Shown one piece after another: positions 1 to 64,000 of a stretch of DNA of 64,000 nucleotides. This DNA is from Rathayibacter oskolensis (lineage in GTDB: Bacteria; Actinomycetota; Actinomycetes; Actinomycetales; Microbacteriaceae): assembly GCF_900177245.1 (NCBI RefSeq), contig NZ_FXBM01000001.1:186001-250000 (forward strand), in the 5' to 3' direction. Positions within the stretch are counted from its first letter, which is position 1; each line of letters begins with the position of its first letter. A program made the position numbers and the translations under genes. The notes under the pieces are model-generated. The model was given only the letters and a program-made list of their open reading frames with translations, was not told where the DNA came from and made no database searches.

Positions 1-299
1 TCGGCGGGCTCGGGCGAGACGACCATCTCTCCCGTGTTGTTCGCGCCGGCCACGAGCTGCTCGATCCAGGTGCGGTTGAGCGCGGGGCGCTTGCTGCCGG
101 CGAAGCGGAAGTGCAGCGGCGTGGTCGGGTGGACCCAGACGGAGCTGCGCCCGGAGCCGGTCGCGGGCGACTCGCTCCACGAGAGGCTGAACGACTCGTT
201 GCGGCGCATCTTCGTAAACATGGCGACTTTCAGGTGGGCCAGCAGGCGATCCTCGAGATCGATCTCGAGTGATTGCGGCCCGTAGATCAGTAGTCCCAT
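1..299 (-). CDS. DUF7882 family protein, C-terminus beyond the window
   Basis: The reverse strand encodes a protein starting MGLLIYGPQSLEIDLEDR. It runs through an SGRSSVWVHP block and a PALNRTWIEQL block before leaving the window. This pattern is that of a small protein family common in Microbacteriaceae (DUF7882), sometimes mislabelled ATP-dependent DNA ligase. About 99 residues are visible and the family is usually only slightly longer, so little is missing. The start is the first in-frame ATG. Function is unknown, there are no membrane segments, and the fold is probably compact and cytoplasmic. The family call comes from memory of the sequence pattern. Confidence 0.75.
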   Translation of the reverse strand, partial: MGLLIYGPQSLEIDLEDRLLAHLKVAMFTKMRRNESFSLSWSESPATGSGRSSVWVHPTTPLHFRFAGSKRPALNRTWIEQLVAGANNTGEMVVSPEPA

Positions 300-458
300 C
301 GCTTCCGCTCCTGTGCTGCTCACGACGACGCCGGGAGGAGACGCCGCTTGGAGCCTACGCCGGGCCGGGCGGAGTGCGGGAACGACGAACGCCCCGCCGG
401 CCGGATCCTGGGATCACGGCCGACGAGGCGTCGGCGGTTCGAAGAACGGAGTCGGAGA

Positions 459-668
459 CTACTCGCCGACGCCGCGGATGTTCGCGGCCTGCGGGCCCTT
501 GCGGCCCTGCTCGACGTCGTACTCGACGTGCTGGTTCTCGACGAGCTCGCGGTAGCCCTGCTTCGCGATGGCGGAGAAGTGCGCGAACACGTCGGCGCCT
601 CCGTCGTCGGGAGCGATGAAGCCGAAGCCCTTTTCGGAGTTGAACCACTTAACGGTGCCAGTAGGCAT
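459..668 (-). CDS. cspA: cold shock protein, CspA family
   Basis: This 69-residue single cold-shock domain begins [18 protein letters not shown]. The RNA-binding motifs RNP1 (KGFGFI) and RNP2 (DVFAHFS) are intact, and the C-terminus [11 protein letters not shown] is typical of actinobacterial CspA. It is a cytoplasmic nucleic-acid chaperone that melts RNA secondary structure during cold or growth transitions. The start is supported by an AAGGA ribosome site eight bases upstream. The gene stands alone. Its leader contains two short hairpins, a frequent feature of cold-shock mRNAs. The identification is very secure. Confidence 0.97.
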
Positions 669-1260
669 GTCTTTTCCTTACGTGATGGTGACGTCTGCCG
701 GAGCGGACGTCGTCTAGATTCCGCACGAGTGTGCGGTACCCGCTCGGCTCCGCCTCTGCGCGGATGAATCACGCGTCGGGAGGGAGTCGTTCGGGTCGTT
801 GTGGGGGCGGAGGACATCTCCACGGGGGAGAACGTCTCCGCGGGGGAGAACGTCCCGCGAGCCGACGGAGTCGGTGGTGCGGGGGTCGAACGAGGAACGG
901 CGCGGCTTCCGCGGCGTCCTGTGAAGGGCGGTACCCGCGTGCGAGGCGGGCGTTCGAACCGGCTGATCGAGGTTGATGCGCTCGATCACTGCGGCTTCTA
1001 TCAGGGGCTGAGTCTCTTCGTCGTGGTGCGACTTCTCAGCCGTGGAATTCGGGCGATCGCCCAGGAGATGTCCCCAGCCTACGCGATCGGAGCGGTCGAG
1101 CGCGACCGCCCGTCGCACTCGGGCGCGGCGGGCGTCCCGCTCGGACCCCTCCGTGTGGCAGCATGCACCCGAGGGCGTCCGCCGGCGGACGCCTCCCCGT
1201 CCACCGCCTCCCGCCGCTTCGCAGGCGTCGGGAGCCCCCTTCCGGCGAGGCCAGACGACG
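669..1260. other. 592-bp intergenic region, no gene recognised
   Basis: The left part is the cspA leader. At 817-852 lies an 18-bp direct repeat (two copies, one mismatch) containing CGGGGGAGAACGTC, starting at 823 and 841. The stretch around 940-1050 is less GC-rich than its surroundings. Long open frames cross the region on both strands, but none has a convincing start, ribosome site or recognisable protein, so no gene is called. Confidence 0.5.
690..736 (-). promoter_or_regulatory. cspA 5' leader with two hairpins
   Basis: Just upstream of cspA are two perfect 6-bp inverted repeats: GACGTC / GACGTC at 690-695 and 706-711, and CCGCAC / GTGCGG at 721-726 and 731-736 with a GAGT loop. Both would lie in the cspA 5' UTR. 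Structured leaders are known to control csp mRNA stability and translation, so a role here is a reasonable inference only. Confidence 0.4.
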
Positions 1261-2448
1261 ATGCCCCCCACGAGCGGACCAGCGATCGCGCCGGAGCGCA
1301 GCGACCTCCGGCGCGAGCAGACCGAGGTCGGCGTGCGGGCCGCCCGCCGGGCCGGCGGGGTCTTCTTCGGGGCGACCGCGGCCAACCTGCTGATCCTCCC
1401 GCCCCGCGAGCTGGCGGGGACCGCGCCGATCCTGATCCTCCTCCTCGCCGCGACGGTCGTCCTCTTCGGGCGCCACGTGCTGCGACTGGAGGCCGATCGC
1501 GTCGTGGTCGCCGGCTATACGCTCGGTGCGCTCGCGCTGGTCGCGTTCCTGATCCCCGGCGTCGACGACCGCGCCCCGGCGGTCCTCGCCGCCGTGACGA
1601 TGCTGGCCTCGATGGCTCTGCCGTGCGCCTTCATGGCGCTCGGCGCCTCCCGCCGCCTGCCGCTGATCGCGTCGGCCGCCTGCCTCCCGGTGATCGCCCT
1701 GAGTGCGGCGGCGAGCTGGGAGTCGGGACGGGCCGCCTTCGTGGCGGTGTCGGTGATCGCGTGCTGGATCGTGCTGGTGTCGGCGGCGCGCTGGCTCGCC
1801 TCGAGCGTCGAGCGCGCCGACATCGGGACCGAGCGGCTGCTCACCGCGCACGACGCCGAGCGGCGATCCAGCGAGAGCGAGGCGCGGCGCCGCTACGACG
1901 CCCGCCTGATGCACGACACGATCCTCGCGACGCTGACCCTGGTCGCCCACCGCGGCGAGGGCGTCCCCGCCGAGACCCTCCGCGCCCAGGCCGCCGCCGA
2001 TCTCGACCTGCTGAGGCGTCTCGACGACACCGGTTCGTTGCCGCCGTCGGCGGGAGTCTCGGGCCGCGCCGAGCTGCCGGAGCCGTTCGCCGCCGTCGAG
2101 CGCCGCTTCCGCTCGCTCGACCTCGATGTGGTCTGGCACGTCGACGACGCGATCCGGCTCCCCGAGGCGAGCATGGAGGCGCTCGCCCGGGCCACGGGCG
2201 AGTGCCTCGAGAACGTGCGCCGGCACTCGGGGGTGCTCGCGGCCGACGTCACCCTCGCCAGGGGCGCGGAGGAGGTCCGCGTGGCGGTCTCGGACGCCGG
2301 CACCGGCTTCGACCTCTCGGCGGTCCCCGGTGGGCGACTCGGGCTCGCCGAGTCGGTCATCGGCCGCATGGAGGCCGTCGGGGGAGCGGTGAGGGTGTTC
2401 TCGGCGCCGGGCGCCGGCACGACGGTCCTGCTGAGCGTGCCCCGATGA
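1261..2448 (+). CDS. sensor histidine kinase, NarL/DesK-like
   Basis: This 395-residue membrane kinase has about six hydrophobic segments between residues 33 and 180. A coiled linker and a dimerisation helix with LMHDT follow (phospho-acceptor His about 218, followed by Asp). The C-terminal ATPase domain shows ECLENVRRHS (N box), DAGTGFD (G1) and GAGTTVLL (G2). The HD arrangement is typical of the HisKA_3 group that partners LuxR regulators, and such a regulator is encoded two genes downstream. The ATG chosen gives a natural N-terminus; the frame stays open upstream, but the extra peptide is low-complexity. No sensor domain outside the membrane is visible, so the signal may be sensed in or at the membrane. 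Confidence 0.85.
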   Translation: MPPTSGPAIAPERSDLRREQTEVGVRAARRAGGVFFGATAANLLILPPRELAGTAPILILLLAATVVLFGRHVLRLEADRVVVAGYTLGALALVAFLIPGVDDRAPAVLAAVTMLASMALPCAFMALGASRRLPLIASAACLPVIALSAAASWESGRAAFVAVSVIACWIVLVSAARWLASSVERADIGTERLLTAHDAERRSSESEARRRYDARLMHDTILATLTLVAHRGEGVPAETLRAQAAADLDLLRRLDDTGSLPPSAGVSGRAELPEPFAAVERRFRSLDLDVVWHVDDAIRLPEASMEALARATGECLENVRRHSGVLAADVTLARGAEEVRVAVSDAGTGFDLSAVPGGRLGLAESVIGRMEAVGGAVRVFSAPGAGTTVLLSVPR

Positions 2449-3671
2449 GCGACCGGCGCGGGGACGGCGAGGAGGGGACGCTCCTCGCCCTCGTGCGCGC
2501 GGCCGAGCACGGACCCGCGACCCTGCGGGCGGTGCGCGCGCGGATCCAGCGCGCGCACCAGCTCAGCGCGAGCTACATGGGGGTCGGCTTCGTCGGGATG
2601 GGCGTCCTCCTGACGGTCAGGGGCATCGTCTCGTTCGTCTGGGGGGTGAACGCCGGAGCGGTCGGCGCGCTCACGGCGGCGGCCTGGGTGCTGGTGCTGC
2701 TCGGCTTCTCCGTCGCGGTCGCAGTCGCGATCCGGCGGCGCGGCGACCTGCCCCGCCCCCTGTTCGCGGGCATCGTGGCGATCGACGTCGTGGCACTCGG
2801 GATGGAGTTCGCCGACGTCGCTCTGTCGGACTCGGCGCCGTTCTACTACCCCTCGGTCTGCATCGGAGTCGCGGCGACCGCGCTCGGAGTCGTGTCGTTC
2901 CATCCGCTCTCGCGCACCACTGCGGCGATCGTCGTCCTGATCGCCACGAGTGCCGCGGTGGTGCTCCTGCAGGTGGTCCTGCTGCCCGATCGCCCCACGT
3001 ACCCCTCGAACAACATCCTGACCGCTCTCGCGCCCCTCGCCGTCTGCGCCGTGATCCTCTCGACGCTCGACGACCACGTCCACCGCAAGCTCGACCGCAC
3101 CCTCATCGACAGCATGATCGACGCACCCGCCACCGGCCCCGGCAGCCTCGCGGCGTCGGAGCTGTCGCGCGTCGACGCGCGGGTCGAGGAGCTCCTCGAG
3201 GAGGTGACTCGGCACCCCGGATCCGCTCCGCTGGATCCGGCGCTCGGCGAGCGCGGACGGATCCTCGGGGACGAGCTCCGCGGCGTGCTGGCCCTCAGTC
3301 GCGACCGGACCTGGCTCCGGATCGCCGTGGAGGAGTCGTCGCACCTCTCGGACGCGGTCTCGATCGACGATCCGGCCGGACTCGCGGGGGTGCTCGACGC
3401 GTCCGCCAGGGGGCGCCTCCTCTCGCTGCTCTGGCTGCTGACGGCGCCGGCCGCCGTCGTGCGACCCGAGATAGAGCTCGGATTCGCCCCGGGGCCGCCG
3501 GGACCCGCCGCCGTCGGGATCACCGTGACGGCTCGCGGAGCAAGGCCCCGCGATCTCGACCAGGCGATCTGGGGCATCCTGGGCGAACTGGGCAGCTCCC
3601 GCGTCGTCGTCCACCCGGGCGGGACCGCCGTTCACCTCGACCACCACCTCGCGCGGAAGCCGGCCCCATGA
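2445..3671 (+). CDS. six-helix membrane protein between kinase and regulator
   Basis: This 408-residue protein is translationally coupled to the kinase by an ATGA overlap and to the response regulator by another. Residues 1-40 are charged. Six hydrophobic segments lie at about 46-66, 76-96, 107-125, 136-152, 160-180 and 192-207. A soluble C-terminal half of about 200 residues follows, with no phospho-acceptor His or ATP-binding motif that I can see. The position suggests a dedicated accessory or sensor subunit of the two-component system. The soluble half could be a degenerate kinase-like domain, but that is speculation. I do not recognise the family. Confidence 0.75.
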   Translation: MSDRRGDGEEGTLLALVRAAEHGPATLRAVRARIQRAHQLSASYMGVGFVGMGVLLTVRGIVSFVWGVNAGAVGALTAAAWVLVLLGFSVAVAVAIRRRGDLPRPLFAGIVAIDVVALGMEFADVALSDSAPFYYPSVCIGVAATALGVVSFHPLSRTTAAIVVLIATSAAVVLLQVVLLPDRPTYPSNNILTALAPLAVCAVILSTLDDHVHRKLDRTLIDSMIDAPATGPGSLAASELSRVDARVEELLEEVTRHPGSAPLDPALGERGRILGDELRGVLALSRDRTWLRIAVEESSHLSDAVSIDDPAGLAGVLDASARGRLLSLLWLLTAPAAVVRPEIELGFAPGPPGPAAVGITVTARGARPRDLDQAIWGILGELGSSRVVVHPGGTAVHLDHHLARKPAP

Positions 3672-4318
3672 CCCTCACCGACAGCCCGGGAATCGACCTG
3701 GCCATCCTCGACGACCACCCGATCCTGCTGAGTGCGCTGACGGAGTGGATCAACCGCTCCGACTCCGACATCCGCGTCGTCGCCACCGCGAGCAGCTGGA
3801 CCGCGCTGCTCGCGCATCCCCGGTTCCCGACCGACGTCGTCCTGCTCGACATCGAGCTGGGCGACGACCTCGACCTCGGGATGAAGATCCGCACCATCAC
3901 CGCCGCCGGCGCGGCGGTCATCATCATCAGCACCCACTCGGATGCGGCGACCATCACCGCAGCGCTCGCGGCGGGCGCCTCCGGCTACCTCGTCAAGAGC
4001 GAGCGGACGGAGGTGATCATCGACGCGATCCGCCGGGCCGCCGACGGAGGCAGGTTCGTGACGGCGCAGACCCGCGCGCTGCTGGGCGACTCCGCGGTCG
4101 GCTCGCTGACGCACCGCGAGCGGCAGGTGGTCGGCCTGTACGTCGAGGGGTCCTCGCTCAAGCAGGTCGCGACCGAGCTGGGCGTCACGCAGGACGCGGC
4201 GCGCAGCTCGCTGCGCAGTGCCCGGGCGAAGTACCGGGCTGCCGGTATGAGCGTGAGCACGAAGATCGCGCTCCGTCGTCAGGCGCTGCGCGACGGGATC
4301 ATCGGTCGGCGGCCCTGA
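3668..4318 (+). CDS. LuxR-family response regulator
   Basis: This 216-residue regulator has an N-terminal receiver domain with the acidic pair in LAILDDHP, the phospho-acceptor Asp about 61 (VVLLDIE), IISTHSD at the switch position and the conserved Lys in GYLVKSE. A GerE/LuxR helix-turn-helix follows (LTHRERQVVGLYVEG...SLKQVATELGV). It completes a three-gene operon with the kinase and the membrane protein through a 4-bp overlap. It probably acts as a DNA-binding transcription factor when phosphorylated. Target genes cannot be read from the sequence. Confidence 0.9.
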   Translation: MTLTDSPGIDLAILDDHPILLSALTEWINRSDSDIRVVATASSWTALLAHPRFPTDVVLLDIELGDDLDLGMKIRTITAAGAAVIIISTHSDAATITAALAAGASGYLVKSERTEVIIDAIRRAADGGRFVTAQTRALLGDSAVGSLTHRERQVVGLYVEGSSLKQVATELGVTQDAARSSLRSARAKYRAAGMSVSTKIALRRQALRDGIIGRRP

Positions 4319-4459
4319 GGCTGTCGTGGTGGTCGTTCCCGAAGGGTGGGGAGGGCTCCGGCCGGAGGTCCTGTGCGGCGTATCGGGTCCGTCGCAGAAG
4401 CGATCCTGCCACGCCCGCGTCCCCTTTTCGAGGGTCCGGCATTAACGGGGGGCAGCCCG

Positions 4460-5596
4460 TCAGACGGTCTCGCGCCGCTTCTGCCGCGCCGGCTCCGCGG
4501 GCCGGTCCGGCCCGTTCCAGACCGAGACGATGCCCCAGACGACCGCTGCGATCGGCACCGCGAGAACGGCTCCGACGATGCCGGCGAGCACGGTGCCGAT
4601 GGTCAGGGCGATCAGCACGATGAGCGGGTGCAGCTTGAGCGAGCGGGCCATCACGACCGGCTGGAGGAAGTTGCCCTCGAGCTGGTTGACCCCGATGACG
4701 ACGATGATCACGATCAGCGCAGGGCCGGGTCCCGCCGAGACGAGAGCGACGAGTGCGGCCAGGATCCCCGCCGCCGTCGCCCCGACGATCGGGATGAAGG
4801 CCGTCAGGAACACGACCACGGCGAGCGGGATGGCGAGCGGGATCTGCAGGATCGCGAGGGCGACTCCGATGCCGATCGCGTCGACCGCCGCGACGATCGC
4901 CGTGCCGCGGATGTAGCTGCCCAGCACGTCGACCGACTTGTCGCCGACCCGGCGGGCGCGGTCGTAGCTCGACCCGGTGAAGGGGCGCAGGAGGAACTCC
5001 CAGATCTTCGGCCCGTCCTTCATGAAGAAGAACAGCACGACGATCATCAGCACGAGACCGGTCACGAAGTTCGCGGCGGCGGCGGCGCCGGCGAGCGCAC
5101 CCGAGCCGAAGGAGCTCGAGGTGAGGAAGTCGACGACGCTCTGCTGGGCGTCGGCGATCTGCTGCTCGTCGATCTGGAAGGGCAGGTGCTGCACGTAGTC
5201 CTGCAGCGAGGCGATGCCGTCGGAGGCGCTGCTGACCAGCTCGTCCCACTGGTTGCGCACGGCGACGGTGATGAGCCATGCGACCGCTCCGAGGACCGCC
5301 AGGATGCTGAGCAGCGCGAGCCAGGTCGCGAGGATCGACGGCACACCCTTCCGGCGCAGCCACGCCAGGAGGGGGTAGATCGCGGAGGCGAGGATGAGCG
5401 CGATCAGCACCGGGATCAGCACGAGCGTCAGCTGCGTCATGGCCAGCACGAGCACCGTCGCGAGGGAGAGCACGATGATCACCTGGAGGCAGCGGAGAGC
5501 GAAGCGGCCGAGGCCGTCCCGCCACACCGTCGGCGGCTGCTCGGGCCGAGGCTCTCGTGGCGGGGTCACGGGGTCGGTGCGGTCGAAGAAGCCCAT
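4460..5596 (-). CDS. AI-2E family transporter (TqsA/PerM type)
   Basis: This 378-residue integral membrane protein has a short Pro-rich cytoplasmic N-terminus (MGFFDRTDPVTPPR...). Paired helices near residues 35-90, a soluble central part and a hydrophobic C-terminal half with FIPIVGATAAGILAALVAL and LEGNFLQPVVMARSLKLHPL follow. These are signatures of the AI-2E/UPF0118 permease family. Members export small molecules or take part in Na+/H+ exchange, and the substrate here is unknown. No ribosome site precedes the ATG, which fits a leaderless mRNA. A second paralogue of the family lies at 40718-41767. Confidence 0.88.
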   Translation of the reverse strand: MGFFDRTDPVTPPREPRPEQPPTVWRDGLGRFALRCLQVIIVLSLATVLVLAMTQLTLVLIPVLIALILASAIYPLLAWLRRKGVPSILATWLALLSILAVLGAVAWLITVAVRNQWDELVSSASDGIASLQDYVQHLPFQIDEQQIADAQQSVVDFLTSSSFGSGALAGAAAAANFVTGLVLMIVVLFFFMKDGPKIWEFLLRPFTGSSYDRARRVGDKSVDVLGSYIRGTAIVAAVDAIGIGVALAILQIPLAIPLAVVVFLTAFIPIVGATAAGILAALVALVSAGPGPALIVIIVVIGVNQLEGNFLQPVVMARSLKLHPLIVLIALTIGTVLAGIVGAVLAVPIAAVVWGIVSVWNGPDRPAEPARQKRRETV

Positions 5597-5960
5597 GGGG
5601 GAAAGGTACGCGAGCGGCGGATCCCGCGCCGCGGCTTGACGGGACCGGCCCGCGCCGCGGGCGGACGAGCTCGGTCAGGCGCTCCCACTGCGAAATCCGT
5701 TGCCGCCGCGGGGTATTGCAAAGGTAAATGCCCCCCCAAGAGGGCGAATCACCGAGAACTGTGCGGATCTCATTGCCTTCTCGACGGAATTCGCACTAGT
5801 GTCACGATGTCCATGCAGGCGCATGAATGGGGTGCGGCACCCGAAGCCGCACTGCAGTACCGCGCCTCCGTGCTCCGCGCTCGAGCCGGGCGGGAACCCG
5901 AAACTCCCTGCCCCGGTCAGCGGACCCCCACAACACCCGCCACCCTGGAGTAGTACCCCT
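5597..5960. other. 364-bp intergenic region with possible promoter and leader hairpin
   Basis: This gap between divergent genes is AT-richer around 5695-5815. A candidate promoter for the right-hand gene is TTGCCT at 5773-5778 and TAGTGT at 5797-5802 (18-bp spacing). A perfect 7-bp hairpin (GTGCGGC / GCCGCAC, loop of 7) lies at 5832-5852, which would be in the long 5' leader. No protein-coding gene is convincing here. Confidence 0.3.
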
Positions 5961-6437
5961 GTGCCCACGACCTCCCTGAGAGGTGACTCCGGTGCGCCGT
6001 CGCGCGCACCGGAGTACGCCGCGCTTCCGCCGAGGACTCCCGCCGCCCTCGTCTTCGACGTCTGGCAGAGCCGCGCCCACTGGGACGCGGCCGGCCACCG
6101 CACCGGGATCGACACCCGGATCCGGATCCGCGTCGGCGCCCCCGCGGCGACACTCGCCGTGCGCGTGCGCTACCCCGCGTCGACGTGGGTCGGCGGCCGC
6201 CCGATCGCCCTCACCGGCGCCGGCTGGAGCTTCACGACCGCGACGGCCGACCTGAAGGGCGCCGTCGAGTACGTCTTCACCTGGCGGGGTCCCGCCCTCG
6301 GACTGTTCGAGGCCACTCCGGAGCTCGCCTACACCCTGACCGCGACCGTCCCGGGCCGGGTGCAGCTGTCGGCGACCGCCTCCGCGCCGAACGCCGGCCC
6401 GGTCGTCGCGCCGAGCTGGGGCGACGACGTGTACTGA
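5961..6437 (+). CDS. hypothetical protein
   Basis: The predicted 158-residue protein starts at a GTG preceded by GGAG at ten bases; the frame is open further upstream but with poor composition. An N-terminal charged and Pro-rich stretch is followed by a beta-rich part (alternating hydrophobics, GAGWSFTTATADLKGAVEYVF) ending WGDDVY. There is no signal peptide, membrane helix or catalytic motif. The C-terminal part could be an immunoglobulin-like or jelly-roll sandwich, but I do not recognise the family. It converges on the lipid kinase gene, from which it is separated by a short triplicated sequence. Confidence 0.55.
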   Translation: MPTTSLRGDSGAPSRAPEYAALPPRTPAALVFDVWQSRAHWDAAGHRTGIDTRIRIRVGAPAATLAVRVRYPASTWVGGRPIALTGAGWSFTTATADLKGAVEYVFTWRGPALGLFEATPELAYTLTATVPGRVQLSATASAPNAGPVVAPSWGDDVY

Positions 6438-6468
6438 TCAGGCGTCTTGATCAGACGTCCTGATCAGG
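6435..6468. repeat. 13-bp tandem repeat spanning two stop codons
   Basis: The unit TGATCAGGCGTCT is followed by TGATCAGACGTCC and a third partial copy TGATCAGG. The first copy supplies the TGA of the forward gene and the last contains the stop of the reverse-strand lipid kinase gene. Confidence 0.8.
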
Positions 6469-7429
6469 CGGGCACCCTGACCGTGAGCCCGCCGGGCTCG
6501 ATCCAGGTGCGGAACGCGGAGGTCGAGCCGAAGGGGTCGCCGTCGAGCTCGATCTCCTGCGGGCGATCGAGCCGCACGACGAGCTCGCGGCCCTTCACGT
6601 AGCGCAGGGCCGCCACCTCCTTCGTCAGACCCATCAGCTTCTGCCCGACGACACCGGTCCGGCGGAGGACGCCGTTCTCCCAGACCACCTTGAAGATGAT
6701 CTGCACCCAGCCGACGAAGCCCTCGGGGCGCAGCAGGACGATGTCGAACTCGCCGTCGTCCACCGCGGCGTCCGGCAGCAGGAGGATGTTCGCGGGGAGC
6801 GACCCGCAGTTGCCCACGATGATCGTGTGCGCACGCACCTTGCGGGTCTTGGACCCGTCGAGGCGGTAGCGGAACTCGAGCTGGTTCTTGTCGAGCAGCG
6901 CCTTCCGCAGCGCGTCGACGTAGGCGAGCCAGCCCGCGCGCTTCTTGAGGTCGTCGTCGGTGTTCGCGAGCATCTTCGCGTCGATCCCGAGCCCGGCCAT
7001 GACCACGAAGGCGCGTCGGTCGCGGCCCTCGCTGGTCTCGATCTCGATCATGCCGACGTCGATGGGCCTGTCCTTGCCGGTGAAGGCGACGGTCAGGGCG
7101 TTGTCGACGTCGTCGAGGGTCAGGTCGAGGTTGCGGGCGAGCAGGTTGCCGGTCCCCGAGGGCAGCAGCGCCAGCGAGGCGTCGGAGCCCTGCAGTGCCT
7201 CCGCGACCACGCGCACGGTGCCGTCGCCTCCGGCCGCGATCACCATGTCGGCGCCGGCCTCGAGGGCCTCGCGCGTCTGGCCGGCTCCCGGATCCTCGAC
7301 CGAGGTCTCGAACCACAGAGTCTCGTCCCAGCCCGCGGCCTCCTCGGCGCGCGTCACCGCGGCCTTCACCGCCTCGAGGTCGACCTTGACGGGGTTGTAG
7401 ACCATCGCGGCACGGCGGCGCTCAGACAT
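6464..7429 (-). CDS. diacylglycerol/lipid kinase family protein (DgkB/YegS type)
   Basis: This 321-residue protein carries the diacylglycerol kinase catalytic signature. The nucleotide-binding motif GGDGT is at about residue 75 and LPSGTGNLLARNL follows. A beta-rich C-terminal domain contains NILLLPDAAVDDGEFDIVLL and ends ELDGDPFGS. Such enzymes phosphorylate diacylglycerol or related lipids at the membrane with ATP, using Mg2+. The ATG chosen (MSERRRAAMVYNP) places the first strand of the fold correctly; upstream in-frame sequence is only the shadow of the next gene. It overlaps the small acidic gene upstream by 8 bp, so the two are probably cotranscribed. Confidence 0.9.
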   Translation of the reverse strand: MSERRRAAMVYNPVKVDLEAVKAAVTRAEEAAGWDETLWFETSVEDPGAGQTREALEAGADMVIAAGGDGTVRVVAEALQGSDASLALLPSGTGNLLARNLDLTLDDVDNALTVAFTGKDRPIDVGMIEIETSEGRDRRAFVVMAGLGIDAKMLANTDDDLKKRAGWLAYVDALRKALLDKNQLEFRYRLDGSKTRKVRAHTIIVGNCGSLPANILLLPDAAVDDGEFDIVLLRPEGFVGWVQIIFKVVWENGVLRRTGVVGQKLMGLTKEVAALRYVKGRELVVRLDRPQEIELDGDPFGSTSAFRTWIEPGGLTVRVPA

Positions 7430-7622
7430 CCGAGCCGCTCTCGTCCTGGTCCTCGTCGTCGTCGATCCGGCCCGGGCGCACGGCGGCGTCGTCGCGGATC
7501 TCGATGTGCGTGTCGCCCGCATCGGTCGTCGAGACGTCGATGCGGGGAGCGGCATCGGCCTCGGTCGCCTTCGGCGCACTGGTCAACTGGTCTCGGCGAT
7601 CGTCCGCCGTCTGGTCGCTCAT
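7422..7622 (-). CDS. small acidic protein, unknown function
   Basis: This 66-residue, very acidic protein (MSDQTADDRRDQLTSAPKAT...) has a RIDVSTTDAGDTHIEIRDD core and an Asp/Glu-rich tail. It is predicted soluble and probably largely disordered. It sits directly upstream of the lipid kinase and overlaps its start by 8 bp, which supports a real coding gene. Similar short proteins occur in other Microbacteriaceae, as far as I recall, with no assigned role. Confidence 0.65.
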   Translation of the reverse strand: MSDQTADDRRDQLTSAPKATEADAAPRIDVSTTDAGDTHIEIRDDAAVRPGRIDDDEDQDESGSDV

Positions 7623-7675
7623 CCCAGGACGGTATCAGCGCGTCCGACGCGGCCGCGTGGGGTTGCGCCGGGTGC

Positions 7676-8050
7676 TCAGCGCCCCGTGGACCGCGCCGCC
7701 TCGAGCCCCCAGAGCACGAGCGGGATCTGCAGCGGGAGGCGCAGGAGCGTGATCGCGCGGGTGCGCGGGCGTCGCGCATCCCGGGCAATCTGCACGTTGC
7801 CGGGGAACACGGCGGCCATCAGCGCGGCGGAGGCGAGGCCGCCGGCCCTCCGCGTGGGCGGCCAGAGCATCGCCGCCGCGCAGGCGATCTCGGCGGCACC
7901 GGAGGCGAGGACCCAGCCGCGGGCCGACCCAGGCATCCCGCGCGGCACGACCGCGTCGAAGGTGCTCGGGTGGGCGAGGTGGACGACTCCCGACACCGCC
8001 ATCGCCGAGGCGAGCACGAGCGGGCCGGTGCCGAGTGGCCGCTGGGTCAT
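7676..8050 (-). CDS. DoxX-like small membrane protein
   Basis: This 124-residue protein has about four hydrophobic helices. It contains VSGVVHLAHPSTFDAVVPRGMPG and a second block ASGAAEIACAAAMLWPPTRRAGG, the pattern of DoxX/DUF4267-like four-helix membrane proteins. These often accompany redox or stress functions, but no specific reaction can be assigned. It overlaps the upstream hydrolase gene by 4 bp and is therefore probably the second gene of a two-gene operon. Confidence 0.75.
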   Translation of the reverse strand: MTQRPLGTGPLVLASAMAVSGVVHLAHPSTFDAVVPRGMPGSARGWVLASGAAEIACAAAMLWPPTRRAGGLASAALMAAVFPGNVQIARDARRPRTRAITLLRLPLQIPLVLWGLEAARSTGR

Positions 8051-8937
8051 CTGTCCTCCGCGCCGCGCTCGAGCGGCGCGACGTGGTCGAGGATCCGCCG
8101 CCACTCGCGCACGAGGGCGAGGCGCCCCGTGCCGTCGACGGTCGCGGTCCGCGCGTCGGCGAGGCGGCCGCGGTACCAGCGGCCGTCCTCCGCGCTCGCG
8201 ACCGGGTCGGCGTCGCCGTGCACGATGAGGGCGGAGGCGGTCACCCGGTCGAGCTCGTCGGCCCACGATCCGTCGCGCAGGGCGGCGAGATCGGTCGCGG
8301 CGCCGCCCGGCCCCTGCCGCCATCCCTCGCCGAGCATGCGCTCGAGGCGATTGCGGACCCCGCCGTGCGCCGCGAGCACCGGGTCGCCGGACTCGATGCC
8401 GAGCGAGTCGATCCCCGGCACGTCGGCGGGGAGCGCCGCGCCGATGGCCGCCGCGTCCTCGCCGGGCAGCACCTCGCGGCGCTCCCACGCGTCGGTCGGG
8501 CGGACCAGGACGCCGGCCTGGGGGGGCGCGGGCGTGCCGACGATCGCCAGACGATCGACCAGATCGGGGTGGCGCGCCGCGAGGGAGAGCGCGAAGACGC
8601 CTCCCGAGCCCCAGCCGACCACGCCGACACTGCCGAACCGGGCGCCGTCGACCATGCGCGCGGTGCGCTCGGATCGGCGCAGGTACTCCGCGAGGTCGTC
8701 GGCGCGGTCCTGCACGCTGCCGTGCGCCGCGTCGACGGGGTCGGAGGCGCCGTAGCCCGGGCGGTCGAGGATGAGCAGGTGCAGCCCCCAGGGGCCGGTG
8801 ACGAGCGGATCGGGATCGAAGCCGCCCGCTCCGGGGGTGGGGTGGCAGAAGACCACGAGGCGGTCGGCGATGGGATCGCCCGCCGCCGAGACGCCGATCC
8901 CGCGGCCGGACCGCAGCTCGAAACGGTGGTTCGCCAT
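8047..8937 (-). CDS. alpha/beta hydrolase
   Basis: The 296-residue protein shows the hydrolase fold order: an oxyanion region FCHPTPGAGG, LLILDRPGYGASDP, then a nucleophile-elbow position reading GVVGWGSGGVFAL (G-W-G-S-G-G, the serine being the likely nucleophile). A late HGDADPVAS carries the acid residue. The C-terminal catalytic His is not obvious; the region TVDGTGRLAL lacks the usual GHG motif. It may therefore be a diverged or non-hydrolytic member. The substrate is unknown. Upstream is a divergent MarR-like gene, a common arrangement for a locally regulated enzyme. Confidence 0.8.
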   Translation of the reverse strand: MANHRFELRSGRGIGVSAAGDPIADRLVVFCHPTPGAGGFDPDPLVTGPWGLHLLILDRPGYGASDPVDAAHGSVQDRADDLAEYLRRSERTARMVDGARFGSVGVVGWGSGGVFALSLAARHPDLVDRLAIVGTPAPPQAGVLVRPTDAWERREVLPGEDAAAIGAALPADVPGIDSLGIESGDPVLAAHGGVRNRLERMLGEGWRQGPGGAATDLAALRDGSWADELDRVTASALIVHGDADPVASAEDGRWYRGRLADARTATVDGTGRLALVREWRRILDHVAPLERGAEDR

Positions 8938-9037
8938 GTCGCCTCCCGGGTGCCGCCGTCTGTCGGCGGAGCGCGTCCAGTCAAGCGGAAGCGGGGCGTT
9001 CTGCGCTGGGCCTTGTGCCCCGGCGTATCGTGACGGC

Positions 9038-9478
9038 ATGGCTGATCAACGACCGATCGGATACTGGCTGGCGCTCGTCGACCGCCTCATCGAGGAGCGC
9101 TTCGCGCTGATCCTCGAGGAGCACGGCGTGACCCGGAGGCAGTGGCAGCTGCTCGAGACCCTGCGGCGCGGGCCGTCGCCGGCCGCCGAGCTCGACCGGG
9201 TGCTCGCGCCGTTCCTGCGACCGCCGAGCGAGGAGGAGCCGCAGGGCGAGGGCGCGGTCGTCCACCTCGCCGAACTGGTCGAGAGCGGCTGGGTGGCGGT
9301 CGAGGGAGAGCTCTTCTCGCTCACCGACCGCGGCGCCGTCGCGACCGGGCGACTCGAGGAGGTGGTCGGCGCCGAGCGGACCGCGGTCATGACGGGCCTC
9401 ACCGAGGAGGACTACGAGCGGACGCTCGTGACGCTGCGCCTGATGGCCGCGAACCTCGGCTGGGACGACGCCGCCTGA
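9038..9478 (+). CDS. MarR-like winged-helix protein
   Basis: This 146-residue protein begins MADQRPIGYWLALVDRLIEERF and continues with a helix-turn-helix-like region (VTRRQWQLLETLRRGPSPAAEL...). A wing (GWVAVEGELFSLTDRGAVATGRL) follows, a layout typical of MarR regulators. It is divergently transcribed from the hydrolase/DoxX pair at 101 bp, so it may control that pair. A ligand cannot be inferred. MarR membership is likely but not certain, because the recognition helix is diverged. Confidence 0.75.
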   Translation: MADQRPIGYWLALVDRLIEERFALILEEHGVTRRQWQLLETLRRGPSPAAELDRVLAPFLRPPSEEEPQGEGAVVHLAELVESGWVAVEGELFSLTDRGAVATGRLEEVVGAERTAVMTGLTEEDYERTLVTLRLMAANLGWDDAA

Positions 9479-9601
9479 GGCGGGACGCCGCACCGGCCTC
9501 CTGACACGTGAGGGCCGCCTCCGCTACCCCCTGCCCGGCCCCGCGGGCCCGGAGGAGAGTGGAGGCGTCGGCGGCCTCTCGCCGGCCGAAGGGAGACCAC
9601 C

Positions 9602-9733
9602 ATGGACAAGGACACCCGCCCCACCGGCGACGACGGCGACGAGACCGAGGAGCTCCCCGACGGCTCCGGGACCGACAACTCTCCCGGCGGCGGCGACACC
9701 GACACGGTCTCGGGCGGCGACGCCGACGAGTAG
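9602..9733 (+). CDS. 43-residue acidic peptide
   Basis: A short gene with a strong ribosome site (GAAGGGAG, six bases before the ATG) encodes MDKDTRPTGDDGDETEELPD followed by a Gly/Asp/Thr-rich tail ending GGDADE. It is hydrophilic, acidic and probably disordered. A clear terminator hairpin follows 20 bp after the stop, which supports an expressed transcription unit. Function is unknown. Confidence 0.6.
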   Translation: MDKDTRPTGDDGDETEELPDGSGTDNSPGGGDTDTVSGGDADE

Positions 9734-9754
9734 GCGCCCCGCTGCGGACGCAGC

Positions 9755-9790
9755 GAGGGGCGGGCACCGGCTCGGCCGGTCCCGCCCCTC
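9755..9790. terminator. bidirectional terminator hairpin
   Basis: GAGGGGCGGG pairs with CCCGCCCCTC, extended inside by ACCGG/CCGGT with one bulged base and a CTCGG loop. It sits between two convergent genes and can serve both. Confidence 0.8.
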
Positions 9791-9810
9791 GTGCGTGTCT
9801 CTCCGGTGCG

Positions 9811-10068
9811 TCAGACCACCGGTCCGTCGCTCTCGCTCGTGCGGCGCGTGACCTGCTCGCCGCTGGCGGGGTCGACCGCCGAGCGGGTGGTCGACACGGC
9901 CTGGCGCCGGCGGGTCATCAGGACGAGGCCGAGCACGAGGCCGACGGCCCCTGCGGCCATCAGGATGTAGCCGATCAGCTTCAGATCGACTCCGGCCAGC
10001 TGGACGTCGACGGCGAACGCGAGGACCGCGCCGACGACGAGGAGGAAGATGCCTGCTCCGATGCTCAT
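9811..10068 (-). CDS. DUF6458 family small membrane protein
   Basis: The 85-residue protein has two hydrophobic helices (GAGIFLLVVGAVLAFAVDV and LIGYILMAAGAVGLVLGLVL) joined by a short loop. A positively charged, polar cytoplasmic tail follows. This is the layout of DUF6458 proteins, which are widespread in actinobacteria and of unknown function. A GAAGGAG ribosome site supports the start. It lies alone between two terminator or intergenic regions. Confidence 0.85.
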   Translation of the reverse strand: MSIGAGIFLLVVGAVLAFAVDVQLAGVDLKLIGYILMAAGAVGLVLGLVLMTRRRQAVSTTRSAVDPASGEQVTRRTSESDGPVV

Positions 10069-10204
10069 ACGTGCTCCTTCTGCGTGCGCCGGTGTGCGCA
10101 GCGGTCGCGCGCAACCGCACCGGCGATCGATCGCCCCCACGCTAGACCCGGCGCGACGCGCTCCGGAGGCCCTTCCTGCGCGGGCCCGCAGCGTGTAGGG
10201 CCGC

Positions 10205-10603
10205 TCAGCGGTCCGAGATCCTCAGCATCACGCGGGTGCGGTCCCCTCGTGTGACGATCCCCTCGATGAAGAGGAACACGCGGTACTCGAGCCGGTACTT
10301 GCGCGCGAAGACCTTGCCGAGCCGCTCGACCGTCTCCTCGTCCGAGACGATGCGGGCGGAGCCCTCGACGACCGCCGCTCCCTCCTTCACCCTCCCGCGC
10401 CGGTCGCACGGGACGAGGGTCACCCGGGGGTCGTTGCGCAGGCGCTTCACCTTCCCGCTCTTCCGCGGGGTGGTGACGATCAGCTCCGTGCCGTCGCGCG
10501 AGATCCAGACCGGAGTCGACACCCCGACTCCGGACCTGCGGAACGTGGTGAGCGAGACGAAGGACTCGTCGGCGAGCGCCGAGAGGGCGGGGGAGAGGGT
10601 CAT
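10205..10603 (-). CDS. PPOX-class F420-dependent oxidoreductase
   Basis: This 132-residue split-barrel flavin/deazaflavin protein contains ESFVSLTTFRRSG, STPVWISRDG, TTPRKSGKVKRLRNDPRVTLVPCD and EGSARIVSD. These are conserved blocks of the Rv2061-type PPOX family, whose members bind F420 in actinobacteria. It probably works as a small dimeric reductase on an unknown substrate. The length is normal for the family. No operon partner is evident; it lies close to, and divergent from, the nuclease-fold gene. Confidence 0.88.
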   Translation of the reverse strand: MTLSPALSALADESFVSLTTFRRSGVGVSTPVWISRDGTELIVTTPRKSGKVKRLRNDPRVTLVPCDRRGRVKEGAAVVEGSARIVSDEETVERLGKVFARKYRLEYRVFLFIEGIVTRGDRTRVMLRISDR

Positions 10604-10680
10604 CTCCGAAGAGTAGGTGGGCGCGTGGCCGCCTCCGCAACCCTCACCGCGACCCGTCGGCGCCCGCCTAGGCTGAGAGC

Positions 10681-11514
10681 ATGACCGTCCCGACGCCTCT
10701 GATCGGTCCGACCGGGGCGCCCGACCTGCACGCGATGAGCTACAACATCCGTCGGAGGATGCCCCGGCTCACCTCGCGCTCGGTCGACCAGTGGGAGCGC
10801 CGTGCGCCGCTGGTGCGCCGCCTGCTCGAGACCGAGCGCCCGTCGATCCTCGCCGTGCAGGAGGCGCTGCCCGACCAGGCCGCACTGGTGCACGACGTCC
10901 TCGGCTCGTCCTTCGAGGGCATGGGGTTCGGCCGCGATCCCGACCGGGGAGGCGAGCGGGTGATGCTGTTCGTCGACCGCAGCCGCTTCGCGGTGCGCGA
11001 CTGGTCGCAGATCGCCCTGTCCGACACTCCCGACACCGCTGGCTCGCGCACCTGGGGCAACAGGATCCCGCGCACCGCGGTGATCGCCGAACTCACCGAC
11101 TACGGGACGAACCGCGAGCTGACGGTCGTGTCGACGCACTTCGACCACCTCTCGCGGCGCTCGCGTCTGCGCTCGGCCGAGCTGATCGCGCAGAGGGTGA
11201 CCGCGCTCGGCCGCCCGGCGATCGTGATGGGCGACGCGAACACCGATGCGGGGACAGCCCCCTACCGCGCCCTGCTCGACGGCGCGCAGCTCGCCGACTC
11301 CTGGGTCGTGGCCGGCCGGCACCTCAGCCCGTCGTGGGGCACCTACTCGAACTACCACCCGCCGAAGCCGGGGCGCAGGATCGACTGGCTCGCCGTCTCG
11401 GCCGGAGCCTTCGAGGTCGTCGCGGCCGGCATCAACGCCGTGCGCTACGACGGCGCGGCCCCCTCCGACCACGAGCCGGTGCAGGCGCTGCTGCGCTTCG
11501 CTGCGACGTCGTGA
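10681..11514 (+). CDS. endonuclease/exonuclease/phosphatase family protein
   Basis: The 277-residue protein carries the metal-dependent EEP fold: MSYNIRR (metal-site Asn), AVQEALPDQ (catalytic Glu), VVSTHFDHLS, IVMGDANTD (Asp/Asn pair) and a final SDHEPVQALL (Asp-His). It has no signal peptide or membrane segment, so it is cytoplasmic. Substrates of the family range from DNA to phospholipids and phosphoinositides; none can be chosen here. Its GTGA overlap with the next membrane protein gene suggests coupled expression. Confidence 0.9.
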   Translation: MTVPTPLIGPTGAPDLHAMSYNIRRRMPRLTSRSVDQWERRAPLVRRLLETERPSILAVQEALPDQAALVHDVLGSSFEGMGFGRDPDRGGERVMLFVDRSRFAVRDWSQIALSDTPDTAGSRTWGNRIPRTAVIAELTDYGTNRELTVVSTHFDHLSRRSRLRSAELIAQRVTALGRPAIVMGDANTDAGTAPYRALLDGAQLADSWVVAGRHLSPSWGTYSNYHPPKPGRRIDWLAVSAGAFEVVAAGINAVRYDGAAPSDHEPVQALLRFAATS

Positions 11515-12116
11515 GCGGCGCCGCTCTCGTCGAGACGTTCCTCGAGCCCCCGCGCACCCGCGGCGAGTGGCTCGCCGACGCGGTCCGGCTCGCCGGAGTG
11601 GCCAGCATGGTCGCGGCCGGCATCGGCTGGGGCTTCGTCGACGTGATGGTCTTCGCCCTCTCGGCGATAGGACTCGTGATCCCGCGCTTCCTCGGCATCC
11701 GCCCCGCGCTCGACGCGGCGTTCGGCGGCGCCCTGCTCGTCGCCTCCTGGAGCAGCGTGCTCGACCTGTACCAGGCGTGGGCGTGGTGGGACGTCGTGGT
11801 GCACTTCGTGCTCAACGGGCTGGTGGCGGCCGTCGCCTACGTCGTCGCTGCGCGGGCCGGAGTCGTGCCCGCCGTGGCGGGCGATCGCGGGCCGCTCGCA
11901 CCGGCGGTCGTGCTGTGCGCGTGCTTCGGCACGACCGCGGGCGTCGTCTGGGAGTGGGGGGAGTGGGCGGGTCACCGCTTCGTCGATCCGACGATCTTCG
12001 TCGCCTACGAGGACACGCTCGGCGACCTGGCTGCGGGGGCCGCGGGGTCGATCCTGGCGGGCGCGCTGATGCGCTTCTGGTCGGCGAAGAGCCGCGTCGT
12101 GCGCTCCTCCGACTGA
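11511..12116 (+). CDS. DUF2238-like membrane protein
   Basis: This 201-residue polytopic protein has about five to six helices. The tail WEWGEWAGHRFVDPTIF...YEDTLGDLAAGAAGSILAG resembles the conserved end of the YjdF/DUF2238 group (Glu and Asp within the last helices). A GTG start overlaps the preceding stop by 4 bp. The family assignment rests on that C-terminal motif and is tentative. Function is unknown. Confidence 0.7.
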   Translation: MSGAALVETFLEPPRTRGEWLADAVRLAGVASMVAAGIGWGFVDVMVFALSAIGLVIPRFLGIRPALDAAFGGALLVASWSSVLDLYQAWAWWDVVVHFVLNGLVAAVAYVVAARAGVVPAVAGDRGPLAPAVVLCACFGTTAGVVWEWGEWAGHRFVDPTIFVAYEDTLGDLAAGAAGSILAGALMRFWSAKSRVVRSSD

Positions 12117-12195
12117 CCCGCGTGCGGGTCGGCCGCGGCAAAGATGTGAGCAAAGCGGAGCCGGGCGGGCTTTGGCCTCCCGGGCGGGCCGATAT

Positions 12196-12222
12196 AGGCT
12201 GATACGTAATATGAATCAGCCT
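12196..12222 (+). promoter_or_regulatory. inverted-repeat operator candidate upstream of the dehydrogenase operon
   Basis: A perfect 8-bp inverted repeat, AGGCTGAT / ATCAGCCT, separated by 11 AT-rich bases, ends 15 bp before the GTG start of the dehydrogenase. The position over or just after the promoter fits a repressor site. The GAATCA hexamer inside it recurs in the promoter regions at 16962 and 21961. Confidence 0.55.
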
Positions 12223-12237
12223 GTCGAAGGAGACACC

Positions 12238-13293
12238 GTGCTCACCGATCCGTATCGCGCCGTCCAGTACCGCCGAGACCGCAGCTTCGCCGTGGTCGAC
12301 GAGGTCAGGCGGGCGCCGGAGCCCGGCTCCGTCGAGATCGAGGTCGGCTTCGTCGGTCTCTGCGGCACCGATCTGCACATCTTCCACGGCTCCATGGACG
12401 GCCGGGTCGCCCACGACGCGGTGATCGGTCATGAGATGAGCGGCACGATCGCCGCGATCGGCGACGGAGTCGACGGCTGGTCGGTCGGCGACCGCGTCAC
12501 CGTCATGCCGCTGGACTGGGACGGCACCTGCCAGGCGTGCCTCGCCGGCAATGAGCACATCTGCCAGAACCTCGACTTCATCGGGATCGACTCCCCGGGT
12601 GCGCTCCAGCAGTACTGGAACGTCCCCGCCCGGACTCTCGTCCGGCTGCCGGACGGGCTGAGCCTCGACCACGCCGCCCTCGTCGAGCCGGTCGCTGTGT
12701 CGGTGCACGACGTCCGCCGCTCGGGGCTCGTTCCGGGAGAGCGGGCCGTCGTGATCGGCGGCGGCCCGATCGGCGTGCTGATCGCGACGACCGCCCGCGA
12801 GTTCGGAGCGGAGGTCGTCGTCGTCGAGCTGGACGCCACCCGCCGCGCCGCCGTCGCCGAGCTCGGCTTCGAGGTGCTCGACCCGCGCGCCGTCGACCAG
12901 GTCGCCTGGGTCGACGAGTGGACTCGCGGTGCGGGCGCCGACGTCGTGTTCGAGGTCTCCGGAGCCGCGGCGGCCGTGCTCGGAGCGACGTCGCTCGCGC
13001 GCGTCCGCGGCCGCGTCGTCGTCGTCGCGATCCACACCGAGCCTCGCCCGATCGATCTGCAGCGCGTGTTCTGGCGCGAGCTCACGCTGATCGGGGCCCG
13101 CGTCTACGAGCGGGCCGACTTCGAGACGGCCGTCGAGCTGCTCGCGCGCGGAGTCGTGCCCGCCGACCTGCTGATCACCCGCATCGAGCCGCTCGCCGCG
13201 GTCCAGGACGCGTTCGCCGAGCTCGACGCGGGTCGGGCGATGAAGATCCTGATCGACGTCGGCGGGGCGCCGTCGGCCGAGGGTGCGCGATGA
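12238..13293 (+). CDS. zinc-dependent alcohol (sugar/polyol) dehydrogenase
   Basis: The 351-residue medium-chain dehydrogenase has catalytic zinc ligands Cys42 (GLCGTD) and His65-Glu66 (GHE), and a Rossmann motif VIGGGPIGVL. The structural-zinc loop has only three of the usual four Cys (DGTCQACLAGNEHIC; the first Cys is Asp). The GTG start is chosen because GAAGGAG lies five bases before it; an ATG 27 bases upstream lacks such a site. It probably oxidises a secondary alcohol of a sugar acid or polyol with NAD(P)+. It is the first gene of a four-gene operon with 4-bp overlaps throughout. Confidence 0.88.
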   Translation: MLTDPYRAVQYRRDRSFAVVDEVRRAPEPGSVEIEVGFVGLCGTDLHIFHGSMDGRVAHDAVIGHEMSGTIAAIGDGVDGWSVGDRVTVMPLDWDGTCQACLAGNEHICQNLDFIGIDSPGALQQYWNVPARTLVRLPDGLSLDHAALVEPVAVSVHDVRRSGLVPGERAVVIGGGPIGVLIATTAREFGAEVVVVELDATRRAAVAELGFEVLDPRAVDQVAWVDEWTRGAGADVVFEVSGAAAAVLGATSLARVRGRVVVVAIHTEPRPIDLQRVFWRELTLIGARVYERADFETAVELLARGVVPADLLITRIEPLAAVQDAFAELDAGRAMKILIDVGGAPSAEGAR

Positions 13294-14054
13294 CCGGGCC
13301 GTTCGACCTCACCGGCCGCCTCGCCGTCGTCACCGGGGCGCGGAGGGGGATCGGGCTCGCCATGGCCGAGGCGCTCGCCCGCGCCGGTGCCGACATCGTC
13401 GGCGTCAGCGCGGCGATGCCGGCCGACGGCGGGGAGATCGGCGAGCGGGTGCGGGCCCTGGGCCGCGACTTCCGCGGGATCGGCTGCGACTTCTCCGACC
13501 GCGACGCCACCCTCGAGCTCGGTGCCGCGCTGAACGACCTCGGTCGGCCGATCGACGTCCTCCTCAACAACGCGGGGACCATCGAGCGCGTCCCCGCCGC
13601 CGAGCATCCGCTCGAGCTCTGGGACCGCGTGCTCGAGGTCAACCTCTCCGGTCCCTTCGCGCTCACCCAGGTGCTCGCCCGGCCGATGCTCGAGCGCGGC
13701 CGCGGCTCGATCGTGTTCACCGCCTCGCTGCTGAGCTTCCAGGGCGGCATCACCGTCCCCGGGTATACGGCCTCGAAGTCGGCGGTCGCCGGGCTCGTCA
13801 GGGCGCTCTCGAACGAGTGGGCCGCCAGAGGAGTCAGGGTGAACGCCCTCGCCCCCGGCTACATCGCGACCGACAACACCGCGGCCCTGCGCGACGACGA
13901 GAACCGCTCCCGCTCCATCCTCGAGCGCATCCCCGCGGGTCGCTGGGGAGCGGCGGAGGATCTGGGAGGCGCGGCGGTGTTCCTCGCGAGCGACGCCTCC
14001 GCCTACGTCAGCGGGATCACCCTCCCGGTCGACGGAGGGTGGCTCGGCCGGTGA
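13290..14054 (+). CDS. SDR-family oxidoreductase, KduD-like
   Basis: This classical short-chain dehydrogenase has 254 residues: TGARRGIGLAM cofactor loop, NNAG, catalytic Ser in TASLLS, and YTASK (Tyr and Lys). The ending GITLPVDGGW is typical. The overall pattern, including PFDLTGRLAVVTGA at the start, resembles 2-deoxy-D-gluconate 3-dehydrogenase (KduD) enzymes. It lies between an alcohol dehydrogenase and an aldolase-kinase fusion, so it probably converts a keto-sugar acid to a 2-keto-3-deoxy acid or the reverse. Confidence 0.88.
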   Translation: MTGPFDLTGRLAVVTGARRGIGLAMAEALARAGADIVGVSAAMPADGGEIGERVRALGRDFRGIGCDFSDRDATLELGAALNDLGRPIDVLLNNAGTIERVPAAEHPLELWDRVLEVNLSGPFALTQVLARPMLERGRGSIVFTASLLSFQGGITVPGYTASKSAVAGLVRALSNEWAARGVRVNALAPGYIATDNTAALRDDENRSRSILERIPAGRWGAAEDLGGAAVFLASDASAYVSGITLPVDGGWLGR

Positions 14055-15676
14055 GCGGCCCCGAGGAGTCGATGACGGCCGTCGCCGAGGCGCTGGCCCG
14101 CACGGCGGTGGTGCCGGTCGTGGTGATCGACGACGTCGAGCGCGCCGACGACCTGGGCGACGCGCTCGTCGCGGCGGGGGTCGGCGCGGTCGAGGTGACG
14201 CTGCGCACCTCGGCCGGTCTCGAGTCGCTCCGGATGCTCGCGAGCCGGGGCGATCTCGTCGTGGGCGCGGGCACCGTCCTCACCGTCGAGCAGGTCGACC
14301 AGGTCGCGGAGGCGGGGGCGCGGTTCGTCGTCAGCCCCGGCCTCGACAGCGCAGTGGTCGAGCGCTGCCTCGCCCTGGGCGTCCTCCCACTGCCCGGGAT
14401 CGCCACGGCCACCGAGCTCCAGCGCGCCGTCGGTCTCGGGCTCTCGATCGTGAAGTTCTTCCCCTCCTCCCTCCTCGGCGGCCTCCCCGCCCTCGAGGCG
14501 CTCGCCGGGCCCTTCCCTGACGTGCGCTTCTTCCCGAGCGGAGGCGTGGGTATCGACGAGGCCCGCCGCCTCCTCGCCAGCCCCCTCGTGATGGCGGTCG
14601 GCGCCAGCTGGCTCGCCTCGCGGTCCGACATCGCCGAGGGCGACTCCGCAGCACTCGCGGAGCGTGCGCGGGCGGCGGTGGAGCGGGTCAGGGCCGTTCC
14701 CGCGCGCCCCGTCGCGACGGATCGCGTGCCCGAGGGCCCGGTCGTCACGCTCGGCGAGACACTCGCCCTCCTCCACACCGACGGCTCCCTCGCGCACGCG
14801 CAGAGCGTCGCGGTGGGGATCGGCGGGGCCGAGTCGAACGTCGCCGTCGCCCTGGTGCGCCTCGGGACGCCGGCCGCCTGGATCGGTGTCGTCGGTGCGG
14901 ACAGCGCGGGCGAGCGCGTCGTCCGCGAGCTCCGCGGCGAGGGCGTCGACCTCGTGGTGCGCCGCGATCCGGAGGCGCCGACCGCGCTGATGATCAAGGA
15001 GCGGCCCACTCCCGTGACCGCGCGGGTCACCTACCACCGCCGGCACAGCGCGGGCAGCCGCCTCGGCCGCGGCGACGTGCCCGCCGAGCTGATCCGCGGC
15101 GCCTCCTGCCTGCACGTGACGGGGATCACCCTCGCGCTGTCCGACTCGGCCCGCGACGCGGCGCGCGAGGCCGTCCGCCTGGCCGTCGAGGCCGGGGTGC
15201 CGGTCTCGTTCGACGTCAACCACCGCCCTTCGCTCTGGCTCGGGAGGGACGCCGCGGCGGCGTACCGCGACGTCGCCGCCTCCGCGACGCTGATCTTCGC
15301 GGGCGCGGAGGAGGCGCGCCTGCTGGTGGGCGCCGACGTCGACGACGACCCGCTCGAGCTGGCCCGGTCGCTCGCGGGGCTCGGCCCCCGCCACGCGGTC
15401 GTCAAGCTCGGCGCCGAGGGCTGCGTCGCCGTGGTCGACGGTGTCGACCGGCGCGTGCCGGCGGTGCGCGTGTCCGTGGTCGACACCGTCGGCGCCGGCG
15501 ACGCCTTCGTCGCCGGCTACCTCGCGGAGTTCGTCCGAGGGCTCCCTGTCGACCGCTGCCTCGAGACCGCCGTGACGGTCGGGGCGTTCCAGTGCCTCGC
15601 CCCCGGCGACTGGGAGGGGCTGCCCCGGCGCGCCGATCTCGCTCTGCTGACCGCGACCGAACCGGTGCAGCGGTGA
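14051..15676 (+). CDS. KDPG aldolase / KDG kinase fusion protein
   Basis: This 541-residue protein has two complete enzymes in one chain. Residues about 8-210 form an Eda-type aldolase with Glu48 (AVEVTLR) and the Schiff-base Lys135 (IVKFFPSS). Residues about 230-541 form a PfkB-family kinase with GIGGAESNVAVALVRLG and the catalytic DTVGAGDAF (Asp about 484). The expected activities are ATP-dependent phosphorylation of a 2-keto-3-deoxy sugar acid and cleavage of the product to pyruvate and a triose phosphate. Start: GTG overlapping the previous stop, or ATG at 14072. The two steps are consecutive, so fusion could channel the intermediate. Kinase and aldolase are usually separate genes. Confidence 0.88.
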   Translation: MSGPEESMTAVAEALARTAVVPVVVIDDVERADDLGDALVAAGVGAVEVTLRTSAGLESLRMLASRGDLVVGAGTVLTVEQVDQVAEAGARFVVSPGLDSAVVERCLALGVLPLPGIATATELQRAVGLGLSIVKFFPSSLLGGLPALEALAGPFPDVRFFPSGGVGIDEARRLLASPLVMAVGASWLASRSDIAEGDSAALAERARAAVERVRAVPARPVATDRVPEGPVVTLGETLALLHTDGSLAHAQSVAVGIGGAESNVAVALVRLGTPAAWIGVVGADSAGERVVRELRGEGVDLVVRRDPEAPTALMIKERPTPVTARVTYHRRHSAGSRLGRGDVPAELIRGASCLHVTGITLALSDSARDAAREAVRLAVEAGVPVSFDVNHRPSLWLGRDAAAAYRDVAASATLIFAGAEEARLLVGADVDDDPLELARSLAGLGPRHAVVKLGAEGCVAVVDGVDRRVPAVRVSVVDTVGAGDAFVAGYLAEFVRGLPVDRCLETAVTVGAFQCLAPGDWEGLPRRADLALLTATEPVQR

Positions 15677-16905
15677 CCGCCTCGCTCTGGGGCCGCTCGG
15701 GCGACGGGTTCCAGGCGTCGATCGCCGCGCAGCGCGGGCCCGGAGTCGACCCGGGCCTGATCCTCGACGAGCACTGGCTGGGCCTCCCCGAGCTCGAGCA
15801 CGCCCTGTTCGAGACCCCGGTCTGCGTCGACGGCAGCGCCGATCTCGTGCTCGTCCCGGCCGACTGGCTCCCGCGCCTCGCGGCCAACGCGTCGATCAGG
15901 CCGCTGGACGACCTGCTCGAGGGCGCGCCGCTCGACGGCTGGCCCTCGGCGTGGTCGTCCGCCTTCACCGAGGTGGTCGCCTTCGCCGTCCCCTCGCACG
16001 CCCGCGCGGTCTGGGGCGTGCCCTTCCACGACGGACCGCCGCTGCTCGTGTGGCGCAGCGACCTCTACGACTCGCCGCAGGAGCGGGCGCGCTACCGCGA
16101 GGCTGCGGGGCGCGACCTCGAGCCTCCTCGCTCGTGGGTCGACTTCGACCGCCAGGCAGCCTGGTTCACCCGCCCCGAGCAGCAGCTCTGGGGCACGGTG
16201 CTCGCGGGGGCGCCGGACGGGCACAACAACGTCTACGACTTCGTCACCCAGCTCCGCGTGCGCGGGGCCGACGTGCTCGATGAGCACGGCGCACCCGGCT
16301 TCGGCGGGGAGGCGGGGCTGCGGACACTCGCGTGGCTGCGCGGGCACGTGGTCGCCGGCCGCGTGCCTCCGTGGTCGGGCGAGCTCGACAGCGTCGGCAG
16401 CGGCGCCGCCTTCGCCGACGGCCGGGTCGCGCTGATGGTCAACTGGGCCGGCTACGCGCAGCGCGCCCAGGGCCCGGGCAGCGCGGTGCACGGGCGGGTC
16501 GGCGTCGGGCTCGCGCCCGCCCTCGCCGACGGGACGGCCCTCCCGGTGGTGAACGCCTTCTGGGCGCTCGCCGTGACGGCCGGAGCGGTCTCGGTGCCCG
16601 AGACCTGGGACGCGGTGCGCCGCCTCGCGACGGCCGAGGCCGACGTGCGCACGACGCTGGCGGGCTCCTCCGGGACCAGGCTCGACACCTGGCGCGACCC
16701 CCGGGTGCTCGCCGCCTCGAGCACCGTCTCGCTGTTCGAGGAGGCGCATCGCGCCTCCCGGCCGCTCCCGATGATCCCCGAGCTGCCGGAGCTGGTGCAG
16801 ATCCTCAACCGCCTCGTCGACGACGTCGTCTGGCGCGGAGTGGACGGGGCGTCGCGACTCGACCGCGCGATCGTCGAGGCTCGGGCGGCCTTGTCTGCTG
16901 AATGA
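15673..16905 (+). CDS. solute-binding-protein homologue without signal peptide
   Basis: This 410-residue protein resembles family 1 extracellular solute-binding proteins: DLVLVPADWLPRLAANASIRPLDDLL, WGVPFHDGPPLLVWRSDLYD, a PRSWVDFDRQAAWF block and a C-terminal helix bundle. It begins VTASLWGRSGDGFQ, with no hydrophobic leader, lipobox or Tat motif, and it is coupled by 4 bp to the aldolase-kinase gene. It is therefore probably cytoplasmic. No permease genes are linked within this operon. It could be an intracellular sugar sensor or a protein partner. The alternative, that a true start further upstream adds a leader, is unlikely because that region codes for the kinase end. Confidence 0.7.
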   Translation: MTASLWGRSGDGFQASIAAQRGPGVDPGLILDEHWLGLPELEHALFETPVCVDGSADLVLVPADWLPRLAANASIRPLDDLLEGAPLDGWPSAWSSAFTEVVAFAVPSHARAVWGVPFHDGPPLLVWRSDLYDSPQERARYREAAGRDLEPPRSWVDFDRQAAWFTRPEQQLWGTVLAGAPDGHNNVYDFVTQLRVRGADVLDEHGAPGFGGEAGLRTLAWLRGHVVAGRVPPWSGELDSVGSGAAFADGRVALMVNWAGYAQRAQGPGSAVHGRVGVGLAPALADGTALPVVNAFWALAVTAGAVSVPETWDAVRRLATAEADVRTTLAGSSGTRLDTWRDPRVLAASSTVSLFEEAHRASRPLPMIPELPELVQILNRLVDDVVWRGVDGASRLDRAIVEARAALSAE

Positions 16906-16961
16906 GCCCGGCCCGGGCGGATCGGCCGGGGAGGGTTGAGTAATCGACACCAGTGAGTGTT

Positions 16962-16985
16962 GAATCATCATATCTATCGCGATCA
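16962..16985 (+). promoter_or_regulatory. candidate GntR operator/promoter of the fucose oxidation operon
   Basis: The box starts GAATCATCATATCTATC and ends CGATCA, 10 bp before the aldo/keto reductase ATG. Aligned by eye without gaps it matches 18 of 24 positions with the box at 21961-21984. It shares TATCTATC with the palindrome at 21877-21889 (opposite strand). This suggests one regulator for three transcription starts. Confidence 0.45.
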
Positions 16986-16995
16986 TGGAGGATCC

Positions 16996-18030
16996 ATGCA
17001 CAGCACCATCGTCGGCCACGGGGTTCCCGTCACAGCTCTCGGGCTCGGCGCCGCCCAGTTCGGCAACCTCTATCGGCCGACCAGCGACGAGGACGTCGCC
17101 GGGGCCTTCGAGGCGAGCTGGGACGCCGGGGTGCGCTACTTCGACACCGCCCCCCACTACGGACTCGGCCTGAGCGAGCGCCGCCTCGGGGCGCTGCTGC
17201 GCGGCAGGCACCGCGACGAGTACACGATCTCGACGAAGGTCGGCCGGCTCCTCGAGCCCAATCCCGATCCGCGCGGCGCCGAGCGCGACGACACCGAGGG
17301 CTTCGCCGTGCCGGCCTCGACCGTGCGGCGCTGGGACTTCAGTGCCGACGGCGTGAAGCGCTCGCTCGAGGCCAGCCTCGAGCGCCTCGGCCTCGACAGG
17401 ATCGACATCGTCTACGTGCACGACCCCGACGACTTCGGCGACCAGGTGATCGCCGAGGCACTCCCGGCTCTCGCGCGGCTGCGCGACGAGGGAGTCATCG
17501 GCGCCATCGGCACGGGGATGAACCAGTCCGCGCTCCCCGCGCGGTTCGTGGCCGAGGCCGACATCGACCTCGTCATGCTCGCGGGCCGGTACTCGCTGCT
17601 CGAGCAGGGCGCGCTCGACGACCTGATGCCGCTCGCCGAGGAGCGCGGCGTCGGCATCGTCATCGCGGGCGCCTACAACTCCGGCCTGCTCTCGCGCGAT
17701 CGACCGCCGGCCGACGCGAAGTACGACTACGACTCGGCCCCCGCGGAGCTGGTGAGCCGGGCGAACGTGCTCGCCGATGTCTGCGAGCGGCACGGCGTCA
17801 CCCTCCCCGAGGCCGCCCTGGCCTTCCCGTGGCTGCACCCCGCCGTCGTCTCGGTGGTCGTGGGCCAGCGAACCCGGGCGCAGGCCGTCGAGAACGCGCG
17901 GCGCGCCTCGGTCGACGTCCCCGCCGCCCTCTGGACCGACCTGGTCGACGAGGGCCTGCTCCGCCCGGAGGTCCGCGGCGCCCGCCCGGGCCTCGAGGCC
18001 GTCACCACCACGAGAGGACTCCCCGCATGA
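16996..18030 (+). CDS. aldo/keto reductase, probable L-fucose dehydrogenase
   Basis: The 344-residue TIM-barrel oxidoreductase has the aldo-keto tetrad region: [18 protein letters not shown] (Asp, Tyr), TKVGR (Lys) and VYVHDPDD (His). Its composition resembles D-threo-aldose/L-fucose 1-dehydrogenases, which oxidise L-fucose to L-fuconolactone with NAD(P)+. GGAGG precedes the ATG at five bases. It is the first of three genes with 4-bp overlaps, followed by fuconate dehydratase and lactonase. That context strongly supports the sugar dehydrogenase assignment, although D-arabinose or L-galactose could be alternative substrates. Confidence 0.88.
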
Positions 18031-19400
18031 CCACCATCACAGCCGTCGACGCGTACGACGTACGGTTCCCCACCTCCCTCAGTGCCGACGGCAGCGACGC
18101 GATGAACAAGGACGGCGACTACTCCGCCGCCTACGTCGTCCTGCGCACCGACGACCCCGAGCTGCGGGGCTTCGGCTTCACCTTCACCATCGGGCGCGGC
18201 AACGACCTCTGCGTGGCGGCCGCCCTGCAGCGGGCCGAGCCTTTGATCGGTCGCGACGTGGGCGAGCTCGTCGCCGACCTCGGAGGCGTGTACCGCGGCC
18301 TCCAGAGCGACTCCCAGCTGCGCTGGCTCGGCCCCGACAAGGGCGTCATCCACCTGGCTCTCGCGGCCGTCATGAACGCCGTGTGGGACCTCGCCGCGCG
18401 GGTGGCGGGCAAGCCGCTCTGGCGCCTCCTGGTCGAGATGACCCCGGAGGAGCTGGTCGACGCGGCCGACCTGCGCTACCTCTCGGACGCGCTGACCCGC
18501 GACGAGGCGCTCGACCTCCTGCGCGGCCTCGAGCCCACCCGCGGCGAGCGCATCGCCGAGCTGGAGCGCGACGGCTACCCCTGCTACACGACCTCGGCGG
18601 GATGGCTCGGCTACAGCGACGACAAGCTGCGGCGCCTCTGCCAGGAGGCCGTCGACCAGGGCTACCGCCACATCAAGCTCAAGGTCGGCGCCGACCGCGC
18701 CGACGACCACCGGCGACTGGGCATCGCCCGCGAGGTGATCGGCTGGGACGCCGACCTGATGATCGACGCGAACCAGGTCTGGGACGTGCCGGAGGCGATC
18801 GAGTGGGTGCAGTCGCTCGCCGAGTTCCAGCCCCTCTGGATCGAGGAGCCGACGAGCCCCGACGACGTCCTCGGCCACGCGGCGGTGCGCCGGGCGGTGG
18901 CGCCGATCGGCGTGGCGTCGGGTGAGCACGGGATGAACCGGGTGCTCTTCAAGCAGATGTTCCAGGCCGGCTCGCTCGACTTCTGCCAGCTCGACGCCGC
19001 ACGGCTCGGCAGCGTCAACGAGATCCTCGCCGTGTACCTGATGGCCGCGAAGTTCGGGGTCCCCGTCTGCCCGCACGCCGGAGGCGTCGGCCTCTGCGAG
19101 CTGGTCCAGCACCTGTCGGTCTTCGACTACGTCGCGGTCTCGGGGAGTCTCGAGGGCCGGGTCACCGAGTTCGTCGACCACCTGCACGAGCACTTCGTCG
19201 AGCCCTGCATCGTCGAGGACGGCGCCTACCGCCTGCCCGGCGCCCCCGGCTACAGCGCCGAGATGTTCGAGTCGACGCTCGACGAGTACACCTTCCCCGG
19301 AGGGAGCTACTGGGCCGGGCGCTCCCACCCGGTCGTCACCACTCCGGTCGTGCCGCTCGAGGAGCACTCGGCTCACGCGACCCGCGTCGGTGTCGCGTGA
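18027..19400 (+). CDS. fucD: L-fuconate dehydratase
   Basis: This 457-residue enolase-superfamily enzyme matches the Xanthomonas L-fuconate dehydratase along its length as I remember it (VRFPTS...[43 protein letters not shown]). Active-site residues sit at nearly identical numbers: Lys217 and Lys219 (IKLK), metal ligands Asp247 (IDAN), Glu273 (WIEEP) and Glu300 (SGEH), Asp323 and His350. It removes water from L-fuconate to give 2-keto-3-deoxy-L-fuconate in the cytoplasm, with Mg2+. Some members also accept D-arabinonate or L-galactonate. It is translationally coupled to both neighbours. Confidence 0.95.
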
Positions 19401-20302
19401 GCAGCGCCCCCGCGCTCGTCGTCGACGCGCACCAGCACGTCTGGGACAGGACGAAGGCCCGCTACGACTGGCTGGGTCCGCACCTGCCCGAGATCGACCG
19501 CTCGATCGGCTTCGACGAGCTGAGACCGCAGCTGCGCGCCGCGGGGGTCGACGCCACCGTGCTGGTGCAGTCGGCGGACGAGGCCGCCGACACCGACGAG
19601 ATGCTGCGGGTCGCAGCGTCCGCACCCGAGATCGTCGGAGTGGTCGTCTTCGTCCCGCTCGACCGCCCGCAGGAGGCGCACGACCGCCTCGTCGAGCTGC
19701 GCCGGGACGCGCACGTGGTCGGCGTGCGGAACCTCATCCACGATCAGCCGGATCCGGACTGGATCCTCCGCCCCGATGTCGACGAGGGGCTCGGGGTGCT
19801 CGAGGCCGCCGGAATCCCCTTCGACTACGTCGCCGTGCTGCCGCGGCACCTCGAGCACCTGCCCGTGCTCGCCGAGCGGCACCCCGACCTGTCGATCGTC
19901 ATCGACCATCTGTCGAAGCCGCCGATCGGCCTCCCGTCGAGCGAGCCGTGGCGCTCTCTGATCGCCCGAGGCGCCGAGAACCCGCGGGTCTTCGGCAAGG
20001 TCTCCGGGCTCTACTCGGCGACCGCCGACGCCGCGGCCTGGACCACGGACCAGCTCGCCCCCGTGATCGAGCACGCCCTCGAGTCGTTCGGCGCCGAGCG
20101 CCTGATGTACGGAGGCGACTGGCCGGTCTCGCTGACGGCCGGCGGCTACGACCGCATCTGGGCGGCGCTGCACGAGGTGACCGGCGGCTGGAGCGACGCC
20201 GACTCCGCTCGCCTCTGGGGCGGGACGGCCCAGGACTTCTACCGCTTCGACGACGCGCTGATCGCCGCGGCGCTCGAGGCCTCGGCGCGCGCGTCGGCGT
20301 GA
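19397..20302 (+). CDS. amidohydrolase, L-fuconolactonase
   Basis: The 301-residue COG3618-type amidohydrolase opens with the metal-binding VDAHQHVWD. It continues with [18 protein letters not shown] and [13 protein letters not shown], all typical of sugar-lactone hydrolases. It should open L-fuconolactone to L-fuconate between the dehydrogenase and dehydratase steps encoded just upstream. The GTG start overlaps the dehydratase stop by 4 bp. A very strong hairpin terminator follows directly after its stop codon. Confidence 0.9.
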
Positions 20303-20303
20303 G

Positions 20304-20340
20304 GATCGGCTCCTGCCCGCTGCTCGGGCAGGAGCCGATC
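20304..20340. terminator. strong bidirectional terminator hairpin
   Basis: A perfect 16-bp stem, starting GATCGGCTCCTG on the left arm, with a 5-base loop CTGCT. It lies between the convergent lactonase and fucosidase genes, starting two bases after the lactonase stop and ending five bases from the fucosidase stop. Confidence 0.92.
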
Positions 20341-20344
20341 GCGT

Positions 20345-21838
20345 TCAGTCGCCGAGCCCGAGGATGTCGATGCGGCGCGGACGCGTCGCCTCGACCCGCG
20401 GCGTCACGCGGAACGCCGCGATCGTGCCGACGGCCTGCTCGGGGACCTCGATCACGAGGGCGCCCGCCTCCCGCCGCCAGGTGATCGGGCCGTCGTGCCC
20501 GAGGAGCGCGACGCTCTCGATCTCGGCCGCCAGGAGCCCCGACGAGGATCCGAGCGAGCCGATCCCGACCGTCGCCCCGACCGGGGCGAGGACCGTCGCG
20601 TAGACGTGTCCGCGCGAGGCGGTGAAGCGGATGTCCTCGGCGGTGAAGGGGGAGCGGTGCGTGTCCGTGAACGCCCCCTCCGCGACCCTGGTCGGCCCCT
20701 CTCCCGCGATCGTCCACGGTCGGGAGCCGTAGATCGCCTCGCCGTTGCGCGAGAGCCACGCGCCGATCGTCTCGAGCATCTCGACCTCGGGCGCGGGGAT
20801 CGTGCCGTCGGCCTTCGGGCCGATGTTGAGCAGGAGCGCGCCGTTCTTGCTGACGATGTCGACGAGGTCGGCGATCAGGTCGTCGGTCCGCTTGTAGTCG
20901 TGCCCGTCGACGTAGCTCCACGAGTTCTTCGAGACCGAGGTGTCGGTCTGCCAGAAGTCGGCGCGGGTCTCGGCGAGCTGGCCGCGCTCGACGTCGAAGA
21001 CGCCCGTTCCGGCGGGCAGCGCGTCGTACTTGTAGTTGACGGCCACCGGGCGGTCCCACTCGATCGCGCGGGTGTAGTAGTAGGCGAGGAACGTCTGCAG
21101 GTACGGCGCGAAGGCCGGCTGCTCGATCCACCAGTCGAACCAGATCAGCTGGGGGCGGTAGCGGTCGACGAGCTCGGTCGTGCGCACGAGCCAGTCCTCG
21201 AGGAACTCCTTGCTCGGCTGGGTCTCCTCGCGCTGCGCGGGGCCGTAGAGGTCGAGGCTCTCGGTCTGGGTGACGTCGCTGTCGAAGGCCGTGCCTCCGT
21301 TGAAGAAGAACCAGTGCTCGGCTCGGTGCGAGGAGGCGCCGAACACCATCGACTGCGCGCGGACGGCGTCGGCGAGCTCTCCGACGACGTCGCGGCGGGG
21401 GCCCATCTCGGTCGCCTTCCACCGGGTGAACGAGCAGTCGTACATCGGGAAGCCGTCGTGGTGCTCCGCGACCGGGACGACGAACTGGGCGCCCGCCCGG
21501 CGGAAGATCCTCGCCCACTCCGCGGCGTCGAACCGATCGGCCGTGAACGAGGGGATGAAGTCCTTATAGCCGAACTCCGACTGGTCGCCGTAGGTCGCGC
21601 GGTGGTGGGCGTACTCCGGGGTCCCCTCGAGGTACATGTTGCGGGGGTACCACTCCGAGCCGAAGGCCGGCACGGCGTAGGGGCCCCAGTGGATGAAGAC
21701 GCCGAACTTGCCGTCGACGTACCAGTCCGGCGGGGTCGTCGTCAGCGCCTCCCAGGAGGCGCTGAGCGGCCCCTCGTCGATCACGCGCGCGACCTCGGCG
21801 AGGCGGGTGCGGTGCAGCGGGCTGTCGAAAGTGGTCAT
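20345..21838 (-). CDS. alpha-L-fucosidase, GH29
   Basis: This roughly 497-residue glycosidase has GH29 signatures: WYVDGKFGVFIHWGPYAVPAF, the EHHDGF motif and the nucleophile Asp (about 235) in LIWFDWW. SKNGALLLNIGPKADGTIP is near the end of the catalytic barrel, and a beta-sandwich follows. It hydrolyses terminal alpha-L-fucosides with retention. No signal peptide is visible, so it would act in the cytoplasm on imported fucosides. Two ATGs are adjacent; the second is preferred because GAAGGA lies five bases before it. It is divergent from the ABC importer genes with a 212-bp shared regulatory region. Confidence 0.93.
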   Translation of the reverse strand: MTTFDSPLHRTRLAEVARVIDEGPLSASWEALTTTPPDWYVDGKFGVFIHWGPYAVPAFGSEWYPRNMYLEGTPEYAHHRATYGDQSEFGYKDFIPSFTADRFDAAEWARIFRRAGAQFVVPVAEHHDGFPMYDCSFTRWKATEMGPRRDVVGELADAVRAQSMVFGASSHRAEHWFFFNGGTAFDSDVTQTESLDLYGPAQREETQPSKEFLEDWLVRTTELVDRYRPQLIWFDWWIEQPAFAPYLQTFLAYYYTRAIEWDRPVAVNYKYDALPAGTGVFDVERGQLAETRADFWQTDTSVSKNSWSYVDGHDYKRTDDLIADLVDIVSKNGALLLNIGPKADGTIPAPEVEMLETIGAWLSRNGEAIYGSRPWTIAGEGPTRVAEGAFTDTHRSPFTAEDIRFTASRGHVYATVLAPVGATVGIGSLGSSSGLLAAEIESVALLGHDGPITWRREAGALVIEVPEQAVGTIAAFRVTPRVEATRPRRIDILGLGD

Positions 21839-21876
21839 CATCGTCCTTCGATCGTGCGGTCGGCGTGCAATTGCTG

Positions 21877-21889
21877 GATAGATACTATC
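21877..21889. promoter_or_regulatory. palindromic operator candidate in the fucosidase/importer intergenic region
   Basis: A perfect inverted repeat, GATAG-ATA-CTATC, lies 38 bp upstream of the fucosidase start. Its reverse strand contains TATCTATC, also present at 16971-16978 before the fucose oxidation operon. The short symmetrical AT-rich arms would suit a GntR/FCD regulator, which is encoded at 26647-27411. Confidence 0.5.
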
Positions 21890-21928
21890 AATCGTGATCT
21901 TCAGGGACCCTCAGGGGCTGAAATTTCC

Positions 21929-21984
21929 TTGACAGCCGCGATGGAGGCTCGCAGACTGAAGAATCATCTGATCCATTTCGATCG
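21929..21984 (+). promoter_or_regulatory. ABC importer promoter with downstream operator box
   Basis: A consensus -35 TTGACA at 21929-21934 is followed at 17 bp by CAGACT (21952-21957), a possible -10. Immediately downstream the box GAATCATCTGATCCATT...CGATCG (21961-21984) resembles the box at 16962-16985. A repressor bound there would block transcription, which would fit induction by a fucose-derived ligand. Confidence 0.45.
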
Positions 21985-22050
21985 ATGACCACCGTTCAGG
22001 AGGCACCGCACAGCCGCGGAGCCGCCCGGACACCTCAATGAGGAGGAACA

Positions 22051-23292
22051 GTGACACTCAGGCATCTCCGGTTCGCGGCCATCGCCGCGGCCCTCGCGCT
22101 CCCGCTCGCGGGATGCAGCTCGGCAGGGTCCTCAGGAACCGACGCCGACGGCAACACCACGATCAACTGGTCGGTCTGGGCCGGCTCAGAGGTCGAGACG
22201 GCGGCCTGGCAGAAGCTGGCCGACATGGTCCACGAGGAGGACCCGACGATCACCGTCGAGCTGACGACGGCGGCCTGGGCCGACTACTGGACGAAGCTGC
22301 CGACCACCCTCGCCGGCAACGACGCGCCCTGCATCGCGGGCCTCCAGATGGCGCGCGTCCAGCAGTTCGCGAACTACTTCATCCCGCTCGACGACCAGCT
22401 CGACGCGGCCGGCATCGACACCGCCGACTTCGACCCCTCGATCATCAGCGCGCTCCAGGCCGGAGGCGAGCAGCTCGCCATCCCCTACGACCTCGGCCCC
22501 TACGTCGTCTTCTACAACAAGGACATGTTCGCCGCGGCCGGCCTCGAGAACCCGAAGGACGGCTGGACGATCGCGGAGTTCGAGACGGCGGCGAAGGCGC
22601 TGACCAAGGACGGCAAGTACGGCTTCGCCACCACGAACCAGATCGACGCCCTGAACCAGTGGGGCCCGACCATCGGAGGCGACCAGGCGGCGACCGAGGA
22701 CGGCACGCTCAACCTCACCAGCCCCGGCCAGGAGAAGACGATGGCCTGGTACGCGGGCCTCGTCAACGAGCAGGGCGTCGCCGCAGAGCTCGCCACCGAC
22801 TCGAGCGACGGGTCGCAGTTCCTCGGCGGCAACGCCGCGATGTACGTCACCGGCCCCTGGGACATGATCAACGCGAAGGACCAGGCCAAGTTCGACATCG
22901 GCATCGTGACCGTCCCCGTGGGCGACGAGGGCGCGGCCACCGCGATCGGCGGCTCCGGCTTCGGCATCACGACCAAGTGCAGCACCCCCGAGGTCGCCGC
23001 GAAGGCGCTGGCGATCATCACGGGCACCGAGGCCCAGGCCTCGCTCGGCGAGGCGGGACGCGCGTTCCCTGCTCGCACCTCCGAGCAGTCGACCTGGTAC
23101 GCCTCTGCGGTCGAGGGCGCCCAGCCGACCCTCGAGGCGGCGCTGGAGACCGGCGTCCCCTACCTCTCCACCCCGACGTGGACGCAGGACGGCCTGAGCT
23201 ACTCGCAGGGCTCGATCTCGGTGATCAACGGCCAGACCGACCCGACCTCGTTCCTCGAGAGCGTGCAGAGCAGCAGCGGAAGCGCGGGCTGA
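22051..23292 (+). CDS. ABC transporter solute-binding lipoprotein (sugar)
   Basis: This 413-residue protein has a lipoprotein signal peptide (MTLRHLRFAAIAAALALPLAGC; lipobox LAGC, Cys about 22). The mature part is of the family 1 sugar-binding type: INWSVWAGSEVETAAW, YDLGPYVVFYNKDMF, GGNAAMYVTGPWDM. It is anchored outside the membrane and delivers substrate to the permeases encoded downstream, probably L-fucose or a fucosylated oligosaccharide by context. AGGAGG lies a few bases before the GTG start. A stable hairpin after the gene probably limits read-through into the permeases. Confidence 0.92.
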   Translation: MTLRHLRFAAIAAALALPLAGCSSAGSSGTDADGNTTINWSVWAGSEVETAAWQKLADMVHEEDPTITVELTTAAWADYWTKLPTTLAGNDAPCIAGLQMARVQQFANYFIPLDDQLDAAGIDTADFDPSIISALQAGGEQLAIPYDLGPYVVFYNKDMFAAAGLENPKDGWTIAEFETAAKALTKDGKYGFATTNQIDALNQWGPTIGGDQAATEDGTLNLTSPGQEKTMAWYAGLVNEQGVAAELATDSSDGSQFLGGNAAMYVTGPWDMINAKDQAKFDIGIVTVPVGDEGAATAIGGSGFGITTKCSTPEVAAKALAIITGTEAQASLGEAGRAFPARTSEQSTWYASAVEGAQPTLEAALETGVPYLSTPTWTQDGLSYSQGSISVINGQTDPTSFLESVQSSSGSAG

Positions 23293-23297
23293 GTGAT

Positions 23298-23333
23298 CGG
23301 GGCGGGGCGCTCACCTCCGAGCGCCCCGCCCCG
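23298..23333 (+). terminator. intercistronic hairpin between binding protein and permease genes
   Basis: A perfect 15-bp GC-rich stem (left arm CGGGGCGGGGCGCTC) with a 6-base loop ACCTCC lies six bases after the binding-protein stop codon, inside the importer operon. It could act as a partial terminator or 3' stabiliser, so that the binding protein is made in excess over the permeases. Confidence 0.75.
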
Positions 23334-23386
23334 ACTGCGCCGCGGCACCGCCGCACCCCCCTCGAGAAACGACGCGAAGGAGCGCC

Positions 23387-24340
23387 ATGACACTCGCCAC
23401 CTCCCCGGCCACGGGCCAGGCGGTCGCCGGCCCGCCGCCGGCACCCGCCCCCACCAGCGCGCGACGGCGTCGGCGGGGGGACGGGCCTGCCGCGGCGGCG
23501 TTCCTCGCGCCGAGCCTCGGCGGCTTCGCGATCTTCACCGCTCTGCCGATCCTCGCCTCGGTCGCGGTGGCCTTCACGGTGTGGCCGCTCGCCGGCTCGC
23601 CGACCTTCACGGGGCTGGACAACTTCGTCCAGTTGCTCACCCGCGACCCCGCGTTCCTCAGGACGATCGGCAACACGCTCCTCTTCGTCGTCGTCTACGT
23701 GCCGATCAACCTGGCGCTCTCGATGGCGATCGCGGCCTGGATCTCGCCGCGGATCCGCGGGGGGAACGTCTACCGGGTGCTCCTGTTCATCCCCGTCGTC
23801 ACGCCGATGGTCGCCAATGCCGCGGTCTGGCAGATCATGCTGATCCCGAGCGGTCTCATCGACAGCATCTGGCAGTCGGTGTTCGGAGTCTCGGCGCCGA
23901 ACTTCCTCGGCTCGACCTCGACGGCGATGCTCTGCGTGGTGCTGATGTCGCTGTGGCAGGGCTTCGGCTACAACCTGCTGATCTTCTCCTCCTCGCTCCA
24001 GGCGGTCCCCGAGACGCTGATGGACAGCGCCTCGATCGACGGAGCGGGAGCGTTCCGGCGGTTCTTCAGCATCAAGATCCCGCTCATGTCGCCGTCGATC
24101 TTCTTCGCGGCGACGATGACGCTGATCACCTCCTTCCAGGTCTTCGCCCAGCCGTTCGTCCTGACCAACGGCGGGCCGGACAGCTCGACGACCACGATGG
24201 TGATGTACCTCTACCGGACGGGCTTCCAGTACTTCAACCTCGGCCTCGCCTCGGCGGTGGGCGTGATCCTCTTCATCATGATCCTGGCGATCACGGGGCT
24301 CATGTTCCTCGCCCAGAAGAAGCTGGTGCACTATGAGTGA
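23387..24340 (+). CDS. ABC sugar permease, MalF/UgpA type
   Basis: The 317-residue protein has a basic N-terminal tail and about six membrane helices. The permease coupling motif is SSSLQAVPETLMDSASIDGAGAFRRFFSIKIPLMSP (EAA loop), which contacts the ATPase. GAAGG precedes the start. Together with the next gene it forms the heterodimeric channel for the sugar delivered by the binding protein. No ATP-binding subunit is encoded in this window, so a shared MsmK-type ATPase is expected elsewhere. Confidence 0.93.
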   Translation: MTLATSPATGQAVAGPPPAPAPTSARRRRRGDGPAAAAFLAPSLGGFAIFTALPILASVAVAFTVWPLAGSPTFTGLDNFVQLLTRDPAFLRTIGNTLLFVVVYVPINLALSMAIAAWISPRIRGGNVYRVLLFIPVVTPMVANAAVWQIMLIPSGLIDSIWQSVFGVSAPNFLGSTSTAMLCVVLMSLWQGFGYNLLIFSSSLQAVPETLMDSASIDGAGAFRRFFSIKIPLMSPSIFFAATMTLITSFQVFAQPFVLTNGGPDSSTTTMVMYLYRTGFQYFNLGLASAVGVILFIMILAITGLMFLAQKKLVHYE

Positions 24341-25271
24341 GCGCGCCTCCCTCGCCTCGATCGCCGCCCCGCGCAGCCGCACGGCGACCCGATCGGCCGA
24401 TGCCGCCGCCCGATCGTCGGCGCTGTCGCTGTCGGCCCTCGCGCGCCGGCGCCGGAGGAACGACATCCTCTCGCAGGTGCTCCTGACGATCTTCGTGCTG
24501 CTGTTCATGGTGCCGCTGATCTGGATGGTCTCGACGTCGCTCAAGCCGGGAGCCGAGGTCTTCTCGTCGCCTCCGTCGCTGCTCGGAAGCGAGATCCGCT
24601 GGGAGAACTACGCCGACGTCTGGAGCTACGTGCCGTTCGGCACGTACATGATCAACGGCGCGATCGTCTCGGTCCTGGGCACCCTGCTCGTCGTGGTGAC
24701 CAGCGTCCTCTCGGCCTACGCCTTCTCGCGCCTGCGGTTCCGCGGCCGGGACGGGATCTTCTTTGTCTTCCTCGGCACCCTGATGGTGCCGCAGGAGGTC
24801 GTCGTCATCCCGATGTTCCTGTTCATGACGCAGCTGGGCTGGGTCGACTCCTACCAGGCCCTGATCGTGCCGTGGGCGTTCACGGCGTTCGGCTCCTTCC
24901 TCCTGCGCCAGGCGATGCTGTCGGTGCCGATGGAGCTGGAGGAGGCGGGCAAGCTCGACGGCGCCTCGCACCTGCGGATCCTGCTGGGCATCATCGTGCC
25001 GGTCGTCAAGCCGACCATCGCCGTGCTGGTCGTCTTCACGTTCATCAACTACTGGAACAGCTTCCTCTGGCCGCTGATCGTCATCAACGACGCCTCCTAC
25101 GCCACCGTGCCCCTCGGCCTGAACAACTTCCTCGGCCAGGGCGGCCGCCAGTGGCAGCTGATCATGGCGGCGTCGACGATCTCGATGATCCCGACCGCGG
25201 GGCTCGCCATCCTCCTCCAGCGCTACCTCGTGAAGGGCATCGCGCTCTCGAGCGGCATGGGCGGCAAGTGA
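24333..25271 (+). CDS. ABC sugar permease, MalG/UgpE type
   Basis: The 312-residue partner permease overlaps the previous gene by 8 bp. After a polar N-terminus of about 45 residues there are about six helices. The EAA loop reads SVPMELEEAGKLDGASHLRILLGIIVPVVKP, and NYWNSFLWPLIVI and KGIALSSGMGGK at the end are typical of this subunit. It completes the transmembrane pore of the fucoside importer. The next gene downstream is a fucosidase in the same direction, probably read from the same transcript. Confidence 0.93.
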   Translation: MSERASLASIAAPRSRTATRSADAAARSSALSLSALARRRRRNDILSQVLLTIFVLLFMVPLIWMVSTSLKPGAEVFSSPPSLLGSEIRWENYADVWSYVPFGTYMINGAIVSVLGTLLVVVTSVLSAYAFSRLRFRGRDGIFFVFLGTLMVPQEVVVIPMFLFMTQLGWVDSYQALIVPWAFTAFGSFLLRQAMLSVPMELEEAGKLDGASHLRILLGIIVPVVKPTIAVLVVFTFINYWNSFLWPLIVINDASYATVPLGLNNFLGQGGRQWQLIMAASTISMIPTAGLAILLQRYLVKGIALSSGMGGK

Positions 25272-25340
25272 GCTGCGGCCGGCGCCGCGCTCCTCCGCTC
25301 CACCTCCGCTCGCTCCACCTCCTGAAAGGAACACTCGACC

Positions 25341-26624
25341 ATGAGTTCTGCCCCTGCAGCCTGGTTCACCCACGACCGGTTCGGCATGTTCGTCCACTGG
25401 GGGCTCTACGCCCTCCCCGCCCGGCACGAGTGGGTGATGAACTTCGAGAAGACCCCGACCGACGAGTACGAGCGCTACGCCGCCTACTTCGATCCCGACC
25501 TCTACGACCCGAGGGCCTGGGCTCGGGCCGCCCGCGAGGCGGGGATGCGCTACGTCGTGCTGACCACGAAGCACCACGAGGGCTTCTGCCTCTGGGACTC
25601 GGCGCTGACCGACTACACCGCGATGAACACGCCCGCGGCCCGCGACCTCGTCCGCGAGTTCGTCGACGCCGTGCGCGCCGAGGGTCTGAAGGTCGGCTTC
25701 TACCACTCGCTCCTCGACTGGCATCACCCCGACTTCACCATCGACGGGCGCCACCCGCGGCGGGACGACTCGCCGGAGGAGATCGCCGCGCTCGATGAGG
25801 GCCGCGACATGGCGCGCTACCGCGAGTACCTGCACGGCCAGATCCGCGAGCTGCTGACCGGCTACGGGCGGATCGACTACCTCTTCTACGACTTCTCCTA
25901 CGCGAACGACCACCACCACCCCGTCTGGGGCGGCAAGGGCAGGGACGACTGGGGGTCGGAGGAGCTGATGGCGCTGACCCGCGAGCTGCAGCCCGGGATC
26001 GTCGTGAACGACCGCCTCGAGATCCCGGGCGACATCGTCACCCCCGAGCAGTACCAGCCCGACCGGCCGATGGAGGTCGACGGAGTGCCTGTCGCCTGGG
26101 AGGCGTGCCAGACGATCAACGGCAGCTGGGGCTACTTCCGCGACAACCACAACCACAAGGCGCCCGAGCTCGTGATCCGGATGCTGATCGACGGCGTCTC
26201 GAAGAACGGCAACATGCTGCTCAACGTCGGGCCCAACGGGCGGGGCGAGCTCGATCCGGTCGCCCTCGGCACGCTCTCGGCGTTCGGCGACTGGATGCAC
26301 CTGCACGCGCGCTCGATCTACGGAGCCGGCGCCTCCGAGTTCACGCCGCCGGTCGACTCCCGCTACACGCAGCGCGGTGACCGCCTCTACCTGCACCTGT
26401 TCGCGTGGCCGTTCGAGCACGTGCACCTGCCGGGTCTGGCGGGGCGGGTCGCCTACGCGCAGCTGCTGAACGACGCCTCCGAGATCCCGTTTCGCGAGAT
26501 CGACCCCGACGTGAAGCCGCTCACCACGGGGATCGGCGGGCAGGCCCCCGGCACGCTCACGCTCACCCTGCCGGTCGTGCGACCCGACGTCGCGGTGCCG
26601 GTCATCGAGCTGTTCTTGAAGTGA
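25341..26624 (+). CDS. alpha-L-fucosidase, GH29 (second)
   Basis: This 427-residue enzyme is the shorter GH29 type. The start WFTHDRFGMFVHWGLYALPARHEW, the KHHEGF motif, the nucleophile Asp184 (YLFYDFS) and SKNGNMLLNVGPNGRGELD are all intact. There is no signal peptide, so it acts on imported substrate. It follows the importer genes after 69 bp with an AAAGGA ribosome site and is probably in their operon. Only the catalytic core and a short beta domain are present. The sequence differs enough from the other GH29 enzyme in this locus to suggest a different linkage preference, which is inference. Confidence 0.92.
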   Translation: MSSAPAAWFTHDRFGMFVHWGLYALPARHEWVMNFEKTPTDEYERYAAYFDPDLYDPRAWARAAREAGMRYVVLTTKHHEGFCLWDSALTDYTAMNTPAARDLVREFVDAVRAEGLKVGFYHSLLDWHHPDFTIDGRHPRRDDSPEEIAALDEGRDMARYREYLHGQIRELLTGYGRIDYLFYDFSYANDHHHPVWGGKGRDDWGSEELMALTRELQPGIVVNDRLEIPGDIVTPEQYQPDRPMEVDGVPVAWEACQTINGSWGYFRDNHNHKAPELVIRMLIDGVSKNGNMLLNVGPNGRGELDPVALGTLSAFGDWMHLHARSIYGAGASEFTPPVDSRYTQRGDRLYLHLFAWPFEHVHLPGLAGRVAYAQLLNDASEIPFREIDPDVKPLTTGIGGQAPGTLTLTLPVVRPDVAVPVIELFLK

Positions 26625-26646
26625 CGCGGCCTGAAGTGACGCGGCG
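26618..26646. repeat. 15-bp period tandem duplication at the fucosidase stop codon
   Basis: TGAAGTGACGCGGC occurs at 26618-26631 and again at 26633-26646. The TGA stop of the fucosidase lies in the first copy and is copied in the second. The last base abuts the stop of the reverse-strand GntR gene. Confidence 0.75.
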
Positions 26647-27411
26647 TCAGGTCGCTTCGGGGTGCGCGGCCATGAAGTCCTCGACCTCGATCAGGTGCAC
26701 CGACATCGCCAGCCGCGCGCGGTCGGGGTCGCCGGAGGCGAGCGCCCGGACGATGTCGTGGTGCTCGCGGTGGGTGCGCGGCACGACGCCCTGCTCGGTG
26801 AGCGCCCGCCAGGTGCGCGCCCTGACCGTGCGGCTCGCGAAGGCCTCGATCAGCGCCTCCAGTGCGGCGTTGCCCGAGGCCCGGGCGATCAGCCGGTGGA
26901 AGCGGATGTCGACATCCATGATCGCCGCGTCGTGGCCCTCGACCGGTGCGTCGACGATCTCGGCGATCGAGCCCAGCAGCTCCTCCGCGTCGGCGATCTC
27001 CTCCGGAGTGATCCGGAGCGTCGCTCGCGCGGCAGCCTCGACCTCGAGCAGGCGGCGGACCGACGCGAGGTTCGCCGCCTCGTCGGGCGACTGCAGGTCG
27101 ACGAGGAATCCGAGAGGCGCCAGCAGCAGCGACGCGTCGAGCGAGGTCACGTACGTGCCGTCGCCCTGGCGGCTCTCGAGCACGCCCATCATCGCCAGTG
27201 CTCGCACACCCTCCCGGAGCGGGCTCCGGGAGACGCCGAGGAGCGTCGCCAGGTCCTTCTCGATCGGCAGCCGCGAACCCGGGGCCAGCCGGCCGCTGAT
27301 GATCATCGCCTTGATCTCCTCGACCACCACGTCGGTCTGCGACCGCGGAGAGGACGCACGCGCGTCGCTCCTCCGCGCGGACCCGGGCTCCGGGGGCGTC
27401 TGAGCGTTCAT
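26647..27411 (-). CDS. GntR-family regulator, FadR/FCD subfamily
   Basis: The 254-residue regulator has an N-terminal winged helix (VVEEIKAMIISGRLAPGSRLPIEKDLATLLGVSRSPLREGVRAL). An all-helical FCD domain follows, with the metal-ligand pattern Asp-x(3)-His (DIRFHRLI) and two later His (HREHHDI, SVHLIEVEDF). FCD regulators bind small acids and usually repress catabolic operons. It is located inside the fucose island and divergent by 51 bp from the FAH gene, making it the likely controller of the whole set. Candidate sites are noted at 12196, 16962, 21877 and 21961. Confidence 0.93.
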   Translation of the reverse strand: MNAQTPPEPGSARRSDARASSPRSQTDVVVEEIKAMIISGRLAPGSRLPIEKDLATLLGVSRSPLREGVRALAMMGVLESRQGDGTYVTSLDASLLLAPLGFLVDLQSPDEAANLASVRRLLEVEAAARATLRITPEEIADAEELLGSIAEIVDAPVEGHDAAIMDVDIRFHRLIARASGNAALEALIEAFASRTVRARTWRALTEQGVVPRTHREHHDIVRALASGDPDRARLAMSVHLIEVEDFMAAHPEAT

Positions 27412-27462
27412 CCCGCCACTGTAACGGCGCACTCGCGCCACGCCATCGATCGAGGAGACCGT

Positions 27463-28356
27463 GTGAACCACCGCCAGACCCCCCAGCCCCTCCCCGCGGG
27501 AGCCGTCGTGCAGCGGCTCGGTCCGCGGGGCGCGGAGGTGCCCGTCCTGTCCGTCGACGGCGTCGCCTTCGACCTGCGACCGGTGCTCTCCGACATCACC
27601 CCGGCCGAGCTCCGGCAGGTCTCGCTCGCCGACGCCCTGGCGGCGCACGCCCAGGGTCGCCTCGCGCCCCTCCCCGACGCCGAGGCGATGCGGGTCGGAG
27701 CCCCGCTCGCCGCGCCGGGCAAGATCGTCTGCATCGGCCTGAACTACCGCGACCACGCGGCCGAGACCGGCGCCGAGCTGCCGGCGGAGCCGGTGGTGTT
27801 CCTGAAGGACCCGTCGACGATCGGCGGGCCGTTCGACCCCGTGCTGATCCCGCGCGACTCGACCAAGACCGACTGGGAGGTGGAGCTCGGCGTCGTGATC
27901 GGGACGACGGCGCGCTACCTCGACTCGCCCGAGGACGCCCTCGCGCACGTCGCGGGCTACGTCCTCTCGCACGACGTCTCGGAGCGCGAGTTCCAGCTCG
28001 AACGCGGCGGCCAGTGGGACAAGGGCAAGAGCTGCGAGACCTTCAACCCGCTCGGCCCGTGGATCGCGCCCGCCGCCTCCGTCGCCGACCCGCAGGATCT
28101 GGGGCTCCGGCTCTCGGTCGACGGCGTCCTGCGGCAGGACGGCACGACCGCCTCGATGGTGTTCCCGGTGGCCCACCTGGTCTGGTACCTCAGCCGGTTC
28201 ATGGTGCTGCACCCCGGCGATCTGATCAACACGGGGACGCCGGCCGGCGTCGCCCTCGGGCTGCCTGATCACCCCTACCTCCGGGCGGGTTCCGTCGTCG
28301 AGCTGTCGATCGACGGCCTGGGCACGGCCCGTCACCGCTTCGAGCAGGCGTCGTGA
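27463..28356 (+). CDS. fumarylacetoacetate hydrolase family protein, probable 2,4-diketo-3-deoxy-L-fuconate hydrolase
   Basis: This 297-residue protein has an N-terminal cap domain and the FAH catalytic core: IVCIGLNYRDHAAETG, PVVFLKDPSTI, the metal site DWEVELGVVIG, and GDLINTGTPAGVALG. FAH-fold enzymes split beta-diketo acids. In the non-phosphorylating fucose pathway the corresponding step cleaves 2,4-diketo-3-deoxy-L-fuconate to pyruvate and L-lactate. The GTG start has GAGGAG at five bases. It is coupled to the next SDR gene by a 4-bp overlap, placing the last two pathway steps together. Confidence 0.9.
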   Translation: MNHRQTPQPLPAGAVVQRLGPRGAEVPVLSVDGVAFDLRPVLSDITPAELRQVSLADALAAHAQGRLAPLPDAEAMRVGAPLAAPGKIVCIGLNYRDHAAETGAELPAEPVVFLKDPSTIGGPFDPVLIPRDSTKTDWEVELGVVIGTTARYLDSPEDALAHVAGYVLSHDVSEREFQLERGGQWDKGKSCETFNPLGPWIAPAASVADPQDLGLRLSVDGVLRQDGTTASMVFPVAHLVWYLSRFMVLHPGDLINTGTPAGVALGLPDHPYLRAGSVVELSIDGLGTARHRFEQAS

Positions 28357-29108
28357 GCACCCCCGAGTTCTCCGGTCTCGTCGCGGCCGTCACCGGCGGC
28401 GCCTCCGGGATCGGACTGGCCACCGCTCTCGAGCTCGCCCGCAGGGGGGCGAGCGTGATCGTCCTCGACCGGGCCGTCGACGATCTCCCGCAGGGTCTCA
28501 CCGGCATCCGCTGCGACGTCACCGACGGCGACGACGTGATCGCCGCGCTCGACGAGCTCGCCCGGCGCACCGGGGCGCTCGACGTGCTCGTCAACAACGC
28601 CGGCATCAGCGCGGTGGGCACGGTCGAGCGGGTCGACCCCGAGGAGTGGCACCGGGTGCTCGACGTCAACGTCGTCGGCATCGCCCGCGTCACCTCGGCC
28701 GCGCTGCCGCTGCTGCGCCGCTCCGGGGCGGCCTCGGTCGTCAACCTATGCTCGATCGCGGCCTTCAACGGACTCCCGCAGCGCGCCCTCTACTCGGCGA
28801 GCAAGGGCGCGGTCTGGGGCCTGACGCTCGCGATGGCGACCGACCACGTCCGCGAGGGCATCCGGGTCAACTGCGTCAGCCCCGGCACGGTCGACACCCC
28901 GTTCGTCGCCCGCATGCTCGAGGGCTTCGACGACCCCGCAGCCGAGCGCCGCGCCCTCGACGCCCGCCAGGCGACCGGCCGGATGGTGTCGCCGGAGGAG
29001 GTCGCCCTCGCGATCGCCTACCTGGCGAGCCCGTCCTCCGGGTCGACCACCGGCACCTCCCTCTCCGTCGACGGCGGAGTCACGACCCTGCGCGTCCGCC
29101 CTCAGTGA
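28353..29108 (+). CDS. SDR, probable 2-keto-3-deoxy-L-fuconate dehydrogenase
   Basis: This 251-residue short-chain dehydrogenase has the TGGASGIGLA cofactor motif, VLDRAVDDLP (Asp favouring NAD+), NNAG, Ser in NLCSIAAF, YSASK, and the ending TGTSLSVDGG. It belongs to the group containing the Xanthomonas and mammalian 2-keto-3-deoxy-L-fuconate 4-dehydrogenases by layout. It would make the diketo acid that the coupled FAH protein cleaves. A general SDR on another hydroxy acid cannot be excluded by sequence alone, but the neighbours make this role likely. Confidence 0.88.
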   Translation: MSTPEFSGLVAAVTGGASGIGLATALELARRGASVIVLDRAVDDLPQGLTGIRCDVTDGDDVIAALDELARRTGALDVLVNNAGISAVGTVERVDPEEWHRVLDVNVVGIARVTSAALPLLRRSGAASVVNLCSIAAFNGLPQRALYSASKGAVWGLTLAMATDHVREGIRVNCVSPGTVDTPFVARMLEGFDDPAAERRALDARQATGRMVSPEEVALAIAYLASPSSGSTTGTSLSVDGGVTTLRVRPQ

Positions 29109-29160
29109 CGCGCCGACCCGCTCCTCGCTCGCACCCTCCTCTGATCTCGAAGGATCCGTC

Positions 29161-31215
29161 ATGACCTCCACCACGCCCGCGGCGCTCGACGCCTTCCCCC
29201 ACCGCACGGTGCACCTCGACTTCCACACCGGGCCGGCCGTCGAGGGAGTCGGCGCCGCCTTCGACCCCGACGCGTTCGCCCGCACCTTCGTCGAGGCGGG
29301 AGTCGACAGCGTCACGGTCTTCGCGAAGTGCCACCACGGGCGCCTCTACTTCGGCACCGCCGACGGGTCGGAGTCGGACACCGGCCGCGACGAGCGCCAT
29401 CCGGGACTCGCCGGCGACCTCGACCTGCTCGCCCGGCAGGTCGACGCGCTGCACGCCGTCGGCATCCGCGCACCCATCTACCTCAGCGTGCAGTGCGACG
29501 AGTACGCCGCCGACCTGCACCCGGAGTGGATCGCACTGGACGCGACGGGCAGGCAGGTGAAGTTCGGGGCGGGCCTGCCCTACGAGGCGGGCTGGCAGAT
29601 CCTCGACATGTCGAGCCCCTACCAGGAGTTCCTCGTCGAGCAGGTCCAGGCGGTGATCGACCGGTTCGCGCCGCTCGACGGTCTCTTCCTCGACATGTGC
29701 TGGGACCAGCCGAGCTCCTCCGTCTGGGCGAAGGCGGGGATGGCGGCGGCCGGCCTCGACCCCGCCGACGCCGTCGACCGCGGCACCTACGCGCGGCAGG
29801 TCGCCCACGCCTACATGGGCAGGTTCCGCGATCTGGTCGAGCCGCACCTCGCCGACGACGTCGCCTCCGGGGTCTGGTTCAACAGCCGCCCGAAGACCGC
29901 GCTGGCCGAGGAGTCGGGCTTCGTGCGGCACATCGAGATCGAGGCGCTCCCCTCCGGCGGCTGGGGCTACAGCTACTTCCCCTACGTCTCGCGCTTCGTC
30001 CGCCCGCTCGACAAGCCGACGCTCAGTCACACCGGGCGCTTCTACAAGAGCTGGGGAGACAACGGCGGGTTGAAGCCGCGCGCGGCGCTGCTCTACGAGT
30101 GCTCGCAGATCCTCGCGCAGGGCATGACCGGGGGAGTGGGCGACCTCCTGCACCCGTCCGGCGCGCTGAACCCGGTGACCTACGAGCTGATCGGGTCGGT
30201 CTACTCGCACATCGCGGCCTCGGAGCCGTTCGTGCGCGACGGCCGCCCGCAGGCCGACATCGCGGTGATCGTCGATCCCTCGCTCGGCGACGACCCGGGA
30301 GCCGCCGGCTTCGGAGTGGTGCGCTCGCTGCAGCAGCTGCGGCAGCAGTTCGTCCTCGTCCCGCCCGGGGCCGAGCTCTCGGCGCACTCCCTGGTGATCG
30401 TGCCCGAGACGACGCTCATCGACGACGCTCTGGCGGCCGTGCTGCGCGAGCGGATCGCCGCGGGCGGAGCGGTCTTCGTCAGCCGCGGCGCACGGTCCGG
30501 CGCGACGGGGCTCGAGGCTCTCGAGATCCCCGGCCTGAGCGTCGAGGGGCCGTCGCCGTTCAGCCACGTCTTCCTCCGCCCGCGCGACGGGGTCGCCGGC
30601 ACGCACGGCTTCGACCACGTGCAGTACGAGCGGTCGCTGCGCCTCCGGGTCGAGGCCCCGGCCGATTCGCTGGTCGACGTGGTGGAGCCGCCGTTCGAGC
30701 GCACCTGGGACCGCTTCAGCGGCCACGAGTACACGCCGCCGAGCCTCGAGGTGTCGCCCTGGTCGGCCCTGGCGGTCAGCGGATCGGTCGCCGTCTCGTC
30801 GACCGCGGCGTTCGAGACGTTCGGCGCCCACGGCGCCCCGGCGTTCCGCGACCTGGTGCGGGCGGTGCTCGACCGGCTGCTGCCGGAGCCGCTGGTGCGC
30901 GCCGGCGGTCCGGTGCACCTCGAGACCACGGTCGTCGAGACGGACGACGCGGTCGTCGTGCACCTGCTGAGCTTCGTCGCCGCGCGGGTGGCGACGGCGA
31001 CGGCCGCGCACGGCCCGGGCCAGCTCGGCCTCGACGTCGTCGAGGACGCGTTCCCGCTCGTCGACGTGCCGGTGTCGCTGCGCCTGGGGTCGCGACCGCG
31101 CGCCGTCCACCTGCAGCCCGAGGGCCGCGAGCTCGAGGTCGACTGGGCCGACGGCTACGCGACCGTCCGCGTCTCGACGACCGACGGCCACGCCATGCTC
31201 GTCGCCACCCGCTAG
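29161..31215 (+). CDS. GHL6/GH151-like glycoside hydrolase, putative alpha-L-fucosidase
   Basis: The 684-residue protein begins with a TIM-barrel part: DAFARTFVEAGVDSVTVFAKCHHG, HPGLAGDLDLLARQVDALHAVGIRAPIYLS, LDGLFLDMCWDQP. This matches the hypothetical glycosyl hydrolase 6 family. A beta-galactosidase-trimerisation-like domain follows (about 365-560), then a C-terminal beta part (HLLSF). This GH42-like layout is shared with GH151 alpha-L-fucosidases. No signal peptide is seen. It is at the end of the FAH/SDR operon after 52 bp, with GAAGGATC before the ATG. Fucosidase activity is inferred from the layout and the locus and is not proven. Confidence 0.78.
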   Translation: MTSTTPAALDAFPHRTVHLDFHTGPAVEGVGAAFDPDAFARTFVEAGVDSVTVFAKCHHGRLYFGTADGSESDTGRDERHPGLAGDLDLLARQVDALHAVGIRAPIYLSVQCDEYAADLHPEWIALDATGRQVKFGAGLPYEAGWQILDMSSPYQEFLVEQVQAVIDRFAPLDGLFLDMCWDQPSSSVWAKAGMAAAGLDPADAVDRGTYARQVAHAYMGRFRDLVEPHLADDVASGVWFNSRPKTALAEESGFVRHIEIEALPSGGWGYSYFPYVSRFVRPLDKPTLSHTGRFYKSWGDNGGLKPRAALLYECSQILAQGMTGGVGDLLHPSGALNPVTYELIGSVYSHIAASEPFVRDGRPQADIAVIVDPSLGDDPGAAGFGVVRSLQQLRQQFVLVPPGAELSAHSLVIVPETTLIDDALAAVLRERIAAGGAVFVSRGARSGATGLEALEIPGLSVEGPSPFSHVFLRPRDGVAGTHGFDHVQYERSLRLRVEAPADSLVDVVEPPFERTWDRFSGHEYTPPSLEVSPWSALAVSGSVAVSSTAAFETFGAHGAPAFRDLVRAVLDRLLPEPLVRAGGPVHLETTVVETDDAVVVHLLSFVAARVATATAAHGPGQLGLDVVEDAFPLVDVPVSLRLGSRPRAVHLQPEGRELEVDWADGYATVRVSTTDGHAMLVATR

Positions 31216-31234
31216 CCCGCGCCGCTCTCCTCGA

Positions 31235-32140
31235 TCACCGGGGGTCCGCCGCCACCGCGCGCAGCGCCTCCAGCACGAGCGCGAGCGCGGGGCTCCCGCT
31301 GCCCGAGCGCCGCCACGCCGCGCTGACGACGCGCGTCGAGACAGGGTCGACCGCGGGCACCGCGACCACCGCCTCCGGGAGCGGCTCGCGCCCGAGCCGC
31401 GGCACCAGCGCCACCGCCGCTCCCGCTTCGACGAGCGCGATGTGGGTGCTGAAGTCCTCGTCGTAGAACGCGATGTCGGGCTGGCGCCCGGTGCCGGCGA
31501 AGGTGCGCAGCAGCCACGCGTGGCAGATCGCTCCGGCCGGGATGCTCACCCAGGTCTCGTCGGCCAGCCGGCTCGGCGCGATCTCGGCGCTCCCGGACAG
31601 CGGGTGGGCGCGGGGGAGGAGCACGTCGGCGCGGTCCTCGAGGAGCGTCTCGCTCTCGATCGACGCCGGCAGGTCGAGGGAGAGTCCCGGCCAGTCGTGC
31701 AGGACCGCGAGGTCCGCGGCCCCGCGCTCGAGCCTGCCCGACGCCTCCCACGGGTCGAGCTCGTCGAGCGTGAGCCGGAGGCGCGGCGCCCGCTCGCGGA
31801 TCCCGGCCAGCGCCGGCACGAGGAGGCCGCGCATCGCCGTCGAGAACGCGACGATGCGCAGGGTGCCCGTCACCTCCTCCGCCGGCGCGACGCCGAGGTG
31901 CTCGAGCGACTCGAGCTCGGCGAGGAGGCGCTCGCCGCGGTCGGCCAGGGAGCGCCCGTGCTCGGTGAGGAACACGGTGCGACCCGACCGCTCGGCGACG
32001 GATCCACCCGACTGCCGCTCCAACCGCTTGAGCTGCTGCGAGACGGCCGAGGGGGTGAAGCCGAGCGCCTCGGCGGCGGCGGCGACGGTGCCGCAGTCGC
32101 GCACGGCGATCAGGGCGCGCAGTGCCGCAGGTTCGATCAT
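31235..32140 (-). CDS. LysR-family transcriptional regulator
   Basis: This 301-residue regulator has the N-terminal helix-turn-helix (ALRALIAVRDCGTVAAAAEALGFTPSAVSQQLKRLE) and a periplasmic-binding-like effector domain. It is divergent from an EamA exporter with a 72-bp gap, the usual arrangement in which a LysR protein controls a neighbouring transporter of its ligand. The ligand is unknown. It lies just after the fucose island and shows no sign of being part of it. Confidence 0.93.
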   Translation of the reverse strand: MIEPAALRALIAVRDCGTVAAAAEALGFTPSAVSQQLKRLERQSGGSVAERSGRTVFLTEHGRSLADRGERLLAELESLEHLGVAPAEEVTGTLRIVAFSTAMRGLLVPALAGIRERAPRLRLTLDELDPWEASGRLERGAADLAVLHDWPGLSLDLPASIESETLLEDRADVLLPRAHPLSGSAEIAPSRLADETWVSIPAGAICHAWLLRTFAGTGRQPDIAFYDEDFSTHIALVEAGAAVALVPRLGREPLPEAVVAVPAVDPVSTRVVSAAWRRSGSGSPALALVLEALRAVAADPR

Positions 32141-32212
32141 GAACGAACGCTACCGGGTCGGCGGTAGGAGACCTCGCTGGTGCTGTCGGTTCATCTGCGC
32201 GAGGCTCGGAGC

Positions 32213-33115
32213 ATGACCCGCCGGCACAGCCTCCTCGCCCTCGTCGTCGTCGTGCTCTGGGGGCTGAACTTCGTCGTCATCGACGTAGGGCTCGCGGACG
32301 TGCCGCCGCTGCTGTTCCTCGCCCTGCGCTTCGCGGCCGTCGCGGTGCCGGCGGTGTTCTTCGTGAAGCGACCGGAGGCGCCGTTCCGCACGGTCGCGCT
32401 GATCGGGGCGTTCATGAGCTTCGGCCAGTTCGCCCTGCTCTACCTCGCCCTGGCGCTCGGCATGCCCGCCGGGCTCGCCTCGCTGGTGGTGCAGGCGCAG
32501 ATCGTCTTCACCGTGCTGATCGCCGCCGTCGCGCTGCGCGAGCGGCCGACTCCGCGCCAGCTCGCGGGTCTCGGAGTCGGGGTGGCGGGTCTCGTCGTGG
32601 TCGCCGTCTCGCACGGGGCGGTCGCGCCCTGGCTGCCGTTCGTCGTCTGCGTCGGCGGCGCCCTCTCGTGGGCGATCGGCAACGTGCTGACCCGCCGGGC
32701 CAAGGGCGCCTCCGGGCTCTCGCTCGTGGTGTGGTCGGCCCTCGTGGTCCCGGTGCCCGCGCTGCTGCTGTCGCTCCTCGTCGACGGCGGCCCCGCGATC
32801 GCGACGGCGCTGCAGGGTCTGTCGCTCGCCGCGGTGCTCAGCACGCTCTACACGGCCGTGTTCGCCTCCCTGATCGGCTACGGCATCTGGAACTCGCTGC
32901 TCGCCCGCTATCCCGCGGCCGCGGTCGTGCCGTTCACGCTGCTGGTCCCGGTGATCGGCGTCCTCTCGGCGTGGGCGCTGCTCGGCGAGGCGCCGTCGCT
33001 CGGCGAGCTGATCGGAGGCGCCGTGATGGTCGCCGGGCTCGCCGTCGCCACGATCCGCCGCGGCGGTGCTCGCGAGGTTCCGCTGCCACGTGCCGCTGTC
33101 GGAGGTGCGGCGTAG
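32213..33115 (+). CDS. EamA (DMT superfamily) transporter
   Basis: This 300-residue membrane protein has ten predicted helices in two EamA repeats. It begins HSLLALVVVVLWGLNFVVI and contains LALGMPAGLASLVVQAQIVFTVLIAA, a pattern typical of RhaT/YdcZ-like exporters for amino acids or metabolites. The ATG at 32213 is chosen over an upstream in-frame ATG because it starts the first helix properly. It is probably regulated by the divergent LysR protein. The substrate cannot be read from the sequence. Confidence 0.92.
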   Translation: MTRRHSLLALVVVVLWGLNFVVIDVGLADVPPLLFLALRFAAVAVPAVFFVKRPEAPFRTVALIGAFMSFGQFALLYLALALGMPAGLASLVVQAQIVFTVLIAAVALRERPTPRQLAGLGVGVAGLVVVAVSHGAVAPWLPFVVCVGGALSWAIGNVLTRRAKGASGLSLVVWSALVVPVPALLLSLLVDGGPAIATALQGLSLAAVLSTLYTAVFASLIGYGIWNSLLARYPAAAVVPFTLLVPVIGVLSAWALLGEAPSLGELIGGAVMVAGLAVATIRRGGAREVPLPRAAVGGAA

Positions 33116-33125
33116 CGTTGCCCGT

Positions 33126-33821
33126 ATGTGCGGACGATTCGCGATGGATGCCGAGACCGACGAGCTGATCCGCGAGTTCGTCGCGGCGGGGGGCAGGGCG
33201 TCCGACTGGGCGCCCGACTTCAGCGTCGCGCCGACCGACTCGGCGCCGATCGTGCGCGAGCGCGTGCGCGACGACGCCGCCGAGCGCGAGATCGAGCTCG
33301 CCTCGTGGGGCTTCACCCCCGCGTGGTCGAAGGGCAAGGGGCGCTCGCCGATCAACGCCCGCCTCGAGTCCGTCGCGTCGAACGGCCTCTTCCGCAGCGC
33401 CTTCGCGAAGCAGCGGGCCATCGTGCCGATGCGCGGCTACTACGAGTGGGAGGCACGGGCCGACGGCAAGCAGCCCTTCTTCCTCCACGGCGACGAGCCG
33501 ATCCTCGCGGCGGCGGGCCTGTACACCGCGCGCAAGGTGGCGGAGGAGTGGCAGGTCTCGTTCACGATCATCACCCGCGAGGCCCGTGACGCCTCCGGAG
33601 AGGTGCACGACCGCATGCCGGTCTTCCTCACGCCCGATGTCCGCGACGAGTGGCTCAGCTCCGAGCCGCTCGCCTCTGCGGAGGAGATGCTCGCGACGCT
33701 CGACCGCGCCTCGGTGGCCGTCGCCGGCACGATCACGGCCTACCCCGTCGACCGCCGGGTCAACAACTCCCGCACGGTCGACCGCCACGACCCGTCACTG
33801 CTGACGCCGCTCGCCCTCTAG
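33126..33821 (+). CDS. SOS response-associated peptidase (SRAP/YedK/HMCES)
   Basis: The 231-residue SRAP protein starts MCGRF, so the catalytic Cys2 becomes N-terminal after Met removal. The other active-site residues are present: Asn in PINARLE, Glu in YYEWEA, and His in SGEVHDRMPVFL. It forms a protective thiazolidine crosslink with abasic sites in single-stranded DNA. The length is normal. It follows the EamA gene by ten bases but has no functional link to it. A very long perfect inverted repeat follows immediately after the stop. Confidence 0.95.
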   Translation: MCGRFAMDAETDELIREFVAAGGRASDWAPDFSVAPTDSAPIVRERVRDDAAEREIELASWGFTPAWSKGKGRSPINARLESVASNGLFRSAFAKQRAIVPMRGYYEWEARADGKQPFFLHGDEPILAAAGLYTARKVAEEWQVSFTIITREARDASGEVHDRMPVFLTPDVRDEWLSSEPLASAEEMLATLDRASVAVAGTITAYPVDRRVNNSRTVDRHDPSLLTPLAL

Positions 33822-33823
33822 CG

Positions 33824-33890
33824 CGAGGGAACCCGTTCTCGCCGAGGCACCGCTCAGAGCGCGGCACCTCGGCGAGAACGGGTTCCCTCG
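33824..33890. terminator. 24-bp perfect inverted repeat with nested hairpin
   Basis: The arms at 33824-33847 and 33867-33890 are perfectly complementary over 24 bp. The 19-base centre can itself pair (CGCTC-A-GAGCG). The left arm starts CGAGGGAACCCGTTCTCG. It begins two bases after the SRAP stop. It works as a terminator in RNA, but is longer than the other terminators here and could also form a DNA cruciform. Confidence 0.85.
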
Positions 33891-33902
33891 GCGGAGTCGC
33901 TC

Positions 33903-33950
33903 AAGGGCACATTCCCGGGTCGTGCCGGATCATTTCGATCCGGCGTGACC
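33903..33950. repeat. 48-bp palindromic repeat, copy 1
   Basis: The unit begins AAGGGCACATTCCC and contains an imperfect hairpin around CCGGATC-ATTTC-GATCCGG. It is 46/48 identical to the copy at 33971-34018, with a 68-bp period. It is non-coding. Confidence 0.85.
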
Positions 33951-33970
33951 CCCTCCGGCGAAGCCGGGTG

Positions 33971-34018
33971 AAGGGCACATTCCCCGGTCGTGCCGGATCA
34001 TTTCGATCCGGCATGACC
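33971..34018. repeat. 48-bp palindromic repeat, copy 2, entering a gene
   Basis: This is the second copy of the unit at 33903-33950 (two differences). Its right half codes, on the reverse strand, for the last six residues (GHAGSK) and the stop codon of the small acidic protein gene. Confidence 0.85.
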
Positions 34019-34294
34019 GGGGAACGGCTTGCCGTTGAGGGAGACCTCGTCGGGGTCCACCTCGACCGTGCCCACGTCGTCCGGTCCACCCGTTCCCGGA
34101 ACCGTCGTGATGTCCGCAGAGCCCGTCGTCTCCGTCCTGGTGGTCGTCTGGTCCTGGTCCTGCTTGGCCTCGGTCTCGCGCTCGCTGCCCGGCGACTCCG
34201 CGCGGTCCTTCTGCACCTGCTCGCTGCTCGTCGACGTGGCCGGGGCGGCCCCGTCCGGAGCGCCGATCGTCGAACCCTGGTCTGCGTCGTCCAT
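33998..34294 (-). CDS. small acidic hydrophilic protein, C-terminus supplied by a repeat
   Basis: This 98-residue protein (MDDADQGSTIGAPDGA...) is rich in Asp, Glu, Thr and Gln, with VGTVEVDPDEVSLNGKPFPG near the end, and is probably disordered. The ATG at 34294 has GAAGGG at nine bases. The last residues GHAGSK and the stop lie within a 48-bp palindromic repeat, so the original C-terminus may have been replaced by repeat insertion. Function is unknown. Four other acidic small proteins occur in this window. Confidence 0.6.
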   Translation of the reverse strand: MDDADQGSTIGAPDGAAPATSTSSEQVQKDRAESPGSERETEAKQDQDQTTTRTETTGSADITTVPGTGGPDDVGTVEVDPDEVSLNGKPFPGHAGSK

Positions 34295-34485
34295 AGTCGT
34301 CACCCTTCGTCGGAGCCCTCCACGCTACGTGCGGTGCCGGCACCCGGCACCTGCTTGACAGCTCCCGGGAGCGCCTCCGCCAGCCCCCGGCCGAGCACTG
34401 CACCCCGAAGGGTGGACGTACTACCCTGGGGCGGAGGTCGCAGCCGGGTGCGAGCCGGACGTCCGCACCCGCGCGAGGAGGAACA

Positions 34486-35772
34486 GTGGCATCCCATCGA
34501 ACGGGCGAGACCCGCGTGGTCGGAACGACCGTCGGCGACCGCTACACGATCGAGGAGCTGATCGGCAAGGGCGGCATGGCGACCGTGTACCGGGCCCGCG
34601 ACGAGATCCTCGGCCGCTCCGTCGCGCTGAAGATGTTCGCCCCCGGGATCGACGACGCGCAGGATCTGCAGCGCAAGTCCTCCGAGATCCGCCTGCTCGC
34701 CGCGCTCAACCACCCGGCCCTGGTCACTCTCTACGACGCCGACGACGGCGGCGACGACACCGGCGGTCAGGCCTACATGGTGATGGAGCTGGCCGAGGGG
34801 CCGAGTCTGGCGGAGCGTCTCGCCTCCGGACCGGTCGCACCGAACGACGTCGCGTCGATGGCCGCCGATCTCGGGGAGGCCCTGCACACCGTCCACACGG
34901 CCGGAGTCGTGCACCGCGACGTCAAGCCGTCGAACGTGCTCCTCGTGCCCAGCCCGCTGACGAGCCGCGAGTTCCGGCCCAAGCTCGCCGACTTCGGCAT
35001 CGCCTACCTCATCGACGCCACCCGCATCACGTCGCCCGGGACCCTGATCGGCACCGCCGCCTACCTCAGCCCCGAGCAGGCGCACGGTGATCCGCTGACC
35101 TCGGCGAGCGACATCTACTCCCTCGGCCTGGTGCTCCTGGAGTCCCTGACCGGGCGCCGACCGTTCACCGGCTCCGCGATCGAGGTGACGATGGCGCGCC
35201 TCCTGCGCGATCCGGAGGTGTCGGAGTCGCTCGGCGGCGGCTGGTCGTCCCTCCTCGGTGCGATGACCCGGCGCGAGCCGGAGGAGCGGCCGACGGCGAT
35301 CGAGGTCGCGGAGTCGGCGCGCGCTCTCATCGACCCGCGGCGGGACGGTCCGCCGACGGCGATCATCCTGCCCGACGTGCTCGGCGCACCTGCCGGCCCG
35401 GCGACGGAGCTGATGCCGACGCCCGGTGCCGCGACGGAGCTGATGCCGGCGACCGGCGCTGCGACCGAGCTGATGCCCGCCGCCGCCGACGCGACCGCGG
35501 TGTATCCCGTCGGGGCTCCGGCGACCTCGGCGACAGCTGCTCCCGCGACCCCCGCTGCGGTGACCCCGGCCCCGGTGACGCCCGTCCCGCCGGCTCCGGC
35601 GAGGCGCGGCGGGCCCAACCCGTGGCTGCTGGTGCTCGTCCTCGCCCTGGTCGCGGTGGCCGTCGGGCTCGCGGTCATCCTGTTCGGCGGCGATCAGCAG
35701 GCTCCGCTCCCCGCGGTCGACGGAGATCTCGGCGATCACCTGCAGCGCCTGCGCGAGAGCATCCGCCCGTGA
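34486..35772 (+). CDS. membrane-anchored Ser/Thr protein kinase
   Basis: This 428-residue Hanks-type kinase has the P-loop IGKGGMATVY, Lys49 (VALKMF), the catalytic loop VVHRDVKPSN, DFG (LADFGIAY) and GTAAYLSPEQ. A Pro/Ala-rich linker after residue 300 carries three copies of ATELMP at ten-residue spacing and an Ala-Thr-Pro stretch. A single membrane helix (about 377-400) and a short outer tail of 25 residues follow. PASTA domains, common in PknB, are absent. AGGAGG precedes the GTG start. It is coupled by 4 bp to the lipoprotein gene downstream, which may be its outer sensor or partner. Confidence 0.94.
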   Translation: MASHRTGETRVVGTTVGDRYTIEELIGKGGMATVYRARDEILGRSVALKMFAPGIDDAQDLQRKSSEIRLLAALNHPALVTLYDADDGGDDTGGQAYMVMELAEGPSLAERLASGPVAPNDVASMAADLGEALHTVHTAGVVHRDVKPSNVLLVPSPLTSREFRPKLADFGIAYLIDATRITSPGTLIGTAAYLSPEQAHGDPLTSASDIYSLGLVLLESLTGRRPFTGSAIEVTMARLLRDPEVSESLGGGWSSLLGAMTRREPEERPTAIEVAESARALIDPRRDGPPTAIILPDVLGAPAGPATELMPTPGAATELMPATGAATELMPAAADATAVYPVGAPATSATAAPATPAAVTPAPVTPVPPAPARRGGPNPWLLVLVLALVAVAVGLAVILFGGDQQAPLPAVDGDLGDHLQRLRESIRP

Positions 35773-36422
35773 GCGCGCTGCGACCTCGAGCGGGGATGGT
35801 GTTCGCTGCCGTCCTGGTCCTGGCGGGCTGCTCGGCGGCCGACCCCTCGATCGACGACACGACGGCGCAGACCCTCGACGAGGCGGTCGTGGCGGTCGCC
35901 GAGCGCGCCTCAGTCGACGACTACGCCGGCGCCCTGACCGAGCTCGACGCCCTGGAGGCGGCGCTCGACGCCGCGGTGTCCGGAGGCGGGGTGACCGCCG
36001 ACCGCGGCGCCGAGATCCAGATCGAGGTCGATACGGTGCGCGCCGATCTCGACGCACTGCTCGCCGCGGTGCCCGCGCCCGCCGAGACGCCCGCCGACGA
36101 GACCACTCCCGAGGAGGAGGCCCCGGTCGACGAGACGCCCGTCGAGGAGGAGCCCGCCGAGGAGGCGCCCGTCGAGGAGGCGCCGGTCGAGGAGACTCCC
36201 GTCGAGACTCCGGCACCGGTCGACACCCCGGAGGAGGAGCCTGCACCCGAGGAGACCGAGCCCGAGGAGGAGGAGCCGGAGGAGGACCCGGCGCCCGTCG
36301 AGACCGAGCCCGCCGCCGACTCCCCGGGCAACGGGAACGGGAACGGCAACGACGGCAACGGGAACAACGGCAACGGGAACGGGAACGGGAACGGGAACGG
36401 GAACGGGAACGGGAACGGCTGA
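35769..36422 (+). CDS. lipoprotein with acidic Pro-rich repeats and Asn-Gly tail
   Basis: This 217-residue secreted lipoprotein has a signal peptide (MVFAAVLVLAGC; lipobox LAGC). A predicted helical segment of about 75 residues follows (DEAVVAVAERASVDDYAGALTEL...). The long region of Glu/Pro/Val repeats (EEAPVEE, ETPVE units) and the tail of alternating Asn-Gly (about 25 residues) come last. The tail is encoded by an AACGGG hexamer run. The acidic stretch suits a wall-spanning spacer. The gene is translationally coupled to the Ser/Thr kinase, which suggests a sensor or phosphorylation-linked envelope function. No known domain is recognised. Confidence 0.8.
   Translation: MSALRPRAGMVFAAVLVLAGCSAADPSIDDTTAQTLDEAVVAVAERASVDDYAGALTELDALEAALDAAVSGGGVTADRGAEIQIEVDTVRADLDALLAAVPAPAETPADETTPEEEAPVDETPVEEEPAEEAPVEEAPVEETPVETPAPVDTPEEEPAPEETEPEEEEPEEDPAPVETEPAADSPGNGNGNGNDGNGNNGNGNGNGNGNGNGNGNG
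36372..36419 (+). repeat. hexanucleotide repeat (GGGAAC) encoding Asn-Gly
   Basis: This is a simple-sequence tract of AACGGG units at the end of the lipoprotein gene. The period of six means that slippage would change the tail length by Asn-Gly pairs without shifting the frame. Confidence 0.8.
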
Positions 36423-36442
36423 TCCTCCCCGCGGACCTCTCC

Positions 36443-36492
36443 GGCTCGCAGGATCACGTTCGACTCGCGGAATCCGCCCGTTCCTGCGAGCC
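36443..36492. terminator. inverted repeat downstream of the lipoprotein gene
   Basis: GGCTCGCAGGA (36443-36453) and TCCTGCGAGCC (36482-36492) form a perfect 11-bp stem around a 28-base loop. It begins 20 bp after the lipoprotein stop. The large loop makes it a weaker terminator candidate. Confidence 0.45.
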
Positions 36493-36564
36493 GACGGCGA
36501 TCCGACGGGCCCGAGCTCGCCCCTCCGGCACGTCGCGTTCGCCCCGATGCGGTAGGAACGTCGC

Positions 36565-37806
36565 GTGACCGACCCGCCTTCGCTGCAGCGCCGCCTCCGC
36601 ACCGGCGACGCCGTCGCGATCGGCCTCGGCTCGATGATCGGCGCCGGACTCTTCTCGGCCTTCGCCCCGGCCGCCGCCGCGGCGGGCACCTGGCTGCTCG
36701 CGGGCCTCGCGCTCGCGGCACTCGTCGCCTGGGCCAACGCCTCCTCCTCGGCGCAGCTCGCCGCGCAGTACCCGCGCTCGGGAGGCACCTACCTCTACGG
36801 CCGCGAGCGCCTCGGCGAGTGGCCCGGGTTCGTCGCGGGCTGGGGCTTCGTCATCGGCAAGACGGCCAGCTGCGCGGCGATGGCGCTGACCTTCGCGGCC
36901 TATGCGGCGCCTCCGGGGTGGGAGCGGCCGGTCGCGGCGCTCGCCGTCGCCGCCCTGGTCGCCGTGAACGCTCTCGGAGTCACCCGCACCGCGCTCGCCA
37001 CGCGCATCATCGTCTCGATCGTGCTGGTGGTGCTCGCGGTGGCGGTGGCCGCCTCCGTCTCGGGCGGGCCCGCACCGGCGATCGGGAGCGACTCGGCGTT
37101 CGACGCCTACGGGGTGCTGCAGTCGGCCGGTCTGCTGTTCTTCGCCTTCGCGGGCTACGCGCGCCTGGCGACGATGGGGGAGGAGGTGATCGACCCCGCC
37201 CGCACCATCCCGCGGGCGATCCTCGGCGCGCTCGCCCTCACCGTGCTCGTCTACGCGGTGGTCGGAGCGTCCCTCCTCGCCGCCCTCGGTCCCGATCGGC
37301 TCGCGGAGTCGACCGAGCCGCTCGTGGACGCCGCCGCGGCCTGGCCGTGGACCGGCCCTGTCGTCCGCGTCGGGGCGGCCGCGGCCAGCCTCGGTGCGCT
37401 GCTCGCGCTGATCGCCGGCATCGGGCGCACGAGCCTCGCGATGGCGCGCGAGGGCGATCTGCCGCGGCCCCTCGCCCGCATCGACCCCGTCCGCAGCGTC
37501 CCGCGACGCGCCGAGATCGTCCTGGGCGTCGTGGTGATCGCGCTGGTGCTCACCGTCGACCTGCGCTCGGCGATCGGCTTCTCGTCGTTCGGGGTCCTCG
37601 TGTACTACCTGGTCGCCAACCTGTCGGCGTTCAGCCAGGAGCGGCGGTTCCGGCGGTATCCCCGCGCCGTCGCGGTCGGCGGAGCGCTCGGCTGCGTGCT
37701 GCTGGTCGCGACCCTGCCGCTCGCGTCGATCCTCGGCGGGGTCGCGGTCTTCGCGGTCGGCATCGCCTACCGCCTGGTCCGGCTCCGGGGTGCGCCCTCG
37801 CGCTGA
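36565..37806 (+). CDS. APC-family amino acid permease
   Basis: This 413-residue, 12-helix transporter starts LQRRLRTGDAVAIGLGSMIGAGLF (the APC helix-1 Gly-rich motif). It continues with AAQYPRSGGTYLYGRERLGEWPGFVAGWGF and FFAFAGYARLATMGEEVIDPARTIPRAI, both classic for amino-acid antiporters or uptake carriers (YjeH/CAT-like). A GTG start is used. There is no neighbouring metabolic gene to indicate the substrate. Confidence 0.92.
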   Translation: MTDPPSLQRRLRTGDAVAIGLGSMIGAGLFSAFAPAAAAAGTWLLAGLALAALVAWANASSSAQLAAQYPRSGGTYLYGRERLGEWPGFVAGWGFVIGKTASCAAMALTFAAYAAPPGWERPVAALAVAALVAVNALGVTRTALATRIIVSIVLVVLAVAVAASVSGGPAPAIGSDSAFDAYGVLQSAGLLFFAFAGYARLATMGEEVIDPARTIPRAILGALALTVLVYAVVGASLLAALGPDRLAESTEPLVDAAAAWPWTGPVVRVGAAAASLGALLALIAGIGRTSLAMAREGDLPRPLARIDPVRSVPRRAEIVLGVVVIALVLTVDLRSAIGFSSFGVLVYYLVANLSAFSQERRFRRYPRAVAVGGALGCVLLVATLPLASILGGVAVFAVGIAYRLVRLRGAPSR

Positions 37807-37824
37807 GCCCCGGAGCCGGGGCGC

Positions 37825-38145
37825 TCACTCGTCGCGGTCGGTGTACTCGCCCTCGACGTCCGAGTCGGCGTGCGCGGCCTCGGTGTCGACGTAGCTGCCC
37901 TCGACCGAGGTGTCCTCCTCGTGCTCGGAGGTGTCGACGTAGCTGCCCTGCTCGTCGCCGGCCGTGTGCGAGACGCCGTCGGTCGAGGTGTACTCGCCGT
38001 CGGGGGTCTCGGTGGTGTTCGCCTCGTCGGCGAGGTGCCGGCCGCGCCGGGCGGCCTGGTCGGTCTCGGCGGCCTGGTCGTTGTCGCCGGCCTGGTCGTA
38101 GGCGCCGGCCTGGTCGTTCCGGCCGGTCTCGTCGTCGTGTGCCAT
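37825..38145 (-). CDS. acidic low-complexity protein with DQAG repeats
   Basis: The 106-residue, highly acidic protein starts MAHDDETGRNDQAGAYDQAGDNDQAAETDQAARRGRHL. It continues with GEYTSTDGVSH and two SYVDT repeats, and ends EYTDRDE. It is probably intrinsically disordered and cytoplasmic. The gene converges on the permease and is divergent from the photolyase gene. There is no known domain and the function is unknown. Desiccation or stress proteins can look like this, but no evidence fixes such a role. Confidence 0.65.
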   Translation of the reverse strand: MAHDDETGRNDQAGAYDQAGDNDQAAETDQAARRGRHLADEANTTETPDGEYTSTDGVSHTAGDEQGSYVDTSEHEEDTSVEGSYVDTEAAHADSDVEGEYTDRDE

Positions 38146-38229
38146 GACGGGGGTCCTCGCTTCATCGCGTCGGGAGTCGGCGCGCACCGTGCGGGACGCG
38201 CCCCTTTCAGGGTTGTTCACTCCCGAGAA

Positions 38230-38256
38230 TCTTGCATCGGGGCGGGCGGTGCAAGA
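38230..38256. promoter_or_regulatory. inverted repeat upstream of the photolyase-like gene
   Basis: TCTTGCA and TGCAAGA form a perfect 7-bp inverted repeat separated by 13 GC-rich bases, 62 bp before the photolyase GTG. This spacing (20 bp centre to centre) suits a dimeric regulator and the site may control light- or stress-responsive expression. Confidence 0.45.
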
Positions 38257-38318
38257 CGTTGCGGCTGCACATCCGTGCCGGTCCTCGCCGGCGCAACTCC
38301 TTTCCGCGAGGAGTCCCA

Positions 38319-39812
38319 GTGCCTAGCGTTTCCCGGATGAGCGCACCGACCCGAACCCGCTGGAGTGTCATCGGCCAGCTCGGACCCCTGTTCGACGACG
38401 GCGGCCCGATGCTGCTCGTCGAGGCCCGATCGGCGTTCGGACGGCGGCCCATCCACCGGGCGAAGGCCCAGCTGCTGCTCTCGGCGCTGCGGCACCGCGG
38501 TCGCGAGCTCGGCGACCGGGTCGAGTACGTCCGCACCGAGACCTTCGCCGAGGGCCTGGCGGGTCGCGACGACCTCGAGGTGATCGATCCGCCGACGCGG
38601 GGTGGGCGCCGGACGGCGCGCCGGCTCGGGATGAGCATCCTCCCCAGCCGGGGCTTCGTGACCGAGGAGGAGGACTTCCGCGAGTGGGCGCTCGCGCGCG
38701 CCGGCTCCCGGCTCCTGCTCGAGGACTTCTACCGGTGGAGCCGCGAGCGCACCGGCGTCCTGATGCGCGGCGATCAGCCGGAGGGCGGCCGCTGGAACTA
38801 CGACCACGACAACCGCAACCCGCCGCCCAAGGGCGCCTCGCGGCTCGGCCTGCCCGACCCGTGGTGGCCGGAGGAGGACGACATCGACGAGGAGGTGCGC
38901 GCCGACCTGGCGCGGTGGGAGCGCGAGGGGGCGGTGCGCCTGGTCGGCGAGGACGGTCCGCGCCGCTTCGCCGCGACTCCCGCCGAGGCGGAGGCGGCGC
39001 TCGCCGACTTCGTCACGTCGCGCCTGGGCGATTTCGGCACCTACGAGGACGCGATGCTCTCGGGCGACTGGACCATGGCGCACTCGCTGCTGAGCGCCCC
39101 GCTCAATCTCGGGCTGCTCGACCCGCGCGCCGTCGTCGACGCGGCGGAGGCCGAGTACGCCTCCGGAGGCGCACCGCTCTCGGGCGTCGAGGGATTCGTC
39201 CGGCAGGTGATGGGCTGGCGCGACTACGTCTGGCACCTCTACTGGCACCTCGGGCCCGGCTACCGCGAACGCAGCACGGCGCTGGGCGCGACGACGCCGC
39301 TCCCGGAGGCGCTGCTCACCCTCGACGCGTCGGGCATCGAGGCGAACTGCCTGCACGAGACGCTCGACGACGTCCGGAGGCACGGGTGGGCGCACCACAT
39401 CCAGCGCCTGATGGTCCTCGGCAACTGGGGTCTGCAGCGCGGCTGGGAGCCGGGGCAGCTCAACGACTGGTTCGTCGACGTCTTCGTCGACGGCACCGAG
39501 TGGGTGATGCCGGCGAACGTGATCGGCATGTCGCAGCACGCCGACGGGGGGATCGTCGCGACGAAGCCGTACGCGTCGGGCGGCGCCTACATCAACAAGA
39601 TGTCGGACTACTGCGGCGGCTGCCGCTTCAACCCGAAGGTGCGCCTCGGCGAGGACGCGTGCCCGGTGACCGCGGGCTACTGGGCGTTCCTCGACCGCGT
39701 CGAGCCGGTCCTCCGCGGCAACCACCGGATGGCGCAGCCGCTCGCGGGGCTCCGCCGCCTCTCCGATCGCGAGGCCGTCGTCGACCAGGAGCGCCACCGC
39801 GAGTCGTACTGA
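38319..39812 (+). CDS. cryptochrome/photolyase-related protein (FeS-BCP, PhrB-like)
   Basis: This 497-residue protein belongs to the deoxyribodipyrimidine photolyase-related family: GGRWNYDHDNRNPPPKG, FVRQVMGWRDYVWHLYW, HHIQRLMVLGNWGL and AYINKMSDYCGGCRFNPK. Four Cys that would hold a 4Fe-4S cluster are visible (EANCLHETL, YCGGC, DACPVT). It should bind FAD and use light to repair (6-4) photoproducts. The GTG at 38319 is chosen because GAGGAG lies five bases before it; the ATG at 38337 has no ribosome site. Confidence 0.92.
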   Translation: MPSVSRMSAPTRTRWSVIGQLGPLFDDGGPMLLVEARSAFGRRPIHRAKAQLLLSALRHRGRELGDRVEYVRTETFAEGLAGRDDLEVIDPPTRGGRRTARRLGMSILPSRGFVTEEEDFREWALARAGSRLLLEDFYRWSRERTGVLMRGDQPEGGRWNYDHDNRNPPPKGASRLGLPDPWWPEEDDIDEEVRADLARWEREGAVRLVGEDGPRRFAATPAEAEAALADFVTSRLGDFGTYEDAMLSGDWTMAHSLLSAPLNLGLLDPRAVVDAAEAEYASGGAPLSGVEGFVRQVMGWRDYVWHLYWHLGPGYRERSTALGATTPLPEALLTLDASGIEANCLHETLDDVRRHGWAHHIQRLMVLGNWGLQRGWEPGQLNDWFVDVFVDGTEWVMPANVIGMSQHADGGIVATKPYASGGAYINKMSDYCGGCRFNPKVRLGEDACPVTAGYWAFLDRVEPVLRGNHRMAQPLAGLRRLSDREAVVDQERHRESY

Positions 39813-39820
39813 GCCCACCC

Positions 39821-39858
39821 GTCAGCCCGAGCTCACCCCGTCAGCCCGAGCTCACCCC
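39821..39858. repeat. 19-bp exact tandem duplication at a stop codon
   Basis: GTCAGCCCGAGCTCACCCC occurs twice back to back at 39821-39839 and 39840-39858. The second copy contains the stop codon of the reverse-strand methyltransferase, and the first copy carries a duplicate of it. Confidence 0.85.
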
Positions 39859-40721
39859 GCCGGCGGCCGGTGGAACGCCGACACCGTCACGGCGACCGTG
39901 ACCGCAGTCGCGTCCGGCTGCTCCGCGAGTGCCGCGTCGAGCGCGGCGGCGTCGACGTGGTGCGCGCTCGGCCCCATCAGCACCTCCGCCCGCAGCTCGC
40001 CCGGAGTCATCGCCACCGTGTAGTCCAGCTCCACTCGCGAGACCAGGGAGAACCCCGCCAGCTGCTCGTCGAGCCGCTCCGCCTTGCCCGCGTCGATCCC
40101 GAGCATCCCGAGGTCGTCGCGGATCTCGTGCAGGTGCCGCTCGCGCGGTGTCACCACGACTGCGACGCCTCCGGGCCGCAGCACCCGGAGCATCTCCGGC
40201 GCGTTCCGCGGCGCGAACACGGTGAGCAGCGCGTCTGCGGACGCGTCCGCGAGCGGCAGCGGCTGCCAGAGGTCGGCGGTCGCGATCGCGGCCCGCGGGT
40301 GCGCGCGCGCGGCACGTCGAGCCGCCGCCGCCGAGAGGTCGAGCCCGAGCCCGCACGCCTCCGGTCGGGCCTCGAGCACCGCCGCGAGGTAGGCCCCGGT
40401 GCCGCAGCCGAGATCGACGACGAGCCGCGCCTCGGCGGGCACCGCCTCCGCGACGGCCGCCTGGATGCGCCCGTAGTGCCCCGAGCCGAGCAGCTCCTCG
40501 CGCGCCTGCACCATCGCCGCGGTGTCTCCGGAGGTGGCGTGGCGCCCCCGCAGCAGCGACGCGTACCCCTGCCGCGCGACATCGGCGCTGTGCCCGAGAG
40601 CGCAGCGCAGGAGCGAGGGCCGGGGCAGCGCGTCGGGCGCCAGCGCGCCTGCGCAGACCGGGCAGGCGAGCGCCGGCAGCACGACCGATCCCGGCAGGGA
40701 GTCGGGGTCGAACGCGCTCAC
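39852..40721 (-). CDS. RlmA-like rRNA (guanine-N1)-methyltransferase
   Basis: The 289-residue protein has an N-terminal zinc motif (ACPVC...LRCALGH) followed by DVARQGYASLL, which is diagnostic of RlmA/TlrB methyltransferases. A class I SAM domain follows (VVDLGCGTGAYL, TADLWQPLPLADASADALLTVFAPR). The family methylates G745 or G748 in 23S rRNA helix 35; in actinobacteria the TlrB branch (G748) confers tylosin resistance. Which base is modified cannot be told here. The GTG start overlaps the AI-2E gene stop by 4 bp, so the two are cotranscribed. Confidence 0.9.
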   Translation of the reverse strand: MSAFDPDSLPGSVVLPALACPVCAGALAPDALPRPSLLRCALGHSADVARQGYASLLRGRHATSGDTAAMVQAREELLGSGHYGRIQAAVAEAVPAEARLVVDLGCGTGAYLAAVLEARPEACGLGLDLSAAAARRAARAHPRAAIATADLWQPLPLADASADALLTVFAPRNAPEMLRVLRPGGVAVVVTPRERHLHEIRDDLGMLGIDAGKAERLDEQLAGFSLVSRVELDYTVAMTPGELRAEVLMGPSAHHVDAAALDAALAEQPDATAVTVAVTVSAFHRPPAG

Positions 40722-41767
40722 GCAGGGTCCTCGCGCATCGCCGTGATCCCGGCGTTGACCGTCGCGATCACCGGCACGGCGAACAGCGCACCGGCGAGTC
40801 CGGCCACCTCGAGGCCGGTCGCGACGCCCAGCACGACGGCGAGCGGATGCACCTTCACCGCGGTCCCGAGGATGAGCGGCTGCAGCACGTGCCCTTCGAG
40901 CAGATGCACGAGCACCACGACGCCGATCATCACGATCGCGGCGACCGGTCCGCTGAAGACCAGGGCGACCAGGGCGGCCAGCGCACCCGTGATGATCGCT
41001 CCGAGGATCGGCACGAAGGATCCGAGGAACACGACGATCGCGATGGGGACGACGAGCGGGAGCTGCAGGGCCAGGGCGCCGATGCCGATCCCGATCGCGT
41101 TGATCGCCGCGACGCCGAGCTGTGCACGGACGAACTGGCTCAGCGTCCGCCACCCGGCCGCGCCTCCCCGTTCGAGCGGCGGCCGCGCTCTCGCGGGCAG
41201 CAGACGGAGGAGCCAGTCCCAGATCCGCCGGCCGTCGAGCAGCAGGAAGATCAGCGAGAACAGCGTCAGCAGGGTGCCGGCGAAGACCTCGACGACCTGC
41301 GAGCCGACCGCGAGCGCACCGGAGGCGACCGTCGCCGCCTGCATGTCGGCCCACGAGACGGCCTGCTGCGCCCAGTCGCCGAGCTGCACGTCGCTGAACG
41401 ACAGCGGCGGCCCCTGCAGCCACTGCTCCACGTCGTCGACGGCGTCGAGGGTCCGCTGCCCGATCCCGCTGAAGCCGCTGCGCGACTGCACGACGACCAG
41501 CGCGATCAGGCCGAGGAGCGCGAGGAGCAGCGCGAGGATCGAGACGAGGACGGCGAGCCAGCGCGGCCACCGGAGGGTCTCGAGCCGGTCGCGCAGGGGC
41601 GTGAGCAGAGCGGTGAGCAGCAGCGCGATCAGCACCGGCACGACGACCACCGGGACGAGGGAGACGAGTCGGACGACCAGGGAGAGGGCCGCGGCGACGG
41701 CGAGGAAGCGCCAGCTCCAGGCCGCGGCGATCCGCATGCCGGGGGTGACGTCGTCGCGTCCTGCCAT
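40718..41767 (-). CDS. AI-2E family transporter (second)
   Basis: The 349-residue membrane protein is of the same family as the one at 4460-5596. It has N-terminal helices (VVVVPVLIALLLTALLTPL), a soluble middle, and FVPILGAIITGALAALVALVF and LLEGHVLQPLILGTAVKVHPLAVVLG at the end. A GGAGGGG ribosome site precedes the ATG. The role is probably small-molecule export or ion exchange. It heads a two-gene operon with the rRNA methyltransferase, a pairing without an obvious shared pathway. Confidence 0.9.
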   Translation of the reverse strand: MAGRDDVTPGMRIAAAWSWRFLAVAAALSLVVRLVSLVPVVVVPVLIALLLTALLTPLRDRLETLRWPRWLAVLVSILALLLALLGLIALVVVQSRSGFSGIGQRTLDAVDDVEQWLQGPPLSFSDVQLGDWAQQAVSWADMQAATVASGALAVGSQVVEVFAGTLLTLFSLIFLLLDGRRIWDWLLRLLPARARPPLERGGAAGWRTLSQFVRAQLGVAAINAIGIGIGALALQLPLVVPIAIVVFLGSFVPILGAIITGALAALVALVFSGPVAAIVMIGVVVLVHLLEGHVLQPLILGTAVKVHPLAVVLGVATGLEVAGLAGALFAVPVIATVNAGITAMREDPA

Positions 41768-41895
41768 GGCCCCTCCGATCTCCTCCGCAGTGTAGGACGG
41801 AGGGGCGACCCGCGACCGGGTGCCTGCGCAGCGATGCGGTCGCGTCGACGGATCCGGTTGCCAAAATGCTCGTTCGGTGTCGTAATAGAGGCACT

Positions 41896-43317
41896 ATGCC
41901 CACAAGGACAACGGTATTCGAACGTGAGGCCCCCGCGCCGGCGCTCGTGGACGACTCCCTCTCCACCACCCGCCGCGGCGTCTTCTGGCTCGAGGACGCC
42001 CCGCCGGCCCGCGCCCGACTCTCCGGCTCCTCGACCGCCGACCTGGTGGTCGTCGGCGGGGGCTACTCCGGTCTCTGGAGCGCTGTGCGGGCCAAGGAAC
42101 GCGATCCCGGGCGCCGGGTGGTGCTGCTCGAGGCGCGGTCGATCGGCTGGGCCGCCTCCGGACGCAACGGCGGCTTCGTCGAGTCGAGCCTCACCCACGG
42201 CCGCGAGAACGGACTCGCCCGCTGGCCCGACGAGTTCGACACCCTCGAGCGACTCGGGGTGCAGAACCTCGACGGGATCCAGGAGACGGTCGCGCGCTAC
42301 GACCTCGACTGCGACTTCGAGCGCACCGGCTCGCTCGCGGTCGCGGTCGAGGAGCACCAGGTCGAGTGGCTCGCCGAGGGGGACGGGGTCGCCGGGGGCC
42401 GGTTCCTCGACGGCGCCGCGGTGCGCGCCGTCGTCGACTCGCCCACCTTCCTCGCGGGCCTGGCCGCGCCCGCCGAGCAGTGCGCGCTCGTGCATCCCGG
42501 CAAGCTGGCGCGGGAGCTCGCGCGCCTCGCCGAGCAGCTCGGCGTCGTCGTCCACGAGGACAGCCGGGTCCTCGGTCTCGAGGCGAGCGGCGACCGTGTG
42601 CGGGTGCGCGCGGCCGGAGGGTCGGTGACGGCCGATCAGGCGATCCTCGGCACCAGCGCCTTCCCGTCGCTGCTCGCCCGGACGCGTCTGATGACCGTGC
42701 CGGTCTACGACTACGTGCTGATGACCGAGCCGCTCGACTCCGCCCGGTCGGCCGCTCTCGGCTGGGAGGGGCGCGAGGGGCTGAGCGACGTCGCGAACCA
42801 GTTCCACTACTACCGGCGCACCGCCGACGACCGCATCCTCTGGGGCGGCTACGACGCCGTCTACCACCCGGGCGGGCGCATCCGCTCGAGCTACGAGGAG
42901 CGCCCCGAGACCTACCGGGCACTCGCCTCGCACTTCTTCACCACGTTCCCGCAGCTGGAGGGTCTGCGGTTCAGCCACCGCTGGGGCGGAGTGATCGACA
43001 CGAGCACCCAGTTCGCCGCGTTCTACGGCACGGCCCTCGGGGGCCGCGTCGCCTACGCCGCGGGCTACACGGGACTCGGAGTCGGGACGACCGCCTTCGC
43101 CGCCGACGTCATGCTCGATCTGCTCTCGGGCGAGCGCACCGAGCGGACCGAGCTCGCGATGGTGCGGAACCGGCCGCTGCCCTTCCCTCCCGAGCCTCTC
43201 GCGTCGATCGGGATCCAGGCGACGCGCTGGTCGCTCGACCGCGCCGACCACGACGGGGGCAGGCGCAACCTCCTCCTGAAGACGCTCGACGCCCTCGGGC
43301 TCGGCTTCGACTCCTGA
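41896..43317 (+). CDS. FAD-dependent amine oxidoreductase (PuuB-like)
   Basis: This 473-residue DAO-family flavoprotein has the dinucleotide-binding motif DLVVVGGGYSGLWSAVRA. GWAASGRNGGFVESSLTHG and the C-terminal GRVAYAAGYTGLGVGTTAFAADVMLDLL resemble gamma-glutamylputrescine oxidases and related amine oxidases. It probably oxidises a secondary or primary amine to an aldehyde and H2O2. AGAGG precedes the ATG. No polyamine-pathway neighbour is present, so the substrate remains open. Confidence 0.88.
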   Translation: MPTRTTVFEREAPAPALVDDSLSTTRRGVFWLEDAPPARARLSGSSTADLVVVGGGYSGLWSAVRAKERDPGRRVVLLEARSIGWAASGRNGGFVESSLTHGRENGLARWPDEFDTLERLGVQNLDGIQETVARYDLDCDFERTGSLAVAVEEHQVEWLAEGDGVAGGRFLDGAAVRAVVDSPTFLAGLAAPAEQCALVHPGKLARELARLAEQLGVVVHEDSRVLGLEASGDRVRVRAAGGSVTADQAILGTSAFPSLLARTRLMTVPVYDYVLMTEPLDSARSAALGWEGREGLSDVANQFHYYRRTADDRILWGGYDAVYHPGGRIRSSYEERPETYRALASHFFTTFPQLEGLRFSHRWGGVIDTSTQFAAFYGTALGGRVAYAAGYTGLGVGTTAFAADVMLDLLSGERTERTELAMVRNRPLPFPPEPLASIGIQATRWSLDRADHDGGRRNLLLKTLDALGLGFDS

Positions 43318-43432
43318 GCGCGCCCTCCTGTCCGCCGTTCCCCGCCGCTCGCGCCCGAGGGCCGCTCCGCTCCGGTAGCTTGCACAGCGGGCGGCGGCAG
43401 GACGGGGGCGGACGACCATGGAGGGGATGACC

Positions 43433-44443
43433 ATGCCGGAGGCGATCCTCGCGATCGCGGGATGGGCCGCGGGAGCGGTCCTCGTCGTCAGCGGTTCCCT
43501 GAAGCTCGGGCGCGCCGAGGCCTTCCGCGCCAGCCTCGCAGCCCTCGGACTCCCGGCGCTCCTGTCGCGTCGAGCGCTCGTCGCCCGGGTGTTCCCCGTC
43601 GTCGAGATCGTGCTCGGGCTCGGCGTGGTCCTCGCTCCGTCGCCGCTGCACCGTGCCGCCCTCGCGGCCGCGGCGCTGCTCTACGCGGTGTTCCTCGTGG
43701 TCGCCGTCCGCGCGGCACTCGCGCCGGAGCCGGTCGACTGCGAGTGCTTCGGCGGTCTCGGCGAGTCGCGGATGACCGGGCGGACGGTCGTGCGCAACGC
43801 CGTGCTGCTCGCCCTCGCGCTGGCGGGACTCGCCGGCCCCGCGCCCGCCGCCCTGCTGGCGGTGCCCGGCTCCGGGGTCGCGAGCCCGGCCGCGTCGGCG
43901 CTCGCCGCAGCACTCGCGGCGGTCGTCCTCGTCCTCGTCCGCGATCGGCGCGACACGCGCGCGCCGGCGCCGGCGCCGCAGGTCGCCGTGGCGCCGAGCG
44001 CCGACGGCCTCGAGCTGCGCACCTTCTCGGGCGAGCGGATCGCGCTGGCCGAGTTCGCGCAGCCTCCCACGCACCTCGTCTTCTTCTCGCCGAACTGCAT
44101 CTCGTGCCACGAGCTCGTCGAGCGGTTCCGCTGGTGGCCCCACGGGCTGCGCGAGGGGGAGGATCTCGTGCCCGTCCTCCTGGGACGCCCCGAGGTCTTC
44201 GCCGCCCACGAGGTCTTCGCTCCGCTCGTCGAGCACGCCCTCTACGACCCCGACCGCACGGTCGCCGCCGCACTCGGTCGCACCTCCACCCCGGGCCACG
44301 TCCGGCTCGACCCCGCGCACCCCCTCGGCGACGGCTGGACCTCCGGCCGCCTCCCCATCGAGCGGCTCGTGCTCCGCCCCGACTTCTTCGACGACGTGCA
44401 GGCCGGGCGGATCGGGCCGGACACCGCCGGTCGCCCCGCCTGA
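43433..44443 (+). CDS. MauE/DoxX membrane domain fused to a thioredoxin-like domain
   Basis: This protein of about 336 residues has a MauE-type four-helix domain at residues 1-165 (VLVVSGSLKLGRAEAFRASL, and the redox pair CECFGGLGESRMTG). A fifth hydrophobic segment and then a thioredoxin-like domain follow, with HLVFFSPNCISCHELV (CxxC). It probably shuttles disulfides across the membrane for a periplasmic partner. Three in-frame ATGs cluster at the start; the third is preferred because GGAGG lies eight bases before it. The second domain lacks the cis-Pro of classical thioredoxins in an obvious form, although STPGH is a candidate. Confidence 0.8.
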   Translation: MPEAILAIAGWAAGAVLVVSGSLKLGRAEAFRASLAALGLPALLSRRALVARVFPVVEIVLGLGVVLAPSPLHRAALAAAALLYAVFLVVAVRAALAPEPVDCECFGGLGESRMTGRTVVRNAVLLALALAGLAGPAPAALLAVPGSGVASPAASALAAALAAVVLVLVRDRRDTRAPAPAPQVAVAPSADGLELRTFSGERIALAEFAQPPTHLVFFSPNCISCHELVERFRWWPHGLREGEDLVPVLLGRPEVFAAHEVFAPLVEHALYDPDRTVAAALGRTSTPGHVRLDPAHPLGDGWTSGRLPIERLVLRPDFFDDVQAGRIGPDTAGRPA

Positions 44444-44504
44444 CGCCGCTCTGCGCGACGATGGAGACCCCCGTCCGCCTCACTCGCACCCCTCGGAGTC
44501 CGCC

Positions 44505-45056
44505 ATGCCCCTCTCGCTCGGTTCGCTGACGACCCTGCCCGCCGCGGATCGTCCCGACCTCCTCGCCCCGGCCGTCCTCGCGGGGGCGGAGCGCGACGCC
44601 CTGCTGACCGAGCTCGGCGTGGTCGAGATCGACGCCGCCGACTCCGAGACCGCCACCACGAAGGAGCGCTACGGACTCGACGAGCGCGATCTCGCCAACT
44701 GCGTCGTCGTCGCAGGATCCCGGGCGGGGGAGGAGCGCATCGCGGCCTGCGTGGTGCTGGCCGACTCGCGCGCCGACGTCAACGGAGCGGTCCGCCGCCT
44801 CCTCGACGTCCGCAAGGCCTCGTTCCTCCCGATGGAGCGCGCCGTCGCCGAGTCGGGCATGGAGTACGGCGGCATCACGCCGATCGGCCTCCCCGCCTCG
44901 TGGCGGCTCCTGGTCGACGCACGGGTCCTCGAGCGTCCGGCCGTCGTCATCGGCAGCGGCGTCCGCCGATCGAAGATCGTGCTCCCCGGTGCGGTGCTCG
45001 GGCGCCTGGCAGGGGTCGAGGTGATCGAGGGGCTCGGCGTGCGCCAGACGGCATGA
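44505..45056 (+). CDS. YbaK/aminoacyl-tRNA deacylase domain protein
   Basis: The 183-residue single-domain protein shows the YbaK/EbsC/ProX fold: NCVVVAGSRAGEERIAACVVLADSRADVNGAV, RKASFLPMERAVAESGMEYGGITPIGLP and VVIGSGVRRSKIVLPGAVL. The conserved Lys in RKASF and the GGxxP loop are kept. Members hydrolyse mischarged aminoacyl-tRNAs in trans. It is coupled by 4 bp to the lipoprotein gene downstream, probably without functional relation. Confidence 0.9.
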   Translation: MPLSLGSLTTLPAADRPDLLAPAVLAGAERDALLTELGVVEIDAADSETATTKERYGLDERDLANCVVVAGSRAGEERIAACVVLADSRADVNGAVRRLLDVRKASFLPMERAVAESGMEYGGITPIGLPASWRLLVDARVLERPAVVIGSGVRRSKIVLPGAVLGRLAGVEVIEGLGVRQTA

Positions 45057-45727
45057 GGATCCGCGCTGCGGCTCTGATCGCCGGATCGGCGGTCGTCCTG
45101 GCGGCGATCACGGGGTGCACGCCCGACGTCCCCGGCCCCTCGCCGACCTCTCCGCTCGTGACCCGCGCCCGCGAGGAGGCGGCGCGGGAGTTCGCCGCGG
45201 CTCTCGAGCTGGAGGCGACCGACGGGGTCGAGGAGATCGCGCGCGCCGACGAGGACTGGTGCTTCGCCGAGGGCGGCCCGACGGGGATCTCGCTCGTCCC
45301 CACCGGCGCCGAGTACAGCACCGTCTGCCTCCTCGAGGGGGCTGTGGTGTACGCGGTGCACGGTGCCGACCAGGGCACCGCCGCCGCCGAGGTCGACGCG
45401 TTCCTGGCGCGCAACGGACTGCAGTCGTCCGACGGATCGGTCGTCGACGCCGTCGGCGGACAGGATCTGCTGGCCGGCCCGGAGGTCTTCGGAGGCGCCG
45501 GACCCGGCGACGCGGCCTCGATCACGTGGCTGCTCGGTGACGCGTCGCGCCTCCAGGTCGACGGTCTCCCTCTGGCCGAGGGGTACAACCGCGTGTCCTA
45601 CGAGGGGACCATCACGGAGGAGACTCCGCAGGAGCTGCGGGCGACCGGCGCGTCCTTCGCGCTCACGGTGCAGCTCACCCGGCGGTACTTCAGCGGCACG
45701 GGCGACGGGGAGCTCCCGGCCGACTGA
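45053..45727 (+). CDS. hypothetical lipoprotein
   Basis: The predicted 224-residue secreted lipoprotein has signal peptide MRIRAAALIAGSAVVLAAITGC (lipobox ITGC). The mature region is acidic with two Cys (DWCFAEG and STVCLLEG) that may form a disulfide outside the cell. The rest is a mix of helices and strands without a known motif. Its ATG overlaps the YbaK stop by 4 bp. Function is unknown. Confidence 0.75.
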   Translation: MRIRAAALIAGSAVVLAAITGCTPDVPGPSPTSPLVTRAREEAAREFAAALELEATDGVEEIARADEDWCFAEGGPTGISLVPTGAEYSTVCLLEGAVVYAVHGADQGTAAAEVDAFLARNGLQSSDGSVVDAVGGQDLLAGPEVFGGAGPGDAASITWLLGDASRLQVDGLPLAEGYNRVSYEGTITEETPQELRATGASFALTVQLTRRYFSGTGDGELPAD

Positions 45728-45769
45728 CGCGTCGCGCCGGTCGCAGCCGATCGCTGCCAGGCTGGGCCG

Positions 45770-47434
45770 GTGACCGCACTCCTCGTCGTGATCGTGACCG
45801 CGCTGGTGGTCATCGCCGCCTCCGCGGTCCTCGGCCCCCGCCTCGGCATCGCCTCGCCCCTCGTCCTCGTCGCGATCGGAGTCGGCGCGAGCTTCCTCCC
45901 CCTGGTCGGCACCGTCGAGATCGAACCGGAGTGGATCCTCCAGGGCGTGCTGCCCCCGCTCCTGTACTCGAGCGCCGTGTCGATGCCGGCGATGAACTTC
46001 CGTCGCGAGTTCGGCGCCATCAGCGGCCTCTCGGTGCTGCTCGTGATCGGCACCTCGCTCGTGCTCGGCCTCTTCTTCCTGCTCGTCCTGCCCGATCTCG
46101 GCTTCGCGTGGGGTGTGGCCCTCGGCGCGATCGTCAGCCCGACCGACGCGGTGGCGACCTCGATCGTGAAGGGCACGACCGTCTCGCGGCGCGTCGTGGC
46201 GATGCTCGACGGCGAGAGCCTGCTGAACGACGCGACGGCGCTCGTGCTCCTGCGCACCGCGATCGCGGCGGCCGCCGCCGGGTTCTCGCTCTGGGGAGCG
46301 GTCGGCTCCTTCGCCTACTCCGTCGCGGTCGCCGTCGCGATCGGCGCCCTGGCCGGCTGGCTGAACCTGGCGGTGCGGCGGCGGCTGAGCGACCCCACGG
46401 TCAACACGATCCTGTCGTTCACGGTGCCCTTCCTCGCCTCCGTCCCCGCGGAGCTCCTCGGGGGCTCGGGCCTCGTCGCCGCCGTCGTCGCCGGAGTCGT
46501 CACGGGCATCCGGGCGCCGCGCGAGCTCTCGCCGCAGAACCGCCTCTCGGACTCGCAGAACTGGCGGACGGTCGAGCTGGTCCTCGAGGGGGCCGTGTTC
46601 CTCACGATGGGCCTGCAGGTCAGGGCGATCGTGACGAGCGTCGAGGAGGACCACGCCGGCGTGGGGCCCGCTGTCCTGGTCGCGGCCGGCGCCCTGCTGC
46701 TCACGATCCTCGTGCGGGCGGCCTACGTCGCTCCGCTTCTCGGTGTGCTCGCGGGGAGGTCGCGGCTGCGCGAGCGCATGCGGCCCCGGGTCGAGGATCT
46801 GCACGAGCGGATGAACACGCCGGAGGGCCGGCAGGAGACCCTCGAGTCCCAGCGCGGCCGCGCGCGCTCCGCACGCGATCTCGACCGGTTCTCGGTCCGG
46901 CTGACCCGGATCCTGGCCGACATGGAGTACTTCGTCCGCGCACCCCTCGGCTGGCGGGAGGGCGCGGCGGTCGTCTGGGCGGGGATGCGGGGAGCCGTCA
47001 CCGTGGCGGCGGCTCAGACGCTGCCCGAGGGCACGCCGCAGCGGTCGGTGCTCGTGCTGGTCGCCTTCGCGGTGGCGACGATGTCGCTCGCGCTGCAGGG
47101 CGGCACGATCGGGCCGCTCCTGCGCCGCATCGCTCCCCCTGTCGACCGGGAGGCGCTCGCCCGCGACGCCGACGAGGAGCGCTCGCGGGTCTTCGCCCTC
47201 CTGAAGACCAGCGCGGAGGCGATCGAGGAGCCGCCGCCCGCGACCGAGGAGCGCGGGACCGCGGCGTTCGAGGCGGCCAGGCGCCACCGCCTGGCCGTCA
47301 TCGCGGCTCAGCGCTCGGCCCTGCTCGACGCGCGCGACGACGGCACCTTCGACGCCGACGTGCTCGAATCGGTGCTCGCCGCCCTCGACGCGTCGCAGAT
47401 CGACATCGAGCTGAGGGGGCGCGCCGCGCGCTGA
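45770..47434 (+). CDS. Na+/H+ antiporter, CPA1 (NhaP) family
   Basis: The 554-residue transporter has about 12 helices. The ion-binding signatures are GAIVSPTDAVATSIVKG and LDGESLLNDATALVLLR (Asp of ND motif). A later GMRGAVTVAAAQTLP (helix 10-11 region) and a cytoplasmic C-terminal tail of about 100 residues are typical. It exports Na+ in exchange for protons and helps pH and salt balance. It lies immediately upstream of a likely osmolyte locus, which may be functionally related. A GTG start without a strong ribosome site is used. Confidence 0.92.
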   Translation: MTALLVVIVTALVVIAASAVLGPRLGIASPLVLVAIGVGASFLPLVGTVEIEPEWILQGVLPPLLYSSAVSMPAMNFRREFGAISGLSVLLVIGTSLVLGLFFLLVLPDLGFAWGVALGAIVSPTDAVATSIVKGTTVSRRVVAMLDGESLLNDATALVLLRTAIAAAAAGFSLWGAVGSFAYSVAVAVAIGALAGWLNLAVRRRLSDPTVNTILSFTVPFLASVPAELLGGSGLVAAVVAGVVTGIRAPRELSPQNRLSDSQNWRTVELVLEGAVFLTMGLQVRAIVTSVEEDHAGVGPAVLVAAGALLLTILVRAAYVAPLLGVLAGRSRLRERMRPRVEDLHERMNTPEGRQETLESQRGRARSARDLDRFSVRLTRILADMEYFVRAPLGWREGAAVVWAGMRGAVTVAAAQTLPEGTPQRSVLVLVAFAVATMSLALQGGTIGPLLRRIAPPVDREALARDADEERSRVFALLKTSAEAIEEPPPATEERGTAAFEAARRHRLAVIAAQRSALLDARDDGTFDADVLESVLAALDASQIDIELRGRAAR

Positions 47435-47508
47435 CGGGCGCCCACCCACCGATCCGAGGTGCAGGCAACCCGTAGCTGCCCGAAACATGAGCGTCGTACG
47501 GTGGGCGC

Positions 47509-50022
47509 ATGCGGGCAGAACTCACACTCGGTGCCGAGGAAGAGCTCCATCTGATCGATCTCGAGACGAGGCAGCTCTCGGCGCACGCTCCCCAGGTGCT
47601 GGCGCGGCTGCCGAAGGAGAGCTTCTCGGCCGAGCTTCAGCGCACCACGGTCGAGACCAACACGCCCGTCGTCGACTCGCTCGACGGGCTCCGCGAGCAG
47701 CTGATCACGCTCCGGAAGGCGGTCATCGACGCCGCGGCTCCCGATGGCATCGGCATCGCCGCCGTCGGCACGGCACCGCGATCCGAGCACAAGGACTTCG
47801 AGCTCACCAGCACCGGCCGCTACGGGCGGATGCAGGAGCAGTACCGCATGCTCGTGGACGAGCAGCTGATCTGCGGCACGCAGATCCACGTCGGCGTCTC
47901 CGATCGCGAGCTCGCCATCCAGATCTCGCAGCGGATCGCGCGCGACCTGCCCGTGCTGCTCTCGGCGAGCGCGAGCAGCCCCTACTGGAACGGCCAGGAC
48001 ACGGGCTACGCCAGCATCCGGACCATCATCTGGCAGCGCTGGCCGAGCGCGGGGGCGACCGGGCCGCTGGCCTCCGCCGCCGAGTACGACCGCCTGCTCG
48101 ACGACCTGATCGCGACCGGCGTCATCGCCGACTCCAAGATGGCGTACTTCGACGTCCGCCCCTCCTCGCACGCCCCCACGCTCGAGCTGCGGGTCTGCGA
48201 CGCGATGCCGATCGTCGACGACGCGGTGCTGGTCGCCGGCCTCTTCCGCGGCCTCGTGCGGGCGGCCGAGCTCGACATCGAGGCCGGGCGGCCGTTCCGG
48301 CACACCCCGCCGCCGATCCAGCGGGCGGCGACGTGGCAGGCGGCCCGCGGCGGCCTCGTCGGTCAGCTCCTCGACCACACCGAGCACCCCCGGCCCGTCC
48401 CCGCGGCGGAGGCGCTGCGCAGCATGATCGCGCGCCTCCAGCCCGCGCTCGACGAGCTCGGCGACCTCGAGCAGGTGCGCGATCTCGCCGAGGCGCTCAT
48501 CGCCCGCGGCAACTCGGCCGACCGCCAGCGCGCCGTCTTCGCCGAGCGCGGCACGCTCGACGCCGTGGTCGACTCGGTGGTCGCCGAGACGCACGGCCCG
48601 GCGAGCGGGCCCATCCTGCCGGCCCCGAGCCTGCGCACCTACCGGGTGCGGGCGGGCGACGAGGCCGTGGCCACCGGCGGCCGGCCCCGCAGCGCCTACC
48701 AGCCGATCCTCGAGCACTTCCGCGATCTCGGGACCGAGCGGCTCGGCGAGCTGCACGAGTCCCGCGACCGCCTGGTCGAGGCCGCGGGGATCACCTTCCG
48801 CCTGGGCGACGAGGACCGCCCGTTCCCGGTCGACCTCGTGCCGCGCGTGCTCCAGTCGCACGAGTGGTCCGAGCTCGCGGCGGGGCTCGAGCAGCGGGCG
48901 CGCGCGCTCGAGTGCTTCCTCCAGGACGCCTACGGCGAGGGCAGGGCGCAGAGCGACGGCATCGTGCGGACGCTGCGCGGAACCGCCGGCTGGCGCGAGG
49001 AGGCGACCCGCCTCCCGCCGGGCACCGTCCGCGGTGCCGTGATGGGCTTCGATCTCGTCCGCAACGAGTTCGGCGGCTGGCGCGTGCTCGAGGACAACCT
49101 GCGCAATCCCAGCGGTCTCGCCTACGCGATGGGCATCCGCTCGCTGGTCGACGACCTCCTCCCCGACCTGCCGCGGCCCGAGGGTCTGCTCGACCCGTCG
49201 AGCGCGTTCGCCGAGCTGCGACGCACGCTTCTGCACGGCGTCGATCAGCGCGTCCCCGAGCCCGTGCTGGCCCTGCTCTCGAGCGGGGCGTCGAGCTCGG
49301 CCTGGTTCGAGCACCGCGCTCTTGCCGAGGGCGCGGGCATGCTCCTGCTCGAGGCGGAGGATCTCACGGTCGAGGGCGGGCGGGTCCGCGCACGCGGGGT
49401 CGTCGTCGACGCCCTCTACCTCCGGCTCGACGTCGAACTCGCCGACCTCGTCGCCGAGGATCGCGCCATCGGGCAGGAGGTGCTCGTGGTCGCGTCGGCG
49501 GGCGGCGTGTTCCTCGCGAACGCGCCCGGGAACGGCATCGCCGACGACAAGGCGCTCTACTGCGCGGTGCCCGAGCTCATCGGCTACTACCTCGATGAGC
49601 GCCCGCTGCTCGAGTCGGTGCCCACCTACCGTCCGGAGGACGAGGCGGAGCGCCGCATCGTGCTCGAGCGGGTGGGCGAGCTGGTGACCAAGCCCGTCGA
49701 CGGCTACGGCGGGCGCGGCGTGATGATCGGCCCCTCCGCCGCGGCCTCGCGCGTCGCCGAGCGGCGCGCGGCGATCGCGGCCGAACCGGAGGCGTGGGTC
49801 GCCCAGGAGGTCGTGCGGCTGTCGTCGCTGCCGTCGTTCTCGGGCACGGAGCTGCAGCCCCGGCACGTCGACCTCCGCGCCTTCGTCTTCGTCACGGGCA
49901 CCGGGCCGGGCGACATCCGGCTCGCCGACCTCGCGCTGACCAGGGTCGCCGCAGAGGGCAGCATGATCGTCAACTCGTCGCGGGGCGGCGGCGCGAAGGA
50001 CACCTGGATCGTGGGGGCCTGA
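47509..50022 (+). CDS. carboxylate-amine ligase (GCS2) fused to circularly permuted ATP-grasp
   Basis: This 837-residue two-domain protein starts with a GCS2/YbdK-type glutamate-cysteine-ligase-like domain (about 1-365; GAEEELHLID, TTVETNTPV, CGTQIHVGVSD, LELRVCDAMPIVDDAVLVA). A circularly permuted type 2 ATP-grasp domain follows (about 385-837; DLVRNEFGGWRVLEDNLRNPSGLAYAMG, NAPGNGIADDKALY, VTKPVDGYGGRGVMIGP). Both halves belong to families that form amide bonds with ATP. It is followed after 3 bp by an NAGGN-type amidotransferase and should make the dipeptide backbone that the latter amidates. The exact amino acids are unknown. Confidence 0.9.
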   Translation: MRAELTLGAEEELHLIDLETRQLSAHAPQVLARLPKESFSAELQRTTVETNTPVVDSLDGLREQLITLRKAVIDAAAPDGIGIAAVGTAPRSEHKDFELTSTGRYGRMQEQYRMLVDEQLICGTQIHVGVSDRELAIQISQRIARDLPVLLSASASSPYWNGQDTGYASIRTIIWQRWPSAGATGPLASAAEYDRLLDDLIATGVIADSKMAYFDVRPSSHAPTLELRVCDAMPIVDDAVLVAGLFRGLVRAAELDIEAGRPFRHTPPPIQRAATWQAARGGLVGQLLDHTEHPRPVPAAEALRSMIARLQPALDELGDLEQVRDLAEALIARGNSADRQRAVFAERGTLDAVVDSVVAETHGPASGPILPAPSLRTYRVRAGDEAVATGGRPRSAYQPILEHFRDLGTERLGELHESRDRLVEAAGITFRLGDEDRPFPVDLVPRVLQSHEWSELAAGLEQRARALECFLQDAYGEGRAQSDGIVRTLRGTAGWREEATRLPPGTVRGAVMGFDLVRNEFGGWRVLEDNLRNPSGLAYAMGIRSLVDDLLPDLPRPEGLLDPSSAFAELRRTLLHGVDQRVPEPVLALLSSGASSSAWFEHRALAEGAGMLLLEAEDLTVEGGRVRARGVVVDALYLRLDVELADLVAEDRAIGQEVLVVASAGGVFLANAPGNGIADDKALYCAVPELIGYYLDERPLLESVPTYRPEDEAERRIVLERVGELVTKPVDGYGGRGVMIGPSAAASRVAERRAAIAAEPEAWVAQEVVRLSSLPSFSGTELQPRHVDLRAFVFVTGTGPGDIRLADLALTRVAAEGSMIVNSSRGGGAKDTWIVGA

Positions 50023-50025
50023 CGC

Positions 50026-51807
50026 ATGTGCGGACTCGGCGGCGAGATCAGGCTCGACGGGCGGCGCGCCGACGCCGCCGCGGTCGAGCGGATGACGGCG
50101 TGCATGGTGCACAGGGGGCCCGACGGCGACGGCCTCTGGGCCCGCGGGCCGGTCGCTCTCGGCCACCGCAGGCTGTCGATCATCGATCTGTCGCCCGCCG
50201 GCTCGCAGCCGATGATCGACTCCGCGCTCGGGCTCTCGATCGTCTTCAACGGCTGCATCTACAACTACGAGCAGCTGCGCGCCGAGCTGGAGGCGAAGGG
50301 CCACCGCTTCTTCTCCCACTCCGACACCGAGGTGATCGGCAAGGCCTACGCCGAGTGGGGCACGGACTGCGTCGACCGCTTCCTCGGCATGTTCGCCTTC
50401 GTGATCGTCGAGCACGTCTCGGGCCGCGTCGTGATGGCCCGCGACCGCCTCGGCATCAAGCCGCTCTACCTCGACGAGACGCCCGAGCGGATCCGCTTCG
50501 CCTCCACGGTGCAGGCGCTGCTCGCGGGCGGGGTCGCCGACACCTCGATCGACCGCACTGCGCTGATGTTCTACCTGAGCTTCCACTCCGTCGTCCCGGC
50601 GCCCCGCACGATCCTCTCCGGAGTCACGAAGCTGCCCCCCGCGACGGTCCGCGTGATCGAGCCCGACGGCTCCCGTCACGAGCACGTCTACTGGGAGCCC
50701 GTCTTCGCCCGCGACCCCTCGCGGGCCGACTGGTCGGAGCGCGACTGGCAGGAGGCGCTCATCGCGTCGTTCCGCACCGCCGTCGAGCGCCGCATGGTCG
50801 CCGATGTGCCCGTCGGCGTTCTGCTCTCGGGGGGCATCGACTCGAGCCTCGTCGTCGCGCTGCTCGCCGAGGCCGGTCAGACGGGGCTGCAGACGTTCTC
50901 GATCGGCTTCGACTCGGCGGGAGGCGAGTCGGGCGACGAGTTCGAGTACTCGGGCCTGGTCGCCGAGCGCTTCGGCACCGACCACCACCGCATCGCGATC
51001 GACTCCTCGCGCCTGCTGCCGGGGATCGACGGGGCGATCGCCGCGATGAGCGAGCCGATGGTGTCGCACGACGCGGTCGCCTTCTACCTGCTCAGCGAGG
51101 ACGTCTCGCAGCACGTGAAGGTGGTGCAGTCCGGGCAGGGCGCCGACGAGGTCCTCGGCGGCTACGACTGGTACCCGCCCCTCTCGGACGTCCCGCGCGC
51201 AGGGGCGGCGGAGGCGTACGCCTCGGTGTTCTTCGACCGGCGGTTCCCCGAGCTCCAGGCGCTGCTCACCCCCGAGTGGCGCGGGGAGGACGCGGCGACG
51301 GCCTTCATCGCCGAGCGCTTCGGCCGGCCGGGGGCCGACACCTCCGTCGACGCAGCGCTCCGGAACGACACGACCGTCATGCTCGTGGACGACCCGGTGA
51401 AGCGCGTCGACAACATGACGATGGCCTGGGGTCTCGAGGCGCGCGTGCCGTTCCTCGATCACGAGTTCGTCGAGCTCGTCGGCCGCATCCCGCCGGAGCT
51501 GAAGCTCGCCGACGGCGGCAAGGGCGTGCTGAAGCGCGCGGTGCGCGGCATCGTGCCCGACGAGGTGATCGACCGCACCAAGGGCTACTTCCCGGTGCCC
51601 GCGATCCGTCAGCTCGAGGGCCCGTACCTCGAGCGGGTGCGCGCGGCGCTGACGGATCCGTCGGCCCGAGCCCGCGCGGTCTTCGATCCCGCGACCGTCG
51701 ACTCCCTCCTGGCCGACCCGAACGCGACACGCACCCGCCTCGGATCGAACGAGCTCTGGCAGCTCGCCCTCCTCGAGATGTGGCTCCAGGAGCACGGAGT
51801 CGGCTGA
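50026..51807 (+). CDS. asnO: N-acetylglutaminylglutamine amidotransferase-like asparagine synthase
   Basis: This 593-residue class II amidotransferase has Cys2 (MCGLGGEIRLDG), VHRGPDGDG, NGCIYNYEQLRAELEAKGHRF, and the ATP-pyrophosphatase loop LLSGGIDSSLV. Later blocks are SEPMVSHDAVAFYLLSE, VVQSGQGADEVLGGYDWYPP and DDPVKRVDNMTMAWGLEARVPFLDHE. These closely follow the NAGGN amidotransferase family (AsnO) rather than AsnB. It would use glutamine and ATP to amidate the C-terminus of a dipeptide osmolyte. It is three bases downstream of the ligase fusion, so tightly cotranscribed. Confidence 0.92.
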   Translation: MCGLGGEIRLDGRRADAAAVERMTACMVHRGPDGDGLWARGPVALGHRRLSIIDLSPAGSQPMIDSALGLSIVFNGCIYNYEQLRAELEAKGHRFFSHSDTEVIGKAYAEWGTDCVDRFLGMFAFVIVEHVSGRVVMARDRLGIKPLYLDETPERIRFASTVQALLAGGVADTSIDRTALMFYLSFHSVVPAPRTILSGVTKLPPATVRVIEPDGSRHEHVYWEPVFARDPSRADWSERDWQEALIASFRTAVERRMVADVPVGVLLSGGIDSSLVVALLAEAGQTGLQTFSIGFDSAGGESGDEFEYSGLVAERFGTDHHRIAIDSSRLLPGIDGAIAAMSEPMVSHDAVAFYLLSEDVSQHVKVVQSGQGADEVLGGYDWYPPLSDVPRAGAAEAYASVFFDRRFPELQALLTPEWRGEDAATAFIAERFGRPGADTSVDAALRNDTTVMLVDDPVKRVDNMTMAWGLEARVPFLDHEFVELVGRIPPELKLADGGKGVLKRAVRGIVPDEVIDRTKGYFPVPAIRQLEGPYLERVRAALTDPSARARAVFDPATVDSLLADPNATRTRLGSNELWQLALLEMWLQEHGVG

Positions 51808-51874
51808 GCCGCTGTTCGCACCCCGTTCGCCCGCCGCGCAACACCGGGCCCGGCCGGTGCAGAAGGATGGAGTC

Positions 51875-53761
51875 ATGACGCTCCTCGCCCCCGACCGGCT
51901 CGCCGCCGCCGAGCAGCTCGGACTCGAGCTCGTGCACGCCTGGGGCAGCTGGGGCCCCACGATGACCCCGGACGCCGCGCGGATGGCCTTCATCAGCGAC
52001 CGCAGCGGCACCCCGGAGGTGTGGCTCCAGGACGTGGTCCTCGACGGTGAGCCCCCCGAGGCGCGCTGCATCCGCTTCACCGAGGATCCGGTGGTCTCGG
52101 TCTCGTGGTCGGCCGACTCCGCCTGGCTCGCGTGCCTCGTCGCGACGGACGGAGGCGTGCGCACCCAGGTCTGGGTCGTCCGGCCCGACGGCACCGACGC
52201 CCGCCGCATCGCGGGCTCCCGCGACGCCCACGCAGAGCTGGGCCCGTGGACGCGCAGCGGGCACCACGTCGTCGTCACGATCCCCTCGGCCGAGCCCGAG
52301 CAGCCGACGCGCTCCTTCCTCGTCGATCCCGCCTCGGGGGAGCGCCAGCCGCTCGTCGACGGCGACCTCATCTCGGTCCTGGACCTCTCGGTCGAGGAGC
52401 GCCTCGTCGTCGTCCGCGACGGTCAGCGCGGCCACCAGTACTGCGTCGTCGTCGACCGCCTCACCAACGAGAACCACGCGCTGCTCCCCGACTCCGGCAC
52501 CGGCTCGACCGATGTCGCACTCCTGCGGCCCTCGGCCCTGAACGACAACGAGAGCCCGATCGTGGCCTACCTGGCGACGGACGTCGATCTGCCGCGGCGG
52601 CAGCTGGTCGCGATGCCGCTCGGTCCCGACGGCTGGCGCGGCCGGATCCGGCGCCTCGCCGCCCGCGACGACGCCGAGCTCGAGGGCCTGGACGCCGACG
52701 ACGCCGGTCGGCTCCTCATGCTGGTGTGGAACGTCGCCGGCTCGAGCGAGATCGAGCTCTTCGACACCACGACGGGAGCGCGCGTCCCCGTCGCCGGTCT
52801 CCCCGGGCTGGTCGCGACCACTCCGGTGCTCTCGCGCGACGGCGGGAGCGTGGTCCTCGGTGTCGAGGGGCCGGAGCGGCCGCGCGAGCTGTGGCGCATG
52901 GACACGACGACCCACGAGTGGTCGCGCCTGACGCAGGTGCCCGCCCTGCCCGCCGAGCCGCTGGTCGTACCGACGCTGGAGCGCTTCACGGGCCGTGACG
53001 GGCTCGCCCTCTCGGGGTGGCTCTACCGCGCGCCGGGGGTCGAGGGCCCCGGTCCCGCGATGCTGAGCCTGCACGGCGGTCCGGAGTCGCAGGAGCGCCC
53101 GACGTTCGCGGCGCAGCACCAGGCCGTGGCGGCCTCCGGGGTCACCGTGTTCGCACCGAACGTCCGCGGGTCCTCCGGCTTCGGCCGCGACTTCGTGCAC
53201 GCCGACGACGTCGAGAAGCGCTCGGACGCGTTCGACGACGTCCTGGCGTCCGCCTCCTTCCTCGTCGAGTCCGGGATCGCGGATCCCGACCGGATCGCGG
53301 TCACCGGCCGCTCCTACGGCGGGTACCTGACCCTCGCCTCCCTCGCGTTCTCGCCCGGTGTCTTCGCGGCAGGAGTCGACATCTGCGGGATGTCGGACCT
53401 GCGCACCTTCTACCGCGACACCGAGCCGTGGATCGCCTCGGCGGCCGTCACGAAGTACGGTCACCCCGAGCACGACGCCGAGCTGATCGAGCGCCTCTCA
53501 CCCCTCGGCAGCGCGTCGGCGATCGAGGTGCCGCTGCTCGTGGTCCACGGCGAGCTCGACACGAACGTGCCGATCGGGGAGGCGAGGCAGATCGTCGCCG
53601 CGCTCGAGGACCTCGGCCGACCCGTCACCTACCTGCAGCTCGACGGCGAGGGTCACGAGTACCGCCGGGCCGAGTCGAAGGAGCTGCTCCTGGTGAGCCT
53701 GGTGAGGTTCGTGAGCTCCGCCCTCTCGGTCGGGCCCTCCGCCGGATCGTCCGAGGCGTAG
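51875..53761 (+). CDS. S9-family (prolyl oligopeptidase-like) peptidase
   Basis: This 628-residue serine peptidase has an N-terminal beta-propeller (about 1-370). The alpha/beta hydrolase domain carries the catalytic triad Ser480 (GRSYGGY), Asp562 (GELDTNVP) and His594 (GEGHEYR). It has no signal peptide, so it is cytoplasmic. It lies 68 bp after the amidotransferase gene in the same direction. NAGGN loci elsewhere carry an M42 peptidase at this place, so the S9 enzyme may turn over the dipeptide amide. A general acylaminoacyl-peptidase is the alternative. Confidence 0.88.
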   Translation: MTLLAPDRLAAAEQLGLELVHAWGSWGPTMTPDAARMAFISDRSGTPEVWLQDVVLDGEPPEARCIRFTEDPVVSVSWSADSAWLACLVATDGGVRTQVWVVRPDGTDARRIAGSRDAHAELGPWTRSGHHVVVTIPSAEPEQPTRSFLVDPASGERQPLVDGDLISVLDLSVEERLVVVRDGQRGHQYCVVVDRLTNENHALLPDSGTGSTDVALLRPSALNDNESPIVAYLATDVDLPRRQLVAMPLGPDGWRGRIRRLAARDDAELEGLDADDAGRLLMLVWNVAGSSEIELFDTTTGARVPVAGLPGLVATTPVLSRDGGSVVLGVEGPERPRELWRMDTTTHEWSRLTQVPALPAEPLVVPTLERFTGRDGLALSGWLYRAPGVEGPGPAMLSLHGGPESQERPTFAAQHQAVAASGVTVFAPNVRGSSGFGRDFVHADDVEKRSDAFDDVLASASFLVESGIADPDRIAVTGRSYGGYLTLASLAFSPGVFAAGVDICGMSDLRTFYRDTEPWIASAAVTKYGHPEHDAELIERLSPLGSASAIEVPLLVVHGELDTNVPIGEARQIVAALEDLGRPVTYLQLDGEGHEYRRAESKELLLVSLVRFVSSALSVGPSAGSSEA

Positions 53762-53777
53762 GCGAGCGGAGGAGCGC

Positions 53778-54143
53778 TCAGCGCCGCTCGAACTCGGCGG
53801 CCGTCGAGCCGTGGATCGGGTTCGCCGGGTCGTCGCCGACGGCTCGTGCGGGGTCGTCGATCTCGACCGCGCGCAGCACGGGAGGGGCGGCCGTGTCCGC
53901 TCCGGACGTGTCCGCTCCGGGCGTCTCGGATCCGTTCGGGTCGGTCCCGACGGTGTCGGCTCCGATCACCTCCGCGCCGCCGTCGAGGAGCTCCTCGGCG
54001 ATCCGGCTCGAGAGTCCGCTGCGCTCTCCCGGGCCGGGGTCGCCCAGGGGATCCTGCGGCGCGGCGAACGCCTGCTCGAGTCCGGTCGGGCCGCCGGTCG
54101 TCTCTTTCCCGCGCTGGTCCTGCAGCGCCGACTCGTCCTGCAC
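53778..54143 (-). CDS. hypothetical acidic protein
   Basis: This 121-residue hydrophilic protein (GTG start, VQDESALQDQRGKETTGGPT) contains a short predicted helix (SRIAEELLDGGAEVIGAD). Low-complexity Gly/Ala/Asp/Thr repeats (PGADTSGADTAAPP) and an ending AEFERR follow. It is probably disordered. The GAAGGA about eleven bases before the start is weak support. It converges on the S9 peptidase gene and no family is recognised. Confidence 0.5.
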   Translation of the reverse strand: MQDESALQDQRGKETTGGPTGLEQAFAAPQDPLGDPGPGERSGLSSRIAEELLDGGAEVIGADTVGTDPNGSETPGADTSGADTAAPPVLRAVEIDDPARAVGDDPANPIHGSTAAEFERR

Positions 54144-54242
54144 GGCCGACCGTCCTTCCTCGTCGCGTCCGGCGTGCGCCGGACGGGCTCTCGCGGGGCG
54201 ACCCGCTGATGCCCCGAGCGTAGGGGACGCTCGGCGCCGCCG

Positions 54243-55517
54243 TCAGTCCTGCAGCACCCACGTGTGCGGAGGGACCACGACTCCGCCGACCGTGACGGGG
54301 TCGTCGCCGAGGTTGAGCCCGAGTCGCGCGGTCTCGCCGTCGGGGCCCTCCGCGATCAGGAGCGCCGCGGTGTTCGAGAGGTCGACCGATCGCGTCCTCG
54401 AGTCGACGAGCCAGGGATGGCGACGCCGGAAGGCGATGACCTCCTGGTGGGCGCGGTAGGCCTCCCCGCCGCTCCAGGCGCCCGGGTCGGCCGGGAACTC
54501 GGGACGGATCGCGTCGTCGCCTCCGGCGCGCTCCTCCTTCACTCCCTCGAGCCCGCGCTCGTCGCCCGAGTAGACGCTCGGGACGCCGCCGACGAAGCCG
54601 AGGATCGCGGTCGCGTGGCCGTGGTGCCTCGGATCGGTGATGGCGCTCGCGAGGCGGGTCACGTCGTGGTTGCCGATGAAGGTGAGCGGGAGGAACTCGT
54701 CGAGGAACCCGCCGTGACGCTGCAACGTCCAGTCGAGCTCGAAGAGGTTGCCCTCCTCGATCGAGGAGCGGACCGCCTTCCACAGCTCGTACTGGGTGAC
54801 GGAGTCGAGCCCCGACTCGCGCACGTAGGCCGAGTAGTCGCCGTGGATGACCTCGCCCACGAACCACGCCTCGGGGAACCGCTCGCGGACAGGATCGATC
54901 GCCGAGCGCCAGGCCGCCGGCGGGACGGCGTAGGCCGCGTCGAGCCTCCAGCCGTCGATGCCGCGCTCGAGCCAGTGCGCCATCACCGACGAGACGTACT
55001 CGGTCACCTCGGGGTTCGCGGTGTCGAGCTCGACCAGCGCCTCGTGTCCCTCGAAGACGTCGACCAGCAGCCCGTCGACCTCGCGCGAGCTCTCGCTCCG
55101 CGAGAACCGCGCCGCAGCGGGCGACCCGGGGCCCGCGGCGACCGCCTCGCGCCACCAGGGGTGATCCCTGCCCACGTGATTGAAGACGCCGTCGAACAGC
55201 ACGCGGATGCCGCGTGCGCGGCAGGCGGCGATCAGCTCGTCGAGGTCGCCGTCGTCGCCCAGGCGCGGGTCGACCCGGAAGTGGTCGACCGTGTCGTACC
55301 CGTGGGTCATCGAGGCGAAGACCGGGCCGAGGAGCAGCCCGTTGCAGCCGAGCGCGAGCAGGTCGTCGAGCCAGGGCAGGATCGAGAGGAGGCGGTGCCG
55401 CGGCTCGTCGCCGGGACCTGGCCCCTCGATCGCCGTCGCCTCGGCACCGGCGAAGCCGAGCGGGTAGACCTGCCACCAGATCGCCGTCGTGATCCAGCCG
55501 TCCGTCGTCTGCGCCAT
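54243..55517 (-). CDS. alpha-amylase family (GH13) glycosyl hydrolase
   Basis: The 424-residue GH13 barrel has all four conserved regions: DGVFNHVG, GWRLDAAYA (nucleophile Asp193), FVGEVIHGDY (acid/base Glu222) and FIGNHDVTR. A short C-terminal beta domain ends HTWVLQD. There is no signal peptide, so it is intracellular, and it probably acts on maltodextrin- or trehalose-related substrates. The ATG giving MAQTTDGWITTAIWWQVYPLGF is the natural start. It is the downstream member of a possible pair with the small membrane protein gene. Confidence 0.92.
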   Translation of the reverse strand: MAQTTDGWITTAIWWQVYPLGFAGAEATAIEGPGPGDEPRHRLLSILPWLDDLLALGCNGLLLGPVFASMTHGYDTVDHFRVDPRLGDDGDLDELIAACRARGIRVLFDGVFNHVGRDHPWWREAVAAGPGSPAAARFSRSESSREVDGLLVDVFEGHEALVELDTANPEVTEYVSSVMAHWLERGIDGWRLDAAYAVPPAAWRSAIDPVRERFPEAWFVGEVIHGDYSAYVRESGLDSVTQYELWKAVRSSIEEGNLFELDWTLQRHGGFLDEFLPLTFIGNHDVTRLASAITDPRHHGHATAILGFVGGVPSVYSGDERGLEGVKEERAGGDDAIRPEFPADPGAWSGGEAYRAHQEVIAFRRRHPWLVDSRTRSVDLSNTAALLIAEGPDGETARLGLNLGDDPVTVGGVVVPPHTWVLQD

Positions 55518-55599
55518 GGTCGCCGCCCTCCCGGCCCGCTCGAGCGCGGGCCGCCGCGAGTGTAGCGACAGGGCCTGACCCCGGGCAGCGCGCCACGGC

Positions 55600-55968
55600 T
55601 CACGCACCTCCCGGCCGGAGGGCGGCGACCCAGGCGAGAGCCGCTGCCGCGCCCCGCAGCGCCGCAGGCACCGTGACCGACGCCACCGCGAACGCCAGCA
55701 CGGCGCTCGTCAGCCCGACGGCGCCCCACCGGCGCTCGCCGGGTCGCATCAGCGCGACGACTCCGTGAACCGCCCCGGCCAGGGCGAGGCCCGCGGAGGC
55801 GAGCACCCAGAGCGGGTGCACGGCGGAGGTCAGGGCGAGCAGGCCGAGCGCCACAGCGGTGAGCCCCGGTTCTCGAGTCGGGGGCCGCCGCAGCACTCGG
55901 GAGGGCGGGCCCGCGGTCGGCGCGGCGGGCTCGAGGACGGGAGGGGGGGAGAGTGCGGTGATCGACAT
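55600..55968 (-). CDS. small membrane protein, unknown function
   Basis: The 122-residue protein has a Pro-rich cytoplasmic N-terminus of about 35 residues and three to four hydrophobic helices (TAVALGLLALTSAVHPLWVLASAGLALAGAVHGVVAL...). It contains GERRWGAVGLTSAVLAF, a pattern seen in small DUF4190-like membrane proteins. A GAGGATC ribosome site supports the start. The next gene upstream on the other strand is HU. There is no functional clue. Confidence 0.65.
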   Translation of the reverse strand: MSITALSPPPVLEPAAPTAGPPSRVLRRPPTREPGLTAVALGLLALTSAVHPLWVLASAGLALAGAVHGVVALMRPGERRWGAVGLTSAVLAFAVASVTVPAALRGAAAALAWVAALRPGGA

Positions 55969-56252
55969 GACCCGATCCTCGCGATCCGCGGACGGTCGCG
56001 GGCCGGCGCTCACCCGATCGGTGGACCCGTCGCGGAAGGGGCTCCTGTGGAGGCCGATCGGCGCCGCAGGACCGCTCGTCGGCGCCGATCGCCGTGATTC
56101 CGCGGTTCTGAGCACGTGTTTCGCGAGGAAACGTGGATGGGGCTGGTAGGTTACGGACGGTCCGACCGGTTGAGGGAGTCCGTCCCCGGCCGAGGACGAT
56201 CCACAACCACCAGCTGTTCTCAACAGCGCGAACGTCCTGGGAGGACACTCCA

Positions 56253-56540
56253 ATGGCTGACAAGTCGCTCAACCGCACCGAGCTCGTCGCGAAGATCGCC
56301 GCGGACTCCGGCCAGAGCCAGGCCGCCGTCAACGGCGTCCTCGACTCGCTCTTCTCCACCCTCGCCGACTCCGTCTCGAACGACGTGAAGGTCACCATCC
56401 CGGGCTGGATCGCCGTCGAGCGCACCTCCCGCGCCGCCCGCACCGGCCGCAACCCGCAGACCGGCGAGACCATCCAGATCGCCGCCGGCCACTCGGTCAA
56501 GGTCTCGGCGGGCACCAAGCTCAAGGCCGCGGCCAAGTAG
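56253..56540 (+). CDS. hup: HU-family DNA-binding protein
   Basis: The 95-residue histone-like protein starts MADKSLNRTELVAKIAADSG. It has the DNA-binding arm VTIPGWIAVERTSRAARTGRNPQTGETIQIAA and ends KLKAAAK. It lacks the long Lys/Ala tail of mycobacterial HupB. It compacts and bends chromosomal DNA. GGGAGG lies eight bases before the ATG. The upstream 140 bp on this strand are AT-richer and should hold its promoter. A perfect terminator hairpin follows 17 bp after the stop. Confidence 0.96.
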   Translation: MADKSLNRTELVAKIAADSGQSQAAVNGVLDSLFSTLADSVSNDVKVTIPGWIAVERTSRAARTGRNPQTGETIQIAAGHSVKVSAGTKLKAAAK

Positions 56541-56557
56541 TCACCGCCTCCGCACTC

Positions 56558-56593
56558 CGACGACGGCCCCGGCTCCTGCCGGGGCCGTCGTCG
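56558..56593 (+). terminator. hup terminator hairpin
   Basis: A perfect 15-bp stem (left arm CGACGACGGCCCCGG) with a 6-base loop CTCCTG, directly followed by TTG. It lies 17 bp after the hup stop codon. Confidence 0.9.
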
Positions 56594-56640
56594 TTGCACG
56601 TCCAGGCTCCCCATCAGCCGCGAGAACGTAGGCTTGACGG

Positions 56641-58761
56641 GTGAATCGAACCGTCCGGATCGCCGCCCCGGCGCTGCTCCTCGTCGCCGCGGCGCTCGCG
56701 GCGCTGCTCGCGGCGCTGGCGTTCGGGCGGGGTGCCGACGCGCCGCTGCTCAACGATCCCGGGCCCGTCGTCCGCTACGGCCTCCCCCTGGCGAAGCTCG
56801 CGGTCAATCTCGGTGCCGCCGGCATGATCGGCTCGCTCGTGCTGACGCTCTTCGCGCTGAGCCCCCATGCCGCCACCCGCCGGTCCGCCCGCTCCGCGTC
56901 GGCCCGCGTCGCCGCCGAGCGCCCGGCCCTCGTCGGCGCCGGCGCCCCGGGCGCGCCCCGCTCCGGCGGTCGCGACCCGCGCGCCTCCGAGGAGCGGGCG
57001 ACGGATCAGCCGGAGCCCCGCACCGAGTACACCGTCGCGCTCGACGTCGCAGCGGCCAGCGCCGCCTTCTTCGCCGCGGCGGCCGCCGTCACCGGCTTCT
57101 TCACCTTCCTCAACGTCACCCAGACGCCGCTGAGCTTCGATCGCGACTTCGGGACCAAGCTCAGCTACTTCATCGGGAGCATCCCCGTCGGGCAGGCCTG
57201 GCTGGTCACGACCCTCCTGGCCGCCGTCGTCACGGTGCTCTGCTTCGCGGTCCGCAACCAGACCGCGCTCGTCTTCGTCACCGCCGTCGCGCTGCTCACC
57301 CTCCTGCCGATGGCGCAGCAGGGTCATGCCGCGGGGACGAGCGGTCACGACGCGGCGGTCACCGCGCTGGGCCTGCACCTCGTCTTCGCGGCGATCTGGC
57401 TCGGCGGGCTGCTCACCGTCATCGTGCTCCGACCGCTCCTCGGCGGTTCGAGGCTGCTGCCCGTGATCGAGCGCTACTCGAGCCTCGCGCTGGTCAGCTT
57501 CGTCGTGGTCGCCGCCTCCGGCTACATCAGCGCCGAGCTCCGGCTGGCCACCCTCGACAACCTGCTGACGGGCTACGGGATCCTCGTGCTGGTGAAGGTC
57601 GCGGTTCTCGTGGTCCTCGGCCTCTTCGGCGTCCTGCAGCGCCGCGTCCTCATCTCCCGGATGCGCGCGGCCGGCGGCGAGGGGGGCCGCAGCTTCTGGT
57701 GGCTGGTCGGCGCCGAGATCGCCTTCATGGGCATCGCCTCCGGAGTCGCCGCCGCGCTCGCGCGCACCGCGACGCCCGTCGACCAGATCGCGGCCACGCA
57801 GCTCACCGACCCCACCCCCGCCGAGCTCCTGACCGGAGAGGCGCTCCCGCCCGAGCCGAGTGCGCTGAACTTCGCCACGCTCTGGAACGTCGACCTCGTG
57901 TGGCTGCTCGTCTGCGCCTTCGGCATCGCGTTCTACGTGGCCGGGGTGGTCCGCCTCCACCGCCGCGGCGACCGCTGGCCGCCGCACCGCACGGTCCTCT
58001 GGATCGCCGGCATGCTCCTGCTGGCGTACATCACGAACGGCGGGGTCAACGCCTACGAGAAGTACCTGTTCAGCGCCCACATGCTCTCGCACATGGTGCT
58101 GACGATGGCGGTCCCGCTCCTCCTGGTCCCCGCGGCGCCGGTGACGCTGATCGCCCGCGCGGTGACCCGGCGCACCGACGGCTCGCGGGGCCCGAGGGAG
58201 TGGGTGCTGCTGGCCGTGCACTCGCGGTTCGCGACCGCGATCTCGCACCCGATCGTCGCCGCCCTGCTGTTCGTCGGATCGCTGTGGGGGTTCTACTACT
58301 CCCCGCTCTTCCGCTGGGCCACGACCGACCACATCGGGCACGAGTGGATGATCGTGCACTTCCTGATCACCGGCTACCTCTTCGTGAGCGTGCTGATCGG
58401 AGTCGACCCCAGCGTCCACCGCGTCCCCTACCCGATGCGCCTGCTGCTGCTGCTGGTCACGATGGCGTTCCACGCGTTCTTCGGGCTGGCGCTGATGACG
58501 GGCGAGGGGCTGCTCCTGGCCGACTGGTACGGCGCGATGGGCTGGGGCACCGATGCCCTGGCCGATCAGCGGGCGGCGGGAGGCATCGCATGGAGCATCG
58601 GCGAGATCCCGACGCTGGCGCTCGCGATCATCGTCGCCATGATGTGGAGCCGCTCCGACGCGCGCGAGACCAAGCGCCGCGACCGCCAGGCCGACCGCAC
58701 GGGCGAGGCCGAGCTCTCGGCCTACAACGACCGGCTGGCCGCCCTGCAGAAGCGCGGCTGA
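56641..58761 (+). CDS. CopD/CtaG fusion, cytochrome c oxidase assembly and copper protein
   Basis: This 706-residue polytopic protein has an N-terminal CopD-like half (residues about 1-390, eight helices; GLHLVFAAIWLGGLLTVIVL). The CtaG/caa3 assembly half (about 415-670) has FSAHMLSHMVLTMAVPLLLVPAAPV, SLWGFYYSPLF, HEWMIVHFLITGYLF and VTMAFHAFFGLALM, with several His likely to bind copper. Actinobacteria commonly fuse these two domains. It delivers copper to the oxidase at the membrane. The last 35 residues are charged and cytoplasmic. It uses a GTG start just after the hup terminator. Confidence 0.93.
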   Translation: MNRTVRIAAPALLLVAAALAALLAALAFGRGADAPLLNDPGPVVRYGLPLAKLAVNLGAAGMIGSLVLTLFALSPHAATRRSARSASARVAAERPALVGAGAPGAPRSGGRDPRASEERATDQPEPRTEYTVALDVAAASAAFFAAAAAVTGFFTFLNVTQTPLSFDRDFGTKLSYFIGSIPVGQAWLVTTLLAAVVTVLCFAVRNQTALVFVTAVALLTLLPMAQQGHAAGTSGHDAAVTALGLHLVFAAIWLGGLLTVIVLRPLLGGSRLLPVIERYSSLALVSFVVVAASGYISAELRLATLDNLLTGYGILVLVKVAVLVVLGLFGVLQRRVLISRMRAAGGEGGRSFWWLVGAEIAFMGIASGVAAALARTATPVDQIAATQLTDPTPAELLTGEALPPEPSALNFATLWNVDLVWLLVCAFGIAFYVAGVVRLHRRGDRWPPHRTVLWIAGMLLLAYITNGGVNAYEKYLFSAHMLSHMVLTMAVPLLLVPAAPVTLIARAVTRRTDGSRGPREWVLLAVHSRFATAISHPIVAALLFVGSLWGFYYSPLFRWATTDHIGHEWMIVHFLITGYLFVSVLIGVDPSVHRVPYPMRLLLLLVTMAFHAFFGLALMTGEGLLLADWYGAMGWGTDALADQRAAGGIAWSIGEIPTLALAIIVAMMWSRSDARETKRRDRQADRTGEAELSAYNDRLAALQKRG

Positions 58762-58846
58762 CGCCGGGGCTCCTCCACAGCCCACCGGAGTCGGCGACCC
58801 GTGGCCGCGCCGGTCGCGCCGCCGGACCCGCGGGTACAGTGGACCG

Positions 58847-60148
58847 GTGACCCAGCCGACCCTCTCCCACGAGCAGCAGCGGGTGTTCGACCTCATCGAG
58901 AACACCCGCGAGCACCTGTTCGTGACCGGCCGCGCGGGCACGGGCAAGTCGACGCTCCTCAACCACCTCAGCTGGAACACCGAGAAGCAGATCGTCATCT
59001 GCGCGCCGACCGGCGTCGCCGCCCTGAACGTCGGCGGCCAGACGATCCACTCCCTCTTCCGCCTGCCGATCGGTGTGATCGCCGACTCCGACCTCGACCA
59101 GCCGCCCGAGCTGCGCAAGCTCCTGAACACGATCGACACCCTGGTGATCGACGAGATCTCGATGGTCAACGCCGATCTGCTCGACGGCATCGACCGGAGC
59201 CTCCGCCAGGCGCGCCAGCGCCGGTCCGAGCCGTTCGGAGGCGTCCAGGTCGTCCTCTTCGGCGATCCGTTCCAGCTCGCTCCCGTCCCCGGCGACCCGG
59301 AGGAGCGCGCGTACTTCGCCGACCGCTACCGCTCGCTCTGGTTCTTCGACGCTCTCGTCTGGCAGGAGGCGCCGCTGCGGATCGTCGAGCTCGGCCGCAT
59401 CCACCGTCAGAGCGACGAGCGCTTCAAGTGGATGCTCAACGCCGTGCGCTTCGGGATGGTGACGAAGGAGATCGCCGACGTGCTCAACGAGGCGGGAGCG
59501 CGCACCCCTCCCGACAACGAGGCGATCACCCTCGCGACCCGCAACGACACCGTCAACCGCATCAACCAGACCGCCCTCGCCCGGCTGAAGGGCCCGCTGA
59601 AGACGGCGACGGCCGAGATCAGCGGCGACTTCGGCGGCCGGGCGTACCCGGCCGATCAGAGTCTCGAGCTCAAGATCGGCGCGCACGTGATGTTCCTGCG
59701 CAACGACGCCGAGCAGCGCTGGGTCAACGGCACGATCGGCCGCGTGACGAAGGTCGCCGGCACGGTGTGGGTCGAGGTCGACGGCGAGGTCCACGAGGTC
59801 GAGCCGGCGACGTGGGAGCGCTACCGCTACTCGTACTCGGCCGCGACGAAGAAGCTCACCCGCGAGATCGTCGCCGAGTTCGCCCAGTTCCCGCTGCGGC
59901 TGGCCTGGGCGGTCACGATCCACAAGTCGCAGGGCAAGACCTACGACGCCGCGGTCGTCGATCTCGGTCAGCGCGCGTTCGCGCCGGGTCAGACCTATGT
60001 GGCGCTCAGCCGCATCACGAGTCTCGGGGGCCTCTACCTCACCCGGCCGCTGCGGCCGAGCGACATCATCGTCGACAAGGACGTGCTGCGCTTCATGGCG
60101 GAGCGGCGGGCGGAGCCGGCCGCCGTCGCCGACGCCGAGTCGGCCTGA
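58847..60148 (+). CDS. PIF1-like / RecD-type AAA helicase
   Basis: This 433-residue helicase has the Walker A motif VTGRAGTGKST, the Walker B motif TLVIDEISMVNADLLDGID and a Q/GDPFQLAPV motif. The C-terminal UvrD-like ends are LAWAVTIHKSQGKTYDAAVVDLGQRAFAPGQTYVALSRITSLGGLYLTRP. It is a single-domain Pif1 family member of normal bacterial length that should unwind DNA 5' to 3'. A GTG start is used. The gene ends in an exact 20-bp tandem duplication. Confidence 0.93.
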   Translation: MTQPTLSHEQQRVFDLIENTREHLFVTGRAGTGKSTLLNHLSWNTEKQIVICAPTGVAALNVGGQTIHSLFRLPIGVIADSDLDQPPELRKLLNTIDTLVIDEISMVNADLLDGIDRSLRQARQRRSEPFGGVQVVLFGDPFQLAPVPGDPEERAYFADRYRSLWFFDALVWQEAPLRIVELGRIHRQSDERFKWMLNAVRFGMVTKEIADVLNEAGARTPPDNEAITLATRNDTVNRINQTALARLKGPLKTATAEISGDFGGRAYPADQSLELKIGAHVMFLRNDAEQRWVNGTIGRVTKVAGTVWVEVDGEVHEVEPATWERYRYSYSAATKKLTREIVAEFAQFPLRLAWAVTIHKSQGKTYDAAVVDLGQRAFAPGQTYVALSRITSLGGLYLTRPLRPSDIIVDKDVLRFMAERRAEPAAVADAESA

Positions 60149-60173
60149 TCCGGGCCGAGTCGGCCTGATCCGG
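60134..60173. repeat. 20-bp exact tandem duplication at the helicase stop codon
   Basis: GCCGAGTCGGCCTGATCCGG is present twice in direct succession (60134-60153, 60154-60173). The first copy encodes the last residues ESA and the TGA stop; the second repeats them beyond the gene. Confidence 0.9.
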
Positions 60174-60187
60174 GCGGAGGAGGCGCG

Positions 60188-60835
60188 TCAGGCGGCGACG
60201 CGCGACCGCGCGAGCTCGCGGAACAGCTCCGTCGTGAGGCGGTACGCCTCCGCCACCTCGGCGATGACCCGGTCGCGCTCGGCGTCGTCCCATCCCACCG
60301 CGTCCAGCTGGTCGCGGTAGACCGCGCGGAACGCCGACGGGGTCGCGATCTCGCCGTACAGGTAGAACCCGACACCGTTGGTCTCGAACCCGAAGCGGCG
60401 CTGGAGCAGCGCGCGCACGATGGCGCAGCCGGAGAGGTCGCCGAGGTAGCGGGTGTAGTGGTGAGCCACGAATCCGCCGCTCCATCCGCTGGCGACGGTC
60501 CGGATCCGCTCGACGTAGGCGGCGGTCGAGGGCATCGGGCGGATGCGCTCCTGCCAGTCCTCGCCGACGAGGAAGCGGAGATCCTCGGCGATCGCCGGCA
60601 GTCGCGTCAGCTTCGGCGAGATGAAGGGGGCCGCGACGGGATCGCCCGTCATCGAGTCGGCGACGGCCTCCAGGGCCTCGTAGACGAAGTAGTGCTGCGA
60701 GACCATCGCGATGTAGTCGTCGCGGCTGCCGGAGCCCGTCATCAGCGCGGTCATGAACACCGCGCCCTCGTCGTCGGCTCCCGACTGGCCGATCCGCTCA
60801 CGGAGCGCCTGCGAGAACGGGATCACATTCGTCAC
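60188..60835 (-). CDS. heme oxygenase-like protein lacking the proximal histidine
   Basis: The 215-residue protein has the HO fold pattern: FMTALMTGSGSRDDYIAMVSQHYFVYEALEAV, AYVERIRTVA, AHHYTRYLGDLSGC (distal-helix Gly motif) and the end helix. The usual proximal ligand, His in an A-H-E/x-H-x motif before FM, is Gly19 here (QALRERIGQSGADDEG). The DNA reads GGA clearly. It would degrade heme to biliverdin, CO and iron if still active. A DtxR-type iron box upstream implies induction by iron limitation. The GTG start has weak ribosome support. It may use another ligand such as His40 (SQHYF). Confidence 0.85.
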   Translation of the reverse strand: MTNVIPFSQALRERIGQSGADDEGAVFMTALMTGSGSRDDYIAMVSQHYFVYEALEAVADSMTGDPVAAPFISPKLTRLPAIAEDLRFLVGEDWQERIRPMPSTAAYVERIRTVASGWSGGFVAHHYTRYLGDLSGCAIVRALLQRRFGFETNGVGFYLYGEIATPSAFRAVYRDQLDAVGWDDAERDRVIAEVAEAYRLTTELFRELARSRVAA

Positions 60836-60854
60836 GATCGCCTCCGTCCGGCTT

Positions 60855-60870
60855 GTTAGGTTGCCCTAAC
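60855..60870. promoter_or_regulatory. DtxR/IdeR iron box upstream of heme oxygenase
   Basis: The perfect inverted repeat GTTAGG-TTGC-CCTAAC fits the actinobacterial iron-regulator consensus TTAGGnnnnnCCTAA closely. It lies 19 bp before the heme oxygenase start, where DtxR/IdeR with Fe2+ would block transcription. Confidence 0.75.
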
Positions 60871-60906
60871 CGTAGTCGAGCGGCCTCGGACCCACCAGGG
60901 GCGATC

Positions 60907-61395
60907 TCAGTGCCCGTGCCCTTCGTCGACCACGGTCATCATGCCGCCCATGTCCGACGTGCCCTCGGACGAGGCGGCCAGAGCGGGCGTCGCGAGGGCG
61001 GAGACGGCCAGCGCCCCCGCGAGGAGGCCGGCGACGGTGCGGGAGGCGGAGGCGGGCCTCTCGGCGCCCCGCACCGGCCGGAGGCTCCACGCGACGAGGA
61101 CGGCGGCGGTGAGCTGCAGGAGCGCTGCCGCGAGGGTGGGCAGCGGTTCGCGGAGCAGGCCCGCCGCCACAGCGAGCACGAGGCCCGCCGTCGACGCCGC
61201 GGCCACCGCGAGGGCCGCACGAGGCGCCGGGATGCGGCCGAGCGTGAGGACGGCGACCGCCCAGGCGATCTCGACGAGTCCGAGGGCCGCGAGCGGGATC
61301 GTCGCCGCGTCGCCCCGGCCGGCCGCCAGCGAGACGTGCACGAGGCCCGCGCCGAGGGCGACGAGGGCGGTGTTGCAGCGGGCGACGACGGTCAT
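60907..61395 (-). CDS. small membrane protein with Met/His-rich C-terminus
   Basis: The 162-residue protein has about four helices, beginning TALVALGAGLVHVSLAAG. It ends with a tail DMGGMMTVVDEGHGH that is rich in Met and His and could bind copper or another metal outside the membrane. AGGAG lies a few bases before the ATG. It is encoded on the same strand as the heme oxygenase gene, upstream of it, with the iron box between them. I do not recognise the family; its location near heme oxygenase and CtaG suggests metal handling, by inference only. Confidence 0.65.
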   Translation of the reverse strand: MTVVARCNTALVALGAGLVHVSLAAGRGDAATIPLAALGLVEIAWAVAVLTLGRIPAPRAALAVAAASTAGLVLAVAAGLLREPLPTLAAALLQLTAAVLVAWSLRPVRGAERPASASRTVAGLLAGALAVSALATPALAASSEGTSDMGGMMTVVDEGHGH

Positions 61396-61470
61396 CACGA
61401 CTCCTGAGGGGGCGGGAGAGGAGGAGGCCCCGGATCGACACACCGCATCGTGTCGTCCGGGGCCGTGCAG

Positions 61471-61510
61471 TCCGTCCGCCGCGGAAAACGGCGGGCCCGC
61501 GGCGGACGGA
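61471..61510 (-). terminator. hairpin terminator of the DUF4383 gene
   Basis: A perfect 14-bp stem (left arm TCCGTCCGCCGCGG) with a 12-base centre lies 30 bp downstream of the reverse-strand DUF4383 stop codon. Confidence 0.75.
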
Positions 61511-61540
61511 GTAGGAGGGGGGCGGCGCTGCCGCCCCGGG

Positions 61541-61954
61541 TCATGCGGTGGCCGCGCGCGGCCTGATGCGCTTCTCGAGTCCGAGACCGACCCCGAGGAG
61601 CACGAGGGCGCTGGCGAGGTGGAGGACGTGATCGGCCGTGTTCAGCGCGAGCACGTTCAGCGACGTGTTGACGAGGAAGAAGCCGACGAGACCCAGGAGC
61701 AGGTACGCGGCGCCGACCGTCGTGTTGACGGTCTTCGCGGCCGGTGCCGTCGACAGGCCCGCGATCAGCAGCGCGCCGCCGATCAGGAGGTGCGCGACGT
61801 TGTGGAACGGATTGACCTCGAAGATGCCGAGGAGCAACCCACCGTCGGTGGCGAGGAAGGCGACGCCTCCGGTGACGACGAAGCCGAGCAGGCCGACGAC
61901 GACGTAGACGGCTCCGAAGACCGTGCCGATCAGCCGGTTGGGTGAAGTGAACAT
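61541..61954 (-). CDS. DUF4383 family membrane protein
   Basis: The 137-residue protein has four helices with the family pattern: RLIGTVFGAVYVVVGLLGFVVTGG, FEVNPFHNVAHLLIGGALLIAG, VNTTVGAAYLLLGLVGFF and TADHVLHLASALVLLGVGL. Conserved His residues (NPFHNVAHL, DHVLHLAS) may bind a metal or support the fold. It is common in actinobacteria, of unknown function and often stress-induced. The ATG at 61954 has AGGAGG about ten bases upstream. It is monocistronic with its own terminator. Confidence 0.92.
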   Translation of the reverse strand: MFTSPNRLIGTVFGAVYVVVGLLGFVVTGGVAFLATDGGLLLGIFEVNPFHNVAHLLIGGALLIAGLSTAPAAKTVNTTVGAAYLLLGLVGFFLVNTSLNVLALNTADHVLHLASALVLLGVGLGLEKRIRPRAATA

Positions 61955-62174
61955 CGTCGACTGACCTCCTCCGAGCAGCGCATCCGCGCTCCACATCCTC
62001 TCTTCGGAGCCCCGACCCGGCCGGTTTGGGAACCCGGAGCGGGGAGCGTGTCACGGTCGGGACACGAATCCGCTCAGCGCCCGTCCCGGTCGCGGGCGCC
62101 TCAGGGCCGCCCCGTAGGGTGGCCCTAGCTCAGTGAGCAGCATTCCAGAGGGCATCCGGGGGGAGTCGAGGGGC

Positions 62175-63416
62175 ATGGTCGTGCGACGAAGACGGTCACG
62201 GATCGGGGCGCTCGTGGTGCCCGTGCTGGTCCTGGCTCTCGCCGGCTGCACGGGAGGAGTCGCCTCCTCCGTTCCCGACGCTCCCGCGGGCCCGGTGCCG
62301 GACGACCTCGCGATCGCCCTCTCGGGCTTCCTCGGCGAGGCGCAGGGCGCGGCCGGAGCCACCGGCGCCGTCGCCGGTGTCTGGTCGCCCTGGGCGGGGG
62401 GCTGGGAGACCGCGATCGGCACCCTCGGCGACGGTGACCCGACTCCGATGACCACCGACGCCTCCGTCCGGCTGGGCACGGGCGGGACCGAGGCGATGAC
62501 CTGCAGCGTCGTCGTCGCGCTCGCCGACGAGGGCCGGGTCGATCTCGACGCCGACATCGCCGAGTCGCTGAGCTCGCTCCCCGGGATCGGCGGATCGACG
62601 CTGCGCCAGCTCTGCGCGCACACCTCGGGTCTCGCCGACTTCCGCTCGGTGCTCTGGCCGACGGTCATCCAGAACCCCACCCGCGAGTGGCCCACCATGG
62701 AGCTGATCTCGGCGGCGCAGGTCCGGTCGCCGGCGGCCGCTCCGGGGGAGTCGTGGTCCGACTCCTCGACAGGGCCGCTGCTCGCCGGTCTCGTCGTCTC
62801 GGAGGCGACGGGCCGGAGTGTCGCCTCCCTCTACGACGAGTACGTCGTCCCCCGCTACGGACTGCGGAGCACGGAGCTGCCCTCGGCCCGTGAGGTCGAC
62901 CTGCCGGCTCCCGCTCCGCGCGGCTACTCGGCGGCGCTCGCGCCCGACGGATCGGTGCAGTGCGGGGTCCGGCGCGATGTCGGCGCGGCGTCGCCGTCCG
63001 CTCTCGGCGCGGCCGGCGGCGCCGTCACCGACCTCGAGGACCTCCGCCGCCTCGCGGTCGGCCTGGCGACCGATCCGACGGGCGACGCCGTCTGGTCGGA
63101 GCCGGTTCCCCAGGGGCAGGGCCGACCCGACTGGCTCCTCGCCGGGCTCGGCGGCCACCAGGCCGGGCCGATGCTCGGTTTCTCGGGGATCGCGCCGGGC
63201 TTCGTCACCGCCGCCTACTCCGATCCCGGCTCCGGGCTCACGGTCGCCGTGTCCTTCAACAGCTCGACCGCGGGAGCCGACTTCGCCGCCGAGGCCGCGC
63301 GCGGACTCGCCGCGATCGCCGTGGCCCAGGCCGCGGGGGCCGAGGGGACGCCGACGCTGCCGTGGTCGGTCGACAGCGAGCGCAACGCGGTCCTCGCCGG
63401 TCACCCCCGCTGCTGA
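62175..63416 (+). CDS. beta-lactamase/serine hydrolase-fold lipoprotein, catalytic motifs lost
   Basis: The 413-residue secreted lipoprotein (signal peptide to LALAGC, Cys about 25) has the class C beta-lactamase fold, seen in VVVALADEGRVDLDADIAESL, LRQLCAHTSGLADF and the end. The SxxK motif reads TGGT (about 102-105), YxN reads DSS (about 196-198) and the third motif reads GFSGIAPGF. All three catalytic sites are therefore altered, so it is probably not an acting hydrolase but a binding or structural protein. The ATG at 62175 gives the normal signal peptide; a GTG six bases later is possible. Confidence 0.75.
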   Translation: MVVRRRRSRIGALVVPVLVLALAGCTGGVASSVPDAPAGPVPDDLAIALSGFLGEAQGAAGATGAVAGVWSPWAGGWETAIGTLGDGDPTPMTTDASVRLGTGGTEAMTCSVVVALADEGRVDLDADIAESLSSLPGIGGSTLRQLCAHTSGLADFRSVLWPTVIQNPTREWPTMELISAAQVRSPAAAPGESWSDSSTGPLLAGLVVSEATGRSVASLYDEYVVPRYGLRSTELPSAREVDLPAPAPRGYSAALAPDGSVQCGVRRDVGAASPSALGAAGGAVTDLEDLRRLAVGLATDPTGDAVWSEPVPQGQGRPDWLLAGLGGHQAGPMLGFSGIAPGFVTAAYSDPGSGLTVAVSFNSSTAGADFAAEAARGLAAIAVAQAAGAEGTPTLPWSVDSERNAVLAGHPRC

Positions 63417-63490
63417 GACGTGGCAGGAGCACGACGCCGGATGGCCGGCTCGCGCCGTGCCGCGCGACGCCGCCGCCCTACCCTGGAGTC

Positions 63491-64000
63491 ATGCCGATCG
63501 TTCCCGACACCAAGGACTGGACGTGGGCGGCCGAGCGCCCCTGCCTCGAGTGCGGCTTCGACGCCTCCCTCGTGGACCCCGTCGACGTCGCCCACCTCAT
63601 CCGCGAGAACGCGGCCGCCTGGCCCTACGTCCTCGAGCGCGAGGGCGCAGCGGGTCGTCCGGACGACGAGACCTGGTCGCCGCTCGAGTACGCGGCCCAC
63701 GTGCGCGACGTGCACCGGATCTACCGGATGCGCCTGGGCCTGATGCTCGAGCACGACGACCCGCTGTTCCCCAACTGGGATCAGGACGTCACCGCCGTCG
63801 AGGAGCGCTACGACCGGCAGGACCCGCTCGTCGTGGGCCGGGAGCTGGTCGAGGAAGCGGATCTGATCGCCGCGGCCTTCGAGGGCGTGTCGGGCGCCCA
63901 GTGGGAGCGACCGGGTCGCCGCAGCGACGGCGCCTCCTTCACGGTCGCGACCATGGCGCGGTACTACCTCCACGACGTCCGGCACCACCTGCACGACGTC
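63491..64000 (+). CDS. DinB-family protein, C-terminus beyond the window
   Basis: The first 170 residues are visible: MPIVPDTKDWTWAAERPCLECGFDASLVD, TWSPLEYAAHVRDVHRIYRMRLGLML and TMARYYLHDVRHHLHDV at the edge. The His-rich helices (AAHVRDVH, YLHDVRHHLHDV) are DinB/YfiT-type metal-binding helices and are probably intact. DinB-like proteins act as thiol-transferases or metal-dependent hydrolases; no particular substrate is known. GGAG lies three bases before the ATG. The stop codon is not in the window, but little should be missing. Confidence 0.85.
   Translation, partial: MPIVPDTKDWTWAAERPCLECGFDASLVDPVDVAHLIRENAAAWPYVLEREGAAGRPDDETWSPLEYAAHVRDVHRIYRMRLGLMLEHDDPLFPNWDQDVTAVEERYDRQDPLVVGRELVEEADLIAAAFEGVSGAQWERPGRRSDGASFTVATMARYYLHDVRHHLHDV

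Follow-up and report, generated by a model that had tools for sequence, protein, structure and literature searches.

Three adjoining genes of Rathayibacter oskolensis, located at positions 47509-53761 (+) of the window (the whole stretch of 64,000 nucleotides that was analyzed), form an operon that, in our judgment, rather probably directs the biosynthesis of an amide-capped gamma-glutamyl peptide. Bacteria carrying such an operon probably make an undescribed compound of this kind and not NAGGN, the osmotic-stress solute named by the databases. The gene set is neither due to chance nor a local oddity: it is a conserved pathway variant common to many actinobacteria, and its amidotransferase has two alternative partners, either Ngg, the NAGGN synthetase, or a GCS2 ligase that may or may not be accompanied by an ATP-grasp domain.

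Gene content of the operon

The three open reading frames lie on the same strand with tight spacing and, as the initial annotation had proposed, Pfam and NCBIfam matches identify a fusion ligase, an AsnO-like amidotransferase and an S9 peptidase. The fusion (47509-50022, +; 837 aa) is a bifunctional ligase according to Pfam, NCBIfam and a comparison of AlphaFold2 folds. It joins a GCS2 carboxylate-amine ligase domain (approximately residues 1-366; 47509-48606, +), the predicted gamma-glutamyl ligase half, to a circularly permuted ATP-grasp domain of type 2 (residues 445-814; 48841-49950, +) predicted to be a second peptide-bond ligase. The Pfam matches cover residues 7-280 for GCS2 (PF04107, 166 bits for a cut-off of 21) and residues 445-814 for CP_ATPgrasp_2 (PF14403, 326 bits for a cut-off of 32), and the YbdK-type NCBIfam profiles PRK13517.1-1 (367, cut-off 332) and TIGR02050 (259, cut-off 176) are also passed. 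In the AlphaFold2 model, the GCS2 half resembles the fold of YbdK and of plant glutamate-cysteine ligase (GCL) and the ATP-grasp half resembles glutathione synthetases, the model as a whole being less certain (pLDDT 81.6, pTM 0.61). No acetyltransferase domain was matched in the fusion by Pfam.

The amidotransferase ORF (50026-51807, +; 593 aa) begins 3 bp past the stop of the fusion. It combines an Ntn glutaminase with an asparagine-synthetase domain (Pfam GATase_7 and Asn_synthase) and is predicted to amidate a peptide carboxylate. Its closeness to the NAGGN family, noted from the outset, is borne out by the NCBIfam model TIGR03104, 'N-acetylglutaminylglutamine amidotransferase' (945 bits for a cut-off of 570.1). 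The last ORF (51857-53761, +), of 634 aa when counted from a GTG codon and with an alternative in-frame ATG at 51875, encodes the S9 peptidase (Peptidase_S9, PF00326, 146 bits), predicted to hydrolyze the product. Acylaminoacyl-peptidase-like enzymes are its nearest relatives, the closest solved structure being the amino acyl peptidase 5l8s (E 1e-42), and from the places of the motifs we take Ser486, Asp568 and His600 to be its catalytic triad. The profile matches also agree with the proposal that Ngg and the M42 peptidase are here replaced by the fusion and the S9 peptidase: Ngg (TIGR03103) has no match at the locus, and neither the window nor the fusion loci have a same-strand M42 peptidase within 6.5 kb.

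The upstream gene (45770-47434) does encode a member of the Na+/H+ exchanger family: it matches PF00999 with 152 bits and TIGR00831, the NCBIfam model that fits it best, with 206 bits, under the cut-off of 279.6. It had been read as a sign of salt stress. This argument fails, and the antiporter was rejected as a component of the system, because tblastn found no exchanger homologue within flanks of up to 9 kb in any of the 80 related loci described below, the closest Rathayibacter locus included. No additional operon neighbor occupies a steady place; only the ligase, AsnO and S9 are constant, shared families being considered without individual annotation. One GNAT gene lies 3' of AsnO in a Pseudofrankia locus (L047).

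Survey of amidotransferase loci

Among the 80 related loci, which are those retained from a scan for the amidotransferase, 48 display GCS2 and the circularly permuted ATP-grasp upstream of the amidotransferase on the same strand, within a single frame in 47 of them. The gap to AsnO does not exceed 0.5 kb, with the sole exception of L034 (1.6 kb). An S9 gene follows downstream in 41 of the 48, and the neighborhood survey that the initial annotation had called for thus finds the set in 41 of the 80 loci. A shorter arrangement, GCS2-AsnO-S9 without ATP-grasp, is observed in Streptomyces, Embleya and Nonomuraea. GCS2 is located 5' of AsnO in the actinobacterial loci and 3' in L228 and L232, and Ngg lies on the 3' side in 57/57 classed Ngg loci.

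Beside the amidotransferase, the two kinds of ligases exclude each other: in a sample of 396 Actinomycetota genomes, 46 carry the amidotransferase, which adjoins Ngg in 31, GCS2 and/or ATP-grasp in 13 and both in none. Among 398 Pseudomonadota, 43 carry it, with Ngg in the examined stretch in 37 and an adjoining GCS2 in 2. In the genus Frankia, the single TIGR03104 gene adjoins ATP-grasp and possesses the GCS2-type motif (see below) in 13/13 genomes. A chance pairing of AsnO with GCS2 was rejected because the pairing is repeated in lineages with distinct GCS2 subfamilies, the best-matching subfamily models differing among the recruited GCS2 genes.

Some loci count against our best explanation. 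AsnO-S9 is found without any adjoining ligase in seven loci and AsnO alone in two Kocuria loci (among ligase-less loci, L023 begins at a contig edge and L067 has 2.1 kb upstream), and one genome (G364) has the fusion and S9 with no TIGR03104 match at E 1e-60. In addition, L171 has ATP-grasp with no adjoining GCS2, and both genes appear interrupted in L075. The ATP-grasp gene of L195, which lies beyond an Ngg operon and on the opposite strand, was taken as a chance neighbor; its surroundings, judged by eye, look like an alpha-E-type cluster.

Residues that follow the partner

The tree of the amidotransferases, a quick one like our other trees and with SH-aLRT support only, requires about four partner changes, a number that is unsure because L148, L228 and L232 are long branches. 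It offers four independent partner pairs when all branches are used and two with starred branches only; with just two starred contrasts, a sign test on independent pairs cannot reach 0.05. The motif formed by residues 569-574 (RTRLGS in R. oskolensis; 51730-51747, +) and residue 381, which comes right after the SGQGADEVLGGY stretch, vary with the partner, and the motif does so in separate lineages too. Residue 569 is L or I in 95/95 Ngg-type rows and in 0/66 GCS2-type rows, a perfect separation by a criterion that was found in the present analysis and belongs to no published family definition; in R. oskolensis it is R. Gly573 is present in 66/66 GCS2-type rows versus 4/95 Ngg-type rows, and is kept in 6/6 rows from lineages outside those used for picking it. 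These counts leave out the seven AsnO-S9 and two AsnO-alone rows, L218, L224, L227, L230 and the fragments L149, L150 and L177, and keep the repeats L190 (the gene of L051), L217 (= L234) and L063 (= L066). The motif falls in a confidently modeled segment (block pLDDT 92 and 87). Residues 115, 119, 298 and 527, initially selected as specific to the partner, were dropped as phylogenetic because they show the Ngg pattern in Rubrobacter and, except for 115, in L148.

Proposed pathway and alternatives

We propose that the GCS2 half would couple an amino acid X, through its amine, to the gamma-carboxyl of glutamate, and that the ATP-grasp half, modeled with a fold like that of glutathione synthetases, would then activate the carboxylate of X and attach a second amine Y. 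In the Streptomyces-type operons devoid of an adjoining ATP-grasp, synthesis would stop at gamma-Glu-X. The AsnO-like enzyme would transfer glutamine-derived ammonia to the terminal carboxylate, yielding gamma-Glu-X(-Y)-NH2, which would be a net-neutral zwitterion, as expected of a compatible solute. Recycling could be ensured by S9 and, in other lineages, by a hydrolase of the EgtC family or by a DUF1028 protein. By analogy with NAGGN, Gln would be the likeliest residue next to the amide. Since, to our knowledge, the substrates of such GCS2/YbdK-type and circularly permuted ATP-grasp enzymes have not been firmly assigned, we can only infer the gamma-linkage. A different, possibly gamma-linked product, as first suggested, is nevertheless likely in view of the glutamate-cysteine ligase and glutathione-synthetase folds, the residue switch and the EgtC-family hydrolases of sister operons. 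Indeed, three Thermomonosporaceae loci without S9 (L025, L029, L044) have a gene for an EgtC-family gamma-glutamyl hydrolase 3' of AsnO, one scoring slightly above the cut-off and two below. A weaker relative precedes AsnO in L232 (153 bits, well under the EgtC cut-off of 219), and the two Actinomadura genomes of L025 and L029 hold a higher-scoring EgtC elsewhere. An amidated peptide remains the best reading; the dipeptide length initially claimed is uncertain because two ligase domains could yield a tripeptide. If the ATP-grasp adds a residue, the substrates of fusion-type and Streptomyces-type amidotransferases would differ in length, yet their residues 569 and 573 are identical, which counts against our best explanation.

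One would also wonder whether NAGGN itself could be the product, the fusion being a non-orthologous N-acetyl-Gln-Gln synthetase and the label of the amidotransferase being correct. The amidotransferase is 65% identical to an Ngg-linked one from Azospirillum (L004) and scores above the equivalog cut-off, and a section of PMC5563000 shows that the Frankia cluster was interpreted as NAGGN by its authors. The initial annotation had considered that a separate Ngg in the genome would refute its proposal. In the genus group of Rathayibacter, none exceeds the cut-off in any of the 12 genomes that carry the fusion, and Ngg is presumably missing from the source genome as well; however, Ngg is present elsewhere in 5/57 genomes with non-Ngg loci, which counts against our explanation. 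Two of these five, from Mycobacterium, have no fusion and a single AsnO of the GCS2-partner clade that apparently works with an unlinked Ngg, and this clade may therefore accept the Ngg product. We nevertheless consider NAGGN unlikely, given that the fusion lacks an acetyltransferase match and only ligase, AsnO and S9 are constant, that motif 569-574 and residue 381 shift with the partner, and that EgtC-family hydrolases suit gamma-Glu and not acetyl. Moreover, Blastococcus and Geodermatophilus hold both pathways with one dedicated AsnO for each, which would be redundant.

It could also be imagined that the gamma-glutamyl group is a temporary protection, added by GCS2 and removed by S9 or EgtC after amidation to leave an amino-acid or dipeptide amide. 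BtrJ and BtrG follow this logic in butirosin synthesis, and a hydrolase is usually present in the operons. EgtA and EgtC operate in this way in ergothioneine synthesis, during which EgtC strips glutamate, as a portion of PMC11993508 describes. On the other hand, four loci (L009, L013, L047, L059) have the fusion and AsnO followed by ORFs that, judged mostly by eye, resemble neither S9 nor EgtC, and the peptidase of NAGGN has been proposed, in an extract of PMC5563000, to balance the NAGGN pool; we regard the protection scheme as quite improbable. That the product is, instead of an osmolyte, a secondary metabolite or else a thiol of low molecular weight (an amidated analogue of glutathione in which X is Cys) appears very improbable to us, despite the family name of GCS2, which refers to glutamate-cysteine ligation, and the resemblance of both fusion halves to glutathione enzymes. 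The operon has no other steadily placed gene family and its amidotransferase comes from a solute family; besides, mycothiol replaces glutathione in many actinobacteria.

The amide-capped gamma-glutamyl peptide that we favor may act in the response to osmotic stress or desiccation. The sole hints of such a function are the kinship with the NAGGN pathway and the Frankia papers, including the 2.2-fold increase with PEG of a Frankia alni protein described as a participant in NAGGN synthesis (in the relevant part of PMC5768760).

Comparison with known systems and significance

A parallel can be drawn with the NAGGN pathway, the asnO-ngg-M42 'trio' (TIGR03104/TIGR03103), which is likewise a short operon, often with an adjoining peptidase, and whose homologous amidotransferase presumably catalyzes the same capping step. 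It differs by Ngg, a GNAT and ordinary ATP-grasp protein encoded on the 3' side, where the present type has GCS2 with or without the circularly permuted ATP-grasp, by motif 569-574, and by M42 in place of the S9, EgtC-like or DUF1028 proteins of GCS2-type loci, M42 also being missing from 28/57 Ngg loci (6.5 kb, same strand). The fusion differs from the bifunctional glutathione synthetase GshF/GshAB and from the pair of separate enzymes GshA and GshB in its GCS2 and circularly permuted ATP-grasp families and in the amidation that would follow, and the GshF profiles TIGR01435 and PRK02471 do not match it at E 0.001. The ergothioneine pathway shares a GCS2-family ligase, EgtA, and, for some operons of the present type, an EgtC-family hydrolase, whereas the EgtA model scores the fusion at 25 bits for a cut-off of 371. 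A circularly permuted ATP-grasp/alpha-E/Anbu cluster was reportedly predicted by Iyer et al. in 2009. It shares PF14403 with the fusion, but the seven called window neighbors (41866-45727 and 54243-58761) have no Pfam match to its alpha-E, transglutaminase or Anbu families. The stand-alone relative in genome G001 is 43% identical. Our literature search found no publication describing the GCS2/ATP-grasp-AsnO-S9 set, an earlier mention in Sagot 2010 or Iyer 2009 being possible.

About three in ten (13/46) of the sampled actinobacterial genes passing the 'N-acetylglutaminylglutamine amidotransferase' model adjoin a different ligase, and genome-based claims of NAGGN, for example in Frankia, may therefore be wrong. 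Our finding would explain why the Frankia 'Ngg' matched known Ngg by less than 15%, as given in a passage of PMC5563000. The residue motif offers a sequence-based prediction of the pathway, and the family provides a natural case in which the ligase of a pathway was replaced repeatedly while the capping enzyme was retained. With about an even chance in our opinion, undescribed gamma-glutamyl-peptide amides, combining glutathione-type chemistry with an amide cap, could be widespread in Rathayibacter, Frankia, Streptomyces, some Micromonospora and others, having arisen several times by a swap of ligase beside one amidotransferase, a short motif of which would tell which solute is made.

The operon and its surroundings

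Three consecutive genes on the forward strand encode a GCS2 ligase fused to a circularly permuted ATP-grasp domain (47509-50022), a TIGR03104 amidotransferase (AsnO; 50026-51807) and an S9 peptidase (51857-53761). The initial annotation had proposed this set for 47509-53761, and the Pfam and NCBIfam families are indeed those it claimed. Cys2 and SGGIDSS are found in the amidotransferase, KPVDGYGG and NSSRGGGAKDTW in the ATP-grasp domain and a Ser-Asp-His set in the S9 protein, all of which we take to be the motifs expected of active enzymes. The amidotransferase shares 95% identity with that of Rathayibacter sp. VKM Ac-2754, and the GC content of the window is 69.6-74.5% in 4-kb blocks. The neighbours are ordinary: DAO-family oxidoreductase, MauE-like, tRNA-editing-like, alpha-amylase-like, HU-type DNA-binding and CtaG-like proteins, and a Na+/H+ exchanger (45770-47434) 74 bp upstream of the operon. 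The latter had been read as a sign of salt stress, a part of the earlier interpretation that did not hold: its gene was found in 0 of 80 related loci (the best 80 of at least 568 relatives) and it is therefore a local neighbour only. The outline of that interpretation, in which the NAGGN synthetase Ngg (TIGR03103) and the M42 peptidase are replaced, was right. Since we looked for Ngg, M42 and the Ngg-type amidotransferase motif and found none of them, we class the operon as a variant of the NAGGN-type capped-peptide pathway and not as a member of the NAGGN pathway.

Distribution of the variant

A species-genome collection was scanned with six aligned amidotransferases, yielding at least 568 confirmed relatives. 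The best 80 were kept and all classed with purpose-built profiles (same strand, midpoint at most 6.5 kb away). Among these best 80 of at least 568, 40 loci are fusion-AsnO-S9, and the three-gene set is much broader than the initial annotation could see. The others are fusion-AsnO without S9 (7), GCS2-CPG-AsnO-S9 in more than one frame (1), GCS2-AsnO-S9 (1), ATP-grasp-AsnO (1), AsnO-Ngg (23, with M42 in 18), AsnO-S9 (5) and AsnO alone (2).

Because these loci are selected by similarity, we added an even sample of 396 Actinomycetota genomes. TIGR03104 occurs in 46, adjacent to Ngg in 31, to the fusion in 4 and within a Streptomyces-type GCS2-AsnO-S9 set in 4; the remainder are ATP-grasp-AsnO (4), GCS2-AsnO (1), AsnO-S9 (1) and one locus cut by a contig end. 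Of the ATP-grasp-AsnO cases, L075 and L176 have a separate upstream GCS2 gene according to Pfam, as does L149, judged from its sequence only, and none was seen at locus L171. The GCS2 and ATP-grasp genes of L075 both appear interrupted. Full-length fusion matches are present in at least 5 of the 396 genomes (with a maximum of two candidates scored per genome), and AsnO adjoins the fusion in four. In the fifth, G364, S9 adjoins the fusion and there is no TIGR03104 match at E 1e-60; this genome has either lost AsnO or can do without the amide cap. At this locus (L184, 7788-11356) S9 directly follows the fusion and is truncated by the contig end.

TIGR03104 was found in 43 of 398 Pseudomonadota genomes, with Ngg within the fetched stretch in 37 (any strand or order), GCS2 adjacent in 2 (L228, L232), neither partner within about 4-6 kb on each side in 3 and a contig end in 1. 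Ngg never occurs together with GCS2 or ATP-grasp near one amidotransferase (0/132 classed loci, either strand); at L195 an ATP-grasp gene, apparently of another cluster, is located beyond the Ngg operon.

Residues tracking the partner, and evolution of the swap

Partner-separating columns were picked by comparing the main groups; the test set then comprised 66 GCS2-type and 95 Ngg-type rows. At residue 569, L or I stands in 95/95 Ngg-type and 0/66 GCS2-type rows, G573 is present in 66/66 GCS2-type versus 4/95 Ngg-type rows, and residues 574 and 571 give a near-complete separation on the same rows. Position 381 is H in 91/95 Ngg-type rows and mostly D or S (56/66) in GCS2-type ones. All six rows from lineages not used for picking (three Rubrobacter-type, L148, L228 and L232) carry G573 and a residue at 569 absent from all Ngg rows. 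The pattern suggests that these residues contact the cap, which differs between the two types (acetyl or gamma-glutamyl); an arginine opposite the gamma-glutamyl carboxylate would fit.

Seven AsnO-S9 genes have no adjacent ligase. Three (L033, L056, L065) have drifted to D573, and their genomes have no full-length fusion match. The other four retain R/G; one of these is L179, in whose genome there is likewise no fusion match at E 1e-80. The Kocuria AsnO has an intermediate motif, H569/R573. This fusion-clade gene stands alone (L021 and L022, 9001-10779), in genomes with no full-length fusion match and no Ngg over cut-off; that of L022 holds a second TIGR03104 match (852 bits). The Micromonospora foliorum AsnO (L059) deviates with E569. 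At that locus a second GCS2 gene (10809-11942) lies on the opposite strand directly after AsnO, in the usual place of S9. A Pseudomonadota TIGR03104 protein with neither partner (L230, 4103-7163; motif H569/K573), directly before a weak TuaH-like protein, is perhaps a third use of the amidotransferase.

A quick maximum-likelihood tree was built from 129 amidotransferases. It unites the fusion and Streptomyces types with their ligase-less relatives in one group (69 rows, SH-aLRT 96) beside an Ngg group (19 rows, SH-aLRT 84), and places the Rubrobacter-type (3 rows) and L148 elsewhere. Once Pseudomonadota are included (174 rows, 171 different), the tree requires four partner changes; there are four independent pairs when all branches count and two when only starred ones do. 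The best GCS2 profile is PRK13517.1-1 for the window, PRK13517.1-3 for L148 and L232 (below its cut-off), PRK13515.1 for L228 and, weakly, TIGR02050 for L075 and L176. Since partners changed and the recruited GCS2 genes fit different profiles best, the GCS2-AsnO pairing has probably evolved repeatedly. This speaks for a GCS2 product being a substrate of the amidotransferase.

Ngg elsewhere in the genome

Loci without linked Ngg make up 57 of the 80 (best 80 of at least 568), and TIGR03103 exceeds its cut-off in 5/57 of their genomes (4/48 and 1/9): Blastococcus (L013), Geodermatophilus (L016), Mycobacterium intermedium (L033), Ca. Mycobacterium methanotrophicum (L056) and a Mycobacterium MAG (L066). 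In the first two, Ngg is adjoined by an AsnO of its own (L183, L182). In the Rathayibacter genus group, 12/15 genomes bear the fusion, and none of these 12 has Ngg over cut-off. M. intermedium and Ca. M. methanotrophicum each have one TIGR03104 gene over cut-off and an unlinked Ngg, and no fusion was found in their genomes; the fusion-type AsnO clade may therefore accept the Ngg product, these two genomes possibly representing a natural hybrid pathway. Each holds one fusion-clade AsnO-S9 with motif R569/D573 (L033, 9001-10779, with L181; L056, 9001-10779, with L180). A contig assigned to a Nevskia MAG (L063) bears an AsnO identical to that of the Mycobacterium MAG (L066) and is probably mis-binned.

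The hydrolase and the possible product

M42 lies near AsnO in 29/57 Ngg loci, and S9 in 45/52 loci in which the GCS2 and the ATP-grasp profile both match. Directly 3' of AsnO in two Rubrobacter-type operons is a DUF1028 protein (L171, 10831-11553; L176, 8171-8959), which may be their peptidase, a lead on DUF1028 function. Three Thermomonosporaceae loci without S9 have an EgtC-family protein (219.6, 216.2 and 204.5 bits with TIGR03442, cut-off 218.65); in L232, which belongs to another lineage, a lower-scoring relative (153 bits) lies on the opposite side of AsnO. The operon copy is a paralogue in L025 and L029, since these genomes hold a higher-scoring EgtC elsewhere. As EgtC is described as cutting glutamate from a gamma-glutamyl compound (PMC11993508), this gene is the best sequence-based hint at a gamma-glutamylated product.

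The Ngg branch is real in the phylum, since a Micromonospora in which asnO and ngg genes are predicted has yielded NAGGN itself (PMC8146288). Each of the 13 genomes of the genus Frankia examined holds a single TIGR03104 gene at E 1e-100, with the R...G motif and with an ATP-grasp gene in the 1.5-kb flank, a flank too short to reveal GCS2. FRAAL1888 is likely, in our assumption, the Frankia TIGR03104 gene of the variant. Two Frankia papers label the system NAGGN (PMC5563000, PMC5768760), the former giving the Frankia 'Ngg' as less than 15% identical to known ones and the latter reporting FRAAL1888, a glutamine amidotransferase, as 2.2-fold up under polyethylene glycol. These Frankia data, all indirect, make a compatible-solute role plausible for the variant.
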